Assembly: GCA_945860705.1 (NCBI GenBank)
Contig: CAMART010000023.1
Coordinates: 1 to 48,771 of the forward strand
Reading direction: 5' to 3'
Source of the DNA: Chitinophaga pinensis
Lineage (GTDB): Bacteria > Bacteroidota > Bacteroidia > Chitinophagales > CAMDFR01
DNA: 48,771 bases
In this document: piece by piece, positions 1 to 48,771 of the stretch
How positions within the stretch are numbered: the first letter of the stretch is position 1
Layout of the letters: every line of letters starts with the position of its first letter
Notes under the pieces: generated by a model
What the model saw: the letters and a program-made list of their open reading frames with translations, nothing else
Database searches by the model: none
Told to the model about the DNA's origin: nothing
Program-made: the position numbers and the translations under genes

Positions 1-376
1 TATGGAAGATTTTATATTCAATATTTAAAGAGTTGATGAGTTCGCTATTATTTGCGTCTATACATATATATTCACAATCTGCAAGTGAAATAATTTGCTT
101 CATACGCTCTATTGGATTGAGTAAAGATATAGGTACGTATATCAATTGAGCATATGAACATACAGTAAAAGAAGCAATACAATCGGAAGATTTTTCACAG
201 TAAAAAGCAATTCGAGTATGTTTATTTATGTTGTTTTCTTTAAAACAAGCTAATATAGAATCGACCTTTTTTGAATAAGTGTTGTAGGAGATAATATTAA
301 ATCTATCTTGATAAATAAAGTCAAGATTTGCAAATTTTTTGAGACTGTTTTCTAGTATTTCATGAAGATATTTCAA
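1..376 (-). CDS. AMP-forming adenylation/acyl-ligase, N-terminal part (DltA-like role), cut by window edge
   Basis: An open frame runs leftward off the window from a likely TTG start at 374-376, five bases after the carrier-protein stop. No ATG is available at this point, and a TAA lies just upstream in frame. The translated 125 residues look like the start of an ANL-superfamily (AMP-binding) enzyme. They begin LHEILENSLKKFANLDFIY, continue through a segment typical of adenylation domains (residues about 50-90, with YVPISLLNPIERMKQI), and have a DCEYICID-type strand. Such enzymes activate a carboxylate as an acyl-adenylate and load it on a carrier protein. The position directly after a carrier protein and an MBOAT transferase suggests a DltA-like role, activating D-alanine or another small acid. 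The substrate-specifying residues lie outside the window, so specificity is unknown. Confidence 0.72.
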   Translation of the reverse strand, partial: MKYLHEILENSLKKFANLDFIYQDRFNIISYNTYSKKVDSILACFKENNINKHTRIAFYCEKSSDCIASFTVCSYAQLIYVPISLLNPIERMKQIISLADCEYICIDANNSELINSLNIEYKIFH

Positions 377-381
377 AATAT

Positions 382-615
382 CTACATTTTAGATTTAATA
401 AAGTTTTCTATAAGTTCTATGCTGTCTAGATTATCTTTATCTACTTCATGAGGTTCAAATTCTACGTTAAATTCTTTTTCTAAATAATCAACAAGTTTTA
501 GGGTAGAAATAGAATCAATAATAGCACTTGATATGAGTGGTGTAGTATCATCAATCACTATCGTATCATCTTTTAATAGTTTTTCTACAATTATACTTTT
601 TATTTGTTCTCTCAT
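382..615 (-). CDS. Acyl/peptidyl carrier protein (DltC-like)
   Basis: A 77-residue acidic helical protein of the PP-binding (ACP/DltC) family. The phosphopantetheine attachment serine is visible as Ser35 in the motif IIDSIS (residues 32-37), followed by the usual helix TLKLVDYLEKEF. It would carry an activated acyl or aminoacyl group as a thioester in the cytoplasm, from the adjacent adenylating ligase to the membrane MBOAT acyltransferase. It sits 6 bases downstream of the MBOAT gene and 5 bases upstream of the ligase start, so the genes are very likely one transcript. The sequence cannot tell a D-alanyl carrier from a fatty or other acyl carrier; the operon context favours a Dlt-like role. 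Confidence 0.85.
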   Translation of the reverse strand: MREQIKSIIVEKLLKDDTIVIDDTTPLISSAIIDSISTLKLVDYLEKEFNVEFEPHEVDKDNLDSIELIENFIKSKM

Positions 616-621
616 TTCATG

Positions 622-3099
622 CTATTTTATGGTATCAAAATTAAAGTAATTTTGATGAATAACAATAGAATCATAGAGATGTTTGGCTATAATCTTATTT
701 GCTTTATTATTTGGATGAAAATCTACTTCTGATATATAAAGTTCTTTTTTATTTGTATTAACATATATTTTAGATAAATCTATAAGTTCTATTTGATGTT
801 TATTGCAAAGGTTGCTAATATATTTATATTCTATATCTATATTTTTATCTTTTATTGTAGGTAAAAACACTGCTACTACTTTCGTATTCTCACTTTTAGC
901 CAATGAATAAATGCTTTTAATAGAATAATCTATAAGCGAATCCATGTCGTTTCCCATTTTATTCATTATTTGTTCATCATTATCTAAACTATTTATTCTG
1001 TTTTTTTTCAATAAATTATTGAGATATGGGTCATCAATAGAACTAGCGTTTTTTAATAATCTAAATATATAATTTCCCATCCTATTTCGATAGTTGGTAT
1101 GCAGAAATAGCAGAATAGCATCTGGTTTGTATTGATTAGCTTTCCATTTATACTGATAGTAGCGTTGTAAGGGCATATATCCATTTACAGAAAAATTGAT
1201 TATTTCTGTATAAGTGTTTTGATTAAAAGAAATCTTATTTGAATTAATACGATTTTCAACTAAACTAATAAAATCTTCATTGTCATTGATACTATTGCCT
1301 GTTTCATGAGAACCACCTAAAACAACTATTCGATAGGTATTGCTTGGCTTTATAAGTGGATATTCTTTATCATGTAGACCAATACTATTTATAGAATATT
1401 GAATTCCATTAAAATCTATTTTTGTATTTGGAATATATTCCCCTATTAGAAGATTTTTTGTGTATCGCACTAGTTTTGTATTTGTAAATCTAGTCCATCG
1501 TTTTGAGTTTGTATTTTTATCTTCCCAGATTTGTGTAGTATAATTATTGGTACTTATTAGATTGCTATAATATCCATTATCAATATTTTTCATGTCTGGT
1601 CTATTAAGCCTTTCATACATCAAAGCATTTTCTAGCTTATTAACCAATTTTAAATTTGATTCATAAAAATAAATAAATGGTGCTATAAATAGGATAAAAA
1701 AGAATATAGATAGTGTGTTTTTGTGATTTACTAAAAGTTTGAAGCTAGTGTTCTTTTTGCTAAGATATAATTGATATGTAAATGATATGGTAAAATATAC
1801 GACTATAACTAAGGCTATTTTAGTTAATATATTAATATCAAAAAATCGTGCGGTATATATAAGGTTAAGCCAATTTTGAATAGATGGAGATATCCAAATA
1901 CTCCACAATATAGACATAGTAAGAAATACTCCTATAGACTTTATGGTATTGCTAATTAGAGGGAATTTACTTGGGTTTATTTTTTCATTGTTGTCTAGCT
2001 CTTTTTGTTGATTTATAGAGTTGTAACTTACAAGTAATCCAAAAATTCCCCAAAAAACAATATCTTTGATTAGGAATGGAAAGTTGCCATTTATCCAAAA
2101 CCATTGATAGCTATGCAATAGCCAAGTGATAAAGAAACAAGACATCGTAGCAAAAAATATAGAACTATATATACCCCATTTTTTAATTTTAAAATATATA
2201 GGATAGTAATATACCTTCAAAATAAAAGCTTTCCAATAAATATTTGTTCTTCGCCATAAATCACTAAAACTAGTAGCAAAAAATAAGTTGTTAAATATAT
2301 CAGGAACATTATATCCTGTAAGCATAATCATACCGAGTGCAATATGAAAAGCTCCAATAACTCTCCATACTAACAGGAAATTATAAATAAAATAAGTAAA
2401 TATATCGTATAAATTATCTATGTCACTTATAGACCGAATTAAAAAATGATAAATAAATCGATAAAGTAATAATTGAAATATACCTCTAATAATAAATAAT
2501 ATAGCACGTTGTACAATTTTTTGATCTATTTTTTGGTAAGAGCTACTAAATGATTTTAAATCAACTATAGGAAACAATGGTAAACTCAGATTAGGAAGCA
2601 ATAGAAAATAATTGATTCTATGTATTAGATCAATTGGTTTTTTCTGGTTTTTGATTTCATATAAATAAATGATAGATCTAAACATAAATAAACTTCCAAC
2701 TACATAAGCAATAATATCGAATTTTTCAAGAAAAGGAGATGATATCAAGTATATGCATGCTAAACACAAAATACTAGTGTAGAAAATTATTTTTTTGTAA
2801 GTAATATTATATTCGGCTAATAATATAAAAAGAAAATAGACAATAGTGAGAATAATAAATATAACTAAAAGACTCTGATAGATAGCTACTAAGCCTATAA
2901 CAAAAAATAAGGGCAATAAATATTTACTATTTGATGAGAAAAAAAAACTATACAAACTAAATAAGAGTACGATGATATATACAGGTAGGAGATTAAAGTT
3001 TTTTTCTAACTGAAATAAATAGATGATTATGCCTAAAAATATTAAAAAGGCATAATGAATATATATATTATTAAAAATTCGACTAATTTTATCTATCAT
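622..3099 (-). CDS. MBOAT acyltransferase fused to SGNH hydrolase-like domain (DltB-DltD-like fusion)
   Basis: An 825-residue membrane protein. Residues 1-490 carry many hydrophobic segments with MBOAT hallmarks: LWRR at 281-284, followed by TNIYWKAF, and the conserved His329 in WLLHSYQWFW. After a last membrane segment (about 463-478), residues about 500-825 form a soluble, presumably extracytoplasmic SGNH domain. This has Ser597 in GGSHETGN and the block V pair Asp793/His795 in DFHPN. In Dlt systems the MBOAT DltB and the SGNH-like DltD are separate proteins that pass D-alanine from DltC to a cell-surface polymer; here both functions are on one chain. The start ATG overlaps the stop of the upstream sulfotransferase by 4 bases. 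The alternative is an O-acyltransferase of other specificity, but the carrier protein and ligase next door favour Dlt-like chemistry. Confidence 0.82.
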   Translation of the reverse strand: MIDKISRIFNNIYIHYAFLIFLGIIIYLFQLEKNFNLLPVYIIVLLFSLYSFFFSSNSKYLLPLFFVIGLVAIYQSLLVIFIILTIVYFLFILLAEYNITYKKIIFYTSILCLACIYLISSPFLEKFDIIAYVVGSLFMFRSIIYLYEIKNQKKPIDLIHRINYFLLLPNLSLPLFPIVDLKSFSSSYQKIDQKIVQRAILFIIRGIFQLLLYRFIYHFLIRSISDIDNLYDIFTYFIYNFLLVWRVIGAFHIALGMIMLTGYNVPDIFNNLFFATSFSDLWRRTNIYWKAFILKVYYYPIYFKIKKWGIYSSIFFATMSCFFITWLLHSYQWFWINGNFPFLIKDIVFWGIFGLLVSYNSINQQKELDNNEKINPSKFPLISNTIKSIGVFLTMSILWSIWISPSIQNWLNLIYTARFFDINILTKIALVIVVYFTISFTYQLYLSKKNTSFKLLVNHKNTLSIFFFILFIAPFIYFYESNLKLVNKLENALMYERLNRPDMKNIDNGYYSNLISTNNYTTQIWEDKNTNSKRWTRFTNTKLVRYTKNLLIGEYIPNTKIDFNGIQYSINSIGLHDKEYPLIKPSNTYRIVVLGGSHETGNSINDNEDFISLVENRINSNKISFNQNTYTEIINFSVNGYMPLQRYYQYKWKANQYKPDAILLFLHTNYRNRMGNYIFRLLKNASSIDDPYLNNLLKKNRINSLDNDEQIMNKMGNDMDSLIDYSIKSIYSLAKSENTKVVAVFLPTIKDKNIDIEYKYISNLCNKHQIELIDLSKIYVNTNKKELYISEVDFHPNNKANKIIAKHLYDSIVIHQNYFNFDTIK

Positions 3100-3887
3100 G
3101 TATCAAAATTATAACTATTAAATATAGGTAAAGAAATTATTTGTTCGTTTACAATTTCTTTTTCACTTTGATTCCAATCGTATAAAATTCTACTTTTATT
3201 ATTTTTAGTAAGTAATTTGCTTGCAATATTTTTTATAAATTCATCGTTAATATCTAATTCTAAAAAATCAAATAGGTTGTAAATAAACTGTGCTGTATTT
3301 GCTATTAAGTCCTCATGTTTCAGTGTGATAATATCATATTTATTACTATCAATGATCTCTTGATTTGTTTTTGCTTCTTGTAGTATAGCTTCTATACTTT
3401 GATTGATTCCTTCTTTTGTTATTTCTGTTTTTTGTAAGTTTTTATAAGATGCTTTAGTTGTGATTATATCAAAAGGATTTCGAGTAATATGGATGATTTT
3501 TAATGGTAATTGAACAAATTGCTCTAGTTCATCTAAAATAAGTTTATTATTCATTATTTGGTTTGTAGTACCACTTCCTTTTTTATCACCTATTATCATT
3601 AATTTATCTGATTTTCCTTGTGATAAATCTTCGAAAACATACGAATATCCATATGATTGCCTACCTGTTTTTGCCTGTTCTGATGACAACTCAACTAATT
3701 TATTGAATAATATATTATTGTTTTTAAATAATTTATAATTTTTCACCACATCATATTCGTGAGAAATACACGCATTTGGGTGTGCATCTATTATAGAACC
3801 TATAATACTATGACCACTTCTAGGGTATCCAATAAAGAGACAAAAGTACTTTAAGGTATCATTTAAATGTTTTTTTGTAAAATTCAC
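3096..3887 (-). CDS. Sulfotransferase family protein
   Basis: A 263-residue protein of the PAPS-dependent sulfotransferase fold. The 5'-phosphosulfate loop is visible at residues 20-29 (GYPRSGHSII). The 3'-phosphate-binding strand-helix is at 135-147 (TRNPFDIITTKAS). It would transfer sulfate from PAPS to a carbohydrate hydroxyl. No ATG is available near the N-terminus; the start is a GTG at 3885-3887, placed just ahead of the P-loop strand at the spacing usual for the family. A Bacteroidota -7-like element, CAAAAATA (TATTTTTG on the minus strand), lies at 3892-3899. The gene is first in the leftward operon and overlaps the MBOAT-SGNH gene by 4 bases, which ties sulfation and acylation together. 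The acceptor is unknown. Confidence 0.82.
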   Translation of the reverse strand: MNFTKKHLNDTLKYFCLFIGYPRSGHSIIGSIIDAHPNACISHEYDVVKNYKLFKNNNILFNKLVELSSEQAKTGRQSYGYSYVFEDLSQGKSDKLMIIGDKKGSGTTNQIMNNKLILDELEQFVQLPLKIIHITRNPFDIITTKASYKNLQKTEITKEGINQSIEAILQEAKTNQEIIDSNKYDIITLKHEDLIANTAQFIYNLFDFLELDINDEFIKNIASKLLTKNNKSRILYDWNQSEKEIVNEQIISLPIFNSYNFDT

Positions 3888-3943
3888 ACAACAAAAATAA
3901 CGAAATATTTACAAATTCATGCTTAGATTTGCTAAATAAGCTT

Positions 3944-4735
3944 ATGATATCATTATTTAGTGCATATAAAAAAAATAGATTTTTAATAGCAGAACTATTG
4001 AAGCAAAATTTATTTACCCAATACAAACAATCTAAATTCTCACTTTTTTGGATTGTATTCAATCCTTTTTTTCAAATCATTATCTGGTCTATTCTCCATC
4101 TATCAGGCTTTCTTAAGATAGGGAATGTTGAAGTGCCATATGTAATTTATCTAGTTTCTGGAATTACGCTTTGGTGGTATTCGTTTAGTTTATACGAATC
4201 TATTTCAAATATTTATATAAAATATACAAATGTGATTTTAGAAAACAGATTTGATATTTTAGTGCTTGTAGTCGAAGCAATCATAAGACAAACCATATTT
4301 TTCATGATACATCTAGCAGTTTTGTTTGTCTTATGTGTGATATATAAAATTACTTTTTATCCAATAGCTGTCTTATATCCATTTTTTATTGTACCACTTA
4401 TATTATTTAGTGTTGCTTTAGGATTAATATTTGCTACAATCAGAGTCTTGTCAGTAGATTTTGCTATGATATTCGATAAGATATTTGGCTTGTCATTATT
4501 TCTTACACCAATATTATTTAAGCCAACTTTTAATAATACAGTTTTGAAGTATATTATTAAATTTAATCCACTGAGTTATTTGATTACATTTCCAAGAAAT
4601 TTATTATTGTACGGCAAATCACCTTCGTTTTTTGTCGTTATATTTATAGTAGTATTAAGCATTACTAGTATTGTTGTTGCAATGATGTATTTTGAAAAAA
4701 TGAAATATAAAACCATAGAAAAATTATTACAATAA
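3944..4735 (+). CDS. ABC-2 type polysaccharide export permease (Wzm-like)
   Basis: An integral membrane protein of 263 residues with about six hydrophobic segments. Its N-terminal cytoplasmic part matches ABC-2 polysaccharide exporters: ELLKQNLFTQYKQSKFS followed by LFWIVFNPFFQ. A C-terminal NPLSYLITFPRNLLLYG element is also typical of Wzm/TagG/RfbA permeases. It would form the membrane channel for export of a lipid-linked polysaccharide. I prefer the ATG at 3944; a TTG at 3929 would add five residues. The stop TAA shares its last base with the ATG of the following ATPase gene, as expected for the two halves of one exporter. It is the first gene of the rightward operon. Confidence 0.88.
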   Translation: MISLFSAYKKNRFLIAELLKQNLFTQYKQSKFSLFWIVFNPFFQIIIWSILHLSGFLKIGNVEVPYVIYLVSGITLWWYSFSLYESISNIYIKYTNVILENRFDILVLVVEAIIRQTIFFMIHLAVLFVLCVIYKITFYPIAVLYPFFIVPLILFSVALGLIFATIRVLSVDFAMIFDKIFGLSLFLTPILFKPTFNNTVLKYIIKFNPLSYLITFPRNLLLYGKSPSFFVVIFIVVLSITSIVVAMMYFEKMKYKTIEKLLQ

Positions 4736-5475
4736 TGTCAGATATTGTATTAGAAATAACATCTTTAAGTAAGTCTTTCTCACTATTGGGAGAGGAAAAT
4801 ATATTTAGCTTATTATTTTCTATAAAATCTAGAAGTTCAAATAATATAGCTCCACTGAAAAATATTTCATTAAATATAAAAAGAAATGAAATCGTAGGTG
4901 TATTAGGAATAAATGGTAGTGGCAAAACTACACTCACTAGAATCATAACAGGAATATATAAACATGATGAAGGAACCATTATTAAAAATGGTAATATAGT
5001 AGCAATTTTTGCACTTAGATCTGGATTTAACCCATTGCTTACAGGTAGAGAGAATATTTATTTAAAAGGAGCTTTTTATGGGTTAAATAAAAAAGAAATT
5101 GATGAAAATTTAAATGAAATTATTCGTTTTTCTGAATTAGAAGAATTTATTGATAAGCCACTTGGAATATACTCATCTGGTATGCGAGCAAAACTAGGAT
5201 TCGCCATACTCACACAAGTAAGAGCAGATTTGTTTATCATAGATGAAGCACTTGCAGTAGGGGACAAAAATTTTCGAACAAAATGTATGAACTATTTAGT
5301 TGAAAATAAAAATAATAGCTCTGTGATTTTTATCACTCATTTTCAAGAACATCTACAAAATTTTGCAGATAGAATATTGATTCTAAATAATGGTATGATT
5401 GAATTTGAATCTAAAGATTATACTGAAGCAACAAGTTTTTACAATACAATAAAAAGTAAGCAGATAGATGAGTAA
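4735..5475 (+). CDS. ABC transporter ATPase for polysaccharide export (Wzt-like)
   Basis: A 246-residue nucleotide-binding subunit. It has a Walker A motif at 58-65 (GINGSGKT), a signature sequence at 146-152 (YSSGMRA), and Walker B with D-loop at 166-177 (LFIIDEALAVGD). The N-terminal insertion before Walker A is typical of TagH/Wzt-type polysaccharide exporters. It ends soon after the ATPase core, so the C-terminal carbohydrate-binding domain found in some Wzt proteins is absent. With the preceding permease it should power export of the glycan built by this locus. The next gene begins inside its last codons (8-base overlap), indicating translational coupling. Confidence 0.9.
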   Translation: MSDIVLEITSLSKSFSLLGEENIFSLLFSIKSRSSNNIAPLKNISLNIKRNEIVGVLGINGSGKTTLTRIITGIYKHDEGTIIKNGNIVAIFALRSGFNPLLTGRENIYLKGAFYGLNKKEIDENLNEIIRFSELEEFIDKPLGIYSSGMRAKLGFAILTQVRADLFIIDEALAVGDKNFRTKCMNYLVENKNNSSVIFITHFQEHLQNFADRILILNNGMIEFESKDYTEATSFYNTIKSKQIDE

Positions 5476-6139
5476 TATAAAATTAGTTTCTTTGCATATA
5501 CCAAAAACAGCTGGTACTTCGTTTTATAAAACTATTCAAGATGCATATGGTATTACTTCAGTTGCACGCCTAGATATAAAACCAAATATCAATAAAATTT
5601 TACTAAATACCATAGAATATAACGATACTTTTTTACCAGATGAAATTGAAGTTATTCATGGACATTTTAATGTTTTAGATTTATATGAAAAATATCCTGA
5701 AACTAAAGATTTACCTATGATTACTTGGCTTAGAGACCCAGTTACAAGAGTGATATCTAATTATTTCTATTTACAAGAAAGATTAACAACATTTTTATCA
5801 AATCATGAAAACAATAGAGCTATATTAGATAAAATGATGAAATCAATAGAAGAGTTTATTGCTACTGATATTAATCGTAATAAAATGAGTAGATTTTTAA
5901 TAGGAAAAAATCTTTCAGATTTTAAGTTTGTAGGTTTGATAGAATATTATGAAGAAGATTTACAATCTTTATCTAATTTATTAAATATACAATTTAATCA
6001 AAACCAAGTAAATGTTACTGCAAACGATAATAAATATGATGTTTCAAGTGATATCATCGAATTAATAAAACAATATAATCAAGAAGATATTGCCCTTTAT
6101 GAAGAAGCTATAAGTATAAGAAATAAAAGATTGTCATAA
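5468..6139 (+). CDS. Sulfotransferase (heparan-sulfate 2-O-sulfotransferase-like class)
   Basis: A 223-residue protein beginning with the PAPS-binding loop LHIPKTAGTSF at residues 9-19, characteristic of the Sulfotransfer_2 / Gal-3-O and 2-O-sulfotransferase group. The 3'-phosphate-binding element LRDPVTRVISNY is at 88-99. Other features, such as HGHF at about 64-67, also fit this class. It likely sulfates a sugar of the polysaccharide made here. It differs in class from the other three sulfotransferase domains of the locus, which have the PRSG motif, so at least two acceptor positions are plausible. It overlaps the exporter ATPase by 8 bases and lies 3 bases before the next sulfotransferase gene. 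Confidence 0.85.
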   Translation: MSNIKLVSLHIPKTAGTSFYKTIQDAYGITSVARLDIKPNINKILLNTIEYNDTFLPDEIEVIHGHFNVLDLYEKYPETKDLPMITWLRDPVTRVISNYFYLQERLTTFLSNHENNRAILDKMMKSIEEFIATDINRNKMSRFLIGKNLSDFKFVGLIEYYEEDLQSLSNLLNIQFNQNQVNVTANDNKYDVSSDIIELIKQYNQEDIALYEEAISIRNKRLS

Positions 6140-6142
6140 TAA

Positions 6143-6991
6143 ATGAAACTCTGGCTGGCATCATATCCTCGAAGTGGCAATACATTTTTTAGAAATATTT
6201 TACACGATTGCTATTCTATATCATCATCTACATTTGATACACAAATTGAATTTAGAAAATATGTAGACTATGAATCCTTTGATGTAGTAAAAACACATGA
6301 GCTTTTTGAATTATTACCACCACATTTAAAAGATATACCAAAAGTATATATACTCAGAGATGGGAGAGATGCTATAGTTTCGCAAGCTTACCAAATGATC
6401 AATTATAAAAAATCTACTTTAGCTCCATATTTATTAATGATTGATATGATTTTAAGTAAAGATAATTCACACTATGGAGGCTGGAGTTCCAATGTTGAAT
6501 CATGGTCTAGAGTGTCAGATGTAATTATCAAATTTGAAGATTTAATTTTAAAACCAATTGATGAAGTAAGTAGAATAAAAGATATATACAATTTACCTAA
6601 TCCAGAATTAGACAATATACCAAGTTTTCAATCGCAAAAAAATGATGGTGCAAAGTATGGTAATCCAGAGAATAAATTTCAGCATTTTTTCAGAAAAGGT
6701 ATCCCAGGTTCATGGAGAGACGATATGCCTATGATCATTCAAGATTTGTTTTGGAAGTATCACGGAAATACAATGTCGAAATATGGTTATACATTTGATA
6801 ATAATTATAAAAATGTCTTAGATGACAAAATAAGTATAAAGAAAAATATAATTAAATATTTGGTTTATGGTAAACCTGTAGATAAACATCTTTATAAAAT
6901 ATTATTGAATATTACTATAAATAAACCTATATATTTTTTACTTTCGTTATACTATATTATTAGAGAGCTTTTATATTCTATTATAAAATAA
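6143..6991 (+). CDS. Sulfotransferase (Sulfotransfer_1-like)
   Basis: A 282-residue protein with the PAPS 5'-phosphosulfate loop at 5-16 (LASYPRSGNTFF), the 3'-phosphate-binding element at 70-80 (ILRDGRDAIVS), and the C-terminal FRKGIPGSW loop that closes over PAPS. Its first ~230 residues align by eye along their whole length with the N-terminal half of the next gene, so the two look like tandem duplicates. Residues after about 230 have a short hydrophobic tail (KPIYFLLSLYYIIRELL) that may be a membrane-associated helix. It lies 2 bases before the next gene in the glycan operon. The acceptor sugar is unknown. Confidence 0.88.
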   Translation: MKLWLASYPRSGNTFFRNILHDCYSISSSTFDTQIEFRKYVDYESFDVVKTHELFELLPPHLKDIPKVYILRDGRDAIVSQAYQMINYKKSTLAPYLLMIDMILSKDNSHYGGWSSNVESWSRVSDVIIKFEDLILKPIDEVSRIKDIYNLPNPELDNIPSFQSQKNDGAKYGNPENKFQHFFRKGIPGSWRDDMPMIIQDLFWKYHGNTMSKYGYTFDNNYKNVLDDKISIKKNIIKYLVYGKPVDKHLYKILLNITINKPIYFLLSLYYIIRELLYSIIK

Positions 6992-6993
6992 CT

Positions 6994-9054
6994 ATGAAAA
7001 TCTGGTTAGCATCTTATCCTCGTAGTGGCAATACATTCCTCAGAAATGTGTTGTTTCAATGCTATGGATTGGAGTCTAGTACTTATCATCATGAAACCAC
7101 TTATTCTTTAGAAGAAAATTTTCATCTATCAGATATAGTCAAAACACATCTACTTCCACATGAGCTCCCAATTGAATACAAAGATCTACCAAAAGTATAT
7201 TTGATAAGAGATGGCAGAGACGCAGTAGTTTCAATGGCACATCACAAAAAAGATTTGATAGATATTGGTACAGATTTTAATGATAATCTAAAAGAAATAA
7301 TTATAGCAGCCGAAGGTTCGCATTTTAGTGGTTGGTCGGAGCATGTAGCTCAATGGATGGAAGCAGCAGATATAATTATCAGCTATGAAGATTTAATAAA
7401 AGATCCAATAAAAGAAGTAGAAAAAATCAGAAAAATTTATGATTTACCTCAGCCAGATGCAAGTAAACTATTAAGTTTCAATGAACTCAAATCTGGTAAT
7501 GCGAATTATGGAAGTGGCAAATTTCATAACCTTACTGGTGATGATGAAAAAACTTTTTCAGCAAAAAATTTTAGAAAAGGGAAAGCAGGTGCTTGGGTAG
7601 AGGAGATGAATGAATTTCAAAGAGATTTATTTTGGAATTATCACGGACACATCATGAAGAAAATGGGTTATATGTATGATGGTACTTACAATGAAATCGA
7701 TTCATTTTCATTAGGTAAAATCAAATCTAAGCTAGGTGAGAATATAACAATCAACAACAAAACTTATAAGGTTTTAATCGATGCCTCAAAAATTCTTGGT
7801 ACAACTACAGATGGTGTAAAAAGGTATGTAGTTGAGCTTTTGAGAGAGCTAAAAGATGTACAAAAATTTGGCAATCATTCATTTCATTTTCATATTTATC
7901 TAAATGGAAAAATTTTTGACATAGAAGAAGTCGATTTTTTTATTGATAAACCTATTGATAATGCCCAAGAGTATTTTTTATATGAGCGCATTCTATTATT
8001 TATAAGGAAGAGTATAAAATTTTTATTGCCAAAATTCATTTATGATAAACTCAGTCCTTATTACAGAAATACTAATTTTAGAGAAAAATTACTTTTGATA
8101 CGTGAAAAGATTTCACAAGATATTTTTTATAAAAAAATTCTAAATAGAGATAAAAATTCCAATCATTTTATTTCATATGATTTAGTTCATGTTACATTAC
8201 CACAGCATCTTTCACAGTTCTTATTGAATGATATAAAGACTCTAGTTACGGTGCATGATGTGAGTCATCAATCTCATCCAGAATTTCATGTAGACAATAA
8301 TAATTTGTTAGCTGAAAAAGGGTTTGAAATTATTGTAGATAAAAAACTACCCATTATTTCAGTAAGTAATTCCACTAGTGCAGAGTTAACTAAATTTTAT
8401 AAGATAGGTAGTGAAAAAATAAATACAATTTACGAAGCTACCAATACAAAACTATTTAAATATAATACCAACAATCACTTATTAGAAGATATAAAAAATA
8501 GATATAACATTCCAAAAGATAAAAAGTATTTCCTTTGTCTTTCTACAATTGAGCCAAGAAAAAATATATTAAATACCATTAAAGCATTTAAAAAATTCGT
8601 ATCCGATACAAAATCTGAAACTATTTTAGTAATTGCAGGTAAAAAAGGATGGAAATATGAGGAGCTTTTTGCAGATAATGCGATACAAGACAATATAGTA
8701 TTTACAGGATTTGTAAGAGATAGAGACCTCAGTGCATTATATACCGGTGCTCTTGCTTTTTGTTATGTTTCGCATTACGAGGGATTTGGTTTGCCTATAC
8801 TTGAAGCTATGAGTTGCAGAGTGCCAGTTATATGTGGCAATAATACATCACAAATAGAGATACTTGGCGCTGGTGGTATTGCTGTTGATAGCAATGATGT
8901 TGAGGCTATTTGTAACGCAATGCAAACTATGTCTGATGAACAAAAAAGAGAAGCATATGCAATACTTGCTTGGCAACAATCATTCACATTCAATTGGTAT
9001 AAAACAGCATTGGATACATTATCTATTTATAAAAAAGTAATAGAAAGTAATTGA
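6994..9054 (+). CDS. Bifunctional sulfotransferase - GT4 glycosyltransferase fusion
   Basis: A 686-residue two-domain protein. Residues 1 to about 240 are a sulfotransferase closely like the preceding gene product: LASYPRSGNTFLRN at 5-18, IRDGRDAVVS at 71-80, and an FRKGKAGAW loop. From about residue 258 a GT-B fold glycosyltransferase begins (VLIDASKILGTTTDGVKRY). It carries STIEPRKN at 517-524 and the donor-binding YEGFGLPILEAM from residue 595, both typical of family GT4. The fusion suggests that a sugar is added and sulfated in one complex. The frame is continuous and no stop interrupts the junction. Its stop codon overlaps the start of the next glycosyltransferase by one base (TGATG). 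Confidence 0.88.
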   Translation: MKIWLASYPRSGNTFLRNVLFQCYGLESSTYHHETTYSLEENFHLSDIVKTHLLPHELPIEYKDLPKVYLIRDGRDAVVSMAHHKKDLIDIGTDFNDNLKEIIIAAEGSHFSGWSEHVAQWMEAADIIISYEDLIKDPIKEVEKIRKIYDLPQPDASKLLSFNELKSGNANYGSGKFHNLTGDDEKTFSAKNFRKGKAGAWVEEMNEFQRDLFWNYHGHIMKKMGYMYDGTYNEIDSFSLGKIKSKLGENITINNKTYKVLIDASKILGTTTDGVKRYVVELLRELKDVQKFGNHSFHFHIYLNGKIFDIEEVDFFIDKPIDNAQEYFLYERILLFIRKSIKFLLPKFIYDKLSPYYRNTNFREKLLLIREKISQDIFYKKILNRDKNSNHFISYDLVHVTLPQHLSQFLLNDIKTLVTVHDVSHQSHPEFHVDNNNLLAEKGFEIIVDKKLPIISVSNSTSAELTKFYKIGSEKINTIYEATNTKLFKYNTNNHLLEDIKNRYNIPKDKKYFLCLSTIEPRKNILNTIKAFKKFVSDTKSETILVIAGKKGWKYEELFADNAIQDNIVFTGFVRDRDLSALYTGALAFCYVSHYEGFGLPILEAMSCRVPVICGNNTSQIEILGAGGIAVDSNDVEAICNAMQTMSDEQKREAYAILAWQQSFTFNWYKTALDTLSIYKKVIESN

Positions 9055-10139
9055 TGAAAAAGATAGCCATCATAGCAGACCCAATGGACAATCAGCAAGC
9101 TGGTGTGCATATCTATACAAAAAATATGGTCTATTCATTACTTCAAAATGATACCGAGAACTATTACATTATTTATAAAGAAAAAAAAGATTCATACTTA
9201 GATTCGTATTCAAATTGCAAACAAGTAATTATTACCAATTTTATTGGTTTTACAGCTATTAGAAAGTTTGTTTTACTACCAATACTAAGTGTTTATTATG
9301 GTGCAAATATTGTAATTGAACCAGCCCATTTTGGACCATTTTTATTACCTAAAAAAATCAAACGTATCACAGTAATTCATGATTTAAGTGCAGTATTATT
9401 TCCTCAATGGCATAGCTATTATAGTAGTATTCTTCAAAAAATATTTTTAAATAGAATTTTGAAAAAAGCATCATTAATTATTTCTAATTCCTTTTTTACA
9501 GAAAAAGAAATTATTAAGTATTATCCATTTACGAAAGATAAAATTCAAACTATTTATCCAGGTGTGATAAGTGATACCATACAAGATGAAAAAGAAATTG
9601 ATACTAAGAAAATTCCGTATTTTTTGTTTGTTGGTACAATAGAGCCTCGCAAGAATCTCAACTTACTTTTAAATGCTTTTAAAAAATACAAAGACGAAGT
9701 AAAAGATGATAAACAATTAATAATAGTTGGTGCAAAAGGATGGAAAACGGATAGTTTTTTTGAAATATATAATCAGCATCCATATAAGAATGAGATCATT
9801 CTAACAGGTTTTGTTACAGATGAGGAACTAAAAAAATACTATAAAAACTGTTATGCATTTATTTATCCTTCTCAATATGAAGGTTTTGGTTTCCCAGTGA
9901 TAGAAGCCATGCGACAAGGTACAGTATGCGTCACTACCGCAGATTCTAGTATGAGCGAAATAGCTTATCCATTTGTGATTACTTTTCAAAACAATAATTT
10001 AAAAAGCTTGTTTAATGCTATGTGTCAAATTGAAAATTTTAAAAATGTAACAAGAAGTGATGAAATTATAATCCATTCACAAAAATATGATTGGGATATA
10101 TTTGCAAAAGCTTTTATTAAAAAAATGAATAACTTATGA
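9054..10139 (+). CDS. Glycosyltransferase family 4 protein
   Basis: A GT-B fold glycosyltransferase of 361 residues. The N-terminal acceptor domain has a glycine-containing loop (ADPMDNQQAGVHIY). The C-terminal nucleotide-sugar domain has VGTIEPRKNLNLLLNAF and YEGFGFPVIEAM. It resembles the GT4 half of the upstream fusion protein. It probably adds one sugar to the lipid-linked repeat that the ABC exporter moves. I chose the ATG at 9054, which overlaps the upstream TGA, over the TTG one codon earlier. The stop overlaps the antiporter start by 4 bases (ATGA). Confidence 0.88.
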   Translation: MKKIAIIADPMDNQQAGVHIYTKNMVYSLLQNDTENYYIIYKEKKDSYLDSYSNCKQVIITNFIGFTAIRKFVLLPILSVYYGANIVIEPAHFGPFLLPKKIKRITVIHDLSAVLFPQWHSYYSSILQKIFLNRILKKASLIISNSFFTEKEIIKYYPFTKDKIQTIYPGVISDTIQDEKEIDTKKIPYFLFVGTIEPRKNLNLLLNAFKKYKDEVKDDKQLIIVGAKGWKTDSFFEIYNQHPYKNEIILTGFVTDEELKKYYKNCYAFIYPSQYEGFGFPVIEAMRQGTVCVTTADSSMSEIAYPFVITFQNNNLKSLFNAMCQIENFKNVTRSDEIIIHSQKYDWDIFAKAFIKKMNNL

Positions 10140-11374
10140 CCAATTTAGAATTATTCATACATGTAGCCTGTGCTATGGCAGTGATCATTTTTATGGCTCG
10201 ACTTGTCGGCTCTATGATGGTATATATCAATCAGCCTCGTGTAGTAGGAGAGATGATAGCTGGTGTTTTATTAGGTCCTACTCTTTTTAGTACCATTCTA
10301 CCAGAAGTAACTACGTATCTTTTTGCAGATACCAAACCTATTATTTATTTTGTAGGCAATCTTGGTCTATCTTTTTATATGTTTATGGTGGGCATGGACA
10401 TCGATTTTAGTAAAGTAGATAAAAGTATAAGAAAGCAAGCAACAATATTATCTATTGTAGCAACCATTATTCCTTTTTTGATGGGATGCCTTGCAGCTTA
10501 TATGTTTTACGATCAGTTAGCATTGCCAAATATTTCATTTTTAGTTTTCGCTATATTTCTTGGTACTGCACTATCTATCATGGCTTTCCCTATGTTGGCT
10601 CGTATTTTAGATGAAAAAAAATTGATACAAACAAAACTTGGTTCCTTAGCTTTACTTTCTGCTAGTGGACAAGATGTAGTGACTTGGATATTGCTCGCAT
10701 TTATTTCTTCATTGGCAGCTACAGGATTATTTACCCAAGGGTTTATTACTCTCGGTGGTGCTGTAGTTTTTATATTTATTATTTTTTTAGTTGCAAAACC
10801 CTTATTGAATCTATTAGTAAAAGATATTCAGAAAAAAGGAGAATTGAATCAAACCCATTTTGCAATCATTATTATATCGGTGTTACTAGCAGCTATTATT
10901 ACTGATAAGATAGGATTATATAGTGTATTTGGTGGTTTTATATTTGGATTGGCTATACCTAGAGAAAAAATACTTATAGATACGTTGAAAAATAAAATTC
11001 AAGATATAGTAGTAGTTATGCTATTGCCTCTATTTTTTGCTTTTTCAGGTCTTAAAACCAATTTTCTACAAATATTTACAGCCTCAATGATTGTTCCTAC
11101 TATTGTTATAGTGCTTTTTGCATTTGCGTGTAAGTATATTCCCGTTTTATTTACTATGAAATTTAGTGGCTACTCTTGGCGAGAATCTTCAGCCACAGCA
11201 GGATTGATGAATGCACGAGGACTTATGGAGTTGATTGTTGCTAGTATTGGTCTAGAATACAATATTATAGATGCAAATACCTTTTCTATCTTAGTATTGA
11301 TAGCTGTTACTACTACGCTTGCAGCCATGCCTATTTACAATTGGAGCATGAAAGGAGTTGAACTTAAAGAATAA
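10136..11374 (+). CDS. Cation:proton antiporter (CPA2/KefB family)
   Basis: A 412-residue polytopic membrane protein of the Na+/H+ exchanger (CPA2) family with about 12-13 hydrophobic segments. Visible family features are VVGEMIAGVLLGPTLF near residues 36-51, ALSIMAFPMLARIL, SASGQDVVTWILLAF (the acidic residue region of the ion site), and MNARGLMELIVASIGLEYNI near the C-terminus. It has no C-terminal regulatory domain, unlike the 706-residue antiporter at 15252. The start overlaps the upstream glycosyltransferase stop by 4 bases, so it appears to be the last gene of the glycan operon, although its function has no obvious link to glycan synthesis. Confidence 0.87.
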   Translation: MTNLELFIHVACAMAVIIFMARLVGSMMVYINQPRVVGEMIAGVLLGPTLFSTILPEVTTYLFADTKPIIYFVGNLGLSFYMFMVGMDIDFSKVDKSIRKQATILSIVATIIPFLMGCLAAYMFYDQLALPNISFLVFAIFLGTALSIMAFPMLARILDEKKLIQTKLGSLALLSASGQDVVTWILLAFISSLAATGLFTQGFITLGGAVVFIFIIFLVAKPLLNLLVKDIQKKGELNQTHFAIIIISVLLAAIITDKIGLYSVFGGFIFGLAIPREKILIDTLKNKIQDIVVVMLLPLFFAFSGLKTNFLQIFTASMIVPTIVIVLFAFACKYIPVLFTMKFSGYSWRESSATAGLMNARGLMELIVASIGLEYNIIDANTFSILVLIAVTTTLAAMPIYNWSMKGVELKE

Positions 11375-11423
11375 TTACTATTATTTTTTGGACTAACCAG
11401 ATAAGTCACAAATGCCTATTTTT

Positions 11424-11564
11424 TATGCCCATCGTCATTGAATAGTTTTATCTACAAAACAAGTTTGCTTATAAGCTATGGATAATGCATCATTAAAATG
11501 GTGTGGCAGATAAAATTACAATATAGTCAAAATAATATCGCCACACCTTATTTTAATGGGCATA
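11424..11564. repeat. Nested inverted repeat, MITE-like or structured RNA
   Basis: The outer arms are TATGCCCA (11424-11431) and TGGGCATA (11557-11564), which are perfectly complementary. The inner arms are CATTAAAATGGTGTGGC (11491-11507) and GCCACACCTTATTTTAATG (11540-11558). These match apart from two extra bases in the right arm, around a 32-base loop. Such nested arms suggest a small non-autonomous mobile element or a long hairpin in the 3' leader/trailer region. No transposase is nearby. Confidence 0.55.
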
Positions 11565-11610
11565 AGTAAATGTAGTTTTGTGATAAAAGGATTCAAAGAC
11601 TTGTTTTTTT

Positions 11611-11634
11611 GCTTCTTTTTTATCAAGAAAAAAG
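11611..11634. repeat. Palindromic hairpin (CTTCTTTTTT / AAAAAAGAAG)
   Basis: An intergenic hairpin with complementary arms CTTCTTTTTT and AAAAAAGAAG, separated by a short ATCAAG-type loop and followed by GTCGCCAAAGGC. It resembles interspersed intergenic palindromes seen in Bacteroidota genomes (recalled, not searched). It could also fold at the end of the antiporter transcript, but it lies more than 200 bases beyond that stop. Confidence 0.5.
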
Positions 11635-11777
11635 AAGTCGCCAAAGGCAAAAAATGTATATATTCTATTGTGTTTTCTTTTTTACAAGTAAATTGTGGTC
11701 TAAATGGGTAAACCAGATTATTTATTATTAGTTGTAAAACTATACAATTTTGTATTTACTATTTCATACATTTCATG

Positions 11778-11785
11778 TACATTTG
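11778..11785 (+). promoter_or_regulatory. Putative sucC -7 promoter element
   Basis: TACATTTG matches the Bacteroidota -7 consensus TAnnTTTG exactly and lies 32 bases before the sucC ATG. A TTTG at 11749-11752 is the only upstream -33 candidate, but the 25-base gap is longer than the 20 seen at rpsO, so only the -7 element is claimed. Confidence 0.45.
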
Positions 11786-11817
11786 TACACTCAAAAATTA
11801 AATAAAAATACTATTTT

Positions 11818-13011
11818 ATGAATTTACACGAATATCAAGCTAAAGATGTACTAAAAAAACATGGTGTAGCTATACAAGAAGGTATCATGGTAGAAAACGC
11901 TGACGATGCGGTAGCTGCAGCTAAAAAACTAACAGAACAAACAGGTACTTCTTGGCATATCATTAAAGCTCAAATACATGCAGGTGGAAGAGGTAAAGGA
12001 GGTGGAGTAAAACTTGCTAAAAACCTAGATGAAGTAAAAGAAAGAGCAAGTGCAATCATAGGAATGATGTTGATTACACCTCAAACTTCTGCAGAGGGTA
12101 AATTAGTTAGAAAAGTGCTAGTAGCTCAAGATATGTATTATCCTGGAGAAAGCGAACCAAAAGAATATTATGTTTCTATACTACTTGATAGAAATACTAA
12201 AAGAAATGTGATTATCTATTCTACTGAAGGAGGTATGGATATCGAGCATGTAGCAGAAGTTACACCACATTTAGTTCATAAAGAATGGATAGATCCTTTA
12301 GTAGGTTTCCAAGCTTTTCAAGCTAGAAAAATTGGCTTTAACTTAGGTCTTAGTGGCAATGCGTTCAAAGATTTCACTAAGTTTATTTCTAATGTATACA
12401 ATGCTTATATTGGTGCAGACGCTACATTAATAGAAATTAATCCTTGTTTAAAAACAAGTGATAATAAAATCATCGCAGTGGATGGTAAAATGAGTATTGA
12501 TGATAATTCATTATTCAGACAACCTGATTTAGCAGGTATCGAAGATAAATTAGAACAAGATCCTATAGAAGTAGAAGCTCACAGCTACGATTTGAATTAT
12601 GTAAAATTAGACGGAAACGTTGGTTGTATGGTCAATGGTGCTGGTCTTGCTATGGCTACTATGGATATCATCAAATTGAGTGGTGGTGAACCTGCCAACT
12701 TCCTAGATGTAGGAGGTACTGCCAATGCAGAAAGAGTAGAAAAAGGATTCAGAATCATTCTGAAAGACCCTAAAGTAAAAGCTATTTTGGTAAATATCTT
12801 TGGTGGTATTGTGAGATGTGATAGAGTAGCTCAAGGTATCGTAGATGCTTATAAATCTATTGGTGAAATACCTGTTCCTATCATTGTAAGACTTCAAGGA
12901 ACCAATGCAGAAGAAGCTAAAAAAATAATCGTTGATAGCGGTCTAAAAGTACACTCAGTTATTTTGCTTAAAGAAGCAGCTGATAAAGTAAAAGAAGTAT
13001 TATCCGCATAG
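11818..13011 (+). CDS. sucC: Succinate-CoA ligase (ADP-forming) beta subunit
   Basis: A 397-residue ATP-grasp protein that matches SucC over its full length. It begins [17 protein letters not shown] and has the nucleotide-binding loop [18 protein letters not shown]. It carries the conserved IEINPC segment and ends with [18 protein letters not shown], the phosphohistidine-facing glycine motif. With the alpha subunit SucD it interconverts succinyl-CoA and succinate in the TCA cycle, with substrate-level ATP formation. No sucD is in the window: the gene is closed by a hairpin terminator at 13053 and followed by a convergent gene. The start ATG is unambiguous. Confidence 0.97.
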
Positions 13012-13049
13012 ACTTAATCAAATAAAATCATACAATTGTGTGGTTATTA

Positions 13050-13081
13050 AAAAACTCCAGCTTTAGCTGGAGTTTTTTTTG
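13050..13081 (+). terminator. Intrinsic terminator after sucC (bidirectional shape)
   Basis: A perfect stem ACTCCAGCT / AGCTGGAGT (13053-13073) with a three-base TTA-type loop, flanked by an A run and a T8 tract. It lies 40 bases after the sucC stop. The A run on the other side means it can also serve leftward transcription. Confidence 0.92.
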
Positions 13082-13152
13082 TAATAGATTCAGGTTTTTT
13101 CTGTTTTAAATTCTATTAACACATCTGCATTATAAGTATAAACATTAAATAA

Positions 13153-14460
13153 CTATTTTTTCTCTAGCCCTTCCTTATACACTTTTAAGCATCGTTCTCT
13201 TGCATATTTATGATCTACTATAGGTTGTGGGTAGTTGAGTGAGTCTAATTCTGGAATCCATTTACGAATGTATTGGAGTTTATCATCAAATTTTTTAGTC
13301 TGCTCCGATGGACTAAATATTCTAAAATAGGGTGCCGCATCAGTACCACTTCCCGACGCCCACTGCCAGCCACCATTGTTTGATGCGAGTTCAAAATCTA
13401 TAAGTTTTTGTGCAAAATAAGCTTCGCCCCAACGCCAATCTATCAGTAAATGTTTAGTAAGAAAACTAGCAACAATCATACGCACTCTATTGTGCATATA
13501 GCCTGTATTATTGAGTTCACGCATGCCTGCATCTACTATTGGGTATCCAGTTTTACCTTCACACCATGCTTCAAAATCTTTTTCATCTGTTCTCCATTTT
13601 ATTGCATCATATTGTTTTTTAAAAGCATTATGAACTACATGAGGAAAATTGAATAATATCATCTGATAAAAATCTCGCCATATCAATTCATTCAAAAATT
13701 GTTCATTGTTTGCTAATGCTATATTAGCAAGTTTTCTTATAGATATAGTACCAAATCTAAGGTGAATACCTAGTGTTGATGTACCTTTGAGTGCTGGAAA
13801 ATTTCTAGTTTTATCGTAATGAGCAATTATATTAGTCGGTATTTCAATACTTGGTAAGAATGTATCATTATAGATAAAACCCATATCTTCTAGACTTGGT
13901 AGTTCTTGAAGTTTGATTTTATATAAATTTTGAATGTATTTTTCTGTAGGATATTCTTTTAGATAAAAATCATTGAGTTTACTTTTCCATTTTTTACTGT
14001 AAGGTGTAAACACTGTATATGGTGTACCATCATCTTTCCCAACTTCCATTTTTTCAAAAATCACCGCATCTTTATAGGTATTAAATTGAATATTATTTTG
14101 GTGGAAATAATCATTTAAATATTCATCTCTTTGAATCCCGTATGGTTCGTAGTCGTGATTTGCATATACTAAATCTACATTATAATCATTTAAAATCGAT
14201 TTCCATATTTCTTCCGGAAAGCCATATTTCACTATTAAATCAGCACCATATTCTTGTAGTTGTTTTTTAAACTTTTGTATTTGCAGATATATAAACGTGA
14301 CTCTTCTATCATCTTTATCTACTAGTTTATCTAAGATGTTTTTATCAAAAATAAAAAGACATATAACCTTATGAGGAGATTTCAGCGCTTCATGTAAAGC
14401 GGTATTATCTTCTATTCTTAAATCTCTTCTAAACCAATGAATACTTACTTTTTCGTTCAT
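13153..14460 (-). CDS. phr: Deoxyribodipyrimidine photolyase (cryptochrome/photolyase family)
   Basis: A 435-residue protein. The N-terminal alpha/beta antenna domain begins VSIHWFRRDLRIEDNTAL (residues 5-22). The C-terminal FAD domain has WRDFYQ (261-266), TGYPIVDAGMREL (304-316), GYMHNRVRM (320-328) and NGGWQWASGSGTDAAPYFR (362-380), the flavin-binding and lesion-binding core of class I CPD photolyases. It repairs UV-induced cyclobutane pyrimidine dimers with blue-light energy. The length is close to the usual ~430-470. A cryptochrome or DASH role cannot be excluded from sequence reading alone, but WASGSGTDAAPYFR is the classic photolyase form. It converges on sucC with the shared terminator between them. 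Confidence 0.93.
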   Translation of the reverse strand: MNEKVSIHWFRRDLRIEDNTALHEALKSPHKVICLFIFDKNILDKLVDKDDRRVTFIYLQIQKFKKQLQEYGADLIVKYGFPEEIWKSILNDYNVDLVYANHDYEPYGIQRDEYLNDYFHQNNIQFNTYKDAVIFEKMEVGKDDGTPYTVFTPYSKKWKSKLNDFYLKEYPTEKYIQNLYKIKLQELPSLEDMGFIYNDTFLPSIEIPTNIIAHYDKTRNFPALKGTSTLGIHLRFGTISIRKLANIALANNEQFLNELIWRDFYQMILFNFPHVVHNAFKKQYDAIKWRTDEKDFEAWCEGKTGYPIVDAGMRELNNTGYMHNRVRMIVASFLTKHLLIDWRWGEAYFAQKLIDFELASNNGGWQWASGSGTDAAPYFRIFSPSEQTKKFDDKLQYIRKWIPELDSLNYPQPIVDHKYARERCLKVYKEGLEKK

Positions 14461-14491
14461 GTATTACTTAACAATTTTTATAATCTAATGC

Positions 14492-15190
14492 TTAATTGAT
14501 ATAAAAAGAAGAGAAAAGCATATCTGCATATTCTAGGTATCTAGAGTATGTATACTGTTCAGATGCAAAATATAAATAATATTGCTTGTTATTTTTTTTA
14601 ATACAACAAATTCTATACTGCATATCAAAACCATTAATTGTTGCTTTTGAAATTATCTCATATGCTGGTGTGGAATTTATCATTATTTTGCTGTTTGATA
14701 TGATTTGTATATTTTTTCTATTAGGTTTTTCTATTTTCAAATCTTTCAGCAAATTGGCATTCATATCTTCAAGGCTCAGAACGGGAATTTTATTTTTATT
14801 GAGTAAATCATTTTTATTGGGGGTTTCATCTATTACTACATAATAAAAATTTTCTTTCATCGAATCAGCTTCATTTTCTTGTGGAGCTGTTACTTTAAAT
14901 GGTACATATTTATTTACTTCTTTATTCCATGATTTTGGATATTTTAGACTGATACCATTTTGCTTATCATAATAATTGATATATACGAGATTATATGGGT
15001 TTTCTAATGGTTTTTGGGTAATTGACTTATTTTCAATATCACTAGTTATAGAAGCTATTGTATCTTTAATGTTTAGAGTAGGAGTGTCTTTTTGTATTGT
15101 TTCTTGTTCATTTATTACTCGTTTCATGTTCTGTTTACAAGAATTTAACAATAAAATAAGAATAGTAAAAAAATATATATATTTATTCAT
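14492..15190 (-). CDS. Hypothetical lipoprotein
   Basis: A 232-residue protein with a lipoprotein signal: a hydrophobic stretch (YIYFFTILILLLNSC) ends in a lipobox with Cys18. The rest is soluble, beginning with a low-complexity, threonine-rich linker to about residue 65. A compact domain follows that contains YDKQNGISLKYPKSW, a motif seen in secreted proteins with a PsbP/DUF1795-like fold (recalled resemblance, low certainty). It is probably anchored in the periplasm or on the outer membrane. It lies 31 bases upstream of the photolyase start on the same strand, so the two may be co-transcribed. Function is unknown. Confidence 0.75.
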   Translation of the reverse strand: MNKYIYFFTILILLLNSCKQNMKRVINEQETIQKDTPTLNIKDTIASITSDIENKSITQKPLENPYNLVYINYYDKQNGISLKYPKSWNKEVNKYVPFKVTAPQENEADSMKENFYYVVIDETPNKNDLLNKNKIPVLSLEDMNANLLKDLKIEKPNRKNIQIISNSKIMINSTPAYEIISKATINGFDMQYRICCIKKNNKQYYLYFASEQYTYSRYLEYADMLFSSFYIN

Positions 15191-15206
15191 GACTACAAAA
15201 ATATGC

Positions 15207-15238
15207 TTTATTAGAGTTAAAAATATACACTAAATTTG
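15207..15238 (+). promoter_or_regulatory. Putative promoter of the 706-residue antiporter gene
   Basis: TAAATTTG at 15231-15238 matches the -7 consensus TAnnTTTG. TTTA at 15207-15210 (three of four bases of TTTG) sits 20 bases upstream, the same spacing as at rpsO. The predicted leader is very short (13 bases between element and ATG). Confidence 0.45.
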
Positions 15239-15251
15239 TATTGTATATAAT

Positions 15252-17372
15252 ATGTATCAAATACCTAAAATAGAATTCCCCATAAACGACCCAGTGTTGT
15301 TGTTTTCTATTATGCTATTTATTATTTTACTATCACCAGTTTTACTTCGTAAACTACGAATTCCAAGTTTGATTGGATTGATTATAGCAGGGGTCATTAT
15401 AGGCCCAAATGGTTTCAATATTATTTCACTAGATGCTCGAGTAGAGTTATTTGGTAAAATTGGTTTACTTTATATTATGTTTTTAGCAGGCTTAGAACTT
15501 GACTTAAACAATGCTATTAAAAATAAAAATAAAAGCATTGTATTTGGTGCGCTTACATTTTTGATTCCAATATTTGTAGGTTTTCCCATATGTTATTATT
15601 TTTTAAAACTAGACCTGACAGCCTCACTTGTTGTAGCTAGTATGTTTAGCACACACACATTGGTGGCCTATCCAATAGCGAGTAGAATGGGTGTTACAAA
15701 AAATGAAGCTGTTACTATAGCAGTAGGTGGAACTATCATTACTGACACGGCTGTTCTTTTGTTATTGGCTTTTATCACTAGTGCACATAAAGGAGAACTG
15801 AATTACCAGTATTGGATTCAGATGCTAATATCTTGTGTCTTGTTTGGTGTATTTATATTTTTATTTGTGCCGTATTTTGCAAAAAAATTCTTAAAATACA
15901 TAGAAGGGGAGAAAGCTTCGCAATTTATATTTATACTAGCTATTGTTTTTTTAGCTGCGTATATTTCTCATTTGATAGGTATTGAGGCTATTGTAGGTGC
16001 CTTTTTTGCTGGCTTAGCTCTCAATAGATTAATTCCACACAAATCAGATTTGATGAGTAAGGTAGAGTTTGTGGGCAATGCTTTGTTTATCCCTTTCTTT
16101 TTGATAAGTGTAGGCATGCTTGTCAATTTAAAAGTATTTTTACTAGGTCAGCGTGCTATTGTGGTAGCAGTGACACTAACTATTGTAGCCATTTTTGTGA
16201 AATGGTTGGCTGCATTTATTACTCAAAAAATTTATAAACTTTCAGCTCCTCAAAGAAGAATAATCTGGGGGCTGAGCAATGCACATGCTGCTGCAATCAT
16301 GGCCGTAGCGGTGACTTGCTATAAGTTAGGTATCGTAGATGAAAATATATTAAATGGCACTATTTTATTGATTTTAGTAACATGTCTTGTTGCATCGTTT
16401 ATTACAGAAAATGCATCAAGACAACTAGCACTTGAAAATATAGCATTATCTAAGAATAAAATAGATGAACGTATATTGATATCTAGTACTGCAGAAGAAA
16501 ATTATCAATGGATGCTCGAAATGGCAATAGCTATAAAAGATAATATAAATAGCAATCCAATTTATCCTTTAGCTGTAATAGAAGATAATGATAATGCAAA
16601 AGAACAAATAATAAGCGATAAAAAATCAATAGAAAATATATTAAATAATATAAAATTTCCACTTGATAATAGTAGTATAATTACCCGTATTGATTATAAT
16701 AAAGTAAGTGCTATTAGCAGAACTGTAAAAGAAGATAATATTACAGATATTATCATAGGATGGACCAATAAACAAAAAACTACCGATTTATTGTTTGGCT
16801 CATTCATTGAAAATTTGAGCGAAAGTGTTTGGCAAAATTTATATGCTACACAGCTTTCTAACACTCCTGTAGCTATAAAGAATATATATATAGTATTTCC
16901 AGAAAATGCTGAATTTGAATATGGTTTTAGACATTTAGTAGATAAGATATTTATGCTCATCGCGACTAATAAAGCTTCTTTTGAAATCTATGCTAGTCAA
17001 AGTACTTTAGATTTTATTGAAAAAGAAAAACTGATACAAAAAGATTTAATTTCAAAAGGAAAATATATTCTATTTCATGATTGGTCTGATATCACTCAAG
17101 TAGTATATAAAAATAAACCGGAGGATTTATTAATTTTGGTAAGTGCGAGAAAAGGCACTATCTCTCATCAACTTGAACTAGACAAACTCCCTGAAAAGAT
17201 TGCAAAATTATTTCCAATAAGTAATTTTATTATCGCTTACCCAGAGCAGAAGAAATCAAAAATAGAAGAAAGTCTTATTCAAGCTAATGATATAGACACT
17301 ACTCACATCAATCAAAATTTAAAACGTTTTGATAGATTGCGTAAAAAATTAAAAGAAGTTTTTAAGAAATAA
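15252..17372 (+). CDS. Cation:proton antiporter with C-terminal cytoplasmic regulatory domain (CPA2)
   Basis: A 706-residue protein. Residues about 10-385 form a Na+/H+ exchanger membrane domain with roughly 12 segments. Visible features are IPSLIGLIIAGVIIGPNGF, GLLYIMFLAGLELDLN, the TDTAVLLLLAF ion-site region and GIEAIVGAFFAGLALNRLIP. Residues about 400-706 are soluble and mixed alpha/beta. They look like tandem universal-stress-protein-type domains, a common C-terminal arrangement in Bacteroidota CPA2 proteins. It likely exchanges K+ or Na+ for H+ across the inner membrane. Its last 11 bases overlap the convergent mnmA gene. It is a distant relative of the antiporter at 10136, which lacks the C-terminal half. 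Confidence 0.9.
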   Translation: MYQIPKIEFPINDPVLLFSIMLFIILLSPVLLRKLRIPSLIGLIIAGVIIGPNGFNIISLDARVELFGKIGLLYIMFLAGLELDLNNAIKNKNKSIVFGALTFLIPIFVGFPICYYFLKLDLTASLVVASMFSTHTLVAYPIASRMGVTKNEAVTIAVGGTIITDTAVLLLLAFITSAHKGELNYQYWIQMLISCVLFGVFIFLFVPYFAKKFLKYIEGEKASQFIFILAIVFLAAYISHLIGIEAIVGAFFAGLALNRLIPHKSDLMSKVEFVGNALFIPFFLISVGMLVNLKVFLLGQRAIVVAVTLTIVAIFVKWLAAFITQKIYKLSAPQRRIIWGLSNAHAAAIMAVAVTCYKLGIVDENILNGTILLILVTCLVASFITENASRQLALENIALSKNKIDERILISSTAEENYQWMLEMAIAIKDNINSNPIYPLAVIEDNDNAKEQIISDKKSIENILNNIKFPLDNSSIITRIDYNKVSAISRTVKEDNITDIIIGWTNKQKTTDLLFGSFIENLSESVWQNLYATQLSNTPVAIKNIYIVFPENAEFEYGFRHLVDKIFMLIATNKASFEIYASQSTLDFIEKEKLIQKDLISKGKYILFHDWSDITQVVYKNKPEDLLILVSARKGTISHQLELDKLPEKIAKLFPISNFIIAYPEQKKSKIEESLIQANDIDTTHINQNLKRFDRLRKKLKEVFKK

Positions 17373-18468
17373 TTTCAAATCCAGAGGTGATATGCCCACC
17401 GCCTATCACATCATCTCCTTCATAAAAAACAGCACTTTGTCCTGGAGCAATAGCTGATACATGTGTATCAAAAATCACTTTCATTCTATTATCTATTTGT
17501 GTGATAGTAGATGATTCCCCATCATGTTTATAGCGTATTTTAGTGATTGCTTTTGTTTCAGGCAAAATACTTTCATATTTCATCATGGTAAGATTGGCTA
17601 CCCACATTCCATTTTTACTGAGTTCTATTTCTCTTCCTAGCGTTACGGTATTATTTATAGGGTCAATATCTGTCACATACATAGGCTCTCCAAATGCTTT
17701 ACCCAAGCCTTTTCGCTGACCTACTGTATAAAAAGGATATCCAGTGTGTTTTCCTAATACGTTTCCAGATTTATCTATGAAATTGCCTCCAGCAACAGAT
17801 TCTTCTAATGTAGGTACTCTTCTTTTTAAAAATCCTCTATAATCATTGTCTGGCACAAAACAGATTTCGTAGCTCTCTTGTTTATTTGCAAGTTCTATAA
17901 GTCCCATATCTCTAGCCATTTGTTTGATAGCAGGTTTGTGAAATCCACCTACAGGAAACATAGTTCTACTCAAGCAGGCCTGACTTACACCCCATAAAAC
18001 ATAACTTTGATCTTTATTATGGTCAAGTCCCTTGCTTACATAAAATCGATTGTTGAGTTGATTTACTTTAGCATAGTGGCCAGTAGCAATATATTCGCAA
18101 CCCATAGCATCTGCTCTTCTGAGTAGTGATTCCCATTTTATATGGGTATTGCAAAGCACACATGGATTGGGTGTTCTACCAGCCAAGTACTCATCTACAA
18201 AATTATTGATCACATAGTCGCCAAATTCTTCACGAATATCTACTATGAAATGATGAAATCCTCTATTTACAGCTATTTCACGAGCATCATTGATAGAATC
18301 TAAACTACAACATCCGGTTTCTTTTTTAGACCCACCACTATTGGCATAGTCCCATGTTTTCATAGTGATGCCTACTACTTCATATCCTTGTTCATGAAGC
18401 ATTATAGCAGTCACTGTGCTATCTATTCCACCACTCATGGCTACCAATACTTTTCCGTGTTTGCTCAA
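17362..18468 (-). CDS. mnmA: tRNA-specific 2-thiouridylase MnmA
   Basis: A 368-residue PP-loop enzyme that thiolates U34 of Lys, Glu and Gln tRNAs. The PP-loop motif SGGIDST is at residues 12-18. The catalytic pair corresponds to Cys106 in NPCVLCN (101-107) and Cys203 in YEICFVPDNDYRGF. The C-terminal beta-barrel has the family segments YTVGQRKGLG and SAIAPGQSAVFYEGDDVIGGG. Length and domain order are normal. An extra Cys at 103 gives a CxxC pair in place of the NPD form of E. coli, but this variant is common. The gene faces the antiporter with an 11-base overlap. Confidence 0.96.
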   Translation of the reverse strand: MSKHGKVLVAMSGGIDSTVTAIMLHEQGYEVVGITMKTWDYANSGGSKKETGCCSLDSINDAREIAVNRGFHHFIVDIREEFGDYVINNFVDEYLAGRTPNPCVLCNTHIKWESLLRRADAMGCEYIATGHYAKVNQLNNRFYVSKGLDHNKDQSYVLWGVSQACLSRTMFPVGGFHKPAIKQMARDMGLIELANKQESYEICFVPDNDYRGFLKRRVPTLEESVAGGNFIDKSGNVLGKHTGYPFYTVGQRKGLGKAFGEPMYVTDIDPINNTVTLGREIELSKNGMWVANLTMMKYESILPETKAITKIRYKHDGESSTITQIDNRMKVIFDTHVSAIAPGQSAVFYEGDDVIGGGHITSGFEIIS

Positions 18469-18541
18469 TTTATTGTGTATTTATAATTATCTGAAAAGAA
18501 AATCAGATAAAAAAGCTAACAAAAAACGATAATAAATAGTT

Positions 18542-18763
18542 CTATTTCGCTTTGTCCATTACTTTTAAAAGTGCTTCATTAAACTTTTCAAAATCTTCTT
18601 CATAAAGCAAAATTCTACTTCTATCAAAACCTCCATCTTGGTTTCTTCTACTTTCACTTATTTGGATATACTTATCTCCGTGACTATTTTGTTTTAAGTC
18701 TATAAAGTATTTTCTTTTACCTGCAGCTACATGTTCTGAGTATAATTCTTCTTTATTTTCCAT
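18542..18763 (-). CDS. DUF3276 / PUR-alpha-like family protein
   Basis: A 73-residue protein matching the small DUF3276 family found in Bacteroidota and spirochaetes. It has KRKYFIDLKQNSHGDKYIQISESR and DRSRILLYEEDFEKF, the alternating beta-strand and helix of a PUR repeat. Family members bind single-stranded nucleic acids (the Borrelia homologue EbfC-neighbouring BpuR binds DNA and RNA). A nucleic-acid-binding regulatory role is therefore plausible here but not shown. It lies 3 bases downstream of the YtxJ gene in a three-gene unit. Confidence 0.85.
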   Translation of the reverse strand: MENKEELYSEHVAAGKRKYFIDLKQNSHGDKYIQISESRRNQDGGFDRSRILLYEEDFEKFNEALLKVMDKAK

Positions 18764-18766
18764 TAT

Positions 18767-19096
18767 TTATATTTTAATATCTGATACATCTATATTACCA
18801 TGGCTTTCATGATATATAGCTTCTTTATTTTTTATTACTATAAGCTGTGGCGACTGATGTGTAATATGAGTATCATTCGCTATTTTATTGGATATATCTC
18901 TATGCTCCAGTAAATCAAGATAATACAAATTGAGTGAAGCATCATCGATATTCCACTCCATTTCCATTTTTTTCTTAGCCATATGACTCACACTGCATCT
19001 AGTGCTATGCTTAAAAACTGCAAAAGGCTTCTTATCAGAAGCCTGCATCAATTCTTCATACTGAGATAAAGAATTTAAACTTTTCCAATCAAACAT
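18767..19096 (-). CDS. ytxJ: YtxJ-type bacillithiol-system redox protein (monothiol bacilliredoxin)
   Basis: A 109-residue thioredoxin-fold protein with a single active-site cysteine, Cys34, in FKHSTRCSVSHMAKKK and the cis-proline region HQSPQLIVIKN. This is the YtxJ/DUF2847 pattern. In bacillithiol-producing bacteria such proteins are proposed to remove bacillithiol from modified protein cysteines. Its presence suggests that this organism makes bacillithiol; no biosynthesis gene is in the window. It sits 3 bases before the DUF3276 gene and starts 3 bases after the stop of a 40-residue lipoprotein gene. Confidence 0.87.
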   Translation of the reverse strand: MFDWKSLNSLSQYEELMQASDKKPFAVFKHSTRCSVSHMAKKKMEMEWNIDDASLNLYYLDLLEHRDISNKIANDTHITHQSPQLIVIKNKEAIYHESHGNIDVSDIKI

Positions 19097-19099
19097 ATC

Positions 19100-19222
19100 T
19101 TATCTAAATCCTTTAGAACCAGAATATGTAGGACATGAAGTACGATGACATGCAGACATAGTAACACTTAATGTAGTAACAGCTAATAACACAATTGCGA
19201 TTTTCAATCTTAAATTTTTCAT
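19100..19222 (-). CDS. 40-residue lipoprotein, hypothetical
   Basis: A short open frame with ATG at 19220-19222 and TAA at 19100-19102. The 40-residue product begins MKNLRLKIAIVLL, with a basic start and hydrophobic core. It has a lipobox ending at Cys25 (TMSAC), then HRTSCPTYSGSKGFR. After processing only 16 residues would remain, with one further cysteine (Cys30). The stop is three bases before the ytxJ ATG, so it is the first gene of the ytxJ-DUF3276 unit. A Bacteroidota promoter-like sequence lies just upstream (19251-19282). Short lipoproteins with a YGSKG-type tail occur in Bacteroidota (from memory). Function is unknown. Confidence 0.78.
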   Translation of the reverse strand: MKNLRLKIAIVLLAVTTLSVTMSACHRTSCPTYSGSKGFR

Positions 19223-19250
19223 TTTTTTATTTTATATGAATAATATACTA

Positions 19251-19282
19251 CAAAGTTAACAAAAGGATATTAGTAATACATA
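19251..19282 (-). promoter_or_regulatory. Putative promoter of the lipoprotein-ytxJ-DUF3276 unit
   Basis: On the minus strand TAACTTTG (19251-19258 complement) fits TAnnTTTG, and TATG (19279-19282 complement) stands 20 bases upstream in place of TTTG. A start site near 19244 would give a leader of about 22 bases. Confidence 0.45.
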
Positions 19283-19359
19283 ATTTTATTTATGCTAATC
19301 TTCTCAAATTTGTAACATTGATATTGTTAATATAACGAAAACTATACCAAATTTATTTT

Positions 19360-20715
19360 ATGAATATACATTTTATAGCAATTGGTGGTGCCATAATGCA
19401 TGCTCTAGCTCTCAGTATGAAAGAGAAAGGCTACCAAGTGAGTGGTAGCGATGATTTAATTTTTGATCCTGCAAAAAATAATTTGGAGAAAGCTGGACTG
19501 TTGCCAAAAGAGTACGGTTTTTTTGAAGAAAATATTCATGAAGGATTAGATGCGGTGATTCTTGGTATGCATGCTAGAAAAGATAATATAGAGTTAATAA
19601 AAGCTCAAAAATTAGGAATAAAAATATATTCATTTCCTGAGTATGTATACGAAAACAGCAAAGATAAAAAACGCATCGTAGTATCTGGTAGCCATGGCAA
19701 AACTAGTATCACTTCTATGATAATGCATGTACTTCAGTATGCAGGTCTAGAGTTTGACTATGTAGTAGGTTCACAGCTCAAAGGATTTAGAACCAATGTA
19801 AAAATAAGCAATACAGCTCCTATCATAGTAATAGAAGGCGATGAATACTTAAGTAGTGCGATACATTACGAACCAAAATTTTTGAGTTATAAACCTCATA
19901 TTGCTATCATGACTGGAATAGCTTGGGATCATATCAATGTTTTTCCAGTATACGAAGATTATGTAAAGCAGTTTTTATTATTTGCTGAAACTATAGAAAA
20001 AAATGGTGTATTGATTTATAATGAAGAAGATAGTGAAGTATGCAGAGTAGAAAAAATGATACAAAATCCTATAAGAAAAACAGCATACAAAACCCCTGAA
20101 TTTGTAATAGAAGAGGATGTAAGTCAATTATTTTTTGAAGGTAAAAAAATTCCTTTAAAAGTAATAGGTACTCATAATTTACAAAATCTGATGAGTGCAA
20201 AATATGCTTGTATAGAGGCTGGAATATCGGAAGCAGTTTTCTATGAAGCTATACAGAGTTTTGAAGGTGCTTTGAATAGACTCAACTTAATAGCAAAAAA
20301 TAATCATACAGCTATTTATAAAGATTTTGCGCACTCTCCATCAAAACTTACTGCTACCGTCACAGCTGTAAAAAAACAATACAAATCTCGAAAGTTAGTT
20401 GCTGTGATGGAACTCCACACATATAGTAGTTTAAATAAAGATTTTCTTCACGAATATGCGCACAGCATGGATGAGGCAGATGAGGCTATAGTATTTTTCT
20501 CACCAACTATAGTAGCTCTCAAAAAGCTACCAACTATCGATGAGAATGATATCAGAAAAGGATTTGAAAGAGAAAACATCATGGTACTTTCTGATAAAAA
20601 TGAATTAGAAAATATATTGCTTTCCAAAGATTGGACAGATAAAAACCTACTGATGATGAGTAGTGGAAACTTTGATGGATTGGACCTGAAAGCTTTGAGT
20701 GAAAAAATAGTGTAG
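19360..20715 (+). CDS. mpl: UDP-N-acetylmuramate:L-alanyl-gamma-D-glutamyl-meso-diaminopimelate ligase
   Basis: A 451-residue Mur-ligase family protein. It has an N-terminal Rossmann segment (HFIAIGGAIMHALALSMKEKGYQVSGSD), the ATP loop SGSHGKTS at 109-116, EGDEYLSS, and the central-domain DFAHSPSKL. This combination and length fit Mpl, which reattaches recycled tripeptide to UDP-MurNAc. MurC also has a similar N-terminus, but its GGxGMS motif is replaced here by GGAIMH, as in Mpl. The gene is divergent from the small lipoprotein operon; both promoters must lie in 19223-19359. Confidence 0.9.
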   Translation: MNIHFIAIGGAIMHALALSMKEKGYQVSGSDDLIFDPAKNNLEKAGLLPKEYGFFEENIHEGLDAVILGMHARKDNIELIKAQKLGIKIYSFPEYVYENSKDKKRIVVSGSHGKTSITSMIMHVLQYAGLEFDYVVGSQLKGFRTNVKISNTAPIIVIEGDEYLSSAIHYEPKFLSYKPHIAIMTGIAWDHINVFPVYEDYVKQFLLFAETIEKNGVLIYNEEDSEVCRVEKMIQNPIRKTAYKTPEFVIEEDVSQLFFEGKKIPLKVIGTHNLQNLMSAKYACIEAGISEAVFYEAIQSFEGALNRLNLIAKNNHTAIYKDFAHSPSKLTATVTAVKKQYKSRKLVAVMELHTYSSLNKDFLHEYAHSMDEADEAIVFFSPTIVALKKLPTIDENDIRKGFERENIMVLSDKNELENILLSKDWTDKNLLMMSSGNFDGLDLKALSEKIV

Positions 20716-20777
20716 AGAATAATTACATATGTAACAATTTCAATTTTCCGTCGTATATAAAAAAATAGTTATATGAT

Positions 20778-21053
20778 ATGGCAAAATTATTATTCTTTCT
20801 AGTATGTATTTTTACTTTAATATCATGCTCAAAAACGCTAGAATGTAAAAATGATATTTGCACCATTCGTACAATAAATATAACTTCTGAACCTATAATC
20901 GGAGCTTGGGATAACAATCCTATCGATACTATTGATGGAGGAGATACTATTTATTATTTTGCAAAACCAAATGCAAGTGCCACATTTCATTCTGCTAAAA
21001 TTTCTTATACTATTAAAGCTTCAGAATGTGATATAAATTTTCCGTTGTTTTAG
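20778..21053 (+). CDS. Small hypothetical lipoprotein
   Basis: A 91-residue protein with a lipoprotein signal peptide (LLFFLVCIFTLISC, Cys17). The mature part has several cysteines (CKNDIC and a C-terminal SECDINF) and a GAWDNNPIDTIDGGDTIYYF segment. It probably resides in the periplasm or outer membrane. It is on the same strand as mpl, 62 bases downstream; no terminator is evident between them. I do not recognise the family. Confidence 0.65.
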   Translation: MAKLLFFLVCIFTLISCSKTLECKNDICTIRTINITSEPIIGAWDNNPIDTIDGGDTIYYFAKPNASATFHSAKISYTIKASECDINFPLF

Positions 21054-21216
21054 AATCTTAGTTTAAGAAATGACACTAAATTATAATTTGTTAGTAATTG
21101 AGAAATTTAACTGAACTTATACATGCTGTGATCATCTTAATTATAGCAATAAGAAATAAAATAATACCTGATAATTAAGTTATAAATATATTTAATTCGA
21201 TGTTATTTATATCAAA

Positions 21217-21618
21217 CTAAAAATAGATAAAAGCCCATATACAATACATAACTAATTTTGACCATCTAGAATCTTCAGAATATAAAGTCAATTGTTTATC
21301 AAATAGTGTCATTACATCCTCATCACTATCTATACTCGGAATTACTATTGTACTGAATAGGTTTGCATCATCATAAAGCATAATAATACCTGCTACTGTA
21401 TTACTATCTTTAATTTTACCAAAATCATAAATTTTATATCCTTCTTTTATAGAGCCTTCTAATTCTTCTAGATAATAACCATTTTTTAATTCTGTTCCAT
21501 TATTAATTACTTGTGGTAAAGTATTTAAGCAATAATTATATTCTGTAAGAGAAGTTTGAGAATATAAGTTATAAATAGAAAGTATGCTTAATATTAAAAT
21601 AATAGTGTATTTTTTCAT
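21217..21618 (-). CDS. Hypothetical secreted protein
   Basis: A 133-residue protein with an N-terminal signal peptide (MKKYTIILILSILSIYNLYSQ) that could be cleaved near residue 21. The remainder is soluble, with NYCLNTLPQVINNGTELKNG and a final hydrophobic, aromatic tail (WSKLVMYCIWAFIYF). The abrupt hydrophobic end hints at a truncated or frameshifted C-terminus, but no second half is visible downstream. Its ATG is well placed after an AT-rich leader. I do not recognise the family. Confidence 0.6.
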   Translation of the reverse strand: MKKYTIILILSILSIYNLYSQTSLTEYNYCLNTLPQVINNGTELKNGYYLEELEGSIKEGYKIYDFGKIKDSNTVAGIIMLYDDANLFSTIVIPSIDSDEDVMTLFDKQLTLYSEDSRWSKLVMYCIWAFIYF

Positions 21619-21691
21619 ATTTGTATAATAATTTGTTTTAACAAAAATAAGATAAAAAAAAAGAGTAATTAAAATAATAATAACATTTTAT

Positions 21692-21815
<124 letters not shown>

Positions 21816-21877
21816 GGTGTAAAGATATATATTTTAGATTTATTTGAAAGAAAAAAAATAAAATTTACAAATAAAAT

Positions 21878-22819
21878 TTATAAATTGTTGTGTTCAGTGG
21901 ATTTCAGGCTCTTATTATAATAGATACTGGCATTGATTTCAAAGCCAATTAATAAGACTAATGAATTTAAATAAAACCAAATCTGTAAAATGATAATCGT
22001 TCCCAATGAACCGTATATCTTATTATAATTGCCAAAATTTTTGACATAGTATGAAAATCCTATAGAGATAATAATAGATAAAATAGTAGCAATCCATGAG
22101 CCAGGGGTAATAAATTTCCATTTTTTAGTAACTGCAGGTCCTTCGTAATATATAAGCGATATAGAATAAAGGAATAAAAGTATAATCACAGAATATCTTA
22201 TAAATGTAATAATAAATGTACTTACATCATCTAAATACCAAAATTTTGAGGTTAACCAGTTTGAAATTATTCCACCAATGATAATGATAATAAGACTTGA
22301 TGCAAACAATAAAAACAGAAGAAAAGTAAGTTTTAAAGCAATAATCTGTTCTTTTAAAAATGATCTTCTTATATAAATATCATAGCTTTTGTCAAATGAA
22401 CGCATCATAGTGATCACTCCGTTTGTAGATAGATAAATCGCTGATAGAAAACCAATAGACAATAAGCCAAATCTAGGATTTTTGATAACATCAATGATGG
22501 TATCTTTCAGATAATCTAGACTATGTTCGTTGGGTGCCAATTCTTTTATTAGTTGTATCAAATCATTTCTCAAATGGGGAATAGGCAAATACGGAATCAA
22601 CGTAAAGGCAAACAAAATAAAAGGAAACACTGCCAAGAAAAAACTGTATGCTATTGCTTGTGCTCTAGTGACAAGTGTTCGGTCTTTGAGCTCATTTATA
22701 AAAAAAGTCATCACATCATAGAATGGTATACCATCTAATCCGGGCAATGTAAAAATTCTAAACTTATGCTCAAATGCCCTAATAAGCTTAAACTCTAACC
22801 AACTAGGTAATCTCCACAT
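21878..22819 (-). CDS. YihY/BrkB family inner-membrane protein
   Basis: A 313-residue protein with about six hydrophobic segments that match the YihY/UPF0761 family. Visible features are TRAQAIAYSFFLAVFPFILFAFTLIPYLPI near residues 55-85, GVITMMRSFDKSYD, and the late YGSLGTIIILQIWFYLNSLVLLIGFEIN. The molecular role of the family is not settled; it was wrongly linked to RNase BN in the past. It is the last gene of a unit with mltG and a thioesterase, 6 bases from the latter. Confidence 0.9.
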   Translation of the reverse strand: MWRLPSWLEFKLIRAFEHKFRIFTLPGLDGIPFYDVMTFFINELKDRTLVTRAQAIAYSFFLAVFPFILFAFTLIPYLPIPHLRNDLIQLIKELAPNEHSLDYLKDTIIDVIKNPRFGLLSIGFLSAIYLSTNGVITMMRSFDKSYDIYIRRSFLKEQIIALKLTFLLFLLFASSLIIIIIGGIISNWLTSKFWYLDDVSTFIITFIRYSVIILLFLYSISLIYYEGPAVTKKWKFITPGSWIATILSIIISIGFSYYVKNFGNYNKIYGSLGTIIILQIWFYLNSLVLLIGFEINASIYYNKSLKSTEHNNL

Positions 22820-22825
22820 GGTATA

Positions 22826-23236
22826 TTATTCATTAAAAAATACTTTCATTTTATTCCAAATAAAATCGGGTATATGCACCGCTGTCTTAGATTTTATATC
22901 TAAAAAAGCTAATGTCACTTCTCCAAAGTTAATTAAATTATCTGCTTCATTATATATTTCGCATTTAAAAGTGATTCTTTTATCTGGTTTTTCTTTTACT
23001 ATTGTTACTATTTTCAGCAATTCATCATACTTTGCAGGGAGCACATATTTTATATTGAGCTTGCTCACAGGCATCACTATCCCTTGTTCTTCTATACTTT
23101 TATAACTGATACCAAGTGCCCGTATAGCTTCTACTCTGCCTACTTCATAGTATTGAGGATAGTTTCCATAATATACCACACCCATTTGGTCAGTCTCTGC
23201 ATATCTTACTCGCACTGTTGTTTCGTGTTGATACAT
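22826..23236 (-). CDS. Acyl-CoA thioesterase (YbgC / 4-hydroxybenzoyl-CoA thioesterase family)
   Basis: A 136-residue hot-dog-fold protein. It carries the family signature RYAETDQMGVVYYGNY (residues 11-26), with catalytic Asp16, and a helix beginning YEVGRVEAIRALG. It hydrolyses acyl-CoA thioesters in the cytoplasm; the actual acyl chain is unknown. It starts one base after the mltG stop and is followed by yihY after 6 bases. Confidence 0.9.
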   Translation of the reverse strand: MYQHETTVRVRYAETDQMGVVYYGNYPQYYEVGRVEAIRALGISYKSIEEQGIVMPVSKLNIKYVLPAKYDELLKIVTIVKEKPDKRITFKCEIYNEADNLINFGEVTLAFLDIKSKTAVHIPDFIWNKMKVFFNE

Positions 23237-23237
23237 A

Positions 23238-24263
23238 CTATTTGTAAATTTTCATTTTATTAAGTGCAGCTGTATAGAGTGCAGCATTTTTTAAGTGTTG
23301 GTTGTAGTCAACTGCAAAATTGTGATAACCACTCATATCTTCTTTCGCACACATAAAAATATACTCATTTTTATTTGGATTGAGTACTGCATTGAGTGAG
23401 CTTATATCTGGTAAATTGATAGGACCTGGCGGTAAGCCCACATTTTTGTAGGTATTGTATGGACTCATTATTTCTTTATGAATATTCAATACTCTTTTTA
23501 TAGTAAAATCACCTGTTGCATAAATGAGCGTTGGGTCGCTTTCGAGTAACATCCCTTTATGTAATCTATTTAGATAGAGCCCCGCTATGATGGGTCTTTC
23601 ACTAGGTCTACTCAACTGCTCTGCTTGCACTATAGATGCTAAAATAGATACTTGCATTTGTGTAAGACCTTGAGCTTGTGCCTTACTTTTTCTTTCATCA
23701 GTCCAAAAAGTTTTATACTCTTTTATCACTCGTTCCATCAGTTTTTTCTGTGAGGTATTCCAGTACATTTCATAAGTATTTGGAATAAAAAGACACAATA
23801 CATTATTGGTATCTAATCCATTTTTTGATAGAAAACTATTATCGTATAGCATGTTATAAAATGACACCGAATCTATTTCCAAACATCTAGAAATTTTTCC
23901 TGCCAAGTCAGATTTAGTACGCACATTATTGAAAGTCACTTTCACTGGTGTTTGCAATCCTCCACGAAGCATCCGGATAATGTCTTTATTATTCATTTTT
24001 GGTTTGAATACATAATGTCCTGGATATACTTTTTTTGTCAGATTCATTTTTGATGCTAAAAGCTCAAAGGAGCTATAGTTTTTGAGCATCTTGTTTTCTT
24101 TGAGTATACTCAATACATCTGAATAGCCAGAACCAGTAGGTATATATACATGAACAGGAGCAGATGCATTGATATTATCTGAAAAGAAATAACTATATCC
24201 AATACCTGCTCCTATAATACCTGTAATAATAATTACTATAAGAAGTAAAAGTATTTTTTTCAT
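23238..24263 (-). CDS. mltG: Endolytic transglycosylase MltG
   Basis: A 341-residue protein with an N-terminal membrane anchor (residues 3-27), a LysM-like/YceG region, and the catalytic domain. The active-site glutamate is Glu215 in IVQAEQLSRPSERP. Other conserved segments are LLESDPTLIYATGD, YNTYKNVGLPPGPI and YIFMCAKEDMSGYHNFA. MltG cuts nascent peptidoglycan strands at the inner membrane and sets glycan length. It is the first gene of the mltG-thioesterase-yihY unit, and its length is typical. Confidence 0.95.
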   Translation of the reverse strand: MKKILLLLIVIIITGIIGAGIGYSYFFSDNINASAPVHVYIPTGSGYSDVLSILKENKMLKNYSSFELLASKMNLTKKVYPGHYVFKPKMNNKDIIRMLRGGLQTPVKVTFNNVRTKSDLAGKISRCLEIDSVSFYNMLYDNSFLSKNGLDTNNVLCLFIPNTYEMYWNTSQKKLMERVIKEYKTFWTDERKSKAQAQGLTQMQVSILASIVQAEQLSRPSERPIIAGLYLNRLHKGMLLESDPTLIYATGDFTIKRVLNIHKEIMSPYNTYKNVGLPPGPINLPDISSLNAVLNPNKNEYIFMCAKEDMSGYHNFAVDYNQHLKNAALYTAALNKMKIYK

Positions 24264-24304
24264 AAAGTTAAGATATAGAAATATTTACCTAAAGATGATA
24301 AAAG

Positions 24305-25165
24305 TTATACTTTTTCTGCTACTTCTTCAAACTTTCTAGTTTTGATATTGTAGGTATTGCCTTTGCACATGATATGAACCATTAAGTTTTCCACACAAAT
24401 CGCTTCGCCAAATTCTATATCAGCTATATTATTGGAGCCTACATTTCTACCATCGATGATGATCACTGCACCACTACCTATAGCTTCTAGGTCTTCACCA
24501 TTTCTTACTATCACTCCTGTATCTTCTCCAAGTCCTATGCCTATGGCTCCTGGATTGGCTGCTACTGCTTGTGCAAGTCTTGGAAATCTTCCTCTTTTAT
24601 TGAAATGCGAATCTATGATTACACCATTTATAAAACCTAAACCTGTAGTGATTCTTACTTCTCCTTTTAAGTGTGCATTGGTAGCATTGCCTTCATATAT
24701 CATGGTATTGCTCATAGCCATAGCGCCTGCACTAGTACCCGCTATTATAAATTCTTCATTTTCATATCTGCTTTTGAGTACATCCAAAAACTGTGTACCA
24801 CCAAATATAGACGAGAGTCTTAATTGATTACCACCAGAAAACATCACTACTTTACAAGCGTTCAATCTATCTATATACTCATGTAGCACAGCATCATCTC
24901 TGTTTCTTATTTTCATGTGACCTACATTTTTGCATCCAAGTTTGCTAAATGCATCAATATAATTTTCGCCTACTTCATCAGGAATAGTGCTCGCAGTGGT
25001 TACTACTTCTATTCTAGCTTCATGGTCATTCAGAAGTTTTACAATGTTTTTGAGAATACCTATTTCAAAAAAATTCAAATTATTTCTAGAAATTATCCCA
25101 GCTTCTAAGTCTGTTCCTTTATCTTCAGCCCCCCCCACAGATACAAGTATTCCTTTAGGTTTCAT
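24305..25165 (-). CDS. cphB: Cyanophycinase
   Basis: A 286-residue peptidase S51 family protein. The serine nucleophile is Ser145 in AGTSAGAMAMS. Other family elements are SVGGAEDKG at residues 9-17, FSGGNQLRL at 109-117 and IDSHFNKRGRFPRL at 184-197. This is the cyanophycinase form, not the shorter PepE dipeptidase. It degrades cyanophycin to beta-Asp-Arg dipeptides. Divergent to it, 153 bases away, is cyanophycin synthetase, which strongly supports the assignment. The codons for residues 10-13 contain a run of eight G, unusual in this AT-rich sequence. Confidence 0.95.
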   Translation of the reverse strand: MKPKGILVSVGGAEDKGTDLEAGIISRNNLNFFEIGILKNIVKLLNDHEARIEVVTTASTIPDEVGENYIDAFSKLGCKNVGHMKIRNRDDAVLHEYIDRLNACKVVMFSGGNQLRLSSIFGGTQFLDVLKSRYENEEFIIAGTSAGAMAMSNTMIYEGNATNAHLKGEVRITTGLGFINGVIIDSHFNKRGRFPRLAQAVAANPGAIGIGLGEDTGVIVRNGEDLEAIGSGAVIIIDGRNVGSNNIADIEFGEAICVENLMVHIMCKGNTYNIKTRKFEEVAEKV

Positions 25166-25318
25166 ATTTTATTTATAATAGTTATAATACAAAAATAATA
25201 GCTTTCTCTTTTTAGCTATTTATAATTTATTCACACATTTATTTTGACTTACCACATACAGTGCATATATTTATATATTATTATATGTTCTATTTAATCA
25301 TAAAAACCAAAAATCTAT

Positions 25319-27937
25319 ATGAAAATACTTGATATCAAAGCAATGAAGGGTCCTAATTACTGGTCTGTAAATCGAAAACACCTCATAGTGATGTTGCTTG
25401 ATATAGAAGAGCTAGAGCAAAGACCCACAGATAAAATTGATGGATTTGCGGAGCGTCTAGAAGCCATGTTTCCTACTATGTATGAACATAGATGCAGCGA
25501 AGGTGCACCAGGCGGTTTTTTTCATAGACTCAAAGAAGGCACCTGGATGGGACATGTGATAGAGCACATAGCTTTAGAGATACAAACACTTGCAGGTATG
25601 GAATGTGGATATGGACGCACCAGAAGTAGCGATAAAGAAGGTGTATACTATGTAGTATTTTCATATTGGGAAGAAAAAGCAGGTATCTATGCTGCCAAAG
25701 CATCGGTACGTATCGCACAAGCACTAATAGATGGCACTGAATATGACCTAGCAGAAGATATACAAAACCTACGTGAACTAAGAGAAAAAGAAAGACTAGG
25801 ACCTTCAACAGGTTCTATAGTAGAAGAAGCTATCAAAAGAAATATACCTTATATCCGACTCAATAGAAGTTCACTTGTACAACTAGGCTATGGTATCAAT
25901 CAAAAAAGAATACAGGCAACTATAGCGAGCACTACATCGAGCATAGCTGTAGAAATAGCCTGCGATAAAGAAGATACTAAAAATCTTCTAGAAGCTGCGC
26001 AAATACCTGTGCCTAGTGGTACTATCATCTATGATGAAGAAGACTTAGCAGCTTCTATCAAAAAAATAAACTATCCTATAGTATTGAAACCCGTAAATGG
26101 AAATCATGGTAAAGGCGCAACTACTAATATCCGCAATTGGGAAGAAGCCCTAGAAGCTATGGCAGCCGCAAAAAAATATGGTAGAGCGATTATTTGCGAA
26201 AAATTTATCACGGGTAGAGACCATAGAATTTTAGTGATCAATTATAAATTTGTTGCAGCAGCTATTCGTACTCCTGCAGCAGTGATTGGTGATGGAGTAT
26301 CTACTGTACAACAACTCATAGACAAAGTAAATAGTGACCCTCGTCGTGGATACGGACATGAAAAAGTACTCACATCTATCAAAGTAGATGATTTCACTAT
26401 GAATATGCTTACAGACAAAGGTTATACGCTGGATACTGTCATCAAAAAAGATGAAGAACTGTGGCTCAAACCAACTGCCAACCTGAGTACTGGTGGAACG
26501 GCTACCGATGTGACAGACCTTGTGCACCCAAGCAATGTATTCATGTGTGAACGTATAGCACGTATCATAGGACTCGATATCTGCGGTATAGATATCATGG
26601 CCGAAAACCTTACCGAACCTCTTGCAGATACTGGTGGTGCGATATTAGAAGTAAATGCTGCTCCAGGATTTCGTATGCACCTAGACCCAACCGATGGGCT
26701 TGCACGAAACGTAGCAGAACCTGTGATAGATATGCTCTATCCTCCAGGAACATCTGCACGTATTCCTATCATAGCCATATCTGGTACCAATGGTAAAACT
26801 ACTACTACCAGACTCATAGCACATATCGTAAAACAAATAGGCTATAAAGTAGGCTATACTACAACTGATGGCGTATATATACAAAACCAATTGATGATGC
26901 GTGGTGACTGCACTGGACCAGTGAGTGCCGAGTTTGTACTCAAAGACCCTACAGTAGATTTTGCAGTGCTCGAATGTGCTCGTGGCGGTATACTCAGAGC
27001 TGGCTTAGGCTTCCACAACTGTGATGTGGCGGTAGTGACCAATGTAGCTGGCGACCATCTAGGACTTGGTGGTATAGATACTATAGATAAATTAGCTCGT
27101 GTGAAAGCTGTAGTGCCCAATACGGTATTGCCTCAAGGCTATGCTATACTCAATGCAGACGATGAATTAGTATACAAAATGGCTGAAGAACTCAGATGCA
27201 AAATAGCTTATTTCTCTCTTGATGAAAATAACCCACGTATCAAAAAACATTGTGCTACAGGTGGGCTAGCTTGTGTATATGAAAATGGCTATGTGACCGT
27301 GCTCAAAGGTGCTTGGAAAATACGTATAGAAAAAGTGAGCAATATTCCTATCACCTTCAATGGTAAAGCAGAATTTAATATTGCCAATGTGATGGGCGCT
27401 GTATTGGCAGCTTATGTTCGTGACTTCAAAATAGATGATATAAAACTAGCGCTACAAACCTTCATACCATCTGCAGTGCAAACTCCTGGTAGAATGAATG
27501 TATTCAAATTTAAAAACTTCACTGTGATGTGTGACTATGCGCACAACTCGCATGGTATGCGTGCTGTAGGCAAATTTGTAAGCAAAGTAGAAGCGAGTGT
27601 AAAAGTAGGTATAGTAGCTGGAGTGGGCGATAGACGCGATGAAGATACGATAGAACTCGGAGAAGAAACTGCAAAAGTATTTGATGAAATAATCATAAGA
27701 CAAGATAGAAACCTACGTGGCAAAAGCGAAGATGAAATCATAGGCTTGCTCAAAAAAGGTATTATGAATATAGACCCAAATAAGAAAATAACGATCATAC
27801 CAAACGAGGCAGAAGCGATAGACTATGCTATAAAAAATGCGGTGAAAGATAGCTTTATCACTATCATCAGTGATGTAGTGCCAGATGCGCTCGATCAAAT
27901 CTTGAAATACAAAGAAGAAGAGAATTTGGTGATATAG
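25319..27937 (+). CDS. cphA: Cyanophycin synthetase
   Basis: An 872-residue enzyme with the full CphA1 layout. It has an N-terminal domain and then an ATP-grasp domain (about 215-470), with KPVNGNHGKGA at 257-267 and EVNAAPGFRMH at 444-454. A Mur-ligase-like domain follows, with the ATP loop GTNGKTTTTR at 489-498 and later ECARGGILRAGLGF and DYAHNSHGMRAVGKF. It builds the poly-Asp backbone and adds Arg side chains using ATP. The length is normal (about 870-900) and the frame intact. It is divergent from cyanophycinase. Base composition is visibly more GC-rich and codon choice less AT-biased than in most neighbours, which could mean transfer or high expression. Confidence 0.96.
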   Translation: MKILDIKAMKGPNYWSVNRKHLIVMLLDIEELEQRPTDKIDGFAERLEAMFPTMYEHRCSEGAPGGFFHRLKEGTWMGHVIEHIALEIQTLAGMECGYGRTRSSDKEGVYYVVFSYWEEKAGIYAAKASVRIAQALIDGTEYDLAEDIQNLRELREKERLGPSTGSIVEEAIKRNIPYIRLNRSSLVQLGYGINQKRIQATIASTTSSIAVEIACDKEDTKNLLEAAQIPVPSGTIIYDEEDLAASIKKINYPIVLKPVNGNHGKGATTNIRNWEEALEAMAAAKKYGRAIICEKFITGRDHRILVINYKFVAAAIRTPAAVIGDGVSTVQQLIDKVNSDPRRGYGHEKVLTSIKVDDFTMNMLTDKGYTLDTVIKKDEELWLKPTANLSTGGTATDVTDLVHPSNVFMCERIARIIGLDICGIDIMAENLTEPLADTGGAILEVNAAPGFRMHLDPTDGLARNVAEPVIDMLYPPGTSARIPIIAISGTNGKTTTTRLIAHIVKQIGYKVGYTTTDGVYIQNQLMMRGDCTGPVSAEFVLKDPTVDFAVLECARGGILRAGLGFHNCDVAVVTNVAGDHLGLGGIDTIDKLARVKAVVPNTVLPQGYAILNADDELVYKMAEELRCKIAYFSLDENNPRIKKHCATGGLACVYENGYVTVLKGAWKIRIEKVSNIPITFNGKAEFNIANVMGAVLAAYVRDFKIDDIKLALQTFIPSAVQTPGRMNVFKFKNFTVMCDYAHNSHGMRAVGKFVSKVEASVKVGIVAGVGDRRDEDTIELGEETAKVFDEIIIRQDRNLRGKSEDEIIGLLKKGIMNIDPNKKITIIPNEAEAIDYAIKNAVKDSFITIISDVVPDALDQILKYKEEENLVI

Positions 27938-27972
27938 TAGTAGAAATTAAATGCGAAATAAGATATAAAGAA

Positions 27973-28027
27973 AGCCTTCGCCAGTCTAACCAATTTTGGG
28001 TGGGTAGGCGAAAAATTGTTTCGCCTA
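27973..28027. repeat. Palindromic repeat after cphA
   Basis: The sequence contains a perfect 9-base hairpin, TAGGCGAAA (28005-28013) / TTTCGCCTA (28019-28027), with a five-base loop. It is preceded by a related CTTCGCC at 27976-27982. There is no T tract, so it is more likely an interspersed palindrome or RNA-stabilising hairpin than a terminator for cphA. Confidence 0.6.
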
Positions 28028-28086
28028 TATACAAGTTACAATCAAGCCTAACAGACGACACAACATCGAACAATAGACATTAATAA

Positions 28087-28932
28087 ATGAAAGGACCAGA
28101 ATTTTTAAAATACGTAATTCCAGTTTTGACAGCACTTCAATTGAATGGTGGTGCTGGCGACTCATCTGACATAATTGAACAAGTTATAGACAAATTAGGA
28201 ATAACCGAAAATGATTTAGAAGAAACAACTTCTAATGGACAATCACGTATTCGAAACCAAATTCAATGGGCAAGGTTTTATTTATTTAAAGCAGGACTAA
28301 TTGACAATGCTCAACGTGGCATTTGGCGACTAACAAATGAAGGACTTGATAGAAAACTTGACGATGATGGCGTTTACAATCTTTTTAAAGGTGTTCAGGA
28401 CAGCGTAAAGAAAACTCCCTCATCAAAGCCTAAAAAAACTGAGCCCGTATTTGAAAATATTCCAACAGAAGACGAAGAACATTCTATCGGTTTAATTAAC
28501 ATCATTCAGAACCTTACTCCATCAGGTTTTGAAAAGCTATGTAAACGACTATTGACTGAAATTGGTATCAATGAAATAGTTATTACTGGTGGCTCGGGCG
28601 ACCAAGGAATAGATGGTAAAGGAATTGTTAAACTCAATGACGTTGTTAGTTTAAATATTGTATTTCAGTGTAAGAGGTACAAAGAAACAGTTTCCCCTCA
28701 TCACGTTCGCGACTTTCGTGGGGCTATGCAAGGACGAGGTGAAAAGGGTTTAATAATAACTACAGGGCGTTTTACAAAAGAAGCAAAAAGCGAGGCCAAT
28801 CGAGACGGTGTGACTCCAATTGAATTAATAGACGGAGACAGACTTATTGAGCTCTTTGAGAAATATAGACTAGGACTTAAACCTGTGACAGTATATGAAA
28901 TTGACCATGACTTTTTCAAGGGATTTAACTAG
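28087..28932 (+). CDS. Mrr-type restriction endonuclease
   Basis: A 281-residue protein. Residues 1 to about 105 form the Mrr N-terminal winged-helix domain (FLKYVIPVLTAL at 6-17, RIRNQIQWARFYLFKAGLID, IWRLTNEG). A charged linker is followed by the Mrr catalytic domain, with the PD-(D/E)xK-type residues Asp176 in GDQGIDGKG and Gln194/Lys196 in FQCKRY. Mrr enzymes cut methylated foreign DNA (type IV restriction). No methyltransferase or other restriction subunit is adjacent, as expected for type IV. Flanking palindromes and repeats suggest recent acquisition. Confidence 0.93.
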   Translation: MKGPEFLKYVIPVLTALQLNGGAGDSSDIIEQVIDKLGITENDLEETTSNGQSRIRNQIQWARFYLFKAGLIDNAQRGIWRLTNEGLDRKLDDDGVYNLFKGVQDSVKKTPSSKPKKTEPVFENIPTEDEEHSIGLINIIQNLTPSGFEKLCKRLLTEIGINEIVITGGSGDQGIDGKGIVKLNDVVSLNIVFQCKRYKETVSPHHVRDFRGAMQGRGEKGLIITTGRFTKEAKSEANRDGVTPIELIDGDRLIELFEKYRLGLKPVTVYEIDHDFFKGFN

Positions 28933-28936
28933 AAGG

Positions 28937-29032
28937 CCCACTCGTCCTCGTTTAACGAAGTGTAACGAGAATGATATAAATGTACGTTTGTAAGGTACAA
29001 ATTAATTAATTACATTTGAAAGATGAGTGGGT
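28937..29032 (+). repeat. Direct repeat copy A, MITE-like, with embedded promoter
   Basis: A 96-base element bounded by the inverted ends CCCACTC (28937-28943) and GAGTGGG (29025-29031). Its 88 bases from 28945 to 29032 recur at 29868-29954 in the same orientation with only scattered substitutions and one deleted base. The 5' part holds a small hairpin CTCGTT...AACGAG. The 3' part holds a perfect promoter. Confidence 0.75.
28987..29018 (+). promoter_or_regulatory. Consensus promoter inside repeat copy A
   Basis: TTTG at 28987-28990, a 20-base spacer, then TACATTTG at 29011-29018. This exactly matches the Bacteroidota TTTG / TAnnTTTG consensus and the spacing at rpsO. It points toward the secreted-protein gene at 29310. 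Confidence 0.65.
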
Positions 29033-29149
29033 ATAGCATATCATATTTCGAACCATAGTTAAGCTGTCAACTATATATAATATTTTTTTCGTATCATAAT
29101 CAAATATAAACGTATCAAATCGTATCAATTCAATCTACTCCTTAAAAAA

Positions 29150-29178
29150 GTCCTCGTTACGTTTCACTAAACAAGGAC
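29150..29178. repeat. Hairpin related to repeat A in inverted orientation
   Basis: GTCCTCGTT...AACAAGGAC forms an imperfect hairpin. Its reverse complement matches the 5' 26 bases of repeat copy A at 21 positions, with all five differences being transitions. It may mark the right end of a slightly larger element starting at 28944. Confidence 0.55.
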
Positions 29179-29309
29179 TAGAAAGGGTCGCCATGTAAAA
29201 TGGAAACTGTAGTTGGTATAAATATTATATTCAGTAATTCAATGTAAAATTCATTATTTATACAAATTTGTTGTAGCATTACATTTCATTATAAAAATCA
29301 TTCACCTTT

Positions 29310-29786
29310 ATGAAAAAATGTTTAATACCTACATTATTTTTTTTATTATTATCAATAACAATGAATGCCCAGCCTATTAAATTTTCATCTATCAAAAGTA
29401 TTAAGCCTTTCATTGGACAAACAGATGATGTCATAGCAAAAATATTAGAAAAAAACGAATACCATTTACATGGCTTAGATAAAATTGATGGACTATGGGT
29501 TCGAGGGTATTTTGATGAAGAAATGCGATATTGGATTGAAGTGATATTAGATAGTAATAACAAATGTGTAGGTGTCTGGTTTGGCGGAATAAATGATACA
29601 GAATATCAAGGTGTAAAAAACTTTATAATAGATAATAAATACAGTTTGTTACAAAGAAATGATACTGGCACTATAAAAACTGATATCTGGCAAAGTCCCG
29701 AAAAACAATGGGAAATAATTATTACTTATAAAAATACTCCGGATTTTAAGTTGAGACATATTAAGTTTTATTTAATAAAACCTTAA
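29310..29786 (+). CDS. Hypothetical secreted protein
   Basis: A 158-residue protein with a clear signal peptide (MKKCLIPTLFFLLLSITMNAQ, cleavage after AQ). The mature protein is about 137 residues and beta-rich, with IKPFIGQTDDVIAKILEKN, YWIEVILDSNNKCVGVWFGG and a final KLRHIKFYLI-type strand. The signal and the repeated short beta segments suggest a periplasmic or outer-membrane location. It lies between two direct repeats that each carry a promoter. I do not recognise the family. Confidence 0.72.
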   Translation: MKKCLIPTLFFLLLSITMNAQPIKFSSIKSIKPFIGQTDDVIAKILEKNEYHLHGLDKIDGLWVRGYFDEEMRYWIEVILDSNNKCVGVWFGGINDTEYQGVKNFIIDNKYSLLQRNDTGTIKTDIWQSPEKQWEIIITYKNTPDFKLRHIKFYLIKP

Positions 29787-29820
29787 TCATAAATGTTACT
29801 CCTATGTTATTAAGCTCATG

Positions 29821-29850
29821 CTGGCGCACGCATGTCGCGTGTGACAGTAT
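29821..29850. repeat. GC-rich palindrome (CTGGCGCACGC / GCGTGTGACAG)
   Basis: Arms at 29821-29831 and 29837-29847 pair with two wobble/mismatch positions around the loop ATGTC. They are followed by TATTTTTAT. The element is strikingly GC-rich against its surroundings and may act as a terminator for the preceding gene or be an interspersed palindrome. Confidence 0.55.
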
Positions 29851-29867
29851 TTTTATACCACCTCTAA

Positions 29868-29954
29868 TCCTCGTTTAACGAAGTATAAGAAGATGATATA
29901 AATTTACGTTTGTAAGGTATATATTAATTAATTACATTTGAATAGTGAGTGGGT
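29868..29954 (+). repeat. Direct repeat copy B with embedded promoter
   Basis: The second copy of the element at 28937-29032. From TCCTCGTTTAACGAAG to GAGTGGGT it aligns over 87 bases with copy A. Its left inverted end is degraded (CCACCTC), while the right end GAGTGGG is intact. Confidence 0.75.
29909..29940 (+). promoter_or_regulatory. Consensus promoter inside repeat copy B
   Basis: TTTG at 29909-29912, a 20-base spacer, and TACATTTG at 29933-29940, identical in both boxes to copy A. Transcription would start near 29947, so the ATG at 29945 is unlikely to be the start of the following gene. Confidence 0.65.
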
Positions 29955-30031
29955 TTTATTTATTTTATATTTGTAATGCAGAGAGTTTTCATAATTTAAT
30001 AAACCAAAGTGTGACTCTATCATTACAGCAA

Positions 30032-31225
30032 ATGATAAAAAAAATAACTTCAAGAAAAATATTTTTTATGAGGAGATTTACTATGTTTTTCTATTTGGTA
30101 CTTTCTGCTAATTTAGCTTTGGCTAATCTTATATATCATCCAATTAGCTTTATTCTTAGCACAGATAAAGAATGCTATTTCGAAGGCGAAAAAATCACTT
30201 TTTTGATTACCATTACCAACAACGATAAAGAAAGGACGCTTCCTGTTTTATTGCCTCACACCCAAAATACAGGGCAAAAATTATTTTATTTAAACGCTTA
30301 CGACAAGGCAAACAATACTCTATTACTAAGATATTCTGAAGATAGAATGCTCAAAATGATGGTGCGTGAAATAGGAAATGTGAATATCAAATACCTAAAA
30401 CCACTCGAACAAATTGTTGTCCCTATTTACCTCAATGATTTTGATAATTACTATAGTTATTACACTCAAAATGCTTCCCATCATAGTTTTGGGGTTCCAC
30501 TATTTGCAGGGGTCTACAAAATTAATGTTACCTATAACCCCAATGGTATTTCATTGGGAGATAGCATTTATACTTACTACGATGGCTTTGAAAAAAACAT
30601 AGCATCAGATGGAAAGCAGTTAATACCTATAAATGGGCAAATAACCCAAATGATTGATTTAAAAATTAAGCGAAGTGCCGATACCATTGTCACTATTGAA
30701 CGGAATAAGTATTATATAAAAACAGATGGTCATCGTTTCTTCTATTTATCGGAAAATTTACCCGAAATAACAACAGACACTCGTTGCCATCACATCACCG
30801 ACCTACCACCCGATAGTTGTTCCATCAAGAATGATTATTTCTATAGTCATTTTACTGATCTGTATGCTGAAGGCATTCTCCGTTTTGAAGATGGAGACAT
30901 CAGAGAATACAGGAAATATTCTGATTGGTGTCCAAGCTATTTGTATACAGAGAGATACAATGAATTTAAACAAAAAACGCACTATGAACTGCAATTACCT
31001 GACAAAAGATTTTACAGTGTTTCATATAATCAGCCAAGCGGTAGTATGCACCAAGAGACTTATTGTTCAGCAGATGGTACGCTATGCAATGTAATTACAT
31101 ATATTTACGATAAAGAAGGTAAATTAAAAAGAAAAGATTTTTCCCAGACACAACCCTGTATCGAAGTTGAAATTGACGGAAAGAAAAGGAGTACAGAAAG
31201 AGGTATTAATCTTGAAGGACAATGA
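30032..31225 (+). CDS. Hypothetical secreted protein with Ig-like N-terminal domain
   Basis: A protein of about 397 residues. I place the start at the ATG at 30032, or possibly 30068. The earlier ATG at 29945 lies inside the repeat and next to the predicted transcription start. From 30068 the N-terminus reads MRRFTMFFYLVLSANLALA, a good signal peptide. The mature N-terminal ~170 residues have the look of an immunoglobulin-like domain (FILSTDKECYFEGEKITFLITITNN). The C-terminal part repeats Tyr/Lys/Glu-rich beta segments like those of toxin-antitoxin-type MORN/RHS repeats (KLKRKDFSQ). An extracytoplasmic role is likely; function is unknown. Confidence 0.7.
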   Translation: MIKKITSRKIFFMRRFTMFFYLVLSANLALANLIYHPISFILSTDKECYFEGEKITFLITITNNDKERTLPVLLPHTQNTGQKLFYLNAYDKANNTLLLRYSEDRMLKMMVREIGNVNIKYLKPLEQIVVPIYLNDFDNYYSYYTQNASHHSFGVPLFAGVYKINVTYNPNGISLGDSIYTYYDGFEKNIASDGKQLIPINGQITQMIDLKIKRSADTIVTIERNKYYIKTDGHRFFYLSENLPEITTDTRCHHITDLPPDSCSIKNDYFYSHFTDLYAEGILRFEDGDIREYRKYSDWCPSYLYTERYNEFKQKTHYELQLPDKRFYSVSYNQPSGSMHQETYCSADGTLCNVITYIYDKEGKLKRKDFSQTQPCIEVEIDGKKRSTERGINLEGQ

Positions 31226-31437
31226 TAATACCAATGGCTATAACACCTATCTGTCTGTAGTAAAAGAAGTAGGCATGTGCTAGGTGAAATGGACTTTAAA
31301 AGTTTCGCCAACTGAAATAAACTGAAGTACTTTAATAGAATAATACAATTCATTTTATTAATTGTATAATATGTATGAGTGGAAAGTAAACCAATTTTGC
31401 ATCGTTCTGGAAACTCTGCTATAAAGCTAAAATAAAT

Positions 31438-31959
31438 ATGACAAGTACGAAAAAAAGTATTTTATCAAACATCTTATTAATTATAACAGCAACTGCTATG
31501 TCTCAAACACTAAAAACCGTTCCTTATGTCGATTTGAAAAAATATGCTGGAAAGTGGTATGAAATTGCTTCCATTCCACAATATTTTCAAAAGGGTTGTA
31601 ATTGCACAACAGCTGAATACTCTTTATCAGATAAAGGTTTTGTAATCGTTGAAAATAGATGTAATAGGGATAGTATCAATGGAAATCAATCTTACATCAA
31701 AGGAAAAGCATTTGTAGATAAAAACAGTGGAAATGCAAAACTAAAAGTCCAATTCTTTTGGCCCTTCAAAGGAAAATACTGGATAATAGATTTAGCAGAG
31801 GATTATAGTTATGCAGTAGTTGGGCACCCAAATAGAAATTACTTATGGATACTTTCAAGAACGACAAAAATGAACGAAACAACTTACCAGCAAATCATTT
31901 CTCGTATTAAAGAAAAAGAATTTGACATTTCAAAAATTAAACTCACAACACAAAAATAA
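31438..31959 (+). CDS. Bacterial lipocalin family protein (Blc-like)
   Basis: A 173-residue lipocalin. The first strand signature is YAGKWYEIASIPQYFQKG (GKWYEI at 38-43). The later signature YAVVGHPNRNYLWILSRT, ending in the Arg that closes the barrel, is also present. The N-terminal hydrophobic segment (residues 8-22) ends in AMSQ, so it appears to be a signal peptide without a lipobox; E. coli Blc, by contrast, is a lipoprotein. It probably binds a lipid or hydrophobic ligand in the periplasm. It is followed after 4 bases by a DJ-1/PfpI gene, probably co-transcribed. Confidence 0.9.
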   Translation: MTSTKKSILSNILLIITATAMSQTLKTVPYVDLKKYAGKWYEIASIPQYFQKGCNCTTAEYSLSDKGFVIVENRCNRDSINGNQSYIKGKAFVDKNSGNAKLKVQFFWPFKGKYWIIDLAEDYSYAVVGHPNRNYLWILSRTTKMNETTYQQIISRIKEKEFDISKIKLTTQK

Positions 31960-31963
31960 AATT

Positions 31964-32662
31964 ATGAAAATATTAATAGTATTAACTTCCCATAGCGAAT
32001 TAGGAAATACAGGTGAAAAAACTGGATTTTGGATAGAAGAATTTGCTTCGCCATACTATGTTTTAGCTGATGCTGGAGCAATAATTACTATTGCATCACC
32101 AAAAGGTGGACAACCTCCTGTTGACCCTAAAAGCGAATTAGCAGATGCACAAACCCCTTCGACAATAAGATTTTATAAAGATGAAATGGCTATTGAAAAA
32201 GTGGCATATTCCATGGAACTTAGTGAAATTAAATATGAAGATTATGATGCTGTATTTTATCCAGGAGGTCATGGTCCGTTATGGGATTTAGCAAATGATA
32301 AAGACTCTATTAAATTGATAGAATATTTTTACAACCATCAAAAACCAATAGCTTTTGTATGCCATTCACCTGCTGCATTAGTAAATGTATCGGCAGAAAA
32401 TGGACAACCACTTGTAAAAGGAAAACATCTTACAGGTTTTTCGAACACAGAAGAAGAAGCAGTGGGGTTAACTAAAGTAGTTCCATTTTTACTAGAAGAT
32501 AAATTGAAAAAACTTGGTGCACATTATACAAATAGTAACCATTGGGAATCATACGTTCAACAAGATGGCTTGCTTATAACTGGGCAAAATCCAGCTTCAT
32601 CTGAGGCAGTTGCTAAATTACTTTTAAAAACACTTAGAGCTAAAAAAACACATCATTCATAA
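31964..32662 (+). CDS. DJ-1/PfpI family protein (type 1 glutamine amidotransferase-like)
   Basis: A 232-residue protein. I take the ATG at 31964, which follows the lipocalin stop by 4 bases and starts directly at the first strand (KILIVLTSHSELG). The nucleophile elbow carries Cys133-His134 in IAFVCHSPAALV, and Glu25 in GFWIEEF is the matching acid. This is the Hsp31-like pattern of glyoxalase III/chaperone members. Likely roles are detoxification of methylglyoxal or protein repair; the exact activity is not determined by sequence. A short degraded copy of its 5' end lies 200 bases downstream. Confidence 0.9.
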   Translation: MKILIVLTSHSELGNTGEKTGFWIEEFASPYYVLADAGAIITIASPKGGQPPVDPKSELADAQTPSTIRFYKDEMAIEKVAYSMELSEIKYEDYDAVFYPGGHGPLWDLANDKDSIKLIEYFYNHQKPIAFVCHSPAALVNVSAENGQPLVKGKHLTGFSNTEEEAVGLTKVVPFLLEDKLKKLGAHYTNSNHWESYVQQDGLLITGQNPASSEAVAKLLLKTLRAKKTHHS

Positions 32663-32704
32663 ACTAATCTGAAAACTAAATTTTCTATATTTTTACTTTT
32701 TAGT

Positions 32705-32848
32705 ATGTCATCTACAGAGCATCAAATAAAATATGTCACCAATTTTCAAGACCTGTTTGATATACCATTGTTCGGAGAAATATATTCAGTTTGTTGGAAT
32801 AGAAAACTCGCGGTGATTTTTGGAGATTATACAAAAAATAGAAACTGA
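32705..32848 (+). pseudogene. 47-codon gene remnant, possibly DUF1826-like
   Basis: An open frame from ATG 32705 to TGA 32846-32848. The product has the segment TNFQDLFDIPLFGEIYSVCW and ends after DYTKNRN. From memory it resembles the N-terminus of a longer Bacteroidota family (DUF1826-like), so I read it as a truncated remnant. The family name is uncertain; a real 47-residue protein is the alternative. Confidence 0.45.
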
Positions 32849-32854
32849 AGAGAA

Positions 32855-32993
32855 CATTAATAGTATTAACTTCCCATAGCAAATTAGGAAGTACCGGTGA
32901 AAAAACTGGATTTTGGATAGAAGATTTTTTTGTGTCAGTAAGGTCTTCCGCAGGAAACCTCGCTGGAATGAATATCAAATATATGATTAGTTA
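32855..32993 (+). pseudogene. Degraded duplicate of the 5' end of the DJ-1/PfpI gene
   Basis: Bases 32855-32926 match the first ~72 coding bases of the gene at 31964 with about four substitutions. The frame reads LIVLTSHSKLGSTGEKTGFW. It then runs into unrelated sequence with a palindrome and stops at TAA near 32993. There is no start codon. It is best explained as a partial duplication left by recombination. Confidence 0.75.
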
Positions 32994-33021
32994 AACATCA
33001 GAGTCTCGTCTCTAGACGAGA
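32941..33021. repeat. Two short palindromes
   Basis: AGGTCTTCC (32941-32949) / GGAAACCT (32953-32960) is an imperfect hairpin. TCTCGTC (33004-33010) / GACGAGA (33015-33021) is a perfect seven-base stem with a TCTA loop. Both resemble interspersed intergenic palindromes. Confidence 0.5.
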
Positions 33022-33109
33022 TAAATTGAAAAAAAACAATCTTAATTACAAAATAAAAAACAACTAAAAAAACATACAAACTTCAATAAACTATATATTT
33101 GATTTCAAA

Positions 33110-33910
33110 TTGATAGTATTTATTTTGAAAAAACTGCAACTACAAAAAATTAAGAAAGATTTAGATATGTATCTTGATTTATCTTACAATAATTCTTTTA
33201 TCAAAGATGATCCTATCTCTATTCCTCATCGTTTTTCACTCAAACAAGATATCGAAATCAGTGCATTTTTTGCTTCTATTTTTGCCTGGGGACAAAGAGT
33301 TACTATTATCAATAAAACCAATGAATTGATGAATATAATGAGCGAAGCTCCCTATGATTTTATCATTCATCATAAAGACAAGGATTTGAAAGCTTTTAAA
33401 AATTTCAAACACCGAACATTTAATTATACCGATTTGCTTTATTTTATTGATTTTCTAAAAAGACATTATAAAAAATACGATTCTCTTGAAGAGGCTTTTT
33501 TGATTGATCAAAATCCAAAGAAATCAATTAGTATTGAAAAATCACTGATTGAATTTGAGAAATATTTCTTCGATTCTGACTATGCACCTGATCGCACACG
33601 CAAACATATAGCTACTCCAGCAAGAAACTCCACCTGCAAACGCCTAAATATGTATCTGAGATGGATGGTACGCTCAGATGACAAAAATGTAGATTTTGGT
33701 ATTTGGAAAAAAATACAAACATCAGATCTTTTATGTCCTCTAGATGTGCATGTAGAGCGAGTAGCAAGGAATTATGGCTTGATAAACCGAAAACAAAGCG
33801 ACTGGCAAACAGTAATAGAACTTAGTAATAATTTAAAATTATTAGATAAAGAGGATCCTATTAAATATGATTTTGCTCTCTTTGGAATGGGTGTAAATAA
33901 AGGACTCTAA
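33110..33910 (+). CDS. TIGR02757 (DUF2400) family protein
   Basis: A 266-residue protein with the conserved blocks of the Bacteroidota/spirochaete TIGR02757 family. These are DDPISIPHRFSLKQDIEISAFF followed by FAWGQRVTIINK in the N-terminal third, CKRLNMYLRWMVR, LLCPLDVHVERVARNYGL, and the C-terminal DPIKYDFALFGMG. The middle pattern is reminiscent of HhH-GPD DNA glycosylase relatives, but no activity has been assigned with certainty. Its cytoplasmic nature is clear. The start at 33110 gives a slightly long N-terminus; Met20 is an alternative. It converges on the next gene, with nine bases between the stops. Confidence 0.85.
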   Translation: MIVFILKKLQLQKIKKDLDMYLDLSYNNSFIKDDPISIPHRFSLKQDIEISAFFASIFAWGQRVTIINKTNELMNIMSEAPYDFIIHHKDKDLKAFKNFKHRTFNYTDLLYFIDFLKRHYKKYDSLEEAFLIDQNPKKSISIEKSLIEFEKYFFDSDYAPDRTRKHIATPARNSTCKRLNMYLRWMVRSDDKNVDFGIWKKIQTSDLLCPLDVHVERVARNYGLINRKQSDWQTVIELSNNLKLLDKEDPIKYDFALFGMGVNKGL

Positions 33911-33919
33911 ATATTATTT

Positions 33920-34621
33920 TCACTTCGTTACTCCAATCATTACTCCAAAATTGCCATCTGTTTGAATCCAATTCTGATCAGGTAAATAGACTCTAGATAC
34001 AAAACCATCAAGATATAATGCGTTTTTGCAACCTAATTTTTTGAAATAAGAAGCAAAGTCATAAAAGTTCACCTGTGTTTTTGACATTACAAATACTATA
34101 GTATTATCAGGTAAAATACCAACCCCATTTCTAATATTCAAATTGCTAGACCCTTTTATAAAAGCGGGATGTATATTACCATTTATAAGTAGCATAGGGC
34201 CAGATTGTGTAGCAAATCTGATGTCATTATTTTTTATAAAATCTTTCGTAGAGCAAACCTTCGCATCATTATTTTTCATTAAATAAAATACACCATTAGG
34301 CTTTAGGTAAAAATTGCCAGAGCCAGAACTTGTGTCAATATTTTTTAAGGTTTTGAAATTCTGAATATATAGGCCCTGTGGTGCTAAGTCTTTTGTATAC
34401 ATACCAGCATTCATAGCAAAAAGCAAGGTATTGTTTTTATGCTCAACATACTTTTTCAATTCTATAAAATTACCTAAAATAGTACCTTTATCATCTTTCC
34501 AATAAAGTTGTATATTTTGTTTCTTTGGATTTAGTGTATAGGTCAAATATTCACTATCTGCTATGAATGAACTACATAAAGTACATACTAGAGCCATAAA
34601 TAGTAGTTGAAAACTCTTCAT
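33920..34621 (-). CDS. Phosphodiester glycosidase family protein (NAGPA-like), secreted
   Basis: A 233-residue protein. I place the start at the ATG complementary to 34619-34621, directly before a signal peptide (MKSFQLLFMALVCTLCSSFIA). A longer open frame extends upstream but runs into fahA and is not credible. Family features are AMNAGMYTKDLAPQGLYI, SGPMLLINGNIHPAF and ALYLDGFVSRVYLPD, the conserved Asn/Gly/Asp blocks of the PF09992 fold. Members include the enzyme that uncovers mannose-6-phosphate in animals and bacterial sugar-phosphodiesterases. The bacterial substrate here is unknown. It is divergent from fahA. Confidence 0.88.
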   Translation of the reverse strand: MKSFQLLFMALVCTLCSSFIADSEYLTYTLNPKKQNIQLYWKDDKGTILGNFIELKKYVEHKNNTLLFAMNAGMYTKDLAPQGLYIQNFKTLKNIDTSSGSGNFYLKPNGVFYLMKNNDAKVCSTKDFIKNNDIRFATQSGPMLLINGNIHPAFIKGSSNLNIRNGVGILPDNTIVFVMSKTQVNFYDFASYFKKLGCKNALYLDGFVSRVYLPDQNWIQTDGNFGVMIGVTK

Positions 34622-34739
34622 ACTGTAAATATAATTTACTAAATATGAATATAGTACAAAATAGTAAAAAATACCCAATAATAATATCATTAGTATTCTA
34701 TTCTGCTTACCTTTGCAAACTGAAAATATTGAATAAATT

Positions 34740-36011
34740 ATGACTATACATGCAAATAACCCAAGTCTTAAAAGTTGGGTAGAAGTATCAGAAAAATCTG
34801 ATTTCCCAATACAAAATTTACCGTTTGGGATTTTTAAAACACAGATGCTCACACCGAGAGTAGGAGTAGCTATAGGCGAAAAAATACTGGATTTATACGA
34901 ATTGCACAAAGCTGGTTTTATCAGTAAATATGATTTTGAAGAATCCATATTTAACAATAACTCTCTAAATGATTTGATGGCACTGGGAAAAGATAAATGC
35001 AGAAAACTTAGAGATAGATTATCAGAACTTTTAAGCATAGACTGTGAGGAACTAAAAGAAAGTGTACATAGAGGCAAAGTACTTGTAAACATGAAAGAAG
35101 CTTCCATGCTTATGCCAGTAAGAGTAGGAGACTATACTGATTTTTATTCGTCTATAGACCATGCTACCAATGTTGGTGTTATGTTTAGAGACCCTGCCAA
35201 TGCACTATTGCCCAATTGGAAACATATGCCAGTAGGTTATCATGGCAGAGCATCATCTATTGTAGTAAGTGGTACAAATATTCACAGACCAAAAGGACAA
35301 ACTAGAGTAGACGAGACCCAGCCACCAATATTTGAGCCTAGCAAAAGACTTGATTTCGAATTGGAAGTAGCCTTTATTGTAGGTAAATCAACAAATATTG
35401 GTGATGCTATTTCTACAGCACAAGCTGATGACTATATATTTGGGTTAGTTTTATTTAATGATTTATCTGCAAGAGATATTCAACAGTGGGAGTATGTGCC
35501 TTTAGGGCCGTTTTTAGGTAAAAACTTTGGCTCTGTCATTTCTCCATGGGTAGTGACGCTTGATGCACTAGAGCCATATAGAGTAGCAGGATATGAGCAA
35601 AATCCAGAAGTACTTCCATACCTTCAATACGAAGGAAATAAAAACTATGATATAAAACTAGAAGTAGAAATAAAACCCGAAGGAGGCGAAGGTAAAATAG
35701 TGAGCGAAAGTAATTTTAAATACATGTACTGGAATATGAATCAACAACTAGCTCATCATACTGTAAATGGATGTAATGTAAATATTGGAGATATGATGGC
35801 AAGTGGCACTATCAGTGGTCCTGAGCCACATGAGTTTGGTTCTATGCTAGAAATAGCTTGGAAAGGAACTAAGCCAGTTCAAATGCCTGATGGAACAGAA
35901 AGAAAATTCTTAAATGACCACGATTTTTGTATCATAAGAGGACATGCAGAAAAAGATGGCATACGAATTGGTTTTGGTGATTGTATAACCAAAATTTTAC
36001 CTGCAAAATAA
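34740..36011 (+). CDS. fahA: Fumarylacetoacetase
   Basis: A 423-residue enzyme of tyrosine catabolism that hydrolyses 4-fumarylacetoacetate to fumarate and acetoacetate. It has the N-terminal FAH domain and the catalytic domain. Visible landmarks are FYSSIDHATNVGVMFRD, the VGYHGRASSIVVSG loop, metal-ligand glutamates around FELEVAFIVGK, GPFLGKNFGSVISPWVV, and MMASGTISGPEP. The length is typical. The next gene starts 3 bases after its stop. No other tyrosine-degradation gene is in the window, though acetoacetate could feed the CoA-transferase system whose A subunit lies at 38663. Confidence 0.96.
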   Translation: MTIHANNPSLKSWVEVSEKSDFPIQNLPFGIFKTQMLTPRVGVAIGEKILDLYELHKAGFISKYDFEESIFNNNSLNDLMALGKDKCRKLRDRLSELLSIDCEELKESVHRGKVLVNMKEASMLMPVRVGDYTDFYSSIDHATNVGVMFRDPANALLPNWKHMPVGYHGRASSIVVSGTNIHRPKGQTRVDETQPPIFEPSKRLDFELEVAFIVGKSTNIGDAISTAQADDYIFGLVLFNDLSARDIQQWEYVPLGPFLGKNFGSVISPWVVTLDALEPYRVAGYEQNPEVLPYLQYEGNKNYDIKLEVEIKPEGGEGKIVSESNFKYMYWNMNQQLAHHTVNGCNVNIGDMMASGTISGPEPHEFGSMLEIAWKGTKPVQMPDGTERKFLNDHDFCIIRGHAEKDGIRIGFGDCITKILPAK

Positions 36012-36014
36012 GTC

Positions 36015-36866
36015 ATGTTACACTTAAAAATTGGAGGCGTACCGGAGCATTTTAATTTGCCTTGGCATATTGGTCTCAAAAATAAAGACTTTGAAAAAGC
36101 TGGTATCAAGCTAGAATGGATAGAATTCAAAGGAGGCACAGGTGTAATGAATGCAGCACTTCGTGATGGGAGTATCGATATGGCTGTGATGCTTACAGAG
36201 GGTATTATCTATGATATTATCAAGGGAAATCCTTCAAAACTTTTGGCTCAATATATAGAAACACCTTTGCAGTGGGGAATACACACGGGTATCAATAATC
36301 CACTAAATAGCTTAGAGGATATTTTTAGCAAAAAAATAGCAATTAGTAGACAAGGTTCTGGCTCGCATCTCATGCCAATTATAGATGCTTCGAAACAAGG
36401 AAAAAGTGTAAGTGAAGAACAATTTATATGCATCAGAAATCTAGAAGGTGCATTATCATCACTTGCTCAGCAAGAAACTGATGTGTTTTATTGGGAACGA
36501 TTTACTACAAAACCATTTGTAGATAGAAAAATACTTAAGTATTTAGGGAAATCACCAACACCATGGCCATGTTTTGTAGTAGTAGCTAGAAATGAAGTGA
36601 TTGCTAAATATAGTACTGAATTACAGGCTGTTATTGATATAGTATTAAGTATTGCTTCAAAATTTAAAGCTAGTGAAAAAAGTATAGATTTGATTTGCAA
36701 GAGACATTATTTGAAAGAAAAGGATGCACTTAGTTGGATGAAAGAAACAGAATGGTCTAAAGATGGTAAAATAGCAGATAATACTATTAATACTGTTTTA
36801 AAAGCTCTGAAAGAGTCAAATATGATAGAAGATAAAAATTATTCGAAAGCTGATTTTTTAGTATAA
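36015..36866 (+). CDS. Substrate-binding-like protein without signal peptide
   Basis: A 283-residue protein with the type 2 periplasmic-binding fold of the NMT1/SsuA-like group. Visible features are LPWHIGLKNKDFEKAGIKLEW, GTGVMNAALRDGSIDMAVM, the KKIAISRQGSGSHLMP hinge region, and WPCFVVVARNEVIAKY. The N-terminus (MLHLKIGGVPEHFN) has no hydrophobic signal, so the protein is probably cytoplasmic, unlike ABC transporter receptors. No permease or ATPase is nearby. It is 3 bases after fahA and so likely co-transcribed with it, which suggests a link to aromatic amino-acid catabolism; that link is inference. Confidence 0.78.
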   Translation: MLHLKIGGVPEHFNLPWHIGLKNKDFEKAGIKLEWIEFKGGTGVMNAALRDGSIDMAVMLTEGIIYDIIKGNPSKLLAQYIETPLQWGIHTGINNPLNSLEDIFSKKIAISRQGSGSHLMPIIDASKQGKSVSEEQFICIRNLEGALSSLAQQETDVFYWERFTTKPFVDRKILKYLGKSPTPWPCFVVVARNEVIAKYSTELQAVIDIVLSIASKFKASEKSIDLICKRHYLKEKDALSWMKETEWSKDGKIADNTINTVLKALKESNMIEDKNYSKADFLV

Positions 36867-36937
36867 ATTAGCTTATATTTACATACGATTTTTTTGGCAC
36901 ATATATTGAAATACATCAATTACTAAACTAATTAATT

Positions 36938-37483
36938 ATGAAAAATTTACTCGTTATTTTATCTCTTATCACATTCATTAGCTTTTCAGGTAATACGTTT
37001 GCTAGAGGTCAAAAATCAAAAGCTGGCGAAACTTTAAAGAAAATGTTTACAGAAAAAACACTTCCTGCTATTACATTGACTGATATTAATGGCAAAAAAG
37101 TGAATGTGGCTGATTTAGGAAAAAATGGTAAAATTGTAGTTTTTTCATTTTGGGCTACATGGTGTATCCCTTGCAAAAAAGAACTTTCTGAAATAGATAA
37201 AGTATATGAAGAGTGGCAAAAAAAGTATAATTTGGAAGTGGTGGCTGTATCTATAGATGATTCTAGATCGTCTGCAAAAGTAAAAACTTATGTAAACGGA
37301 GAAGGATGGACATATCAAGTATTATTAGATGTAAATTCAGATTTGAAAAGAGCTATGGGAATACAATCAGTTCCATTTACTGCTTTAGTAGATCAAAAAG
37401 GAAATATCGTATATACACACAATAGCTATGTAGAAGGTGACGAATTAGAACTTGAAAAACAAATACAAGAACTTCTTAAATAA
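36938..37483 (+). CDS. TlpA-family thioredoxin-like secreted protein
   Basis: A 181-residue protein with a signal peptide (MKNLLVILSLITFISFSGNTFA) and a TlpA/ResA-type thioredoxin domain. The redox motif is WCIPCK with Cys76 and Cys79, the fold starts at LPAITLTDINGKKV, and the cis-proline is in SVPFTAL. It likely reduces or isomerises disulfides in periplasmic proteins. The length is normal. It is followed by a strong terminator at 37503, so it is probably a single-gene unit. Confidence 0.92.
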   Translation: MKNLLVILSLITFISFSGNTFARGQKSKAGETLKKMFTEKTLPAITLTDINGKKVNVADLGKNGKIVVFSFWATWCIPCKKELSEIDKVYEEWQKKYNLEVVAVSIDDSRSSAKVKTYVNGEGWTYQVLLDVNSDLKRAMGIQSVPFTALVDQKGNIVYTHNSYVEGDELELEKQIQELLK

Positions 37484-37502
37484 TATTTTAATTTAAATTT
37501 AT

Positions 37503-37538
37503 AAAATGGGTTTGCTAATGATTAGTAAACCCATTTTT
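37503..37538 (+). terminator. Intrinsic terminator after the TlpA-like gene
   Basis: A long stem AAATGGGTTTGCTAAT / ATTAGTAAACCCATTT with one imperfect position, ending in a T5 run, 20 bases after the stop codon. Confidence 0.88.
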
Positions 37539-37552
37539 AATTAGATATAAAT

Positions 37553-37900
37553 ATGATAACAATATATTATAATAATAGATGTGGTAAATGCAGAACTGCA
37601 TTAGCTGCAATAGAGCAAACAGGAGAGGAGTATGAAATCATTGAATATCTGTCAGATACTCCATCTATAAAAGAATTAAAAGCAATTTTATCAAAATTAG
37701 GACTTGAACCAATTGATATAATTAGAACTAAAGAATCTATTTATAAAGAAAAATTTGCAGATAAAAAATATTCAAATACTGAATGGTTAAAAATATTGCA
37801 GGAGAATCCAATATTAATAGAACGACCGATAATAGTGAAAGATAGCTGTGCAGTGATAGGTAGGAGTGAAGATAAATTGAATGAAATTTTAAATAAATAA
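37553..37900 (+). CDS. ArsC-family reductase (arsenate reductase-like, glutaredoxin fold)
   Basis: A 115-residue ArsC/Spx-family protein. The N-terminal strand ends in NNRCGKCRTAL, with Cys10 and Cys13. The body has EIIEYLSDTPSIKEL and the conserved ENPILIERPIIV segment near residue 85, whose Arg helps bind oxyanion. The usual E. coli ArsC has a single nucleophilic Cys in this loop; a CxxC-type pair is common in the YffB/ArsC family, so true arsenate reduction is not assured. No other ars gene is present. A small lipoprotein gene follows after one base. Confidence 0.85.
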   Translation: MITIYYNNRCGKCRTALAAIEQTGEEYEIIEYLSDTPSIKELKAILSKLGLEPIDIIRTKESIYKEKFADKKYSNTEWLKILQENPILIERPIIVKDSCAVIGRSEDKLNEILNK

Positions 37901-37901
37901 T

Positions 37902-38366
37902 ATGAAATCAAAACTTAGTTCAATAGTAATAATATGTGTGTTTTTCGTAGCTTGCAATACCACTAAAAAAACAAATACTAAAGAAGCAGAAAAAATAATA
38001 GAGCCTACGATAGTTGGTGCAGATAAAGATGAGCATGATTGCAAAGGTTCGGCTGGATATCAGTGGTCTGAATTAAAAAATGAATGTATAAGAATATTCG
38101 AATCAGGAATACGTTTAAATCCTGTTTCAAAAGATGTAGATCAAACTACATCCGCATTTATTATATTCAAATCTAAAGAAATAGATATGCAAGTAGAGTT
38201 GTTCTTACCTTCAGAAAAAAAATCTATAATATTAGATAAGAATGGAAAGAGTGTAATCTATCAGTGGAAAAATGAAAATTACATTTTAACTGAAATGGTA
38301 AATAATTATAAATTATTAGACAAAAATGGTGAACTTTTATACGAAGGAAATGTAGAAGGAAAATAG
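37902..38366 (+). CDS. Hypothetical lipoprotein
   Basis: A 154-residue protein with a lipobox ending at Cys18 (VFFVAC). A Lys/Thr-rich linker precedes a conserved-looking segment, HDCKGSAGYQWSELKNECIRIFE, with two cysteines. This segment occurs at the start of many small Bacteroidota lipoproteins (from memory). The C-terminal half is beta-rich (AFIIFKSKEIDMQVELFL) and ends NGELLYEGNVEGK. It is probably outer-membrane associated. It is one base downstream of the ArsC-like gene, so co-transcribed. Function is unknown. Confidence 0.75.
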   Translation: MKSKLSSIVIICVFFVACNTTKKTNTKEAEKIIEPTIVGADKDEHDCKGSAGYQWSELKNECIRIFESGIRLNPVSKDVDQTTSAFIIFKSKEIDMQVELFLPSEKKSIILDKNGKSVIYQWKNENYILTEMVNNYKLLDKNGELLYEGNVEGK

Positions 38367-38369
38367 TTT

Positions 38370-38645
38370 TTATCTTGTTTTGTAAAGTGAAATATATACT
38401 ATGTAAAATAGATTGAATGCTGCATGAAGAGTAATTGCAAACATTAGATAAATCAACCAAAATAGAGCTGTTCCACCCTGACTATTAAAATATAAATTGT
38501 ATAAAAAATAAGCTGAATAAGATAGTATTACAAAGAGATTGACATAAAATATCTTTATTTTATTGTTACTTTTTTTTATTACAAATGCTAATATTATGAA
38601 GAAAACTACATAACATAATAGCAAATAAAAATTGTCTTCTGTCAA
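38370..38645 (-). CDS. Small hypothetical membrane protein
   Basis: A 91-residue protein with three clear hydrophobic segments (residues about 7-22, 32-50 and 60-84) and a short Lys/Asn-rich loop (KKSNNKIK). It begins 17 bases after the stop of the CoA-transferase gene on the same strand. It converges on the lipoprotein gene with three bases between stops. I do not recognise the family. Confidence 0.62.
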   Translation of the reverse strand: MTEDNFYLLLCYVVFFIILAFVIKKSNNKIKIFYVNLFVILSYSAYFLYNLYFNSQGGTALFWLIYLMFAITLHAAFNLFYIVYISLYKTR

Positions 38646-38662
38646 TAGTTTAAAATTTATTT

Positions 38663-39358
38663 TTATTTTTTTCTTACAGTTCTTTGCTCTATTCTTTTTT
38701 CATAGTTCACTCCTTGAAAAATTCTTTGCACAAAAATACCTTGTGTATGTATCATATCTGGGTCTAGTTCGCCTGGTTCTACTAGTTCTTCTACTTCAGC
38801 TATGGTTATTTTACCTGCTGTAGCTACCATTGGATTAAAATTACGAGCTGTTCCTCTATAAATCAAGTTCCCCTGATGATCGCCTTTCCAAGCTTTCACA
38901 ATAGCAAAATCTGCTTTTAGTGCATTTTCAAGAACATACCATCTACCATCTATTTCTCTACATTCTTTACCTTCTGCTATTTCGGTACCATATCCAGTAG
39001 CTGTAAAAAATGCTGGAATACCAGCGCCACCAGCTCTTAGTTTTTCTGCCAATGTACCTTGAGGAGTCAATTCTACATCTAACTCGCCACTAAGTAGTTG
39101 TCTTTCAAATTCAGCATTTTCGCCTACATAGCTACTGATCATTTTTTTTACTTGTTTCTGTTGCAGCATCAACCCAATACCAAAATCATCTACTCCAGCA
39201 TTATTAGATATGCAAGTTAAATTCATGATTTTTGCTTTTACTAAAGCATTGATGGTGTTTTCTGGTATACCACAAAGACCAAATCCACCAAGGGCTAAAG
39301 TCATTCCATCTACTATTCCTGCTATTGCTTCTTCGGCATTTTTTACTCTCTTATCCAT
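38663..39358 (-). CDS. scoA: 3-oxoacid CoA-transferase subunit A
   Basis: A 231-residue CoA-transferase family I alpha subunit. It begins [15 protein letters not shown] and has [16 protein letters not shown] near residues 20-36, the [16 protein letters not shown] segment, and the C-terminal [22 protein letters not shown]. With subunit B it transfers CoA between succinyl-CoA and acetoacetate. Subunit B carries the catalytic glutamate and is not adjacent: the downstream gene is a small membrane protein and the upstream gene is pnp, behind a terminator. The B subunit must be encoded elsewhere. Confidence 0.93.
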
Positions 39359-39407
39359 AGTAATATTTATTGATTCAAATGTAAGAATAATGTGGCTTTA
39401 ATCCATA

Positions 39408-39441
39408 AAAAAATCCTTATTGAAAACAATAAGGATTTTTA
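39408..39441 (-). terminator. Intrinsic terminator of pnp
   Basis: A perfect stem AAAAATCCTTATTG (39409-39422) / CAATAAGGATTTTT (39427-39440) with loop AAAA, 20 bases past the pnp stop on the minus strand and just before scoA. Confidence 0.92.
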
Positions 39442-39461
39442 AATATTTATATTTTATAAAA

Positions 39462-41603
39462 TTAATTTTGATTTCCTTCTACCTTTTTTTCAGGTCTAGG
39501 CATCAATACTTTTCTAGAAAGTTTCATTTTACCTTGTCTATCTATTTCCATTAATTTTACTTTCACTTGATCGCCTTCTTTGAAAACCCCATCCATAGTT
39601 TCAAGTCTAGCCCAGCTTATTTCAGATATATGAAGCAAACCATCTTTGCCTGGCATGATTTCTACAAATGCTCCAAATGGCATGATGCTTTTTACTTTTC
39701 CTTCATATGTAGCTCCTACTTCTGGAACAGCTACGATTGCTTTCACTCTATTTACTGCAGCTTCAAGGCTTTCTTTGTTATCGGCACTTATTTGTACGAT
39801 TCCTTTTTCGCCTTTCTCTTCTATATGTATTACTGAGCCTGTCAATTTTTGTATTTCTTGAATTACTTTTCCTCCAGGTCCTATTACAGCACCAATAAAT
39901 TCTTTTTCTATTTCTAGTGTTACTATTCTAGGTGCGTGTGGTTTGTAGTCCTCTCTCGGAGCAGACATAGTTTGAGTGATTTCATTCAATATATGTAATC
40001 TACCTCTTTTTGCTTGTTCTAAAGCTTCTTTCAATACATCATATGAAAGTCCATCAATTTTTAAATCCATTTGACATGCTGTGATACCATCTTTAGTTCC
40101 ACATACTTTGAAATCCATATCTCCTAAGTGATCTTCATCACCAAGAATATCTGAAAGTACTGCATATTTACCATTAGGTTCATTGATTAGTCCCATTGCT
40201 ATACCAGTTACAGGTTTTGTGATTTGTACCCCTGCATCCATTAATGCCAAACTTCCTGCACATACTGTAGCCATTGAAGAAGAACCGTTTGATTCTAAAA
40301 TATCTGAAACTACTCTAATAGTATAAGCACAATCTGCTGGTATCATGTTTTTAAGCGCACGCATCGCTAAATTTCCGTGTCCTACTTCACGTCTGCTTGT
40401 TCCTCTTGGAGGACGAGCTTCACCTGTAGAGAAAGGAGGGAAGTTGTAGTTCAACATAAATTTATCGCTACCTTCAAATACTACACCATCTACAGTTTGT
40501 TCATCCATTTTAGTTCCTAAAGTGACAGTAGTCAATGATTGAGTTTCTCCTCTAGTAAAAATAGCAGAACCGTGTGTACTTGGCAAATAGTCTATCTCGC
40601 TCCAGATTGGACGAATTTCGTCAGTTTTTCTACCATCTAGACGTATTCTATCATCAACTAGTACATGACGCATTGCATCTTTTTCTACTTTGTGATAATA
40701 GTATCCAATTAAATATTTTTTTTCTGCGGCTTCTTCAGGTGTAAGTGTTGCAATAAATTCATCTTTCAATGCTTTGAATAGCTCAGCTCTTTTATGTTTA
40801 TCTGCAAGACCTTGACGAGCTATATCTTTACATTTTTCGTAAGTAGCTTTTTTGATGTTTTCATAAAGTTCTAAGTCAGATTTCTCATGACAATAAGTTC
40901 TTTTAGTTTTAGCTTTTTCTATTTTATTTCCAAAATCTATAATAGCTTGACATTGAATTTTGATAGCCTCGTGAGCTTTCATAATTGCTTTTGCCATATC
41001 ATCTTCACTGATTTCTTTCATTTCGCCTTCTACCATACAAATATCTTTGATATTTCCAGCTACAACCATATCTAGGTCAGACTCTTCAGTTTGAGTGATA
41101 GTAGGATTGATGATAAATTCACCATTGATTCTTCCGATTCTTACCTCACTTACTGGACCATTGAAAGGAATATCTGATACTGCTATAGCTGCACTTGCTG
41201 CAAGACACGCATAGCTATCAGGATTAATATTTTTTTCGCTTGAAATTAATGATACTTGAATAACAGTATTTGCATGATAGTCATCTGGAAACATTGGTCT
41301 TAATGCTCTATCAATCAATCTACATACAAGTATTTCGTGATTTGAGGGTCTTGTTTCTCTTTTGAAGAAACCACCAGGATATTTACCTGCTGCTGCAAAA
41401 TTTTCTTTATATTCTACAGTTAGTGGAAGAAAATCTACATTTTCTCCTGCATCTTGGTCGCTACAGATAGTAGCTAATAACATTAAATTGCCTACTTTTA
41501 AAACTACAGAACCATCTGCTTGTTTTGCAAGTTTGCCAGTTTCTAGTTCAATTACTTTTCCATCCTCCATAGAGATATGGTGTTTGATTCCAATTTTACT
41601 CAT
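39462..41603 (-). CDS. pnp: Polyribonucleotide nucleotidyltransferase (PNPase)
   Basis: A 713-residue phosphorolytic 3'-5' exoribonuclease with the full layout: two RNase PH domains, then KH and S1 domains. Landmarks are [27 protein letters not shown] (first core), [19 protein letters not shown] and [23 protein letters not shown] (second core), [17 protein letters not shown] (KH), and [29 protein letters not shown] (S1). The length matches the usual ~710. It acts in mRNA decay. It lies downstream of rpsO, as in many bacteria, with a terminator between them. (Segments are quoted from separate positions.). Confidence 0.98.
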
Positions 41604-41706
41604 TTGATTTTTTTGTTTGAGTGTGATAAATATATTTGCTCTTCTGTCTATGCCCCTTGCACAGATAATATATTTTTAAATTTATTTGAGGGGATATAAT
41701 AAATAA

Positions 41707-41733
41707 AAAAATGCCTCAAAAAATGAGGCATTT
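41707..41733 (-). terminator. Intrinsic terminator of rpsO
   Basis: A perfect ten-base stem AAATGCCTCA (41709-41718) / TGAGGCATTT (41724-41733) with an A5 loop. A T run follows on the minus strand, 10 bases after the rpsO stop. Confidence 0.92.
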
Positions 41734-41742
41734 CTTATATAA

Positions 41743-42012
41743 TTATTTTCTTAGATTTAATTTTTCGATGATAGCTCTGTATCTGCTGATATCAGTGCTA
41801 GCTAGATATTTCAAAAGTCTTTTTCTTTTACCTACCATACTTACTAATGAACGAGTAGAAGAAAAGTCTTTTTTGTTTGTTTTTAAATGCTCAGAAATAT
41901 GATTGATTCTTTCTGTATATAAAGCTAATTGTACTTCTGATAATCCAGTATTTTTTTCATCGCCACCGAATTTTTTAGCTAATTCTTTTTTTACTTCTTT
42001 AGTTACTTGCAT
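41743..42012 (-). CDS. rpsO: 30S ribosomal protein S15
   Basis: An 89-residue ribosomal protein S15, exactly the usual length. It has the conserved GGDEKNTGLSEVQLALYTERINHISEHL start, the DFSSTRSLVSMVGKRKRLLKYL RNA-binding helices, and a C-terminal YRAIIEKLNLRK. It binds 16S rRNA early in 30S assembly. It sits upstream of pnp and has a perfect Bacteroidota promoter 70 bases ahead of the start. Confidence 0.98.
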   Translation of the reverse strand: MQVTKEVKKELAKKFGGDEKNTGLSEVQLALYTERINHISEHLKTNKKDFSSTRSLVSMVGKRKRLLKYLASTDISRYRAIIEKLNLRK

Positions 42013-42080
42013 TTTTGTTTAAATTTTATTTAGTGTTACCTCTTTTACACTAATATTTTTATATATTAATTTTCAGGATG

Positions 42081-42112
42081 CAAATGTAAGAATTATTCTA
42101 ATTAAAAACAAA
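42081..42112 (-). promoter_or_regulatory. Consensus promoter of rpsO
   Basis: On the minus strand TTTG (42109-42112 complement), a 20-base spacer, and TACATTTG (42081-42088 complement). This is the cleanest housekeeping promoter in the window and serves as the reference for the others. Confidence 0.75.
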
Positions 42113-42129
42113 AAAAGTTTTTTAACAAT

Positions 42130-42474
42130 CTAAATGTTATCATTGAGGAATTTTTCGATTTCCTCTAGCTTTTCGAGTGACATTTTAGATAAAAGGTTAT
42201 TTATTTCTACTTTTTTCTCTTTTTTTCTGATTTTTTGAAGTGGATGATCTTTTCTATCATCAAACAAATCAGTAGGAGTCCATTCAAATATATCGTTTGG
42301 AGTACAATTAAGCGTAGTACATAATTGTTCTATATGGTCGAGTCTCATTTGCTCTACTTTTCCATTTTTATACTTGTGTGCTGTAAATGGTACAAAACCG
42401 TTTTTTACCAAGTATTTGTATGGCTGTTCTATACCACGAGCTTTGAATATTCTAGATAGATTTAAATTAAGCAT
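42130..42474 (-). CDS. XRE-like helix-turn-helix regulator
   Basis: A 114-residue protein. Residues 1 to about 68 form a Cro/C1-type helix-turn-helix: LSRIFKARGIEQPYKYL, VPFTAHKYKNGKVEQMRLDHIEQLCTTLNC, TPNDIFEWTP. The pattern of the last segment (LNCTPNDIFEW) is typical of the HTH_26/XRE group. The C-terminal part is highly charged (KIRKKEKKVEINNLLSKMSLEKLEEIEKFL) and predicted helical, perhaps for dimerisation. Targets are unknown. It is a single gene between rpsO and the T9SS-cargo gene. Confidence 0.85.
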   Translation of the reverse strand: MLNLNLSRIFKARGIEQPYKYLVKNGFVPFTAHKYKNGKVEQMRLDHIEQLCTTLNCTPNDIFEWTPTDLFDDRKDHPLQKIRKKEKKVEINNLLSKMSLEKLEEIEKFLNDNI

Positions 42475-42620
42475 AAATGATTTTATAATTTTAAGATACG
42501 AAAGTATAGATTGTGTTTTATTTAGGAAAAGATACTTATATACATAAGTTAAAAACTTTTTATTAAAAAAGTAAAATAGATATGAAAAAAACTCAAAGTA
42601 TGAAAAGATGAATATTTACA

Positions 42621-42649
42621 AAAAAAAAGACCCGCCTTTGGCGGGTCTT
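42621..42649 (-). terminator. Intrinsic terminator of the T9SS-cargo gene
   Basis: A perfect stem AGACCCGCC (42629-42637) / GGCGGGTCT (42641-42649) followed on the minus strand by a T8-T9 tract, about 25 bases past the stop. Confidence 0.93.
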
Positions 42650-42673
42650 AAGTATAATTTAAATTATATAATC

Positions 42674-44605
42674 TTAGTTGATTACTAATTTTTTGATTGC
42701 AGTATTTTCACCACTTTGTACTTTTACAAAGTAAACTCCACCTGCTACTGAACCTAAGTTGATAGCTTTTTTGAACGAAGATACTTTAGAAGTGTTCTCA
42801 GTATATACTACTTTACCATTCATGTCTACTACATTTATTGATAACTCAGCATCTATACCTTCTACATTCAATTCAAATGTACCATCATTTGGATTTGGAT
42901 AGATAGAAACATTATTGTCAAAATTGATATCATTTATACCAACAACACATAATGGATCAGTTGCAGCTCTTACTGTAATAGCTGCAGTAGTAGAAAATTT
43001 ACAACCAGCAGAATCTGCTTCAAGTCTTACTGTAGAAGGACCAGCTGCAGGGAAAGTCAATTCTCCATTTTCTAAGAATGAAGTAGCTGATGTAGTACCG
43101 TTTGTCCATGTCCAGTTCCAGCCAGTTTTTTTAGCTGAAGTATTAGGGAAAATAACTGTTTTGTTAGCACAAATTGGAGAAGGTATGCTGAATCCTACTG
43201 TTTGAGTAACACCTGGATATCTTACTTCTACTCCATCAGTAGCAGTACATCCTTTATTATTAGATACAGTTACAGTATATACACCTGCTACAACTCCTGA
43301 GTTAGCAGCTGTAGTTTTTCCATTGCTCCATGCATAAGTAGGACCTGTTGTGATTCCACCAATTGTAGCAGCTACGTTTGCAGTAGCTCCACAAGCGATA
43401 GTTTGATCAGCACCAGCATTTACAGTAATACCATTAGATTTAACAGTAACTGAAGCTGTAGCCACATCAGCACCAGATGTAATCGTACAAGTATAAGTAG
43501 TAGTTCCAGAAGCTGGAATAGTAAGTGTAGGATCTTCTACTGTAGTAGAGCTCAAACCTGTAGCTGGAGCCCAGCTAAAAGTAGGAGTACCAGTAAAACC
43601 ATAATGAGATAAGTCTAAAACAGATGTTTGACCTGGACAACCTTCAGTTCTCTCAGCTAAAATATTTCCACTTGGGTTTACATTTACAGTTACTATTGGA
43701 GTAAATGCAATATTTTGTATATAGAAATTTTCACATAAGTTATCTTCAATAGTACCATTTTCGTTACAATCTAATTGTACATTATGGTTAAGAGTTTGGA
43801 ATCCTGCACCTGTAGCTGGTTTGTATACAAATAATGAGAAACTGTTTTCGCCAGAACCAAATCTAGAACCAACTTGTGATAGCATACCACCACAAGCATC
43901 AGCACATGCATCTCTGTAACCTGCTAAGAAGAAACATTCATCATTTACTGGACCATAATAATCCATTTGTACTGAGAATGTAGAACCTCTAGGTAAAACT
44001 ACATTTGGTGCGTAAGTCAATTGACCTAATGTAACTGGACTTCCTCCTGTTCCTGGACCTGTAAGAGAAGAATCAGTATAGATTGTATCTGTCCATACCA
44101 CTTCTGCTCTAATACCATCAACATTTGTAATAGTGTTTAATGTATCATTTTTGTAGATAGTTATTACTAATGTATCCATCATACCAGTAGTATTGAAATG
44201 ACCATAGAATATGTATAATGAATCTATAGTTATTTGAGATGCTGCGGTAGGATATCTATCAAAAGGATAAGTAGGATTTGATGTGAAATCAAATAATGTA
44301 TCAAATACAACTGCACCCCATCTAGTTACAAATGATGAATCATTTGGATATCTTTTATTTACATTCCATACAAATCTTGCATAGTCAGTAGTAGTAACAT
44401 TAGCGTACTCGCCATCAACTGCATCATAGTCTAATACAAAGGTTTTATCCACTGCCCTAGAACTAGACTGTACAGGGTTTGTTCTGTAATTTCTAATAAT
44501 TTCCATATTAGAAGCTTTTTTTAAGGTGTGTCCACCAGGAATAGTCTGTCCACATACCACTATTGATATGCAAAAAGAGACAAAAAGTAAAAGATGTTTT
44601 TTCAT
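42674..44605 (-). CDS. Secreted protein with PKD/Ig-like domains and T9SS type A sorting domain
   Basis: A 643-residue secreted protein. It has a signal peptide (MKKHLLLFVSFCISIVVCGQ), a unique beta-rich N-terminal half (about 50-310), and several Ig/PKD-like repeats. An example repeat is SWAPATGLSSTTVEDPTL, followed by YTCTITSG; another contains VYTVTVSNNKGCTATDG. The last ~80 residues form a type IX secretion signal (VSIYPNPNDGTFEL, MNGKVVYTENTS, GVYFVKVQSGENTAIKKLVIN). The protein should cross the outer membrane through the T9SS and be attached to the surface or released. It has its own terminator and a promoter-like upstream region. The specific function (adhesin or other) is unknown. Confidence 0.93.
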   Translation of the reverse strand: MKKHLLLFVSFCISIVVCGQTIPGGHTLKKASNMEIIRNYRTNPVQSSSRAVDKTFVLDYDAVDGEYANVTTTDYARFVWNVNKRYPNDSSFVTRWGAVVFDTLFDFTSNPTYPFDRYPTAASQITIDSLYIFYGHFNTTGMMDTLVITIYKNDTLNTITNVDGIRAEVVWTDTIYTDSSLTGPGTGGSPVTLGQLTYAPNVVLPRGSTFSVQMDYYGPVNDECFFLAGYRDACADACGGMLSQVGSRFGSGENSFSLFVYKPATGAGFQTLNHNVQLDCNENGTIEDNLCENFYIQNIAFTPIVTVNVNPSGNILAERTEGCPGQTSVLDLSHYGFTGTPTFSWAPATGLSSTTVEDPTLTIPASGTTTYTCTITSGADVATASVTVKSNGITVNAGADQTIACGATANVAATIGGITTGPTYAWSNGKTTAANSGVVAGVYTVTVSNNKGCTATDGVEVRYPGVTQTVGFSIPSPICANKTVIFPNTSAKKTGWNWTWTNGTTSATSFLENGELTFPAAGPSTVRLEADSAGCKFSTTAAITVRAATDPLCVVGINDINFDNNVSIYPNPNDGTFELNVEGIDAELSINVVDMNGKVVYTENTSKVSSFKKAINLGSVAGGVYFVKVQSGENTAIKKLVIN

Positions 44606-44657
44606 TCTTTTTTTGATTTAGTTAATAATTATTTAGTTTAAATTTTTTAAGTGATAG

Positions 44658-44687
44658 CAAAATTAATGTTTTTTAATAGAAATGAAA
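44658..44687 (-). promoter_or_regulatory. Putative promoter of the T9SS-cargo gene
   Basis: On the minus strand TAATTTTG (44658-44665 complement) fits TAnnTTTG. TTTC (44684-44687 complement), 18 bases upstream, is a near match to the -33 box. The leader would be about 45 bases. Confidence 0.42.
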
Positions 44688-44776
44688 CATTTTTTTATCA
44701 CATTCAACTTTAAAGACTTTTTAAATGGGTAATTGGTTGTATATGACATAGAAAAGAATGTCATAGAAATGTCATT

Positions 44777-45346
44777 TTATTTTTTTTCATTAAAACATAT
44801 TCTACATCTAGGTTCGTAGCTGTCTTTTTCTCCTAATAATACTGTATCTGAATTATTGACTAATCGATAGGAAAATACCGCAATATCACCGCATTTCATA
44901 CATATAGCATGTACTTTAGTTACATAATCTGCTATAGCCAATAAATGAGGCATAGGTCCAAAAGGTTTGCCAGTAAAATCCATGTCTAATCCAGCTATTA
45001 TTACTCTAGTACCTCTATCGGCTAGCTGTTTGCATACATCTGGCAAACCTGCATCAAAAAATTGAGCTTCATCGATTCCTACTACTTCTACTCCACTTGC
45101 AAGCAGTAGTATATTGCTAGAATTGCTAATAGGTGTAGACATGATACTTGTAGAGTTATGAGATACTATTTTTATGCTATCGTATCGAGTATCTATCATA
45201 GGTTTAAAAATCTCCACTTTCATTTTTGCAAACTGAGCCCTACGTAGTCTACGTATCAGTTCTTCCGTCTTACCAGAAAACATAGAACCACATACCACTT
45301 CTATCCAGCCTTTCTTGTTATTTCTTATACTTGGTTCTATAAACAT
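44777..45346 (-). CDS. tdk: Thymidine kinase
   Basis: A 189-residue type II thymidine kinase. It has the P-loop GSMFSGKT at residues 20-27, a DEAQFF Walker B-like motif ([10 protein letters not shown]), and the C-terminal zinc-binding cysteines C149xxC152 (CMKC) and C181xxC184 (CRIC). It phosphorylates thymidine in pyrimidine salvage. The length is normal. It is divergent from the gene at 45426 and followed downstream by the T9SS-cargo gene behind the latter's own promoter. Confidence 0.97.
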
Positions 45347-45425
45347 AATATATGTTGAAAATATAGCGTTTTACTTGCAATTATTACTTGTTCTTTTGTA
45401 CTTCAAAACTAAAACATTATTTATT

Positions 45426-46229
45426 ATGTCTATAGAAAATATTGATTCTTTAATTGAGTTCCTAACAAATTTAAGAAAACAAGTTGATAACAAGGGTATT
45501 TTAAACCCTATAGAAAGAGATATTCTCAAAAAAGAGATACTTGATTTTTACCAAAAAACATATTTAATACCAAATAATAATATAATTGAAAAAAGCGAAA
45601 CGACTTCTAATGTAATTATTTCTTCCAGTATCGATAATGTAAATGCAAATGAATCAATTATAGAACCAATACAAGAAGTAGAAAAAGAAGCTTTTCTAGT
45701 GAATGAACCATCCATACAAATAGATATAAATAAGGAAGAACAAACTGAGAGCAAAGAAATATTAATACCCAAAACCATAGAGCCTATAATTATTGATGCT
45801 ACTATTCCTTCAATAGATGTAAGTAAAATAGAGGTAGCAAAAGAAAATATTTTTATTGAAAATAAGAATCCAAATTTATCTGAACCAGTACTAAATGAAC
45901 AAATAGGATTAAACGATAAATTGAATAGTAATAACAATTCTTTGAATGATAAATTTCAATCTAATACGAGTATTTCAGACAGATATAGTGCCAAGAATAA
46001 AAGCATAAATGAAATGATAGATTTAAATAAAAGATTACTATTTGTAGATGTATTATTCAAAGGTAACTCACAATTATTTAATCAGGTGATACAGCATATA
46101 GATGAATATAAAACTGCCGAAGAGGCTATAAAGTTTTTAGAATTCAATAAAGAAAAATTGGATTTAAACGAAAAGAAAGAATCTGTGTATAATTCATTGA
46201 TTGATTTAATAAATAAAAAATTTATTTAA
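45426..46229 (+). CDS. Hypothetical protein with disordered middle and conserved-looking C-terminus
   Basis: A 267-residue protein starting at the ATG at 45426. An earlier in-frame ATG overlaps tdk and encodes an implausible hydrophobic leader. Residues 1-45 are helical (SLIEFLTNLRKQV, IERDILKKEILDFYQKTYL). Residues about 50-165 are acidic, Glu/Ile/Pro-rich and probably disordered. The C-terminal ~95 residues hold repeats of LNDK/SDR type (LNDKLNSNNNSLNDKFQSN), then NEMIDLNKRLLFVDVLFKGN and a helical end. This C-terminal block recurs in Bacteroidota hypothetical proteins (from memory). No signal peptide is present. Function is unknown. It overlaps the convergent flippase-like gene by 8 bases. 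Confidence 0.78.
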   Translation: MSIENIDSLIEFLTNLRKQVDNKGILNPIERDILKKEILDFYQKTYLIPNNNIIEKSETTSNVIISSSIDNVNANESIIEPIQEVEKEAFLVNEPSIQIDINKEEQTESKEILIPKTIEPIIIDATIPSIDVSKIEVAKENIFIENKNPNLSEPVLNEQIGLNDKLNSNNNSLNDKFQSNTSISDRYSAKNKSINEMIDLNKRLLFVDVLFKGNSQLFNQVIQHIDEYKTAEEAIKFLEFNKEKLDLNEKKESVYNSLIDLINKKFI

Positions 46230-47502
46230 TAAACTTGGCACTTAATACTACAGATAGAACAAGTGTCAAACTATATACTATATATACTTTCAAATTTACA
46301 AATGAAGCTAGATTGATTTTTTTGTAATAAACAACATATATCGTTTGTATGATTTTATCAATACTAAAAGCGATAAGTGTACCATACACCACACCTATAG
46401 CACCATATATATTTAGTAAGAGGATACTTAAAAAAATATTTATTATCAATTCAAGTAAAGAGAAAAACATTAGTGCTTTTGTCTCTTGCATAGATTGCAA
46501 AATTGTTTGAGGGAAAATGCATCTACTAATCACTAATAGTGATGATACATAGAAGAAAGGAACTGCATTTATAAATGATGAGTTGAAAATAAGAGGATAC
46601 CAAATTTTGCAAGTTAATACTAATAAAATAGTACCCATAAAAGATAGATGCATCAAAAAAGTACTTCTTTTTTTGAGCTCACATAATCCTTCATTTAAGT
46701 TACTACTAAGTATTGGTATCATAGAAACACTTAATGCATTTGCAAGAAGAATCACAAATGGGATTTCTCTAGTGCCATATCTATATATTGTCAATACACT
46801 GTTGCCAAAGCTATATTTAATGATAAATGCATCTATATATTCTGCTATACCTGCAATAAAAAAACTAAATAGGAGAGGACTTGATTTTTTTAATAAATAT
46901 ATTATTTCAGTTCTTTCAAATTTCGATTTGATTTTATAAATCATAAATAGTGAGACGAGATACCGAATACTTGCAAAAAGGATTACTAAATAAATCAAAT
47001 AGTAAATATCTAAATGCAATAAAACTATAAAAGCTGCAAGAAATGATTGTATGATAAAAAATAAGATACCATAGGTAACTAGATTTTTATTTTGAGTATA
47101 TAGTAAAAATTTATGTTCTAAAATAAATGATGGATTATTAGTAAAAATATAAAGTACCAGACAAATGATTTCCTTATCATTTATATAATGTAAAAATAAA
47201 TTACTAATAACGAGTATAGCAATGATCATTACATTTATCAGATGGATTGCTATGAAGGCATTTTTTATATTTTTTTCTTTGGATTCGTGAGATTTACTAT
47301 TTGATAGAACAGTGCTAAACAAAGCGCTTAGCCAAAAGAAACTAAAAACACTCGCAAATATCAAGAAGCTTTCATAAATACCTATATGCTCTTGACTATA
47401 AAAGTATTTACTAAGAAAAATAGTTGGCACTATCATAGAAGCATACCTCAATAGCTGAAATAGTTGATAGGCATTTATATTTTTTGAAATTTTATTGATC
47501 AA
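46222..47502 (-). CDS. Oligosaccharide flippase-like membrane protein (Wzx/MATE-like)
   Basis: A 426-residue polytopic protein with about 12 hydrophobic segments spread evenly. The start YQLFQLLRYASMIVPTIFLSKY followed by EHIGIYESFLIFASVF resembles Wzx/polysaccharide-biosynthesis flippases of the MVF/MATE clan. A central GNSVLTIYRYGTREIPFVILLANALS and the C-terminal LLNIYGAIGVVYGTLIAFSID fit the same fold. It would flip a lipid-linked sugar across the inner membrane. It is far from the glycan operon at 3944-11374, which uses an ABC exporter, so it probably belongs to another glycan pathway. Assignment is by fold pattern, not strong motif. Confidence 0.8.
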   Translation of the reverse strand: MINKISKNINAYQLFQLLRYASMIVPTIFLSKYFYSQEHIGIYESFLIFASVFSFFWLSALFSTVLSNSKSHESKEKNIKNAFIAIHLINVMIIAILVISNLFLHYINDKEIICLVLYIFTNNPSFILEHKFLLYTQNKNLVTYGILFFIIQSFLAAFIVLLHLDIYYLIYLVILFASIRYLVSLFMIYKIKSKFERTEIIYLLKKSSPLLFSFFIAGIAEYIDAFIIKYSFGNSVLTIYRYGTREIPFVILLANALSVSMIPILSSNLNEGLCELKKRSTFLMHLSFMGTILLVLTCKIWYPLIFNSSFINAVPFFYVSSLLVISRCIFPQTILQSMQETKALMFFSLLELIINIFLSILLLNIYGAIGVVYGTLIAFSIDKIIQTIYVVYYKKINLASFVNLKVYIVYSLTLVLSVVLSAKFIK

Positions 47503-47545
47503 TTAGTTTTATATATTTTGTATATTAGCAAATATAATTCTTACT

Positions 47546-48313
47546 ATGCAAAACTATTTCACATTTATTTTTATTTGTTGTCATTTTCTAGTTTCAGCTC
47601 AGATATTGACTAAAAACAACATTACACTAGTACCTATTTCTCAAGAAAAGAATGATTTGCCCCTTCTCATTTTAAAATCACCTACATTTAAACAAACTTT
47701 ATCGAAAGGTGATTTTACATTTGAATTTGGGGTAAGAAACTATGAATTGAAAATAAAAACACCAGATGCTGATAAAACCTTGTGTGCTAATTCTAAGGAT
47801 GGACAGCATATTCATTTTATATGGAATAATCAGCCATACAATGCACTATATGATTCTACATTTAAAAAAACTGTCACAGATGATAATAATGTACTCCTTG
47901 CATTTTTATCAAAATCATATCATCTTAGTTTAAAGAATAAAAGTGCTTATATTTTGAGGGCATTTAGTAATGGTGTTTCTAAAAATACATTTAATATAAA
48001 AGCACCACATATTTTTTACAGTAGGCCTAAAGGAGATTATCTTGGAGCAAATAATATTCAAAAAATTTTATTAGATTTTTATTTGGTTAATTGTACTCTT
48101 TCTCCAAATGGATTTAAAGTAAGGGCTACGATAGATGGTACAGAATTTTTGCTCACAAATTGGCAAGCATATACTATAGAAGGACTTAAAGAAGGGAAAC
48201 ATGAAATAAAATTGGAGTTAATTGATAAAAATAATGTTCTTGTCAAAAGTCCATATAATCCTGTAGTAAGAACATTTGTTACCTCTCTTACTGAACCTTT
48301 GCCTAATAAATAA
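47546..48313 (+). CDS. Secreted hypothetical protein (Bacteroidota 'phosphopeptide-binding protein' family)
   Basis: A 255-residue protein with a signal peptide ending SAQ (MQNYFTFIFICCHFLVSAQ). Two related beta-rich halves follow. The first has GQHIHFIWNNQPYNALYD and VLLAFLSKSYHLSLKN; the second has APHIFYSRPKGDYLG, ILLDFYLVNCTLSPNGFKVRATIDGTEF and ITLWQAYTIEGL-like strands. I recognise the pattern as a Bacteroidota family usually labelled phosphopeptide-binding protein. That label is not backed by known function. It is likely periplasmic or surface-located and lies alone between the flippase gene and tRNA-His. Confidence 0.75.
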   Translation: MQNYFTFIFICCHFLVSAQILTKNNITLVPISQEKNDLPLLILKSPTFKQTLSKGDFTFEFGVRNYELKIKTPDADKTLCANSKDGQHIHFIWNNQPYNALYDSTFKKTVTDDNNVLLAFLSKSYHLSLKNKSAYILRAFSNGVSKNTFNIKAPHIFYSRPKGDYLGANNIQKILLDFYLVNCTLSPNGFKVRATIDGTEFLLTNWQAYTIEGLKEGKHEIKLELIDKNNVLVKSPYNPVVRTFVTSLTEPLPNK

Positions 48314-48335
48314 TTTAATATTTATCATTTTTTTA

Positions 48336-48366
48336 TTTCATATAAAAAATTCTATTTGTATATTTG
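48336..48366 (+). promoter_or_regulatory. Putative promoter of tRNA-His
   Basis: TATATTTG at 48359-48366 matches TAnnTTTG. TTTC at 48336-48339 is a near match to the -33 box at a 19-base spacing. The tRNA begins 18 bases downstream. Confidence 0.5.
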
Positions 48367-48383
48367 CATCGTTATTCAAACAT

Positions 48384-48458
48384 GGTGGTTGTAGCTCAGT
48401 TGGTTAGAGTATTGGTTTGTGGTGCCGAGGGTCGTGGGTTCGAGCCCCATCAGCCACC
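48384..48458 (+). tRNA. tRNA-His (anticodon GTG)
   Basis: A cloverleaf with acceptor stem GTGGTTG / CAGCCAC (one G-T pair), D arm AGCTCAGTTGGTTAGAG, anticodon loop TTGTGGT with GTG, and T arm GTGGGTTCGAGCCCCAT. The extra G at 48384 can pair with C48458, the G-1:C73 pair that identifies histidine tRNA. The CCA end is not fully encoded. Confidence 0.97.
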
Positions 48459-48467
48459 CATAGTTTT

Positions 48468-48501
48468 AAAAAAAGTCTTCTAGAAATAGAAGACTTTTTT
48501 A
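48468..48501. terminator. Bidirectional terminator between tRNA-His and the DUF2007 gene
   Basis: A perfect twelve-base stem AAAAGTCTTCTA (48471-48482) / TAGAAGACTTTT (48487-48498) with loop GAAA, flanked by an A run and a T run. It serves both convergent genes. Confidence 0.9.
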
Positions 48502-48771
48502 TTTTAAAATAACTAGTAATATCATAAGGAAAACAATTATGATTAATGCTATTTTTAAATAGTTTTTTAAAGAGAATGTTGGAAGATTTAAATCATCTTT
48601 TTTAAGTAACCCATGTTCTAAAAATAAGTCTCGAGCTTTCTGAGCATCTACTTCAGACACGTAAAGTTTTATACCGTTGGCACCAGCACCTAGATAATCA
48701 AATGTATTTGAAACTATAGAATCTTCTAAATGATAATCGATATCATTAGCTTCTAGTACTCCAATAGAATT
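48499..48771 (-). CDS. DUF2007 domain protein, C-terminal part, cut by window edge
   Basis: An open frame of 90 codons enters from the right edge and stops at TAA 48499-48501. The product has an N-terminal alpha/beta segment, VLEANDIDYHLEDS and GIKLYVSEVDAQKARDLFLEHGL, matching the DUF2007 (putative signal-transducing, ACT-like) fold. A short acidic linker and a C-terminal membrane helix (YLKIALIIIVFLMILLVILK) follow. The start lies beyond the window. Members often bear a C-terminal or N-terminal membrane anchor; their ligand is unknown. Confidence 0.75.
   Translation of the reverse strand, partial: NSIGVLEANDIDYHLEDSIVSNTFDYLGAGANGIKLYVSEVDAQKARDLFLEHGLLKKDDLNLPTFSLKNYLKIALIIIVFLMILLVILK

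Follow-up and report, generated by a model that had tools for sequence, protein, structure and literature searches.

An MBOAT-SGNH fusion acyltransferase linked to proline-type carrier enzymes in a Bacteroidota genome, with a probable role in pyrrole-2-carboxyl esterification of an exported polysaccharide

Gene content and layout of the locus

The window, the whole 48,771-nucleotide stretch analysed, is a contig (C23), one of the 46 of a Bacteroidota genome, and carries a leftward operon beside divergent glycan and exporter genes (Table 1). All the features given in the preliminary description for the ligase start, the carrier and the 825-residue protein are present, with 5-6 bp between genes and a 4 bp overlap of the sulfotransferase gene with the MBOAT-SGNH start. 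Because base 1 of the window is the contig end, the ligase open reading frame is truncated there. Its C-terminal part is found on a second contig (C27), followed by dehydrogenase-like and flavin-halogenase-like genes; the join between the ligase halves, absent from the assembly and with about 25 codons missing, is inferred from synteny. An orthologue of the sulfotransferase-like gene 3096..3887 lies at the equivalent place in the same-genus locus L043, and the ABC-2 permease gene is kept adjoining the fusion in L043-L045 and L049.

Table 1. Positions of the cassette genes, protein domains and neighbouring genes (window coordinates unless C27 is given)
Feature	Position	Strand	Basis or remark
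Proline-type AMP-forming ligase, N-terminal part, 125 aa, TTG start	2..376	-	PF00501; open at contig end
Carrier protein, 77 aa, Ser35	382..615	-	PF00550, 30.1 bits
MBOAT-SGNH fusion acyltransferase, 825 aa	622..3099	-	Sequence, conservation, structure model
SGNH transferase domain, about residues 585-825, Ser597, Asp793, His795	625..1347	-	VIA Z 15-20; conservation
G509-Y510-Y511 codons, flexible linker, candidate acyl-Tyr shuttle (proposal)	1567..1575	-	Conservation, low pLDDT
DltB-like MBOAT domain, about residues 1-421, His329, WRR 282-284	1837..3099	-	VIA Z 19.9; H329 conservation
Sulfotransferase-like protein	3096..3887	-	First gene of leftward operon; PF00685 35.6 bits, PF13469 32.2 bits
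ABC-2 type permease (Wzm-like), divergently oriented, probably exports polysaccharide	3929..4735	+	PF01061 21.9 bits, slightly below cut-off
ABC ATPase (Wzt-like)	4735..5475	+	PF00005, 72 bits
Three more sulfotransferase-domain genes	5468..9054	+	PF03567, PF00685, PF00534; conserved
Last of these three, fused to a GT4 glycosyltransferase	6994-9054	+	
GT4 glycosyltransferase	9051..10139	+	PF00534, 102.6 bits
Ligase, C-terminal 355 aa (L008)	C27:1-1068		Dehydrogenase gene follows
Prolyl-carrier-protein dehydrogenase-like gene	C27:1065-2189		
Flavin-halogenase-like gene	C27:2204-3589		

The MBOAT-SGNH fusion protein

The 825-residue protein carries the motif LWRR at residues 281-284 together with His329, Ser597, Asp793 and His795, and the earlier reading of it as an MBOAT domain joined to an SGNH domain is borne out by an AlphaFold model (pLDDT 80, pTM 0.68) that fits both folds. 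Model residues 30-413 match DltB (8jem) with a VIA Z of 19.9 over 364 aligned residues, the MBOAT part of the predicted fold also matching PORCN and HHAT, and residues from about 531 to 822 match SGNH hydrolases at VIA Z 15-20. Across an alignment of 88 fusion proteins, conservation reaches 100% for H329 and S597, 99% for H795 and 94% for D793, so that the pattern is not a product of chance, and the conserved Ser597, Asp793 and His795 are candidate catalytic residues of the predicted SGNH fold. The Pfam MBOAT model (PF03062) and a PDB sequence search gave no match to the fusion, and the Lipase_GDSL match is slightly below the Pfam cut-off.

The acyl-tyrosine mechanism of MBOAT systems uses a C-terminal FxYxxF motif (PMC12148441). 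This motif is found at the C-terminus of 21 of 22 ordinary MBOATs versus one of the 88 fusions (residues 400-590 tested), and the fusion protein has neither a DltX-type motif nor the C-terminal hexapeptide of acetyl-CoA-using MBOATs. The linker between the two domains holds G509, Y510 and Y511, conserved in 98%, 99% and 100% of the 88 fusions, in a stretch modelled with pLDDT below 50. This GYY is a candidate replacement for the FxYxxF shuttle and would offer a sharp test of the acyl-tyrosine model, as the usual motif is missing and two other tyrosines, both invariant, occupy the place at which a shuttle would be needed.

Carrier and ligase

The 77-residue protein matches the carrier family, and its attachment Ser35, pointed out in the preliminary description, is invariant together with the preceding Asp in 41 of 41 carriers. 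The top NCBIfam match of the carrier is an ornithine-lipid model (NF052616, 63 of 130 bits), an assignment that the flanking genes do not fit. The N-terminal part of the ligase covers PF00501 profile positions 5-101 (E 1.2e-9), and the ligase pocket reads DLFYLALVC, compared with DLLYLALVC in PltF and DLMTLCNVA in DltA. In the PltF and DltA alignments it is thus identical to PltF at eight of nine positions and to DltA at four, with the Cys of the DltA pocket replaced by Ala. Y, A and V occupy pocket positions 4, 6 and 8 in all of 40 compared ligases, a set in which some entries are one locus fetched twice, and the exact PltF code is found in nine loci from other phyla.

A fatty-acyl ligase is rejected on the best matches, which are amino-acid adenylation enzymes, and D-alanine specificity on the pocket comparison. 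The preliminary description had allowed that the complete enzyme might prove to be a fatty-acid or unrelated NRPS module, and this holds in part: by its sequence it is an amino-acid-activating enzyme, but of the proline type of antibiotic pathways. A D-alanine substrate is supported neither by this pocket nor by the dehydrogenase and halogenase-like genes that come next in the operon.

Dehydrogenase and flavin enzyme

The C27 dehydrogenase scores 338 bits against the PigA model, the next acyl-CoA dehydrogenase in the genome reaching 257. It falls below the NCBIfam equivalog cut-offs, which define the prodiginine enzymes themselves (PigA 338 of 500, RedW 288 of 650). The best PDB match of a same-genus copy is the L-prolyl-PCP dehydrogenase 5zw0, and the catalytic Glu, replaced by Ala in the 6af6 variant, is kept in the dehydrogenase of the system. 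In a tree, the prolyl-ACP dehydrogenase 4irn nests inside the dehydrogenases of the system, with ordinary ones on a separate long branch. The flavin enzyme has the GxGxxG sequence GGGPAGS and a conserved Lys aligned with the tunnel Lys of CmlS (Lys71), and perhaps halogenates the pyrrole.

Distribution and linkage

The fusion is found in several phyla. The cassette order MBOAT-SGNH, carrier, ligase, dehydrogenase and halogenase-like gene recurs without a break in same-genus and other genomes, and the full cassette is contiguous in the same-genus loci L042 and L044 (in L043 up to the contig end), in L045, L047 and L055, and in other phyla. A ligase lies within about 10 kb at 21 of 37 well-flanked fusion loci versus none of 20 ordinary MBOAT loci. 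Some fusion loci have no ligase within 10 kb, and several genomes carry tandem fusion paralogues; given both, certain fusion copies may transfer a different acyl group or draw on a common supply. By a reading of their ORFs, the f9 loci (L051, L053) have fatty-acid-type ketosynthase/reductase-like neighbours.

Proposed route of acylation

The cassette probably encodes a carrier-dependent system by which pyrrole-2-carboxyl groups are ester-linked to an exported polysaccharide. The ligase would adenylate L-proline and load it onto the phosphopantetheine arm of the carrier, where the acyl-CoA-dehydrogenase-fold enzyme would convert prolyl-S-carrier to pyrrolyl-2-carboxyl-S-carrier and the flavin enzyme might halogenate (or hydroxylate) the tethered pyrrole. 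The carrier would then dock at the cytoplasmic face of the MBOAT domain, with His329 driving transmembrane transfer to a receiver that is probably a GYY tyrosine of the periplasmic linker. In the fused SGNH domain, Ser597 would take over the acyl group from this tyrosine, and the domain would place it on a hydroxyl of the glycan that the neighbouring genes for glycosyltransferases, sulfotransferases and the ABC exporter serve to make and export. The broader proposition, that an unnamed envelope-modification system of several phyla uses the fusion to take pyrrole-2-carboxyl (halogenated in some lineages) from a carrier and esterify an exported, often sulfated polysaccharide, with the internal GYY replacing the C-terminal FxYxxF, stands at about even odds.

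The literature yielded nothing relevant on pyrrole-2-carboxylate as a component of surface polysaccharide or on MBOAT with carrier, adenylation or pyrrole, and no match to the proline code string; a pyrrole-acylated surface polysaccharide was not found described, and decoration of the cell surface by this route does not seem to have been reported. If the proposal is correct, aromatic pyrrole (possibly halopyrrole) acyl groups of antibiotics and pigments would also be attached to surface polysaccharides along a pathway that parallels Dlt, carrier-dependent MBOAT-SGNH acylation would not be limited to D-alanine, and a widespread fusion family recognised by neither Pfam nor NCBIfam would gain a name and a substrate. 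Speculatively, pyrrole, and halopyrrole above all, could render the surface more hydrophobic or antimicrobial, or alter recognition by phages or predators.

Identity of the acyl group and its acceptor

It is unlikely that the group transferred is a prolyl, dihydropyrrole or N-hydroxy/hydroxy-pyrrole acyl rather than (halo)pyrrole-2-carboxyl. Such a group would fit the ligase loci that have no linked dehydrogenase, and the halogenase motif WxWxIP, kept in many relatives, reads WIFVIP in this genus, which could mean a monooxygenase instead of a halogenase. Against this, most ligase loci do have the dehydrogenase linked to them, and where a linked copy is missing, the genomes checked encode one elsewhere that shares the active-site motif, which also weakens the case for transfer of proline itself.

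From gene context we infer that the acceptor is an exported, often sulfated polysaccharide. Transfer of pyrrole-2-carboxyl to a lipid, pigment or protein instead, for which the neighbours of the f9 loci could be cited, is unlikely in view of the genes for a glycosyltransferase, sulfotransferase, ABC exporter, sugar-phosphate transferase or Wza-like protein that recur beside the fusion, and the bacterial MBOAT/SGNH systems that have been characterised have envelope polymers as their substrates (PMC12148441).

It is unlikely that the proline, carrier, dehydrogenase and halogenase genes make a soluble pyrrole metabolite alongside a separately working MBOAT-SGNH protein, for example an acetyltransferase. 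Antibiotic pathways do use enzymes of this kind (PltF/PltE/PltA, RedW, PigA), and some copies of the fusion have no ligase linked to them, but the linkage recurs across phyla despite shuffled gene order, no condensation, thioesterase or polyketide gene is labelled in the cassettes, and the missing acetyl-CoA-type hexapeptide speaks against an acetyltransferase.

Comparison with known systems

The preliminary description envisaged a Dlt-like machine acting on an exported glycan, with a single protein for the DltB-like and SGNH steps and sulfotransferase genes close by. The fused layout is supported, and the ligase, carrier, DltB-like MBOAT domain, SGNH domain and glycan genes probably add up to such a machine, but D-alanine as its substrate is not supported. 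The Dlt system for D-alanylation of teichoic acid (DltA-DltB-DltC-DltD-DltX) likewise employs an AMP-forming amino-acid ligase, a small carrier, an MBOAT protein with a catalytic His and the DltB fold, and an SGNH protein, and its acyl group also arrives as a carrier thioester. The system described here differs in having two extra oxidative enzymes, MBOAT and SGNH parts in one chain, an SGNH domain outside the DltD family, the linker GYY in place of the DltX FxYxxF, and a Gram-negative polysaccharide context; because its pocket is that of proline and not of D-alanine, it is Dlt-like in its working but not a Dlt system. True D-alanylation, with a ligase that loads D-alanine, is scarcely credible: DltA models are the top NCBIfam matches of the C-terminal ligase part and the MBOAT domain has the DltB-like fold, but those matches reach 265 of the required 476 bits (for an incomplete fragment), the pocket sides with PltF, a prolyl dehydrogenase lies within the operon, the DltX-type motif is missing from the fusion, and a profile search of the genome for the DltD family (PF04914), with a model that does find B. 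subtilis and L. lactis, gave no match.

The pyrrolyl-carrier pathways (PltF/PltL/PltE/PltA; RedW; PigA; AnaB; CloN genes) share with the cassette the ligase pocket, the carrier, the dehydrogenase with its catalytic Glu and the flavin-halogenase-like enzyme. What these pathways are known to make are antibiotics, pigments or toxins, and in clorobiocin the pyrrole goes onto a sugar of a small molecule, whereas here a membrane acyltransferase, with polysaccharide genes next to it, closes the cassette. In the O-acetylation systems PatA/PatB, AlgI/AlgJ/AlgX and WssH/WssI, MBOAT and SGNH proteins also acylate envelope polymers, from an acyl-CoA donor, as separate proteins and with a C-terminal FxYxxF shuttle (PMC12148441), in contrast to the carrier, the fused SGNH domain and the lack of FxYxxF seen here. 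The AT3-SGNH fusions OatA and OafB similarly combine a membrane acyltransferase with a C-terminal SGNH domain in one polypeptide, with an acyl-Tyr relay in OatA, but their membrane domain is AT3 and not MBOAT, and their donor is acetyl-CoA.

Operon organization

The leftward operon at the left end of the window belongs to a system in which the proline-to-pyrrole carrier pathway is coupled to a transferase with MBOAT and SGNH in a single chain. The preliminary description proposed a Dlt-like operon with the DltB- and DltD-like roles fused; the system does work like Dlt, but it is not a Dlt system, because it tests negative for the D-Ala pocket, DltD and FxYxxF, all Dlt features. A literature search that was thin on subscription journals, where absence is no proof, found neither this combination described nor any MBOAT-SGNH protein in a single chain, nor a pyrrole-acylated surface polysaccharide.

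The window is an entire contig, C23 (48,771 bp), of a 2.94 Mb genome in 46 contigs. Its closest relatives are three MAGs from the same genus that carry the title Saprospirales or Chitinophaga. The operon genes are spaced by 5-6 bp gaps and one 4-bp overlap, and every residue named in the preliminary description is found where that description placed it.

Features of the window
Feature	Position	Remarks
Sulfotransferase gene	3887-3096	Leftward operon, left end of window
MBOAT-SGNH fusion gene	3099-622	Leftward operon
Carrier protein gene	615-382	Leftward operon
Ligase gene	376-2	Leftward operon; cut by contig end
686-aa protein, N-terminal sulfotransferase domain and C-terminal GT4 glycosyltransferase	6994-9054	One of three divergent sulfotransferase-domain genes

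The rest of the ligase was sought by an AMP-binding domain search of the genome. Contig C27 begins inside the gene of an amino-acid-adenylating ligase and encodes its C-terminal 355 residues (profile positions 162-384, versus 5-101 in the window); next come an acyl-CoA-dehydrogenase-like gene (4-bp overlap) and a flavin-halogenase-like gene. The contigs do not overlap, with about 25 codons missing as judged against relatives. We infer their join, which is well supported because the order MBOAT-SGNH, carrier, ligase, dehydrogenase, halogenase-like is unbroken in the same-genus loci L042, L043 (up to the contig end) and L044, and recurs in L045, L047 and L055, with ABC genes between fusion and carrier in L045. 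Two genomes of the same genus have another adenylate-forming enzyme after the halogenase-like gene (L042 7842-9155, L044 2936-4288; PF00501 44 bits, C-terminal domain of phenylacetate-CoA-ligase type).

Predicted proline loading and oxidation

The DltA specificity residues expected of a Dlt ligase (D-L-M-T-L-C-N-V-A) are not those of the pocket, D-L-F-Y-L-A-L-V-C, which on alignment resembles the D-L-L-Y-L-A-L-V-C of PltF (6o6e/7thq), the L-proline:carrier ligase from pyoluteorin biosynthesis. The pocket residues Tyr, Ala and Val (positions 4, 6 and 8) are invariant in 40 ligases adjoining fusion genes, a set counting some loci twice where the same locus was fetched twice, and the exact DLLYLALVC pocket occurs in nine loci, all from other phyla. 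The dehydrogenase scores highest on the prolyl-carrier dehydrogenases PigA (338 bits) and RedW (288 bits); on PigA, the runner-up among the genome's acyl-CoA dehydrogenases reaches 257 bits. A same-genus copy has the L-prolyl-PCP dehydrogenase 5zw0 as its best PDB match and retains the Glu replaced by Ala in the 6af6 variant, as do all family members covering the site. The solved prolyl-ACP dehydrogenase 4irn nests among the system's enzymes in a tree, with ordinary acyl-CoA dehydrogenases on a separate long branch. Pocket, scores, Glu and tree make it well founded, by comparison, that proline would be loaded and then oxidised to pyrrole-2-carboxyl.

Transferase and candidate acyl shuttle

Pfam and NCBIfam give no assignment for the MBOAT half of the fusion. 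Its AlphaFold model nevertheless superposes on DltB (Z 19.9, residues 30-413) and, in the C-terminal part, on SGNH hydrolases (Z 15-20), bearing out the proposed union of both domains in one chain. His329 and Ser597 are invariant in 88 fusion proteins, and His795 and Asp793 nearly so. In bacterial MBOAT systems the acyl group passes to the Tyr of an FxYxxF hexapeptide, which either ends the MBOAT protein or belongs to DltX, and from there to the serine of the SGNH protein; MBOAT-SGNH pathways other than Dlt are said to have no carrier (PMC12148441). FxYxxF forms the C-terminal end of 21/22 ordinary MBOATs of the same order, and only one of the 88 fusions has it in the corresponding region. A Gly-Tyr-Tyr conserved at 98/99/100% in the 88 fusions lies in a presumably flexible linker, modelled with low confidence, that connects the last membrane helix to the SGNH domain, and is a candidate acyl shuttle in place of FxYxxF. 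The genome also carries an ordinary MBOAT gene (L011 8765-11274, contig C1) ending in FIYFQF and overlapped by a 381-aa gene, a putative separate SGNH-like partner; the two are likely an O-acetylation pair.

Distribution and linkage

Scanning the collection yielded 77 fusion loci, from Bacteroidota, Rhodothermota, Calditrichota, Gemmatimonadota, Acidobacteriota, Myxococcota, Planctomycetota, Verrucomicrobiota, Alphaproteobacteria (Microvirga isolates) and several single MAGs. Fusions beside a carrier gene occur in other Bacteroidota (L042-L044, same genus) and also in other phyla. Among the 37 loci with at least 4 kb on either side, 21 have the ligase and 17 the dehydrogenase, versus 0/20 ordinary MBOAT loci of the same order with any of these genes (Fisher p 7e-6, with no correction for relatedness or for the two sets having been sampled differently). 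In the checked genomes whose fusion cluster showed no dehydrogenase, there is one just beyond the flanks initially covered or at another place in the genome. The Microvirga carrier, ligase and dehydrogenase genes run divergently from the fusion gene but still adjoin it, also on the complete plasmid pMVF16-2. In one family of loci (f9; L051-L053) the pocket code is DLHYLALVC or DIFYLAFVC and the dehydrogenase is unlinked; there the fusion, carrier and ligase adjoin GT2-like genes, together with ketosynthase/ketoreductase-like genes in L051 and L053. Two to four tandem MBOAT-SGNH paralogues stand in L046 (1-17275), L070-L074, L078, L080, L096 and L097; they may draw on a common acyl supply and each act at a different position of the sugar.

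Acceptor and halogenase-like enzyme

Genes near fusions encode glycosyltransferases, sulfotransferases and ABC exporters, as well as a sugar-phosphate transferase, a Wza-type exporter and a heparinase-like enzyme; judging from these neighbours, the most economical acceptor would be an exported, often sulfated polysaccharide. In the window, two genes for an ABC-2 exporter run divergently from the operon, as do three additional sulfotransferase-domain genes and one further GT4 gene. The sulfotransferase-GT4 fusion is kept near the same cluster in several Saprospiria-like genomes.

The flavin enzyme matches CndH, CmlS, Mpy16 and PltA and retains a lysine at the position of the tunnel lysine of CmlS. 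The WxWxIP motif is complete in many relatives of the enzyme, but in this genus it is WIFVIP. Flavin halogenases acting on carrier-tethered pyrrole are known (PMC8407142). The gene is absent from several fusion loci, and halogenation of the pyrrole is a less certain step, suggested by sequence. Two different halogenase-like genes lie side by side in L068 and L095, which may reflect sequential pyrrole tailoring.

Follow-up and report, generated by a model that had tools for sequence, protein, structure and literature searches.

Which group does the acylation operon beside this sulfation locus transfer, and to which acceptor? The window, that is the whole analysed stretch of 48,771 nucleotides on contig C23 of the genome (G000), carries both gene sets (Table 1), from which the preliminary description had predicted a surface polymer bearing sulfate and acyl groups. 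An exported glycan with sulfate and acyl groups is supported by the PAPS genes, by the fold of the Sulfotransfer_2 protein, and by the linkage of the sulfation and MBOAT genes, which, when compared across related genomes as proposed for checking, are kept together in 13 of 17. Because the operon has a set of genes resembling prolyl ligase, carrier, prolyl dehydrogenase and halogenase, the predicted substituent is a proline-derived pyrrole-carboxyl group instead of an ordinary acyl ester. From what was observed, namely the order of the genes, their relationships in sequence and fold, the conserved residues, the specificity code and the co-occurrence, we consider it about two-thirds probable that a Dlt-like machine puts a proline-derived pyrrole-2-carboxyl group, which may be halogenated, on a sulfated exported glycan by means of two divergent operons.

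Table 1. Features of the glycan and acylation locus, with positions in the window.
Feature	Position	Strand	Remarks
Adenylation (AMP-ligase) enzyme, N-terminal 125 aa	2..376	-	Truncated by contig end
Stand-alone carrier protein (PCP/ACP)	382..615	-	Pfam PP-binding; IDSIS attachment site
MBOAT-SGNH fusion, 825 aa	622..3099	-	DltB-like membrane acyltransferase, GYY linker (509-511) and SGNH transferase domain
Sulfotransferase A, 263 aa	3096..3887	-	First gene of acylation operon; Sulfotransfer_1 35.6 bits, Sulfotransfer_3 32.2 bits
Wzm-like ABC exporter permease	3929..4735	+	ABC2_membrane 21.9 bits, under cut-off 26.9
Wzt-like ABC exporter ATPase	4735..5475	+	ABC_tran 72.1 bits
Sulfotransferase B, carbohydrate-type	5468..6139	+	Sulfotransfer_2 34.8 bits
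Sulfotransferase C	6143..6991	+	Sulfotransfer_1 65.1 bits
Sulfotransferase-GT4 fusion, 686 aa	6994..9054	+	Sulfotransfer_1 residues 2-224 (74.6 bits), Glycos_transf_1 residues 499-653 (115.5 bits)
GT4 glycosyltransferase	9051..10139	+	Glycos_transf_1 102.6 bits; 62% to G002 homologue
Na+/H+ antiporter	10136..11374	+	Na_H_Exchanger 163.8 bits; 4 bp overlap with GT4

The end of the window cuts the acylation operon, so that its most telling genes fall outside; the remainder lies on contig C27 of the same genome, whose adjacency to the window contig is deduced from synteny. In this genome (C23 and C27) and in three sister genomes (G001 to G003), the operon reads MBOAT-SGNH, carrier, adenylation enzyme, acyl-CoA-dehydrogenase-like enzyme and halogenase-like flavoenzyme. 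The order from the MBOAT to the GT4 gene is conserved in G002 at 45-73% identity, with only the separate gene at 6143-6991 missing, and in G003 minus 3096-3887, 6143-6991 and the last GT4. The overlap of a sulfotransferase gene (3096-3887) with the MBOAT gene (622-3099), already pointed out in the preliminary description, amounts to 4 bp. The Na+/H+ antiporter was dropped from the system and probably lies outside the conserved unit, because G003 has a VIT1 gene in its place.

Across the order, where the top two to three candidates per genome were scored, a strong MBOAT-SGNH match was found in 17 of 396 genomes; six of the 23 genomes with any MBOAT-SGNH match were excluded, because theirs is weak and runs through the SGNH half only (E 1e-11 to 1e-13; G008, G013, G165, G213, G221, G375). 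All 17 also have a prolyl-type A domain, which in G160, G235 and G355 lies on the same contig at a distance of 10-17 kb. With a score of at least 590 bits, this domain occurs in 13 of the 17 genomes (in addition to the split one of G000) versus 0 of the 379 others (Fisher 3e-23). Dehydrogenase and flavoenzyme accompany the fusion in 13 of 17 genomes; three genomes of family f8 possess MBOAT, carrier and A domain and lack both enzymes, and G327 has neither beside its A domain. The sulfotransferase-GT4 fusion is present in 11 of the 17 versus three of the 379 others (Fisher 5e-15). Its intact form occurs in 13 of the 396 genomes, and additionally split over contigs in G001; three genomes carry it without a strong MBOAT-SGNH. 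Synteny in G001 to G003 and this co-occurrence across the order exclude that the genes are chance neighbours.

The four sulfotransferase domains, previously assigned to at least two classes within 6 kb, are intact, all exceed the Pfam gathering cut-offs, fall into two Pfam classes and span 4.6 kb, the one in the GT4 fusion covering 6994 to about 7665 (+). In the translations, their PAPS 5' loops, given in the gene order A, B, C and fusion, are YPRSGHS, IPKTAGTS, YPRSGNTF and YPRSGNTF; a pattern script recovered the last three and missed YPRSGHS. Sulfotransferase A has a homologue in G002 (52.6% identity), and the structure model of sulfotransferase B (pLDDT 91.2) finds heparan sulfate 6-O-sulfotransferase 5t03 as its top Foldseek match (E 1.5e-5). 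CysC, CysD and CysN, for which the preliminary description had proposed to look, are all encoded in the genome, and thus the predicted PAPS pathway, whose lack would have spoken against sulfation, is present. Since the genome yielded neither a second PAPS_reduct protein nor a NIR_SIR match for sulfite reductase, sulfate activation seems to be kept for sulfation. At a second PAPS-related locus on contig C1 (L026), CysC adjoins a Sulfotransfer_4 gene and a Wzt that matches Wzt_C weakly, so that the PAPS supply is common to another glycan-type locus.

The Wzm/Wzt-like exporter and the two GT4 domains were likewise recovered. Wzt scores above cut-off; the permease is recognised by a weak score (NCBIfam galactan Wzm, 28.4 bits versus a cut-off of 380) and by synteny, its homologues (58% in G002, 47% in G003) adjoining Wzt in the sister genomes. 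The two GT4 enzymes are the entire glycosyltransferase content of the locus, within which no initiating sugar transferase or polymerase was found, and the ATPase (4735-5475) has no match to Wzt_C. This composition would suit a small sulfated product carrying pyrrole, either a glycolipid or a secreted natural product, with Wzm/Wzt exporting an oligosaccharide-lipid and not a polymer. We regard such a product as unlikely, because excerpts of PMC12148441 describe MBOAT-SGNH systems as modifying envelope polymers on the outer side of the membrane, the Sulfotransfer_2 protein is similar to an enzyme that acts on a polymer, and the cassette of Mesorhizobium muleiense lies in an exopolysaccharide-type locus among genes for Wzx, GT, a pyruvyltransferase and an initiating sugar transferase.

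A profile of the MBOAT-SGNH alignment retrieved only chance matches among PDB sequences, so that a comparison of folds was needed. In the AlphaFold model (pLDDT 86.9, pTM 0.84), the MBOAT half has DltB as its top Foldseek match, the alignment between residues 31-412 and DltB 8jem reaches Z 20.4 (362 residues, rmsd 4.2), and that between residues 585-822 and SGNH esterases Z about 16. H329, S597, H795 and G509-Y510-Y511 are identical in 46 of 46 sequences (45 of 76 listed frames and that of the window), and D793 in 43 of 46. The linker between the domains follows GYYxx[LIM], has no FXYXXF, and is perhaps mobile, because the model has low confidence there.

For a wider comparison, 77 loci were drawn from the best 80 of 216 confirmed; many lie on short contigs, near-duplicates such as seven Mesorhizobium are included, and the set overlaps with G001-G003, G160, G205, G227, G235, G241, G265, G327, G355 and G365. 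The carrier gene directly follows the MBOAT gene in 34 of these 77 loci (from the best 80 of 216), with a median gap of 14 bp, and this adjacency disfavours a fatty acid or acetyl donor. It also bears on the idea that the locus makes an ordinary sulfated polysaccharide with acetyl or a similar acyl group, while the proline-pyrrole genes serve a separate metabolite. For other MBOAT/SGNH pathways, the use of acyl-CoA is described (excerpts of PMC12148441), and 12 of the 16 sulfotransferase-bearing loci among the 77 (best 80 of 216) have no A domain above 400 bits in the DNA examined. However, besides the position of the carrier gene, the constant company of a prolyl-type A domain in the order and the nearest fold, the carrier-using DltB, render this explanation very improbable.

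The carrier protein exceeds the PP-binding cut-off (30.1 versus 20.8 bits), and its IDSIS site is identical in three of three aligned copies. The two contigs each carry a part of the A domain, of which about two dozen residues are not covered: its window part shares 42% identity with residues 7-127 of the G002 enzyme, and the remainder (355 aa, C27 positions 1-1068) 57% with residues 151-503. The specificity code is DLFYLALVC in all four genomes, G000 to G003. Eight of nine pocket residues are the same as in the prolyl ligase 6o6e (DLLYLALVC), whereas DltA 7vhv has DLMVFCTVA; this difference rules out D-alanylation. DltA models score far under cut-off on the C27 fragment (265 of 476 and 248 of 560 bits). 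Among the 41 A domains above 400 bits that lie beside MBOAT-SGNH in the 77 loci (best 80 of 216), 25 have exactly DLLYLALVC and 40 the same pattern. Partial similarity to these codes is also seen in other A domains of the order, for example DILYLALVC in L185.

The best PDB relatives of the dehydrogenase include the prolyl-carrier dehydrogenases 4irn and 5zw0, which are equally close. Glu237 aligns with Glu in 5zw0, a position occupied by Ala in the 6af6 chain, and W236-E237-R238 is invariant in 19 of 19 dehydrogenases (our own and 18 with a clean frame from the 34 four-gene loci or like, best 80 of 216). The PigA and RedW models recognise each of the 19, with E values up to 1e-60. The nine best PDB matches of the flavoenzyme, with CmlS, ChlB4 and PltA among them, are all halogenases by their listed names or known identity (3e1t, 1.4e-44; CmlS, 4e-42; PltA, 1e-31). 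Flavin-dependent halogenases have a catalytic Lys and a WxWxIP motif. The K of RKPG aligns with KKP of CmlS; WxWxIP is not matched by our own flavoenzyme, which reads WIFVIP, and IP is absent in three of eight copies from the order, whereas Lewinella-type copies have WIWMIP. Both enzymes stay well under the NCBIfam equivalog cut-offs (PigA 338 of 500, RedW 288 of 650, CmlS 190 of 900 bits), and their exact activity is thus not assured. If the dehydrogenase removed two electrons only, as does 4irn (AnaB), listed as a prolyl-ACP dehydrogenase, and the flavoenzyme were no halogenase, the group would be transferred as proline or dehydroproline. The equal closeness of 4irn and the deviating WIFVIP motif would agree with this, and the f8 genomes without either enzyme make unoxidised prolyl transfer seem possible. 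However, the best curated models, PigA and RedW, are of the pyrrole-forming type, and the flavoenzyme has the pyrrole halogenase PltA among its relatives as well as Lewinella-type copies with the motif, so that transfer as proline or dehydroproline appears improbable.

For the preferred pyrrole-2-carboxylation, we infer the chemistry, from the pyrrole product and its halogenation to the tyrosine shuttle and the acceptor, as follows. Two GT4 enzymes, one of them sulfotransferase-fused, and the sulfotransferases would make a sulfated glycan in the cytoplasm, which Wzm/Wzt would export. The adenylation enzyme would charge the stand-alone carrier with L-proline, and oxidation by the dehydrogenase would turn the carrier-bound prolyl into a pyrrole-2-carboxyl group, whose ring the flavoenzyme may halogenate. 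By analogy with the D-alanylation of teichoic acids, this group would be accepted from the carrier by the MBOAT half (His329), which resembles DltB, and moved on to a tyrosine of the GYY linker; the linker may then pass it to the SGNH half (Ser597, Asp793, His795) to form an ester on the exported glycan.

The four genes for MBOAT-SGNH, carrier, prolyl-type ligase and dehydrogenase are combined in 34 of the 77 loci (best 80 of 216), which represent seven labelled phyla and include an exopolysaccharide-type locus of Mesorhizobium. We lean towards a so far unrecognised multi-phylum machine that would place proline-made, aromatic and possibly halogenated pyrrole-2-carboxyl groups on extracellular polysaccharides. 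Its acceptors would be sulfated glycans in Saprospirales-type Bacteroidota and exopolysaccharides in Mesorhizobium and other hosts.

Proline-derived pyrrole starter units are made by the proteins PltF/PltL/PltE with PltA, PigI/PigA and RedM/RedW. The prolyl-type A code, stand-alone carrier, relatives of prolyl-carrier dehydrogenases and PltA-family flavoenzyme are alike here, but scores are under the equivalog cut-offs, and at the end of the line a glycan locus and a membrane acyltransferase take the place of a polyketide synthase or prodigiosin pathway. In aminocoumarins (clorobiocin, coumermycin), soluble transferases move pyrrole-2-carboxyl from a carrier to a sugar hydroxyl on a small antibiotic, whereas here the acceptor would be an exported glycan, reached across the membrane by the MBOAT-SGNH fusion. 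With the Dlt pathway (DltA/B/C/D/X, teichoic acid D-alanylation), the locus shares an adenylation enzyme, a stand-alone carrier, a DltB-fold MBOAT with the invariant His, an SGNH partner with a Ser-Asp-His triad and a conserved Tyr segment as possible acyl bearer. It differs in the prolyl instead of D-alanyl code, the extra dehydrogenase and halogenase-like enzyme, the fusion of MBOAT and SGNH, the internal GYY linker in place of the DltX FXYXXF, and the Gram-negative hosts with their glycan loci. Carrier-protein MBOAT transfer is described for D-alanylation in excerpts of PMC12148441; there, PatA/PatB and other MBOAT-SGNH O-acetylation systems share the MBOAT plus SGNH and the acyl-Tyr shuttle segment, but are acyl-CoA-using, separate proteins, whereas the form described here is fused and has a carrier. 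Loci for sulfated exopolymers in Pontiella, another phylum, likewise tie sulfotransferases to exopolysaccharide synthesis (excerpts of PMC7356697), whereas the sulfotransferase-GT4 fusion, ABC exporter and pyrrole cassette are features of the locus described here.

In the open-access literature, no description of an MBOAT-SGNH/prolyl-pyrrole glycan system was found; searches for pyrrole-2-carboxyl with O-antigen gave unrelated papers, and those for DltB/DltD carriers and sulfated EPS background only. Most known decorations of bacterial glycans are small groups (acetyl, pyruvyl, phosphate, sulfate, amino acids), and a pyrrole-type decoration from proline is a more familiar feature of antibiotics and pigments than of sugars on the cell surface. 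If the proposal is true, the Dlt logic of carrier charging, DltB-like MBOAT and SGNH transfer would be joined to antibiotic-type pyrrole chemistry, and carrier-protein MBOAT transfer would extend from D-alanylation to a second acyl type. The MBOAT-SGNH fusion, carrier, DL?Y?ALVC ligase and WER dehydrogenase would then serve as a signature for genome mining. Polymer esters that are gene-encoded, aromatic and perhaps halogenated would constitute a new class of surface chemistry. They would affect phage and host recognition, the behaviour towards UV light or in redox reactions, the binding of metals and the cohesion of biofilms.

The glycan and acylation locus lies at the left end of the window, which is a complete contig (C23, 48,771 bp) of a 2.94-Mb genome in 46 contigs. 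On the + strand, genes for Wzm, Wzt, Sulfotransfer_2, Sulfotransfer_1, a Sulfotransfer_1-GT4 fusion, GT4, and a Na+/H+ antiporter follow each other with intergenic gaps of -8 to +3 bp. On the - strand, a sulfotransferase gene is followed by those for an MBOAT-SGNH fusion, a carrier protein, and an adenylation (A) enzyme, the last represented by its first 125 residues; the gaps here measure -4, 6, and 5 bp. All four sulfotransferase domains counted in the preliminary description pass Pfam, and the observation made there is confirmed. The PP-binding domain of the carrier protein also passes Pfam. The A domain is interrupted by the contig end, and the match to the A enzyme of the sister genome G002 is split in two: the C23 part corresponds to residues 6-127 of that enzyme, and the beginning of another contig, C27, to residues 151-503. 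On C27 the A fragment is followed by genes for an acyl-CoA-dehydrogenase-like protein of 374 aa and a halogenase-like flavoprotein of 461 aa, and then by a convergent methyltransferase gene. The same order of the acylation operon is found in all three sister genomes (G001, G002, and G003) up to their contig ends, although the operons of G001 and G003 contain an extra PaaK-like gene. Because of this synteny C23 probably adjoins C27 in the genome.

Coordinates of features in the window and in related stretches
Stretch	Position	Strand	Feature
Window	25319-27937	+	cyanophycin-synthetase-like protein, 872 aa, inside the window's local G+C peak
Window	42674-44605	-	protein with Por secretion (type IX) C-terminal sorting domain
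C27	4-1062		second part of the A enzyme
L029, sister genome	2936-4288		PaaK-like AMP-binding protein after the halogenase-like gene (2/4 sister genomes)
L086, sister genome	7842-9155		as L029
L026 (G000:C1:16100-36000), own genome	6582-12467		Wzz/tyrosine-kinase-like protein, Poly_export protein, CysC, 423-aa Wzt (weak Wzt_C match), Sulfotransfer_4
L073 (G160:C61:54001-74000)	2879-13274		MBOAT-SGNH paralogues in tandem
L147, Roseivirga MAG	7985-9514		A domain with departing code

The polysaccharide proposed in the preliminary description was to be sulfated, and PAPS synthesis genes are indeed present: the genome's only APS kinase (CysC) is encoded on contig C1, and CysD and CysN are adjacent on C22. 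Because this CysD is the sole PAPS_reduct-family match, and because no sulfite/nitrite reductase (NIR_SIR) domain was found in the genome (completeness rating 100%) by a search that was positive in 11 of 14 control genomes, sulfate activation would appear to serve sulfation and not cysteine, apparently without assimilatory reduction. A further Sulfotransfer_1-family gene is located on C6, and a Sulfotransfer_4 gene lies close to CysC, which is itself part of a second glycan-type locus (L026 in the table).

The MBOAT-SGNH fusion (825 aa) had no match to Pfam MBOAT, and a sequence search of the PDB was also empty. A good AlphaFold model was obtained from 46 aligned sequences (pLDDT 86.9, pTM 0.84), and Foldseek matched it best to DltB (8jem, 6.9e-7) and to 6bug, another DltB entry. 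In VIA-align comparisons, residues 31-412 align with DltB (Z 20.4), whereas the C-terminal half aligns with SGNH esterases (Z about 16) and, over residues 525-812, with CgnD (8a2n, Z 21.6). His329, Ser597, and His795 are identical in all 46 sequences and Asp793 in 43. Equally invariant is the linker G509-Y510-Y511, where pLDDT falls below 50 (residues 509-524). According to PMC12148441, an invariant Tyr in an FXYXXF peptide of PatA and DltX takes the acyl group from the MBOAT and delivers it to the SGNH protein; the same paper describes Dlt as the MBOAT/SGNH system whose donor is a carrier. By analogy, the GYYxx[LIM] linker would be a natural candidate for an acyl-Tyr shuttle within the fused protein. 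One sulfotransferase locus of another genome of the order (L073) encodes four full-length paralogues in tandem, as if these served several positions or acyl groups.

Although the system resembles Dlt in its way of working, it is not a member of it, because the specificity code of its A domain is prolyl-type and not that of Dlt. The best solved match of the pocket region is an L-proline--[L-prolyl-carrier protein] ligase (6o6e, 5e-19), with DltA (7vhv, 1e-15) behind. The nine specificity positions, placed by the anchors known from GrsA, read DLFYLALVC in the own and the three sister genomes, DLLYLALVC in 6o6e, and DLMVFCTVA in DltA. The nearest solved chains of the dehydrogenase are 6cxt, followed by the prolyl-ACP dehydrogenase 4irn and the L-prolyl-carrier dehydrogenase 5zw0; it has Glu where 5zw0 has Glu and the related chain 6af6 has Ala. 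Among NCBIfam models it scores highest with PigA (338 bits, cut-off 500) and then with RedW (288 bits, cut-off 650), while the next model reaches 194 bits. All 19 such dehydrogenases compared match both PigA and RedW (E up to 1e-60) and contain WER and YSG. The best solved matches of the flavoprotein are halogenases (3e1t, CmlS, PltA, and others); its motif is WIFVIP in the own genome and WIWMIP in Lewinella-type copies, and the IP is absent in G265, G365, and G042. The system uses a cassette of the Plt/Pig/Red type, but with scores below the NCBIfam equivalog cut-offs.

Among 396 genomes of the order, the MBOAT-SGNH profile was matched in 23 and strongly in 17 (best E 9e-86 or better). Scored with a profile of 20 prolyl-type A domains, 13 genomes reached at least 590 bits and the split own copy 469; these 14 genomes all fall within the 17, with none among the other 379 (Fisher 3e-23). 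In the remaining three (G108, G120, and G140, family f8), the A domains score 407-457 bits, overlapping the best outsiders (456), yet adjoin MBOAT, and their codes are DLHYLALVC or DIFYLAFVC. The dehydrogenase and flavoenzyme stand beside the A domain in 13 of the 17, but not in the f8 genomes and G327. In the f8 loci (L081, L082, and L083), MBOAT-SGNH, carrier, and A domain adjoin sulfotransferases; this version without a dehydrogenase would perhaps transfer prolyl instead of pyrrole.

Whether the sulfation and acylation genes adjacent in the window stay together has a divided answer. Sulfotransferase genes share a stretch with MBOAT in 12 of the 17 genomes, and in 13 if G001 is included, where they lie with Wzm/Wzt on another small contig; none was seen near MBOAT on the stretches from G042, G265, G365, and G327. 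Conversely, an intact sulfotransferase-GT4 fusion occurs in 13 of the 396 genomes, and G001 has it split across contigs; 11 of these 14 have MBOAT-SGNH (Fisher 5e-15), G339, G172, and G146 being the exceptions. Family f5 has sulfotransferase and GT4 as separate neighbouring genes, and MBOAT-SGNH was not found in the two f5 genomes listed in the order-wide search. With exceptions on both sides, the sulfation and acylation halves are linked, yet they can be separated.

When 84,980 species genomes were scanned with 16 MBOAT-SGNH sequences, 216 relatives were confirmed, and 77 loci were obtained from the best 80. Of these 77 loci, 34 combine MBOAT-SGNH, carrier, A domain, and dehydrogenase, 8 of them with the flavoenzyme as well; sulfotransferases are present in 16, accompanied by an A domain within the stretch examined in 4. 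Of 41 A domains above 400 bits in these loci, 25 read DLLYLALVC, and only L147 leaves the pattern; its code, ALFYCAQVC, suggests that this domain may load something other than proline. By label, the 34 four-gene loci belong to Bacteroidota, Rhodothermota, Pseudomonadota (Mesorhizobium, Methylomonas, Accumulibacter, and Rhodoferax), Gemmatimonadota, Verrucomicrobiota, Acidobacteriota, and Calditrichota, but many are MAGs and single assignments may err. Seven Mesorhizobium genomes (L114-L116, L119, L123, L124, and L132) combine MBOAT-SGNH, carrier, and dehydrogenase with a DLLYLALVC ligase. In M. muleiense (CGMCC 1.11022) the cassette lies in an exopolysaccharide-type locus, with genes for a Wzx-type protein, GT4s, a pyruvyltransferase, and an initiating sugar transferase around it and no sulfotransferase gene in the stretch examined; this setting speaks for an unsulfated polysaccharide as the acceptor. 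Neolewinella aurantiaca SSH13 (L097) and Lewinella cohaerens DSM 23179 (L151) encode the A enzyme, carrier, dehydrogenase, and flavoenzyme. In the L. cohaerens locus there are, in addition, another Sulfotransfer_2 protein, two of the Sulfotransfer_3 family, a sulfatase, and a separate MBOAT of the Pfam type.

From protein families and residues, we favour the transfer of a proline-derived pyrrole-2-carboxyl group onto an exported sulfated glycan. Proline would be activated and loaded onto the carrier, the carrier-bound prolyl would be oxidised to pyrrole-2-carboxyl, and the ring might then be halogenated. The acyl group would pass via the MBOAT to the linker tyrosine, and the SGNH domain would place it on the glycan, an acceptor suggested by the neighbouring genes. 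In the open-access papers searched, nothing was found that describes an MBOAT moving a proline-derived pyrrole from a carrier to glycans. Each module is already known; within the literature searched, their combination and the predicted product appear to be new.
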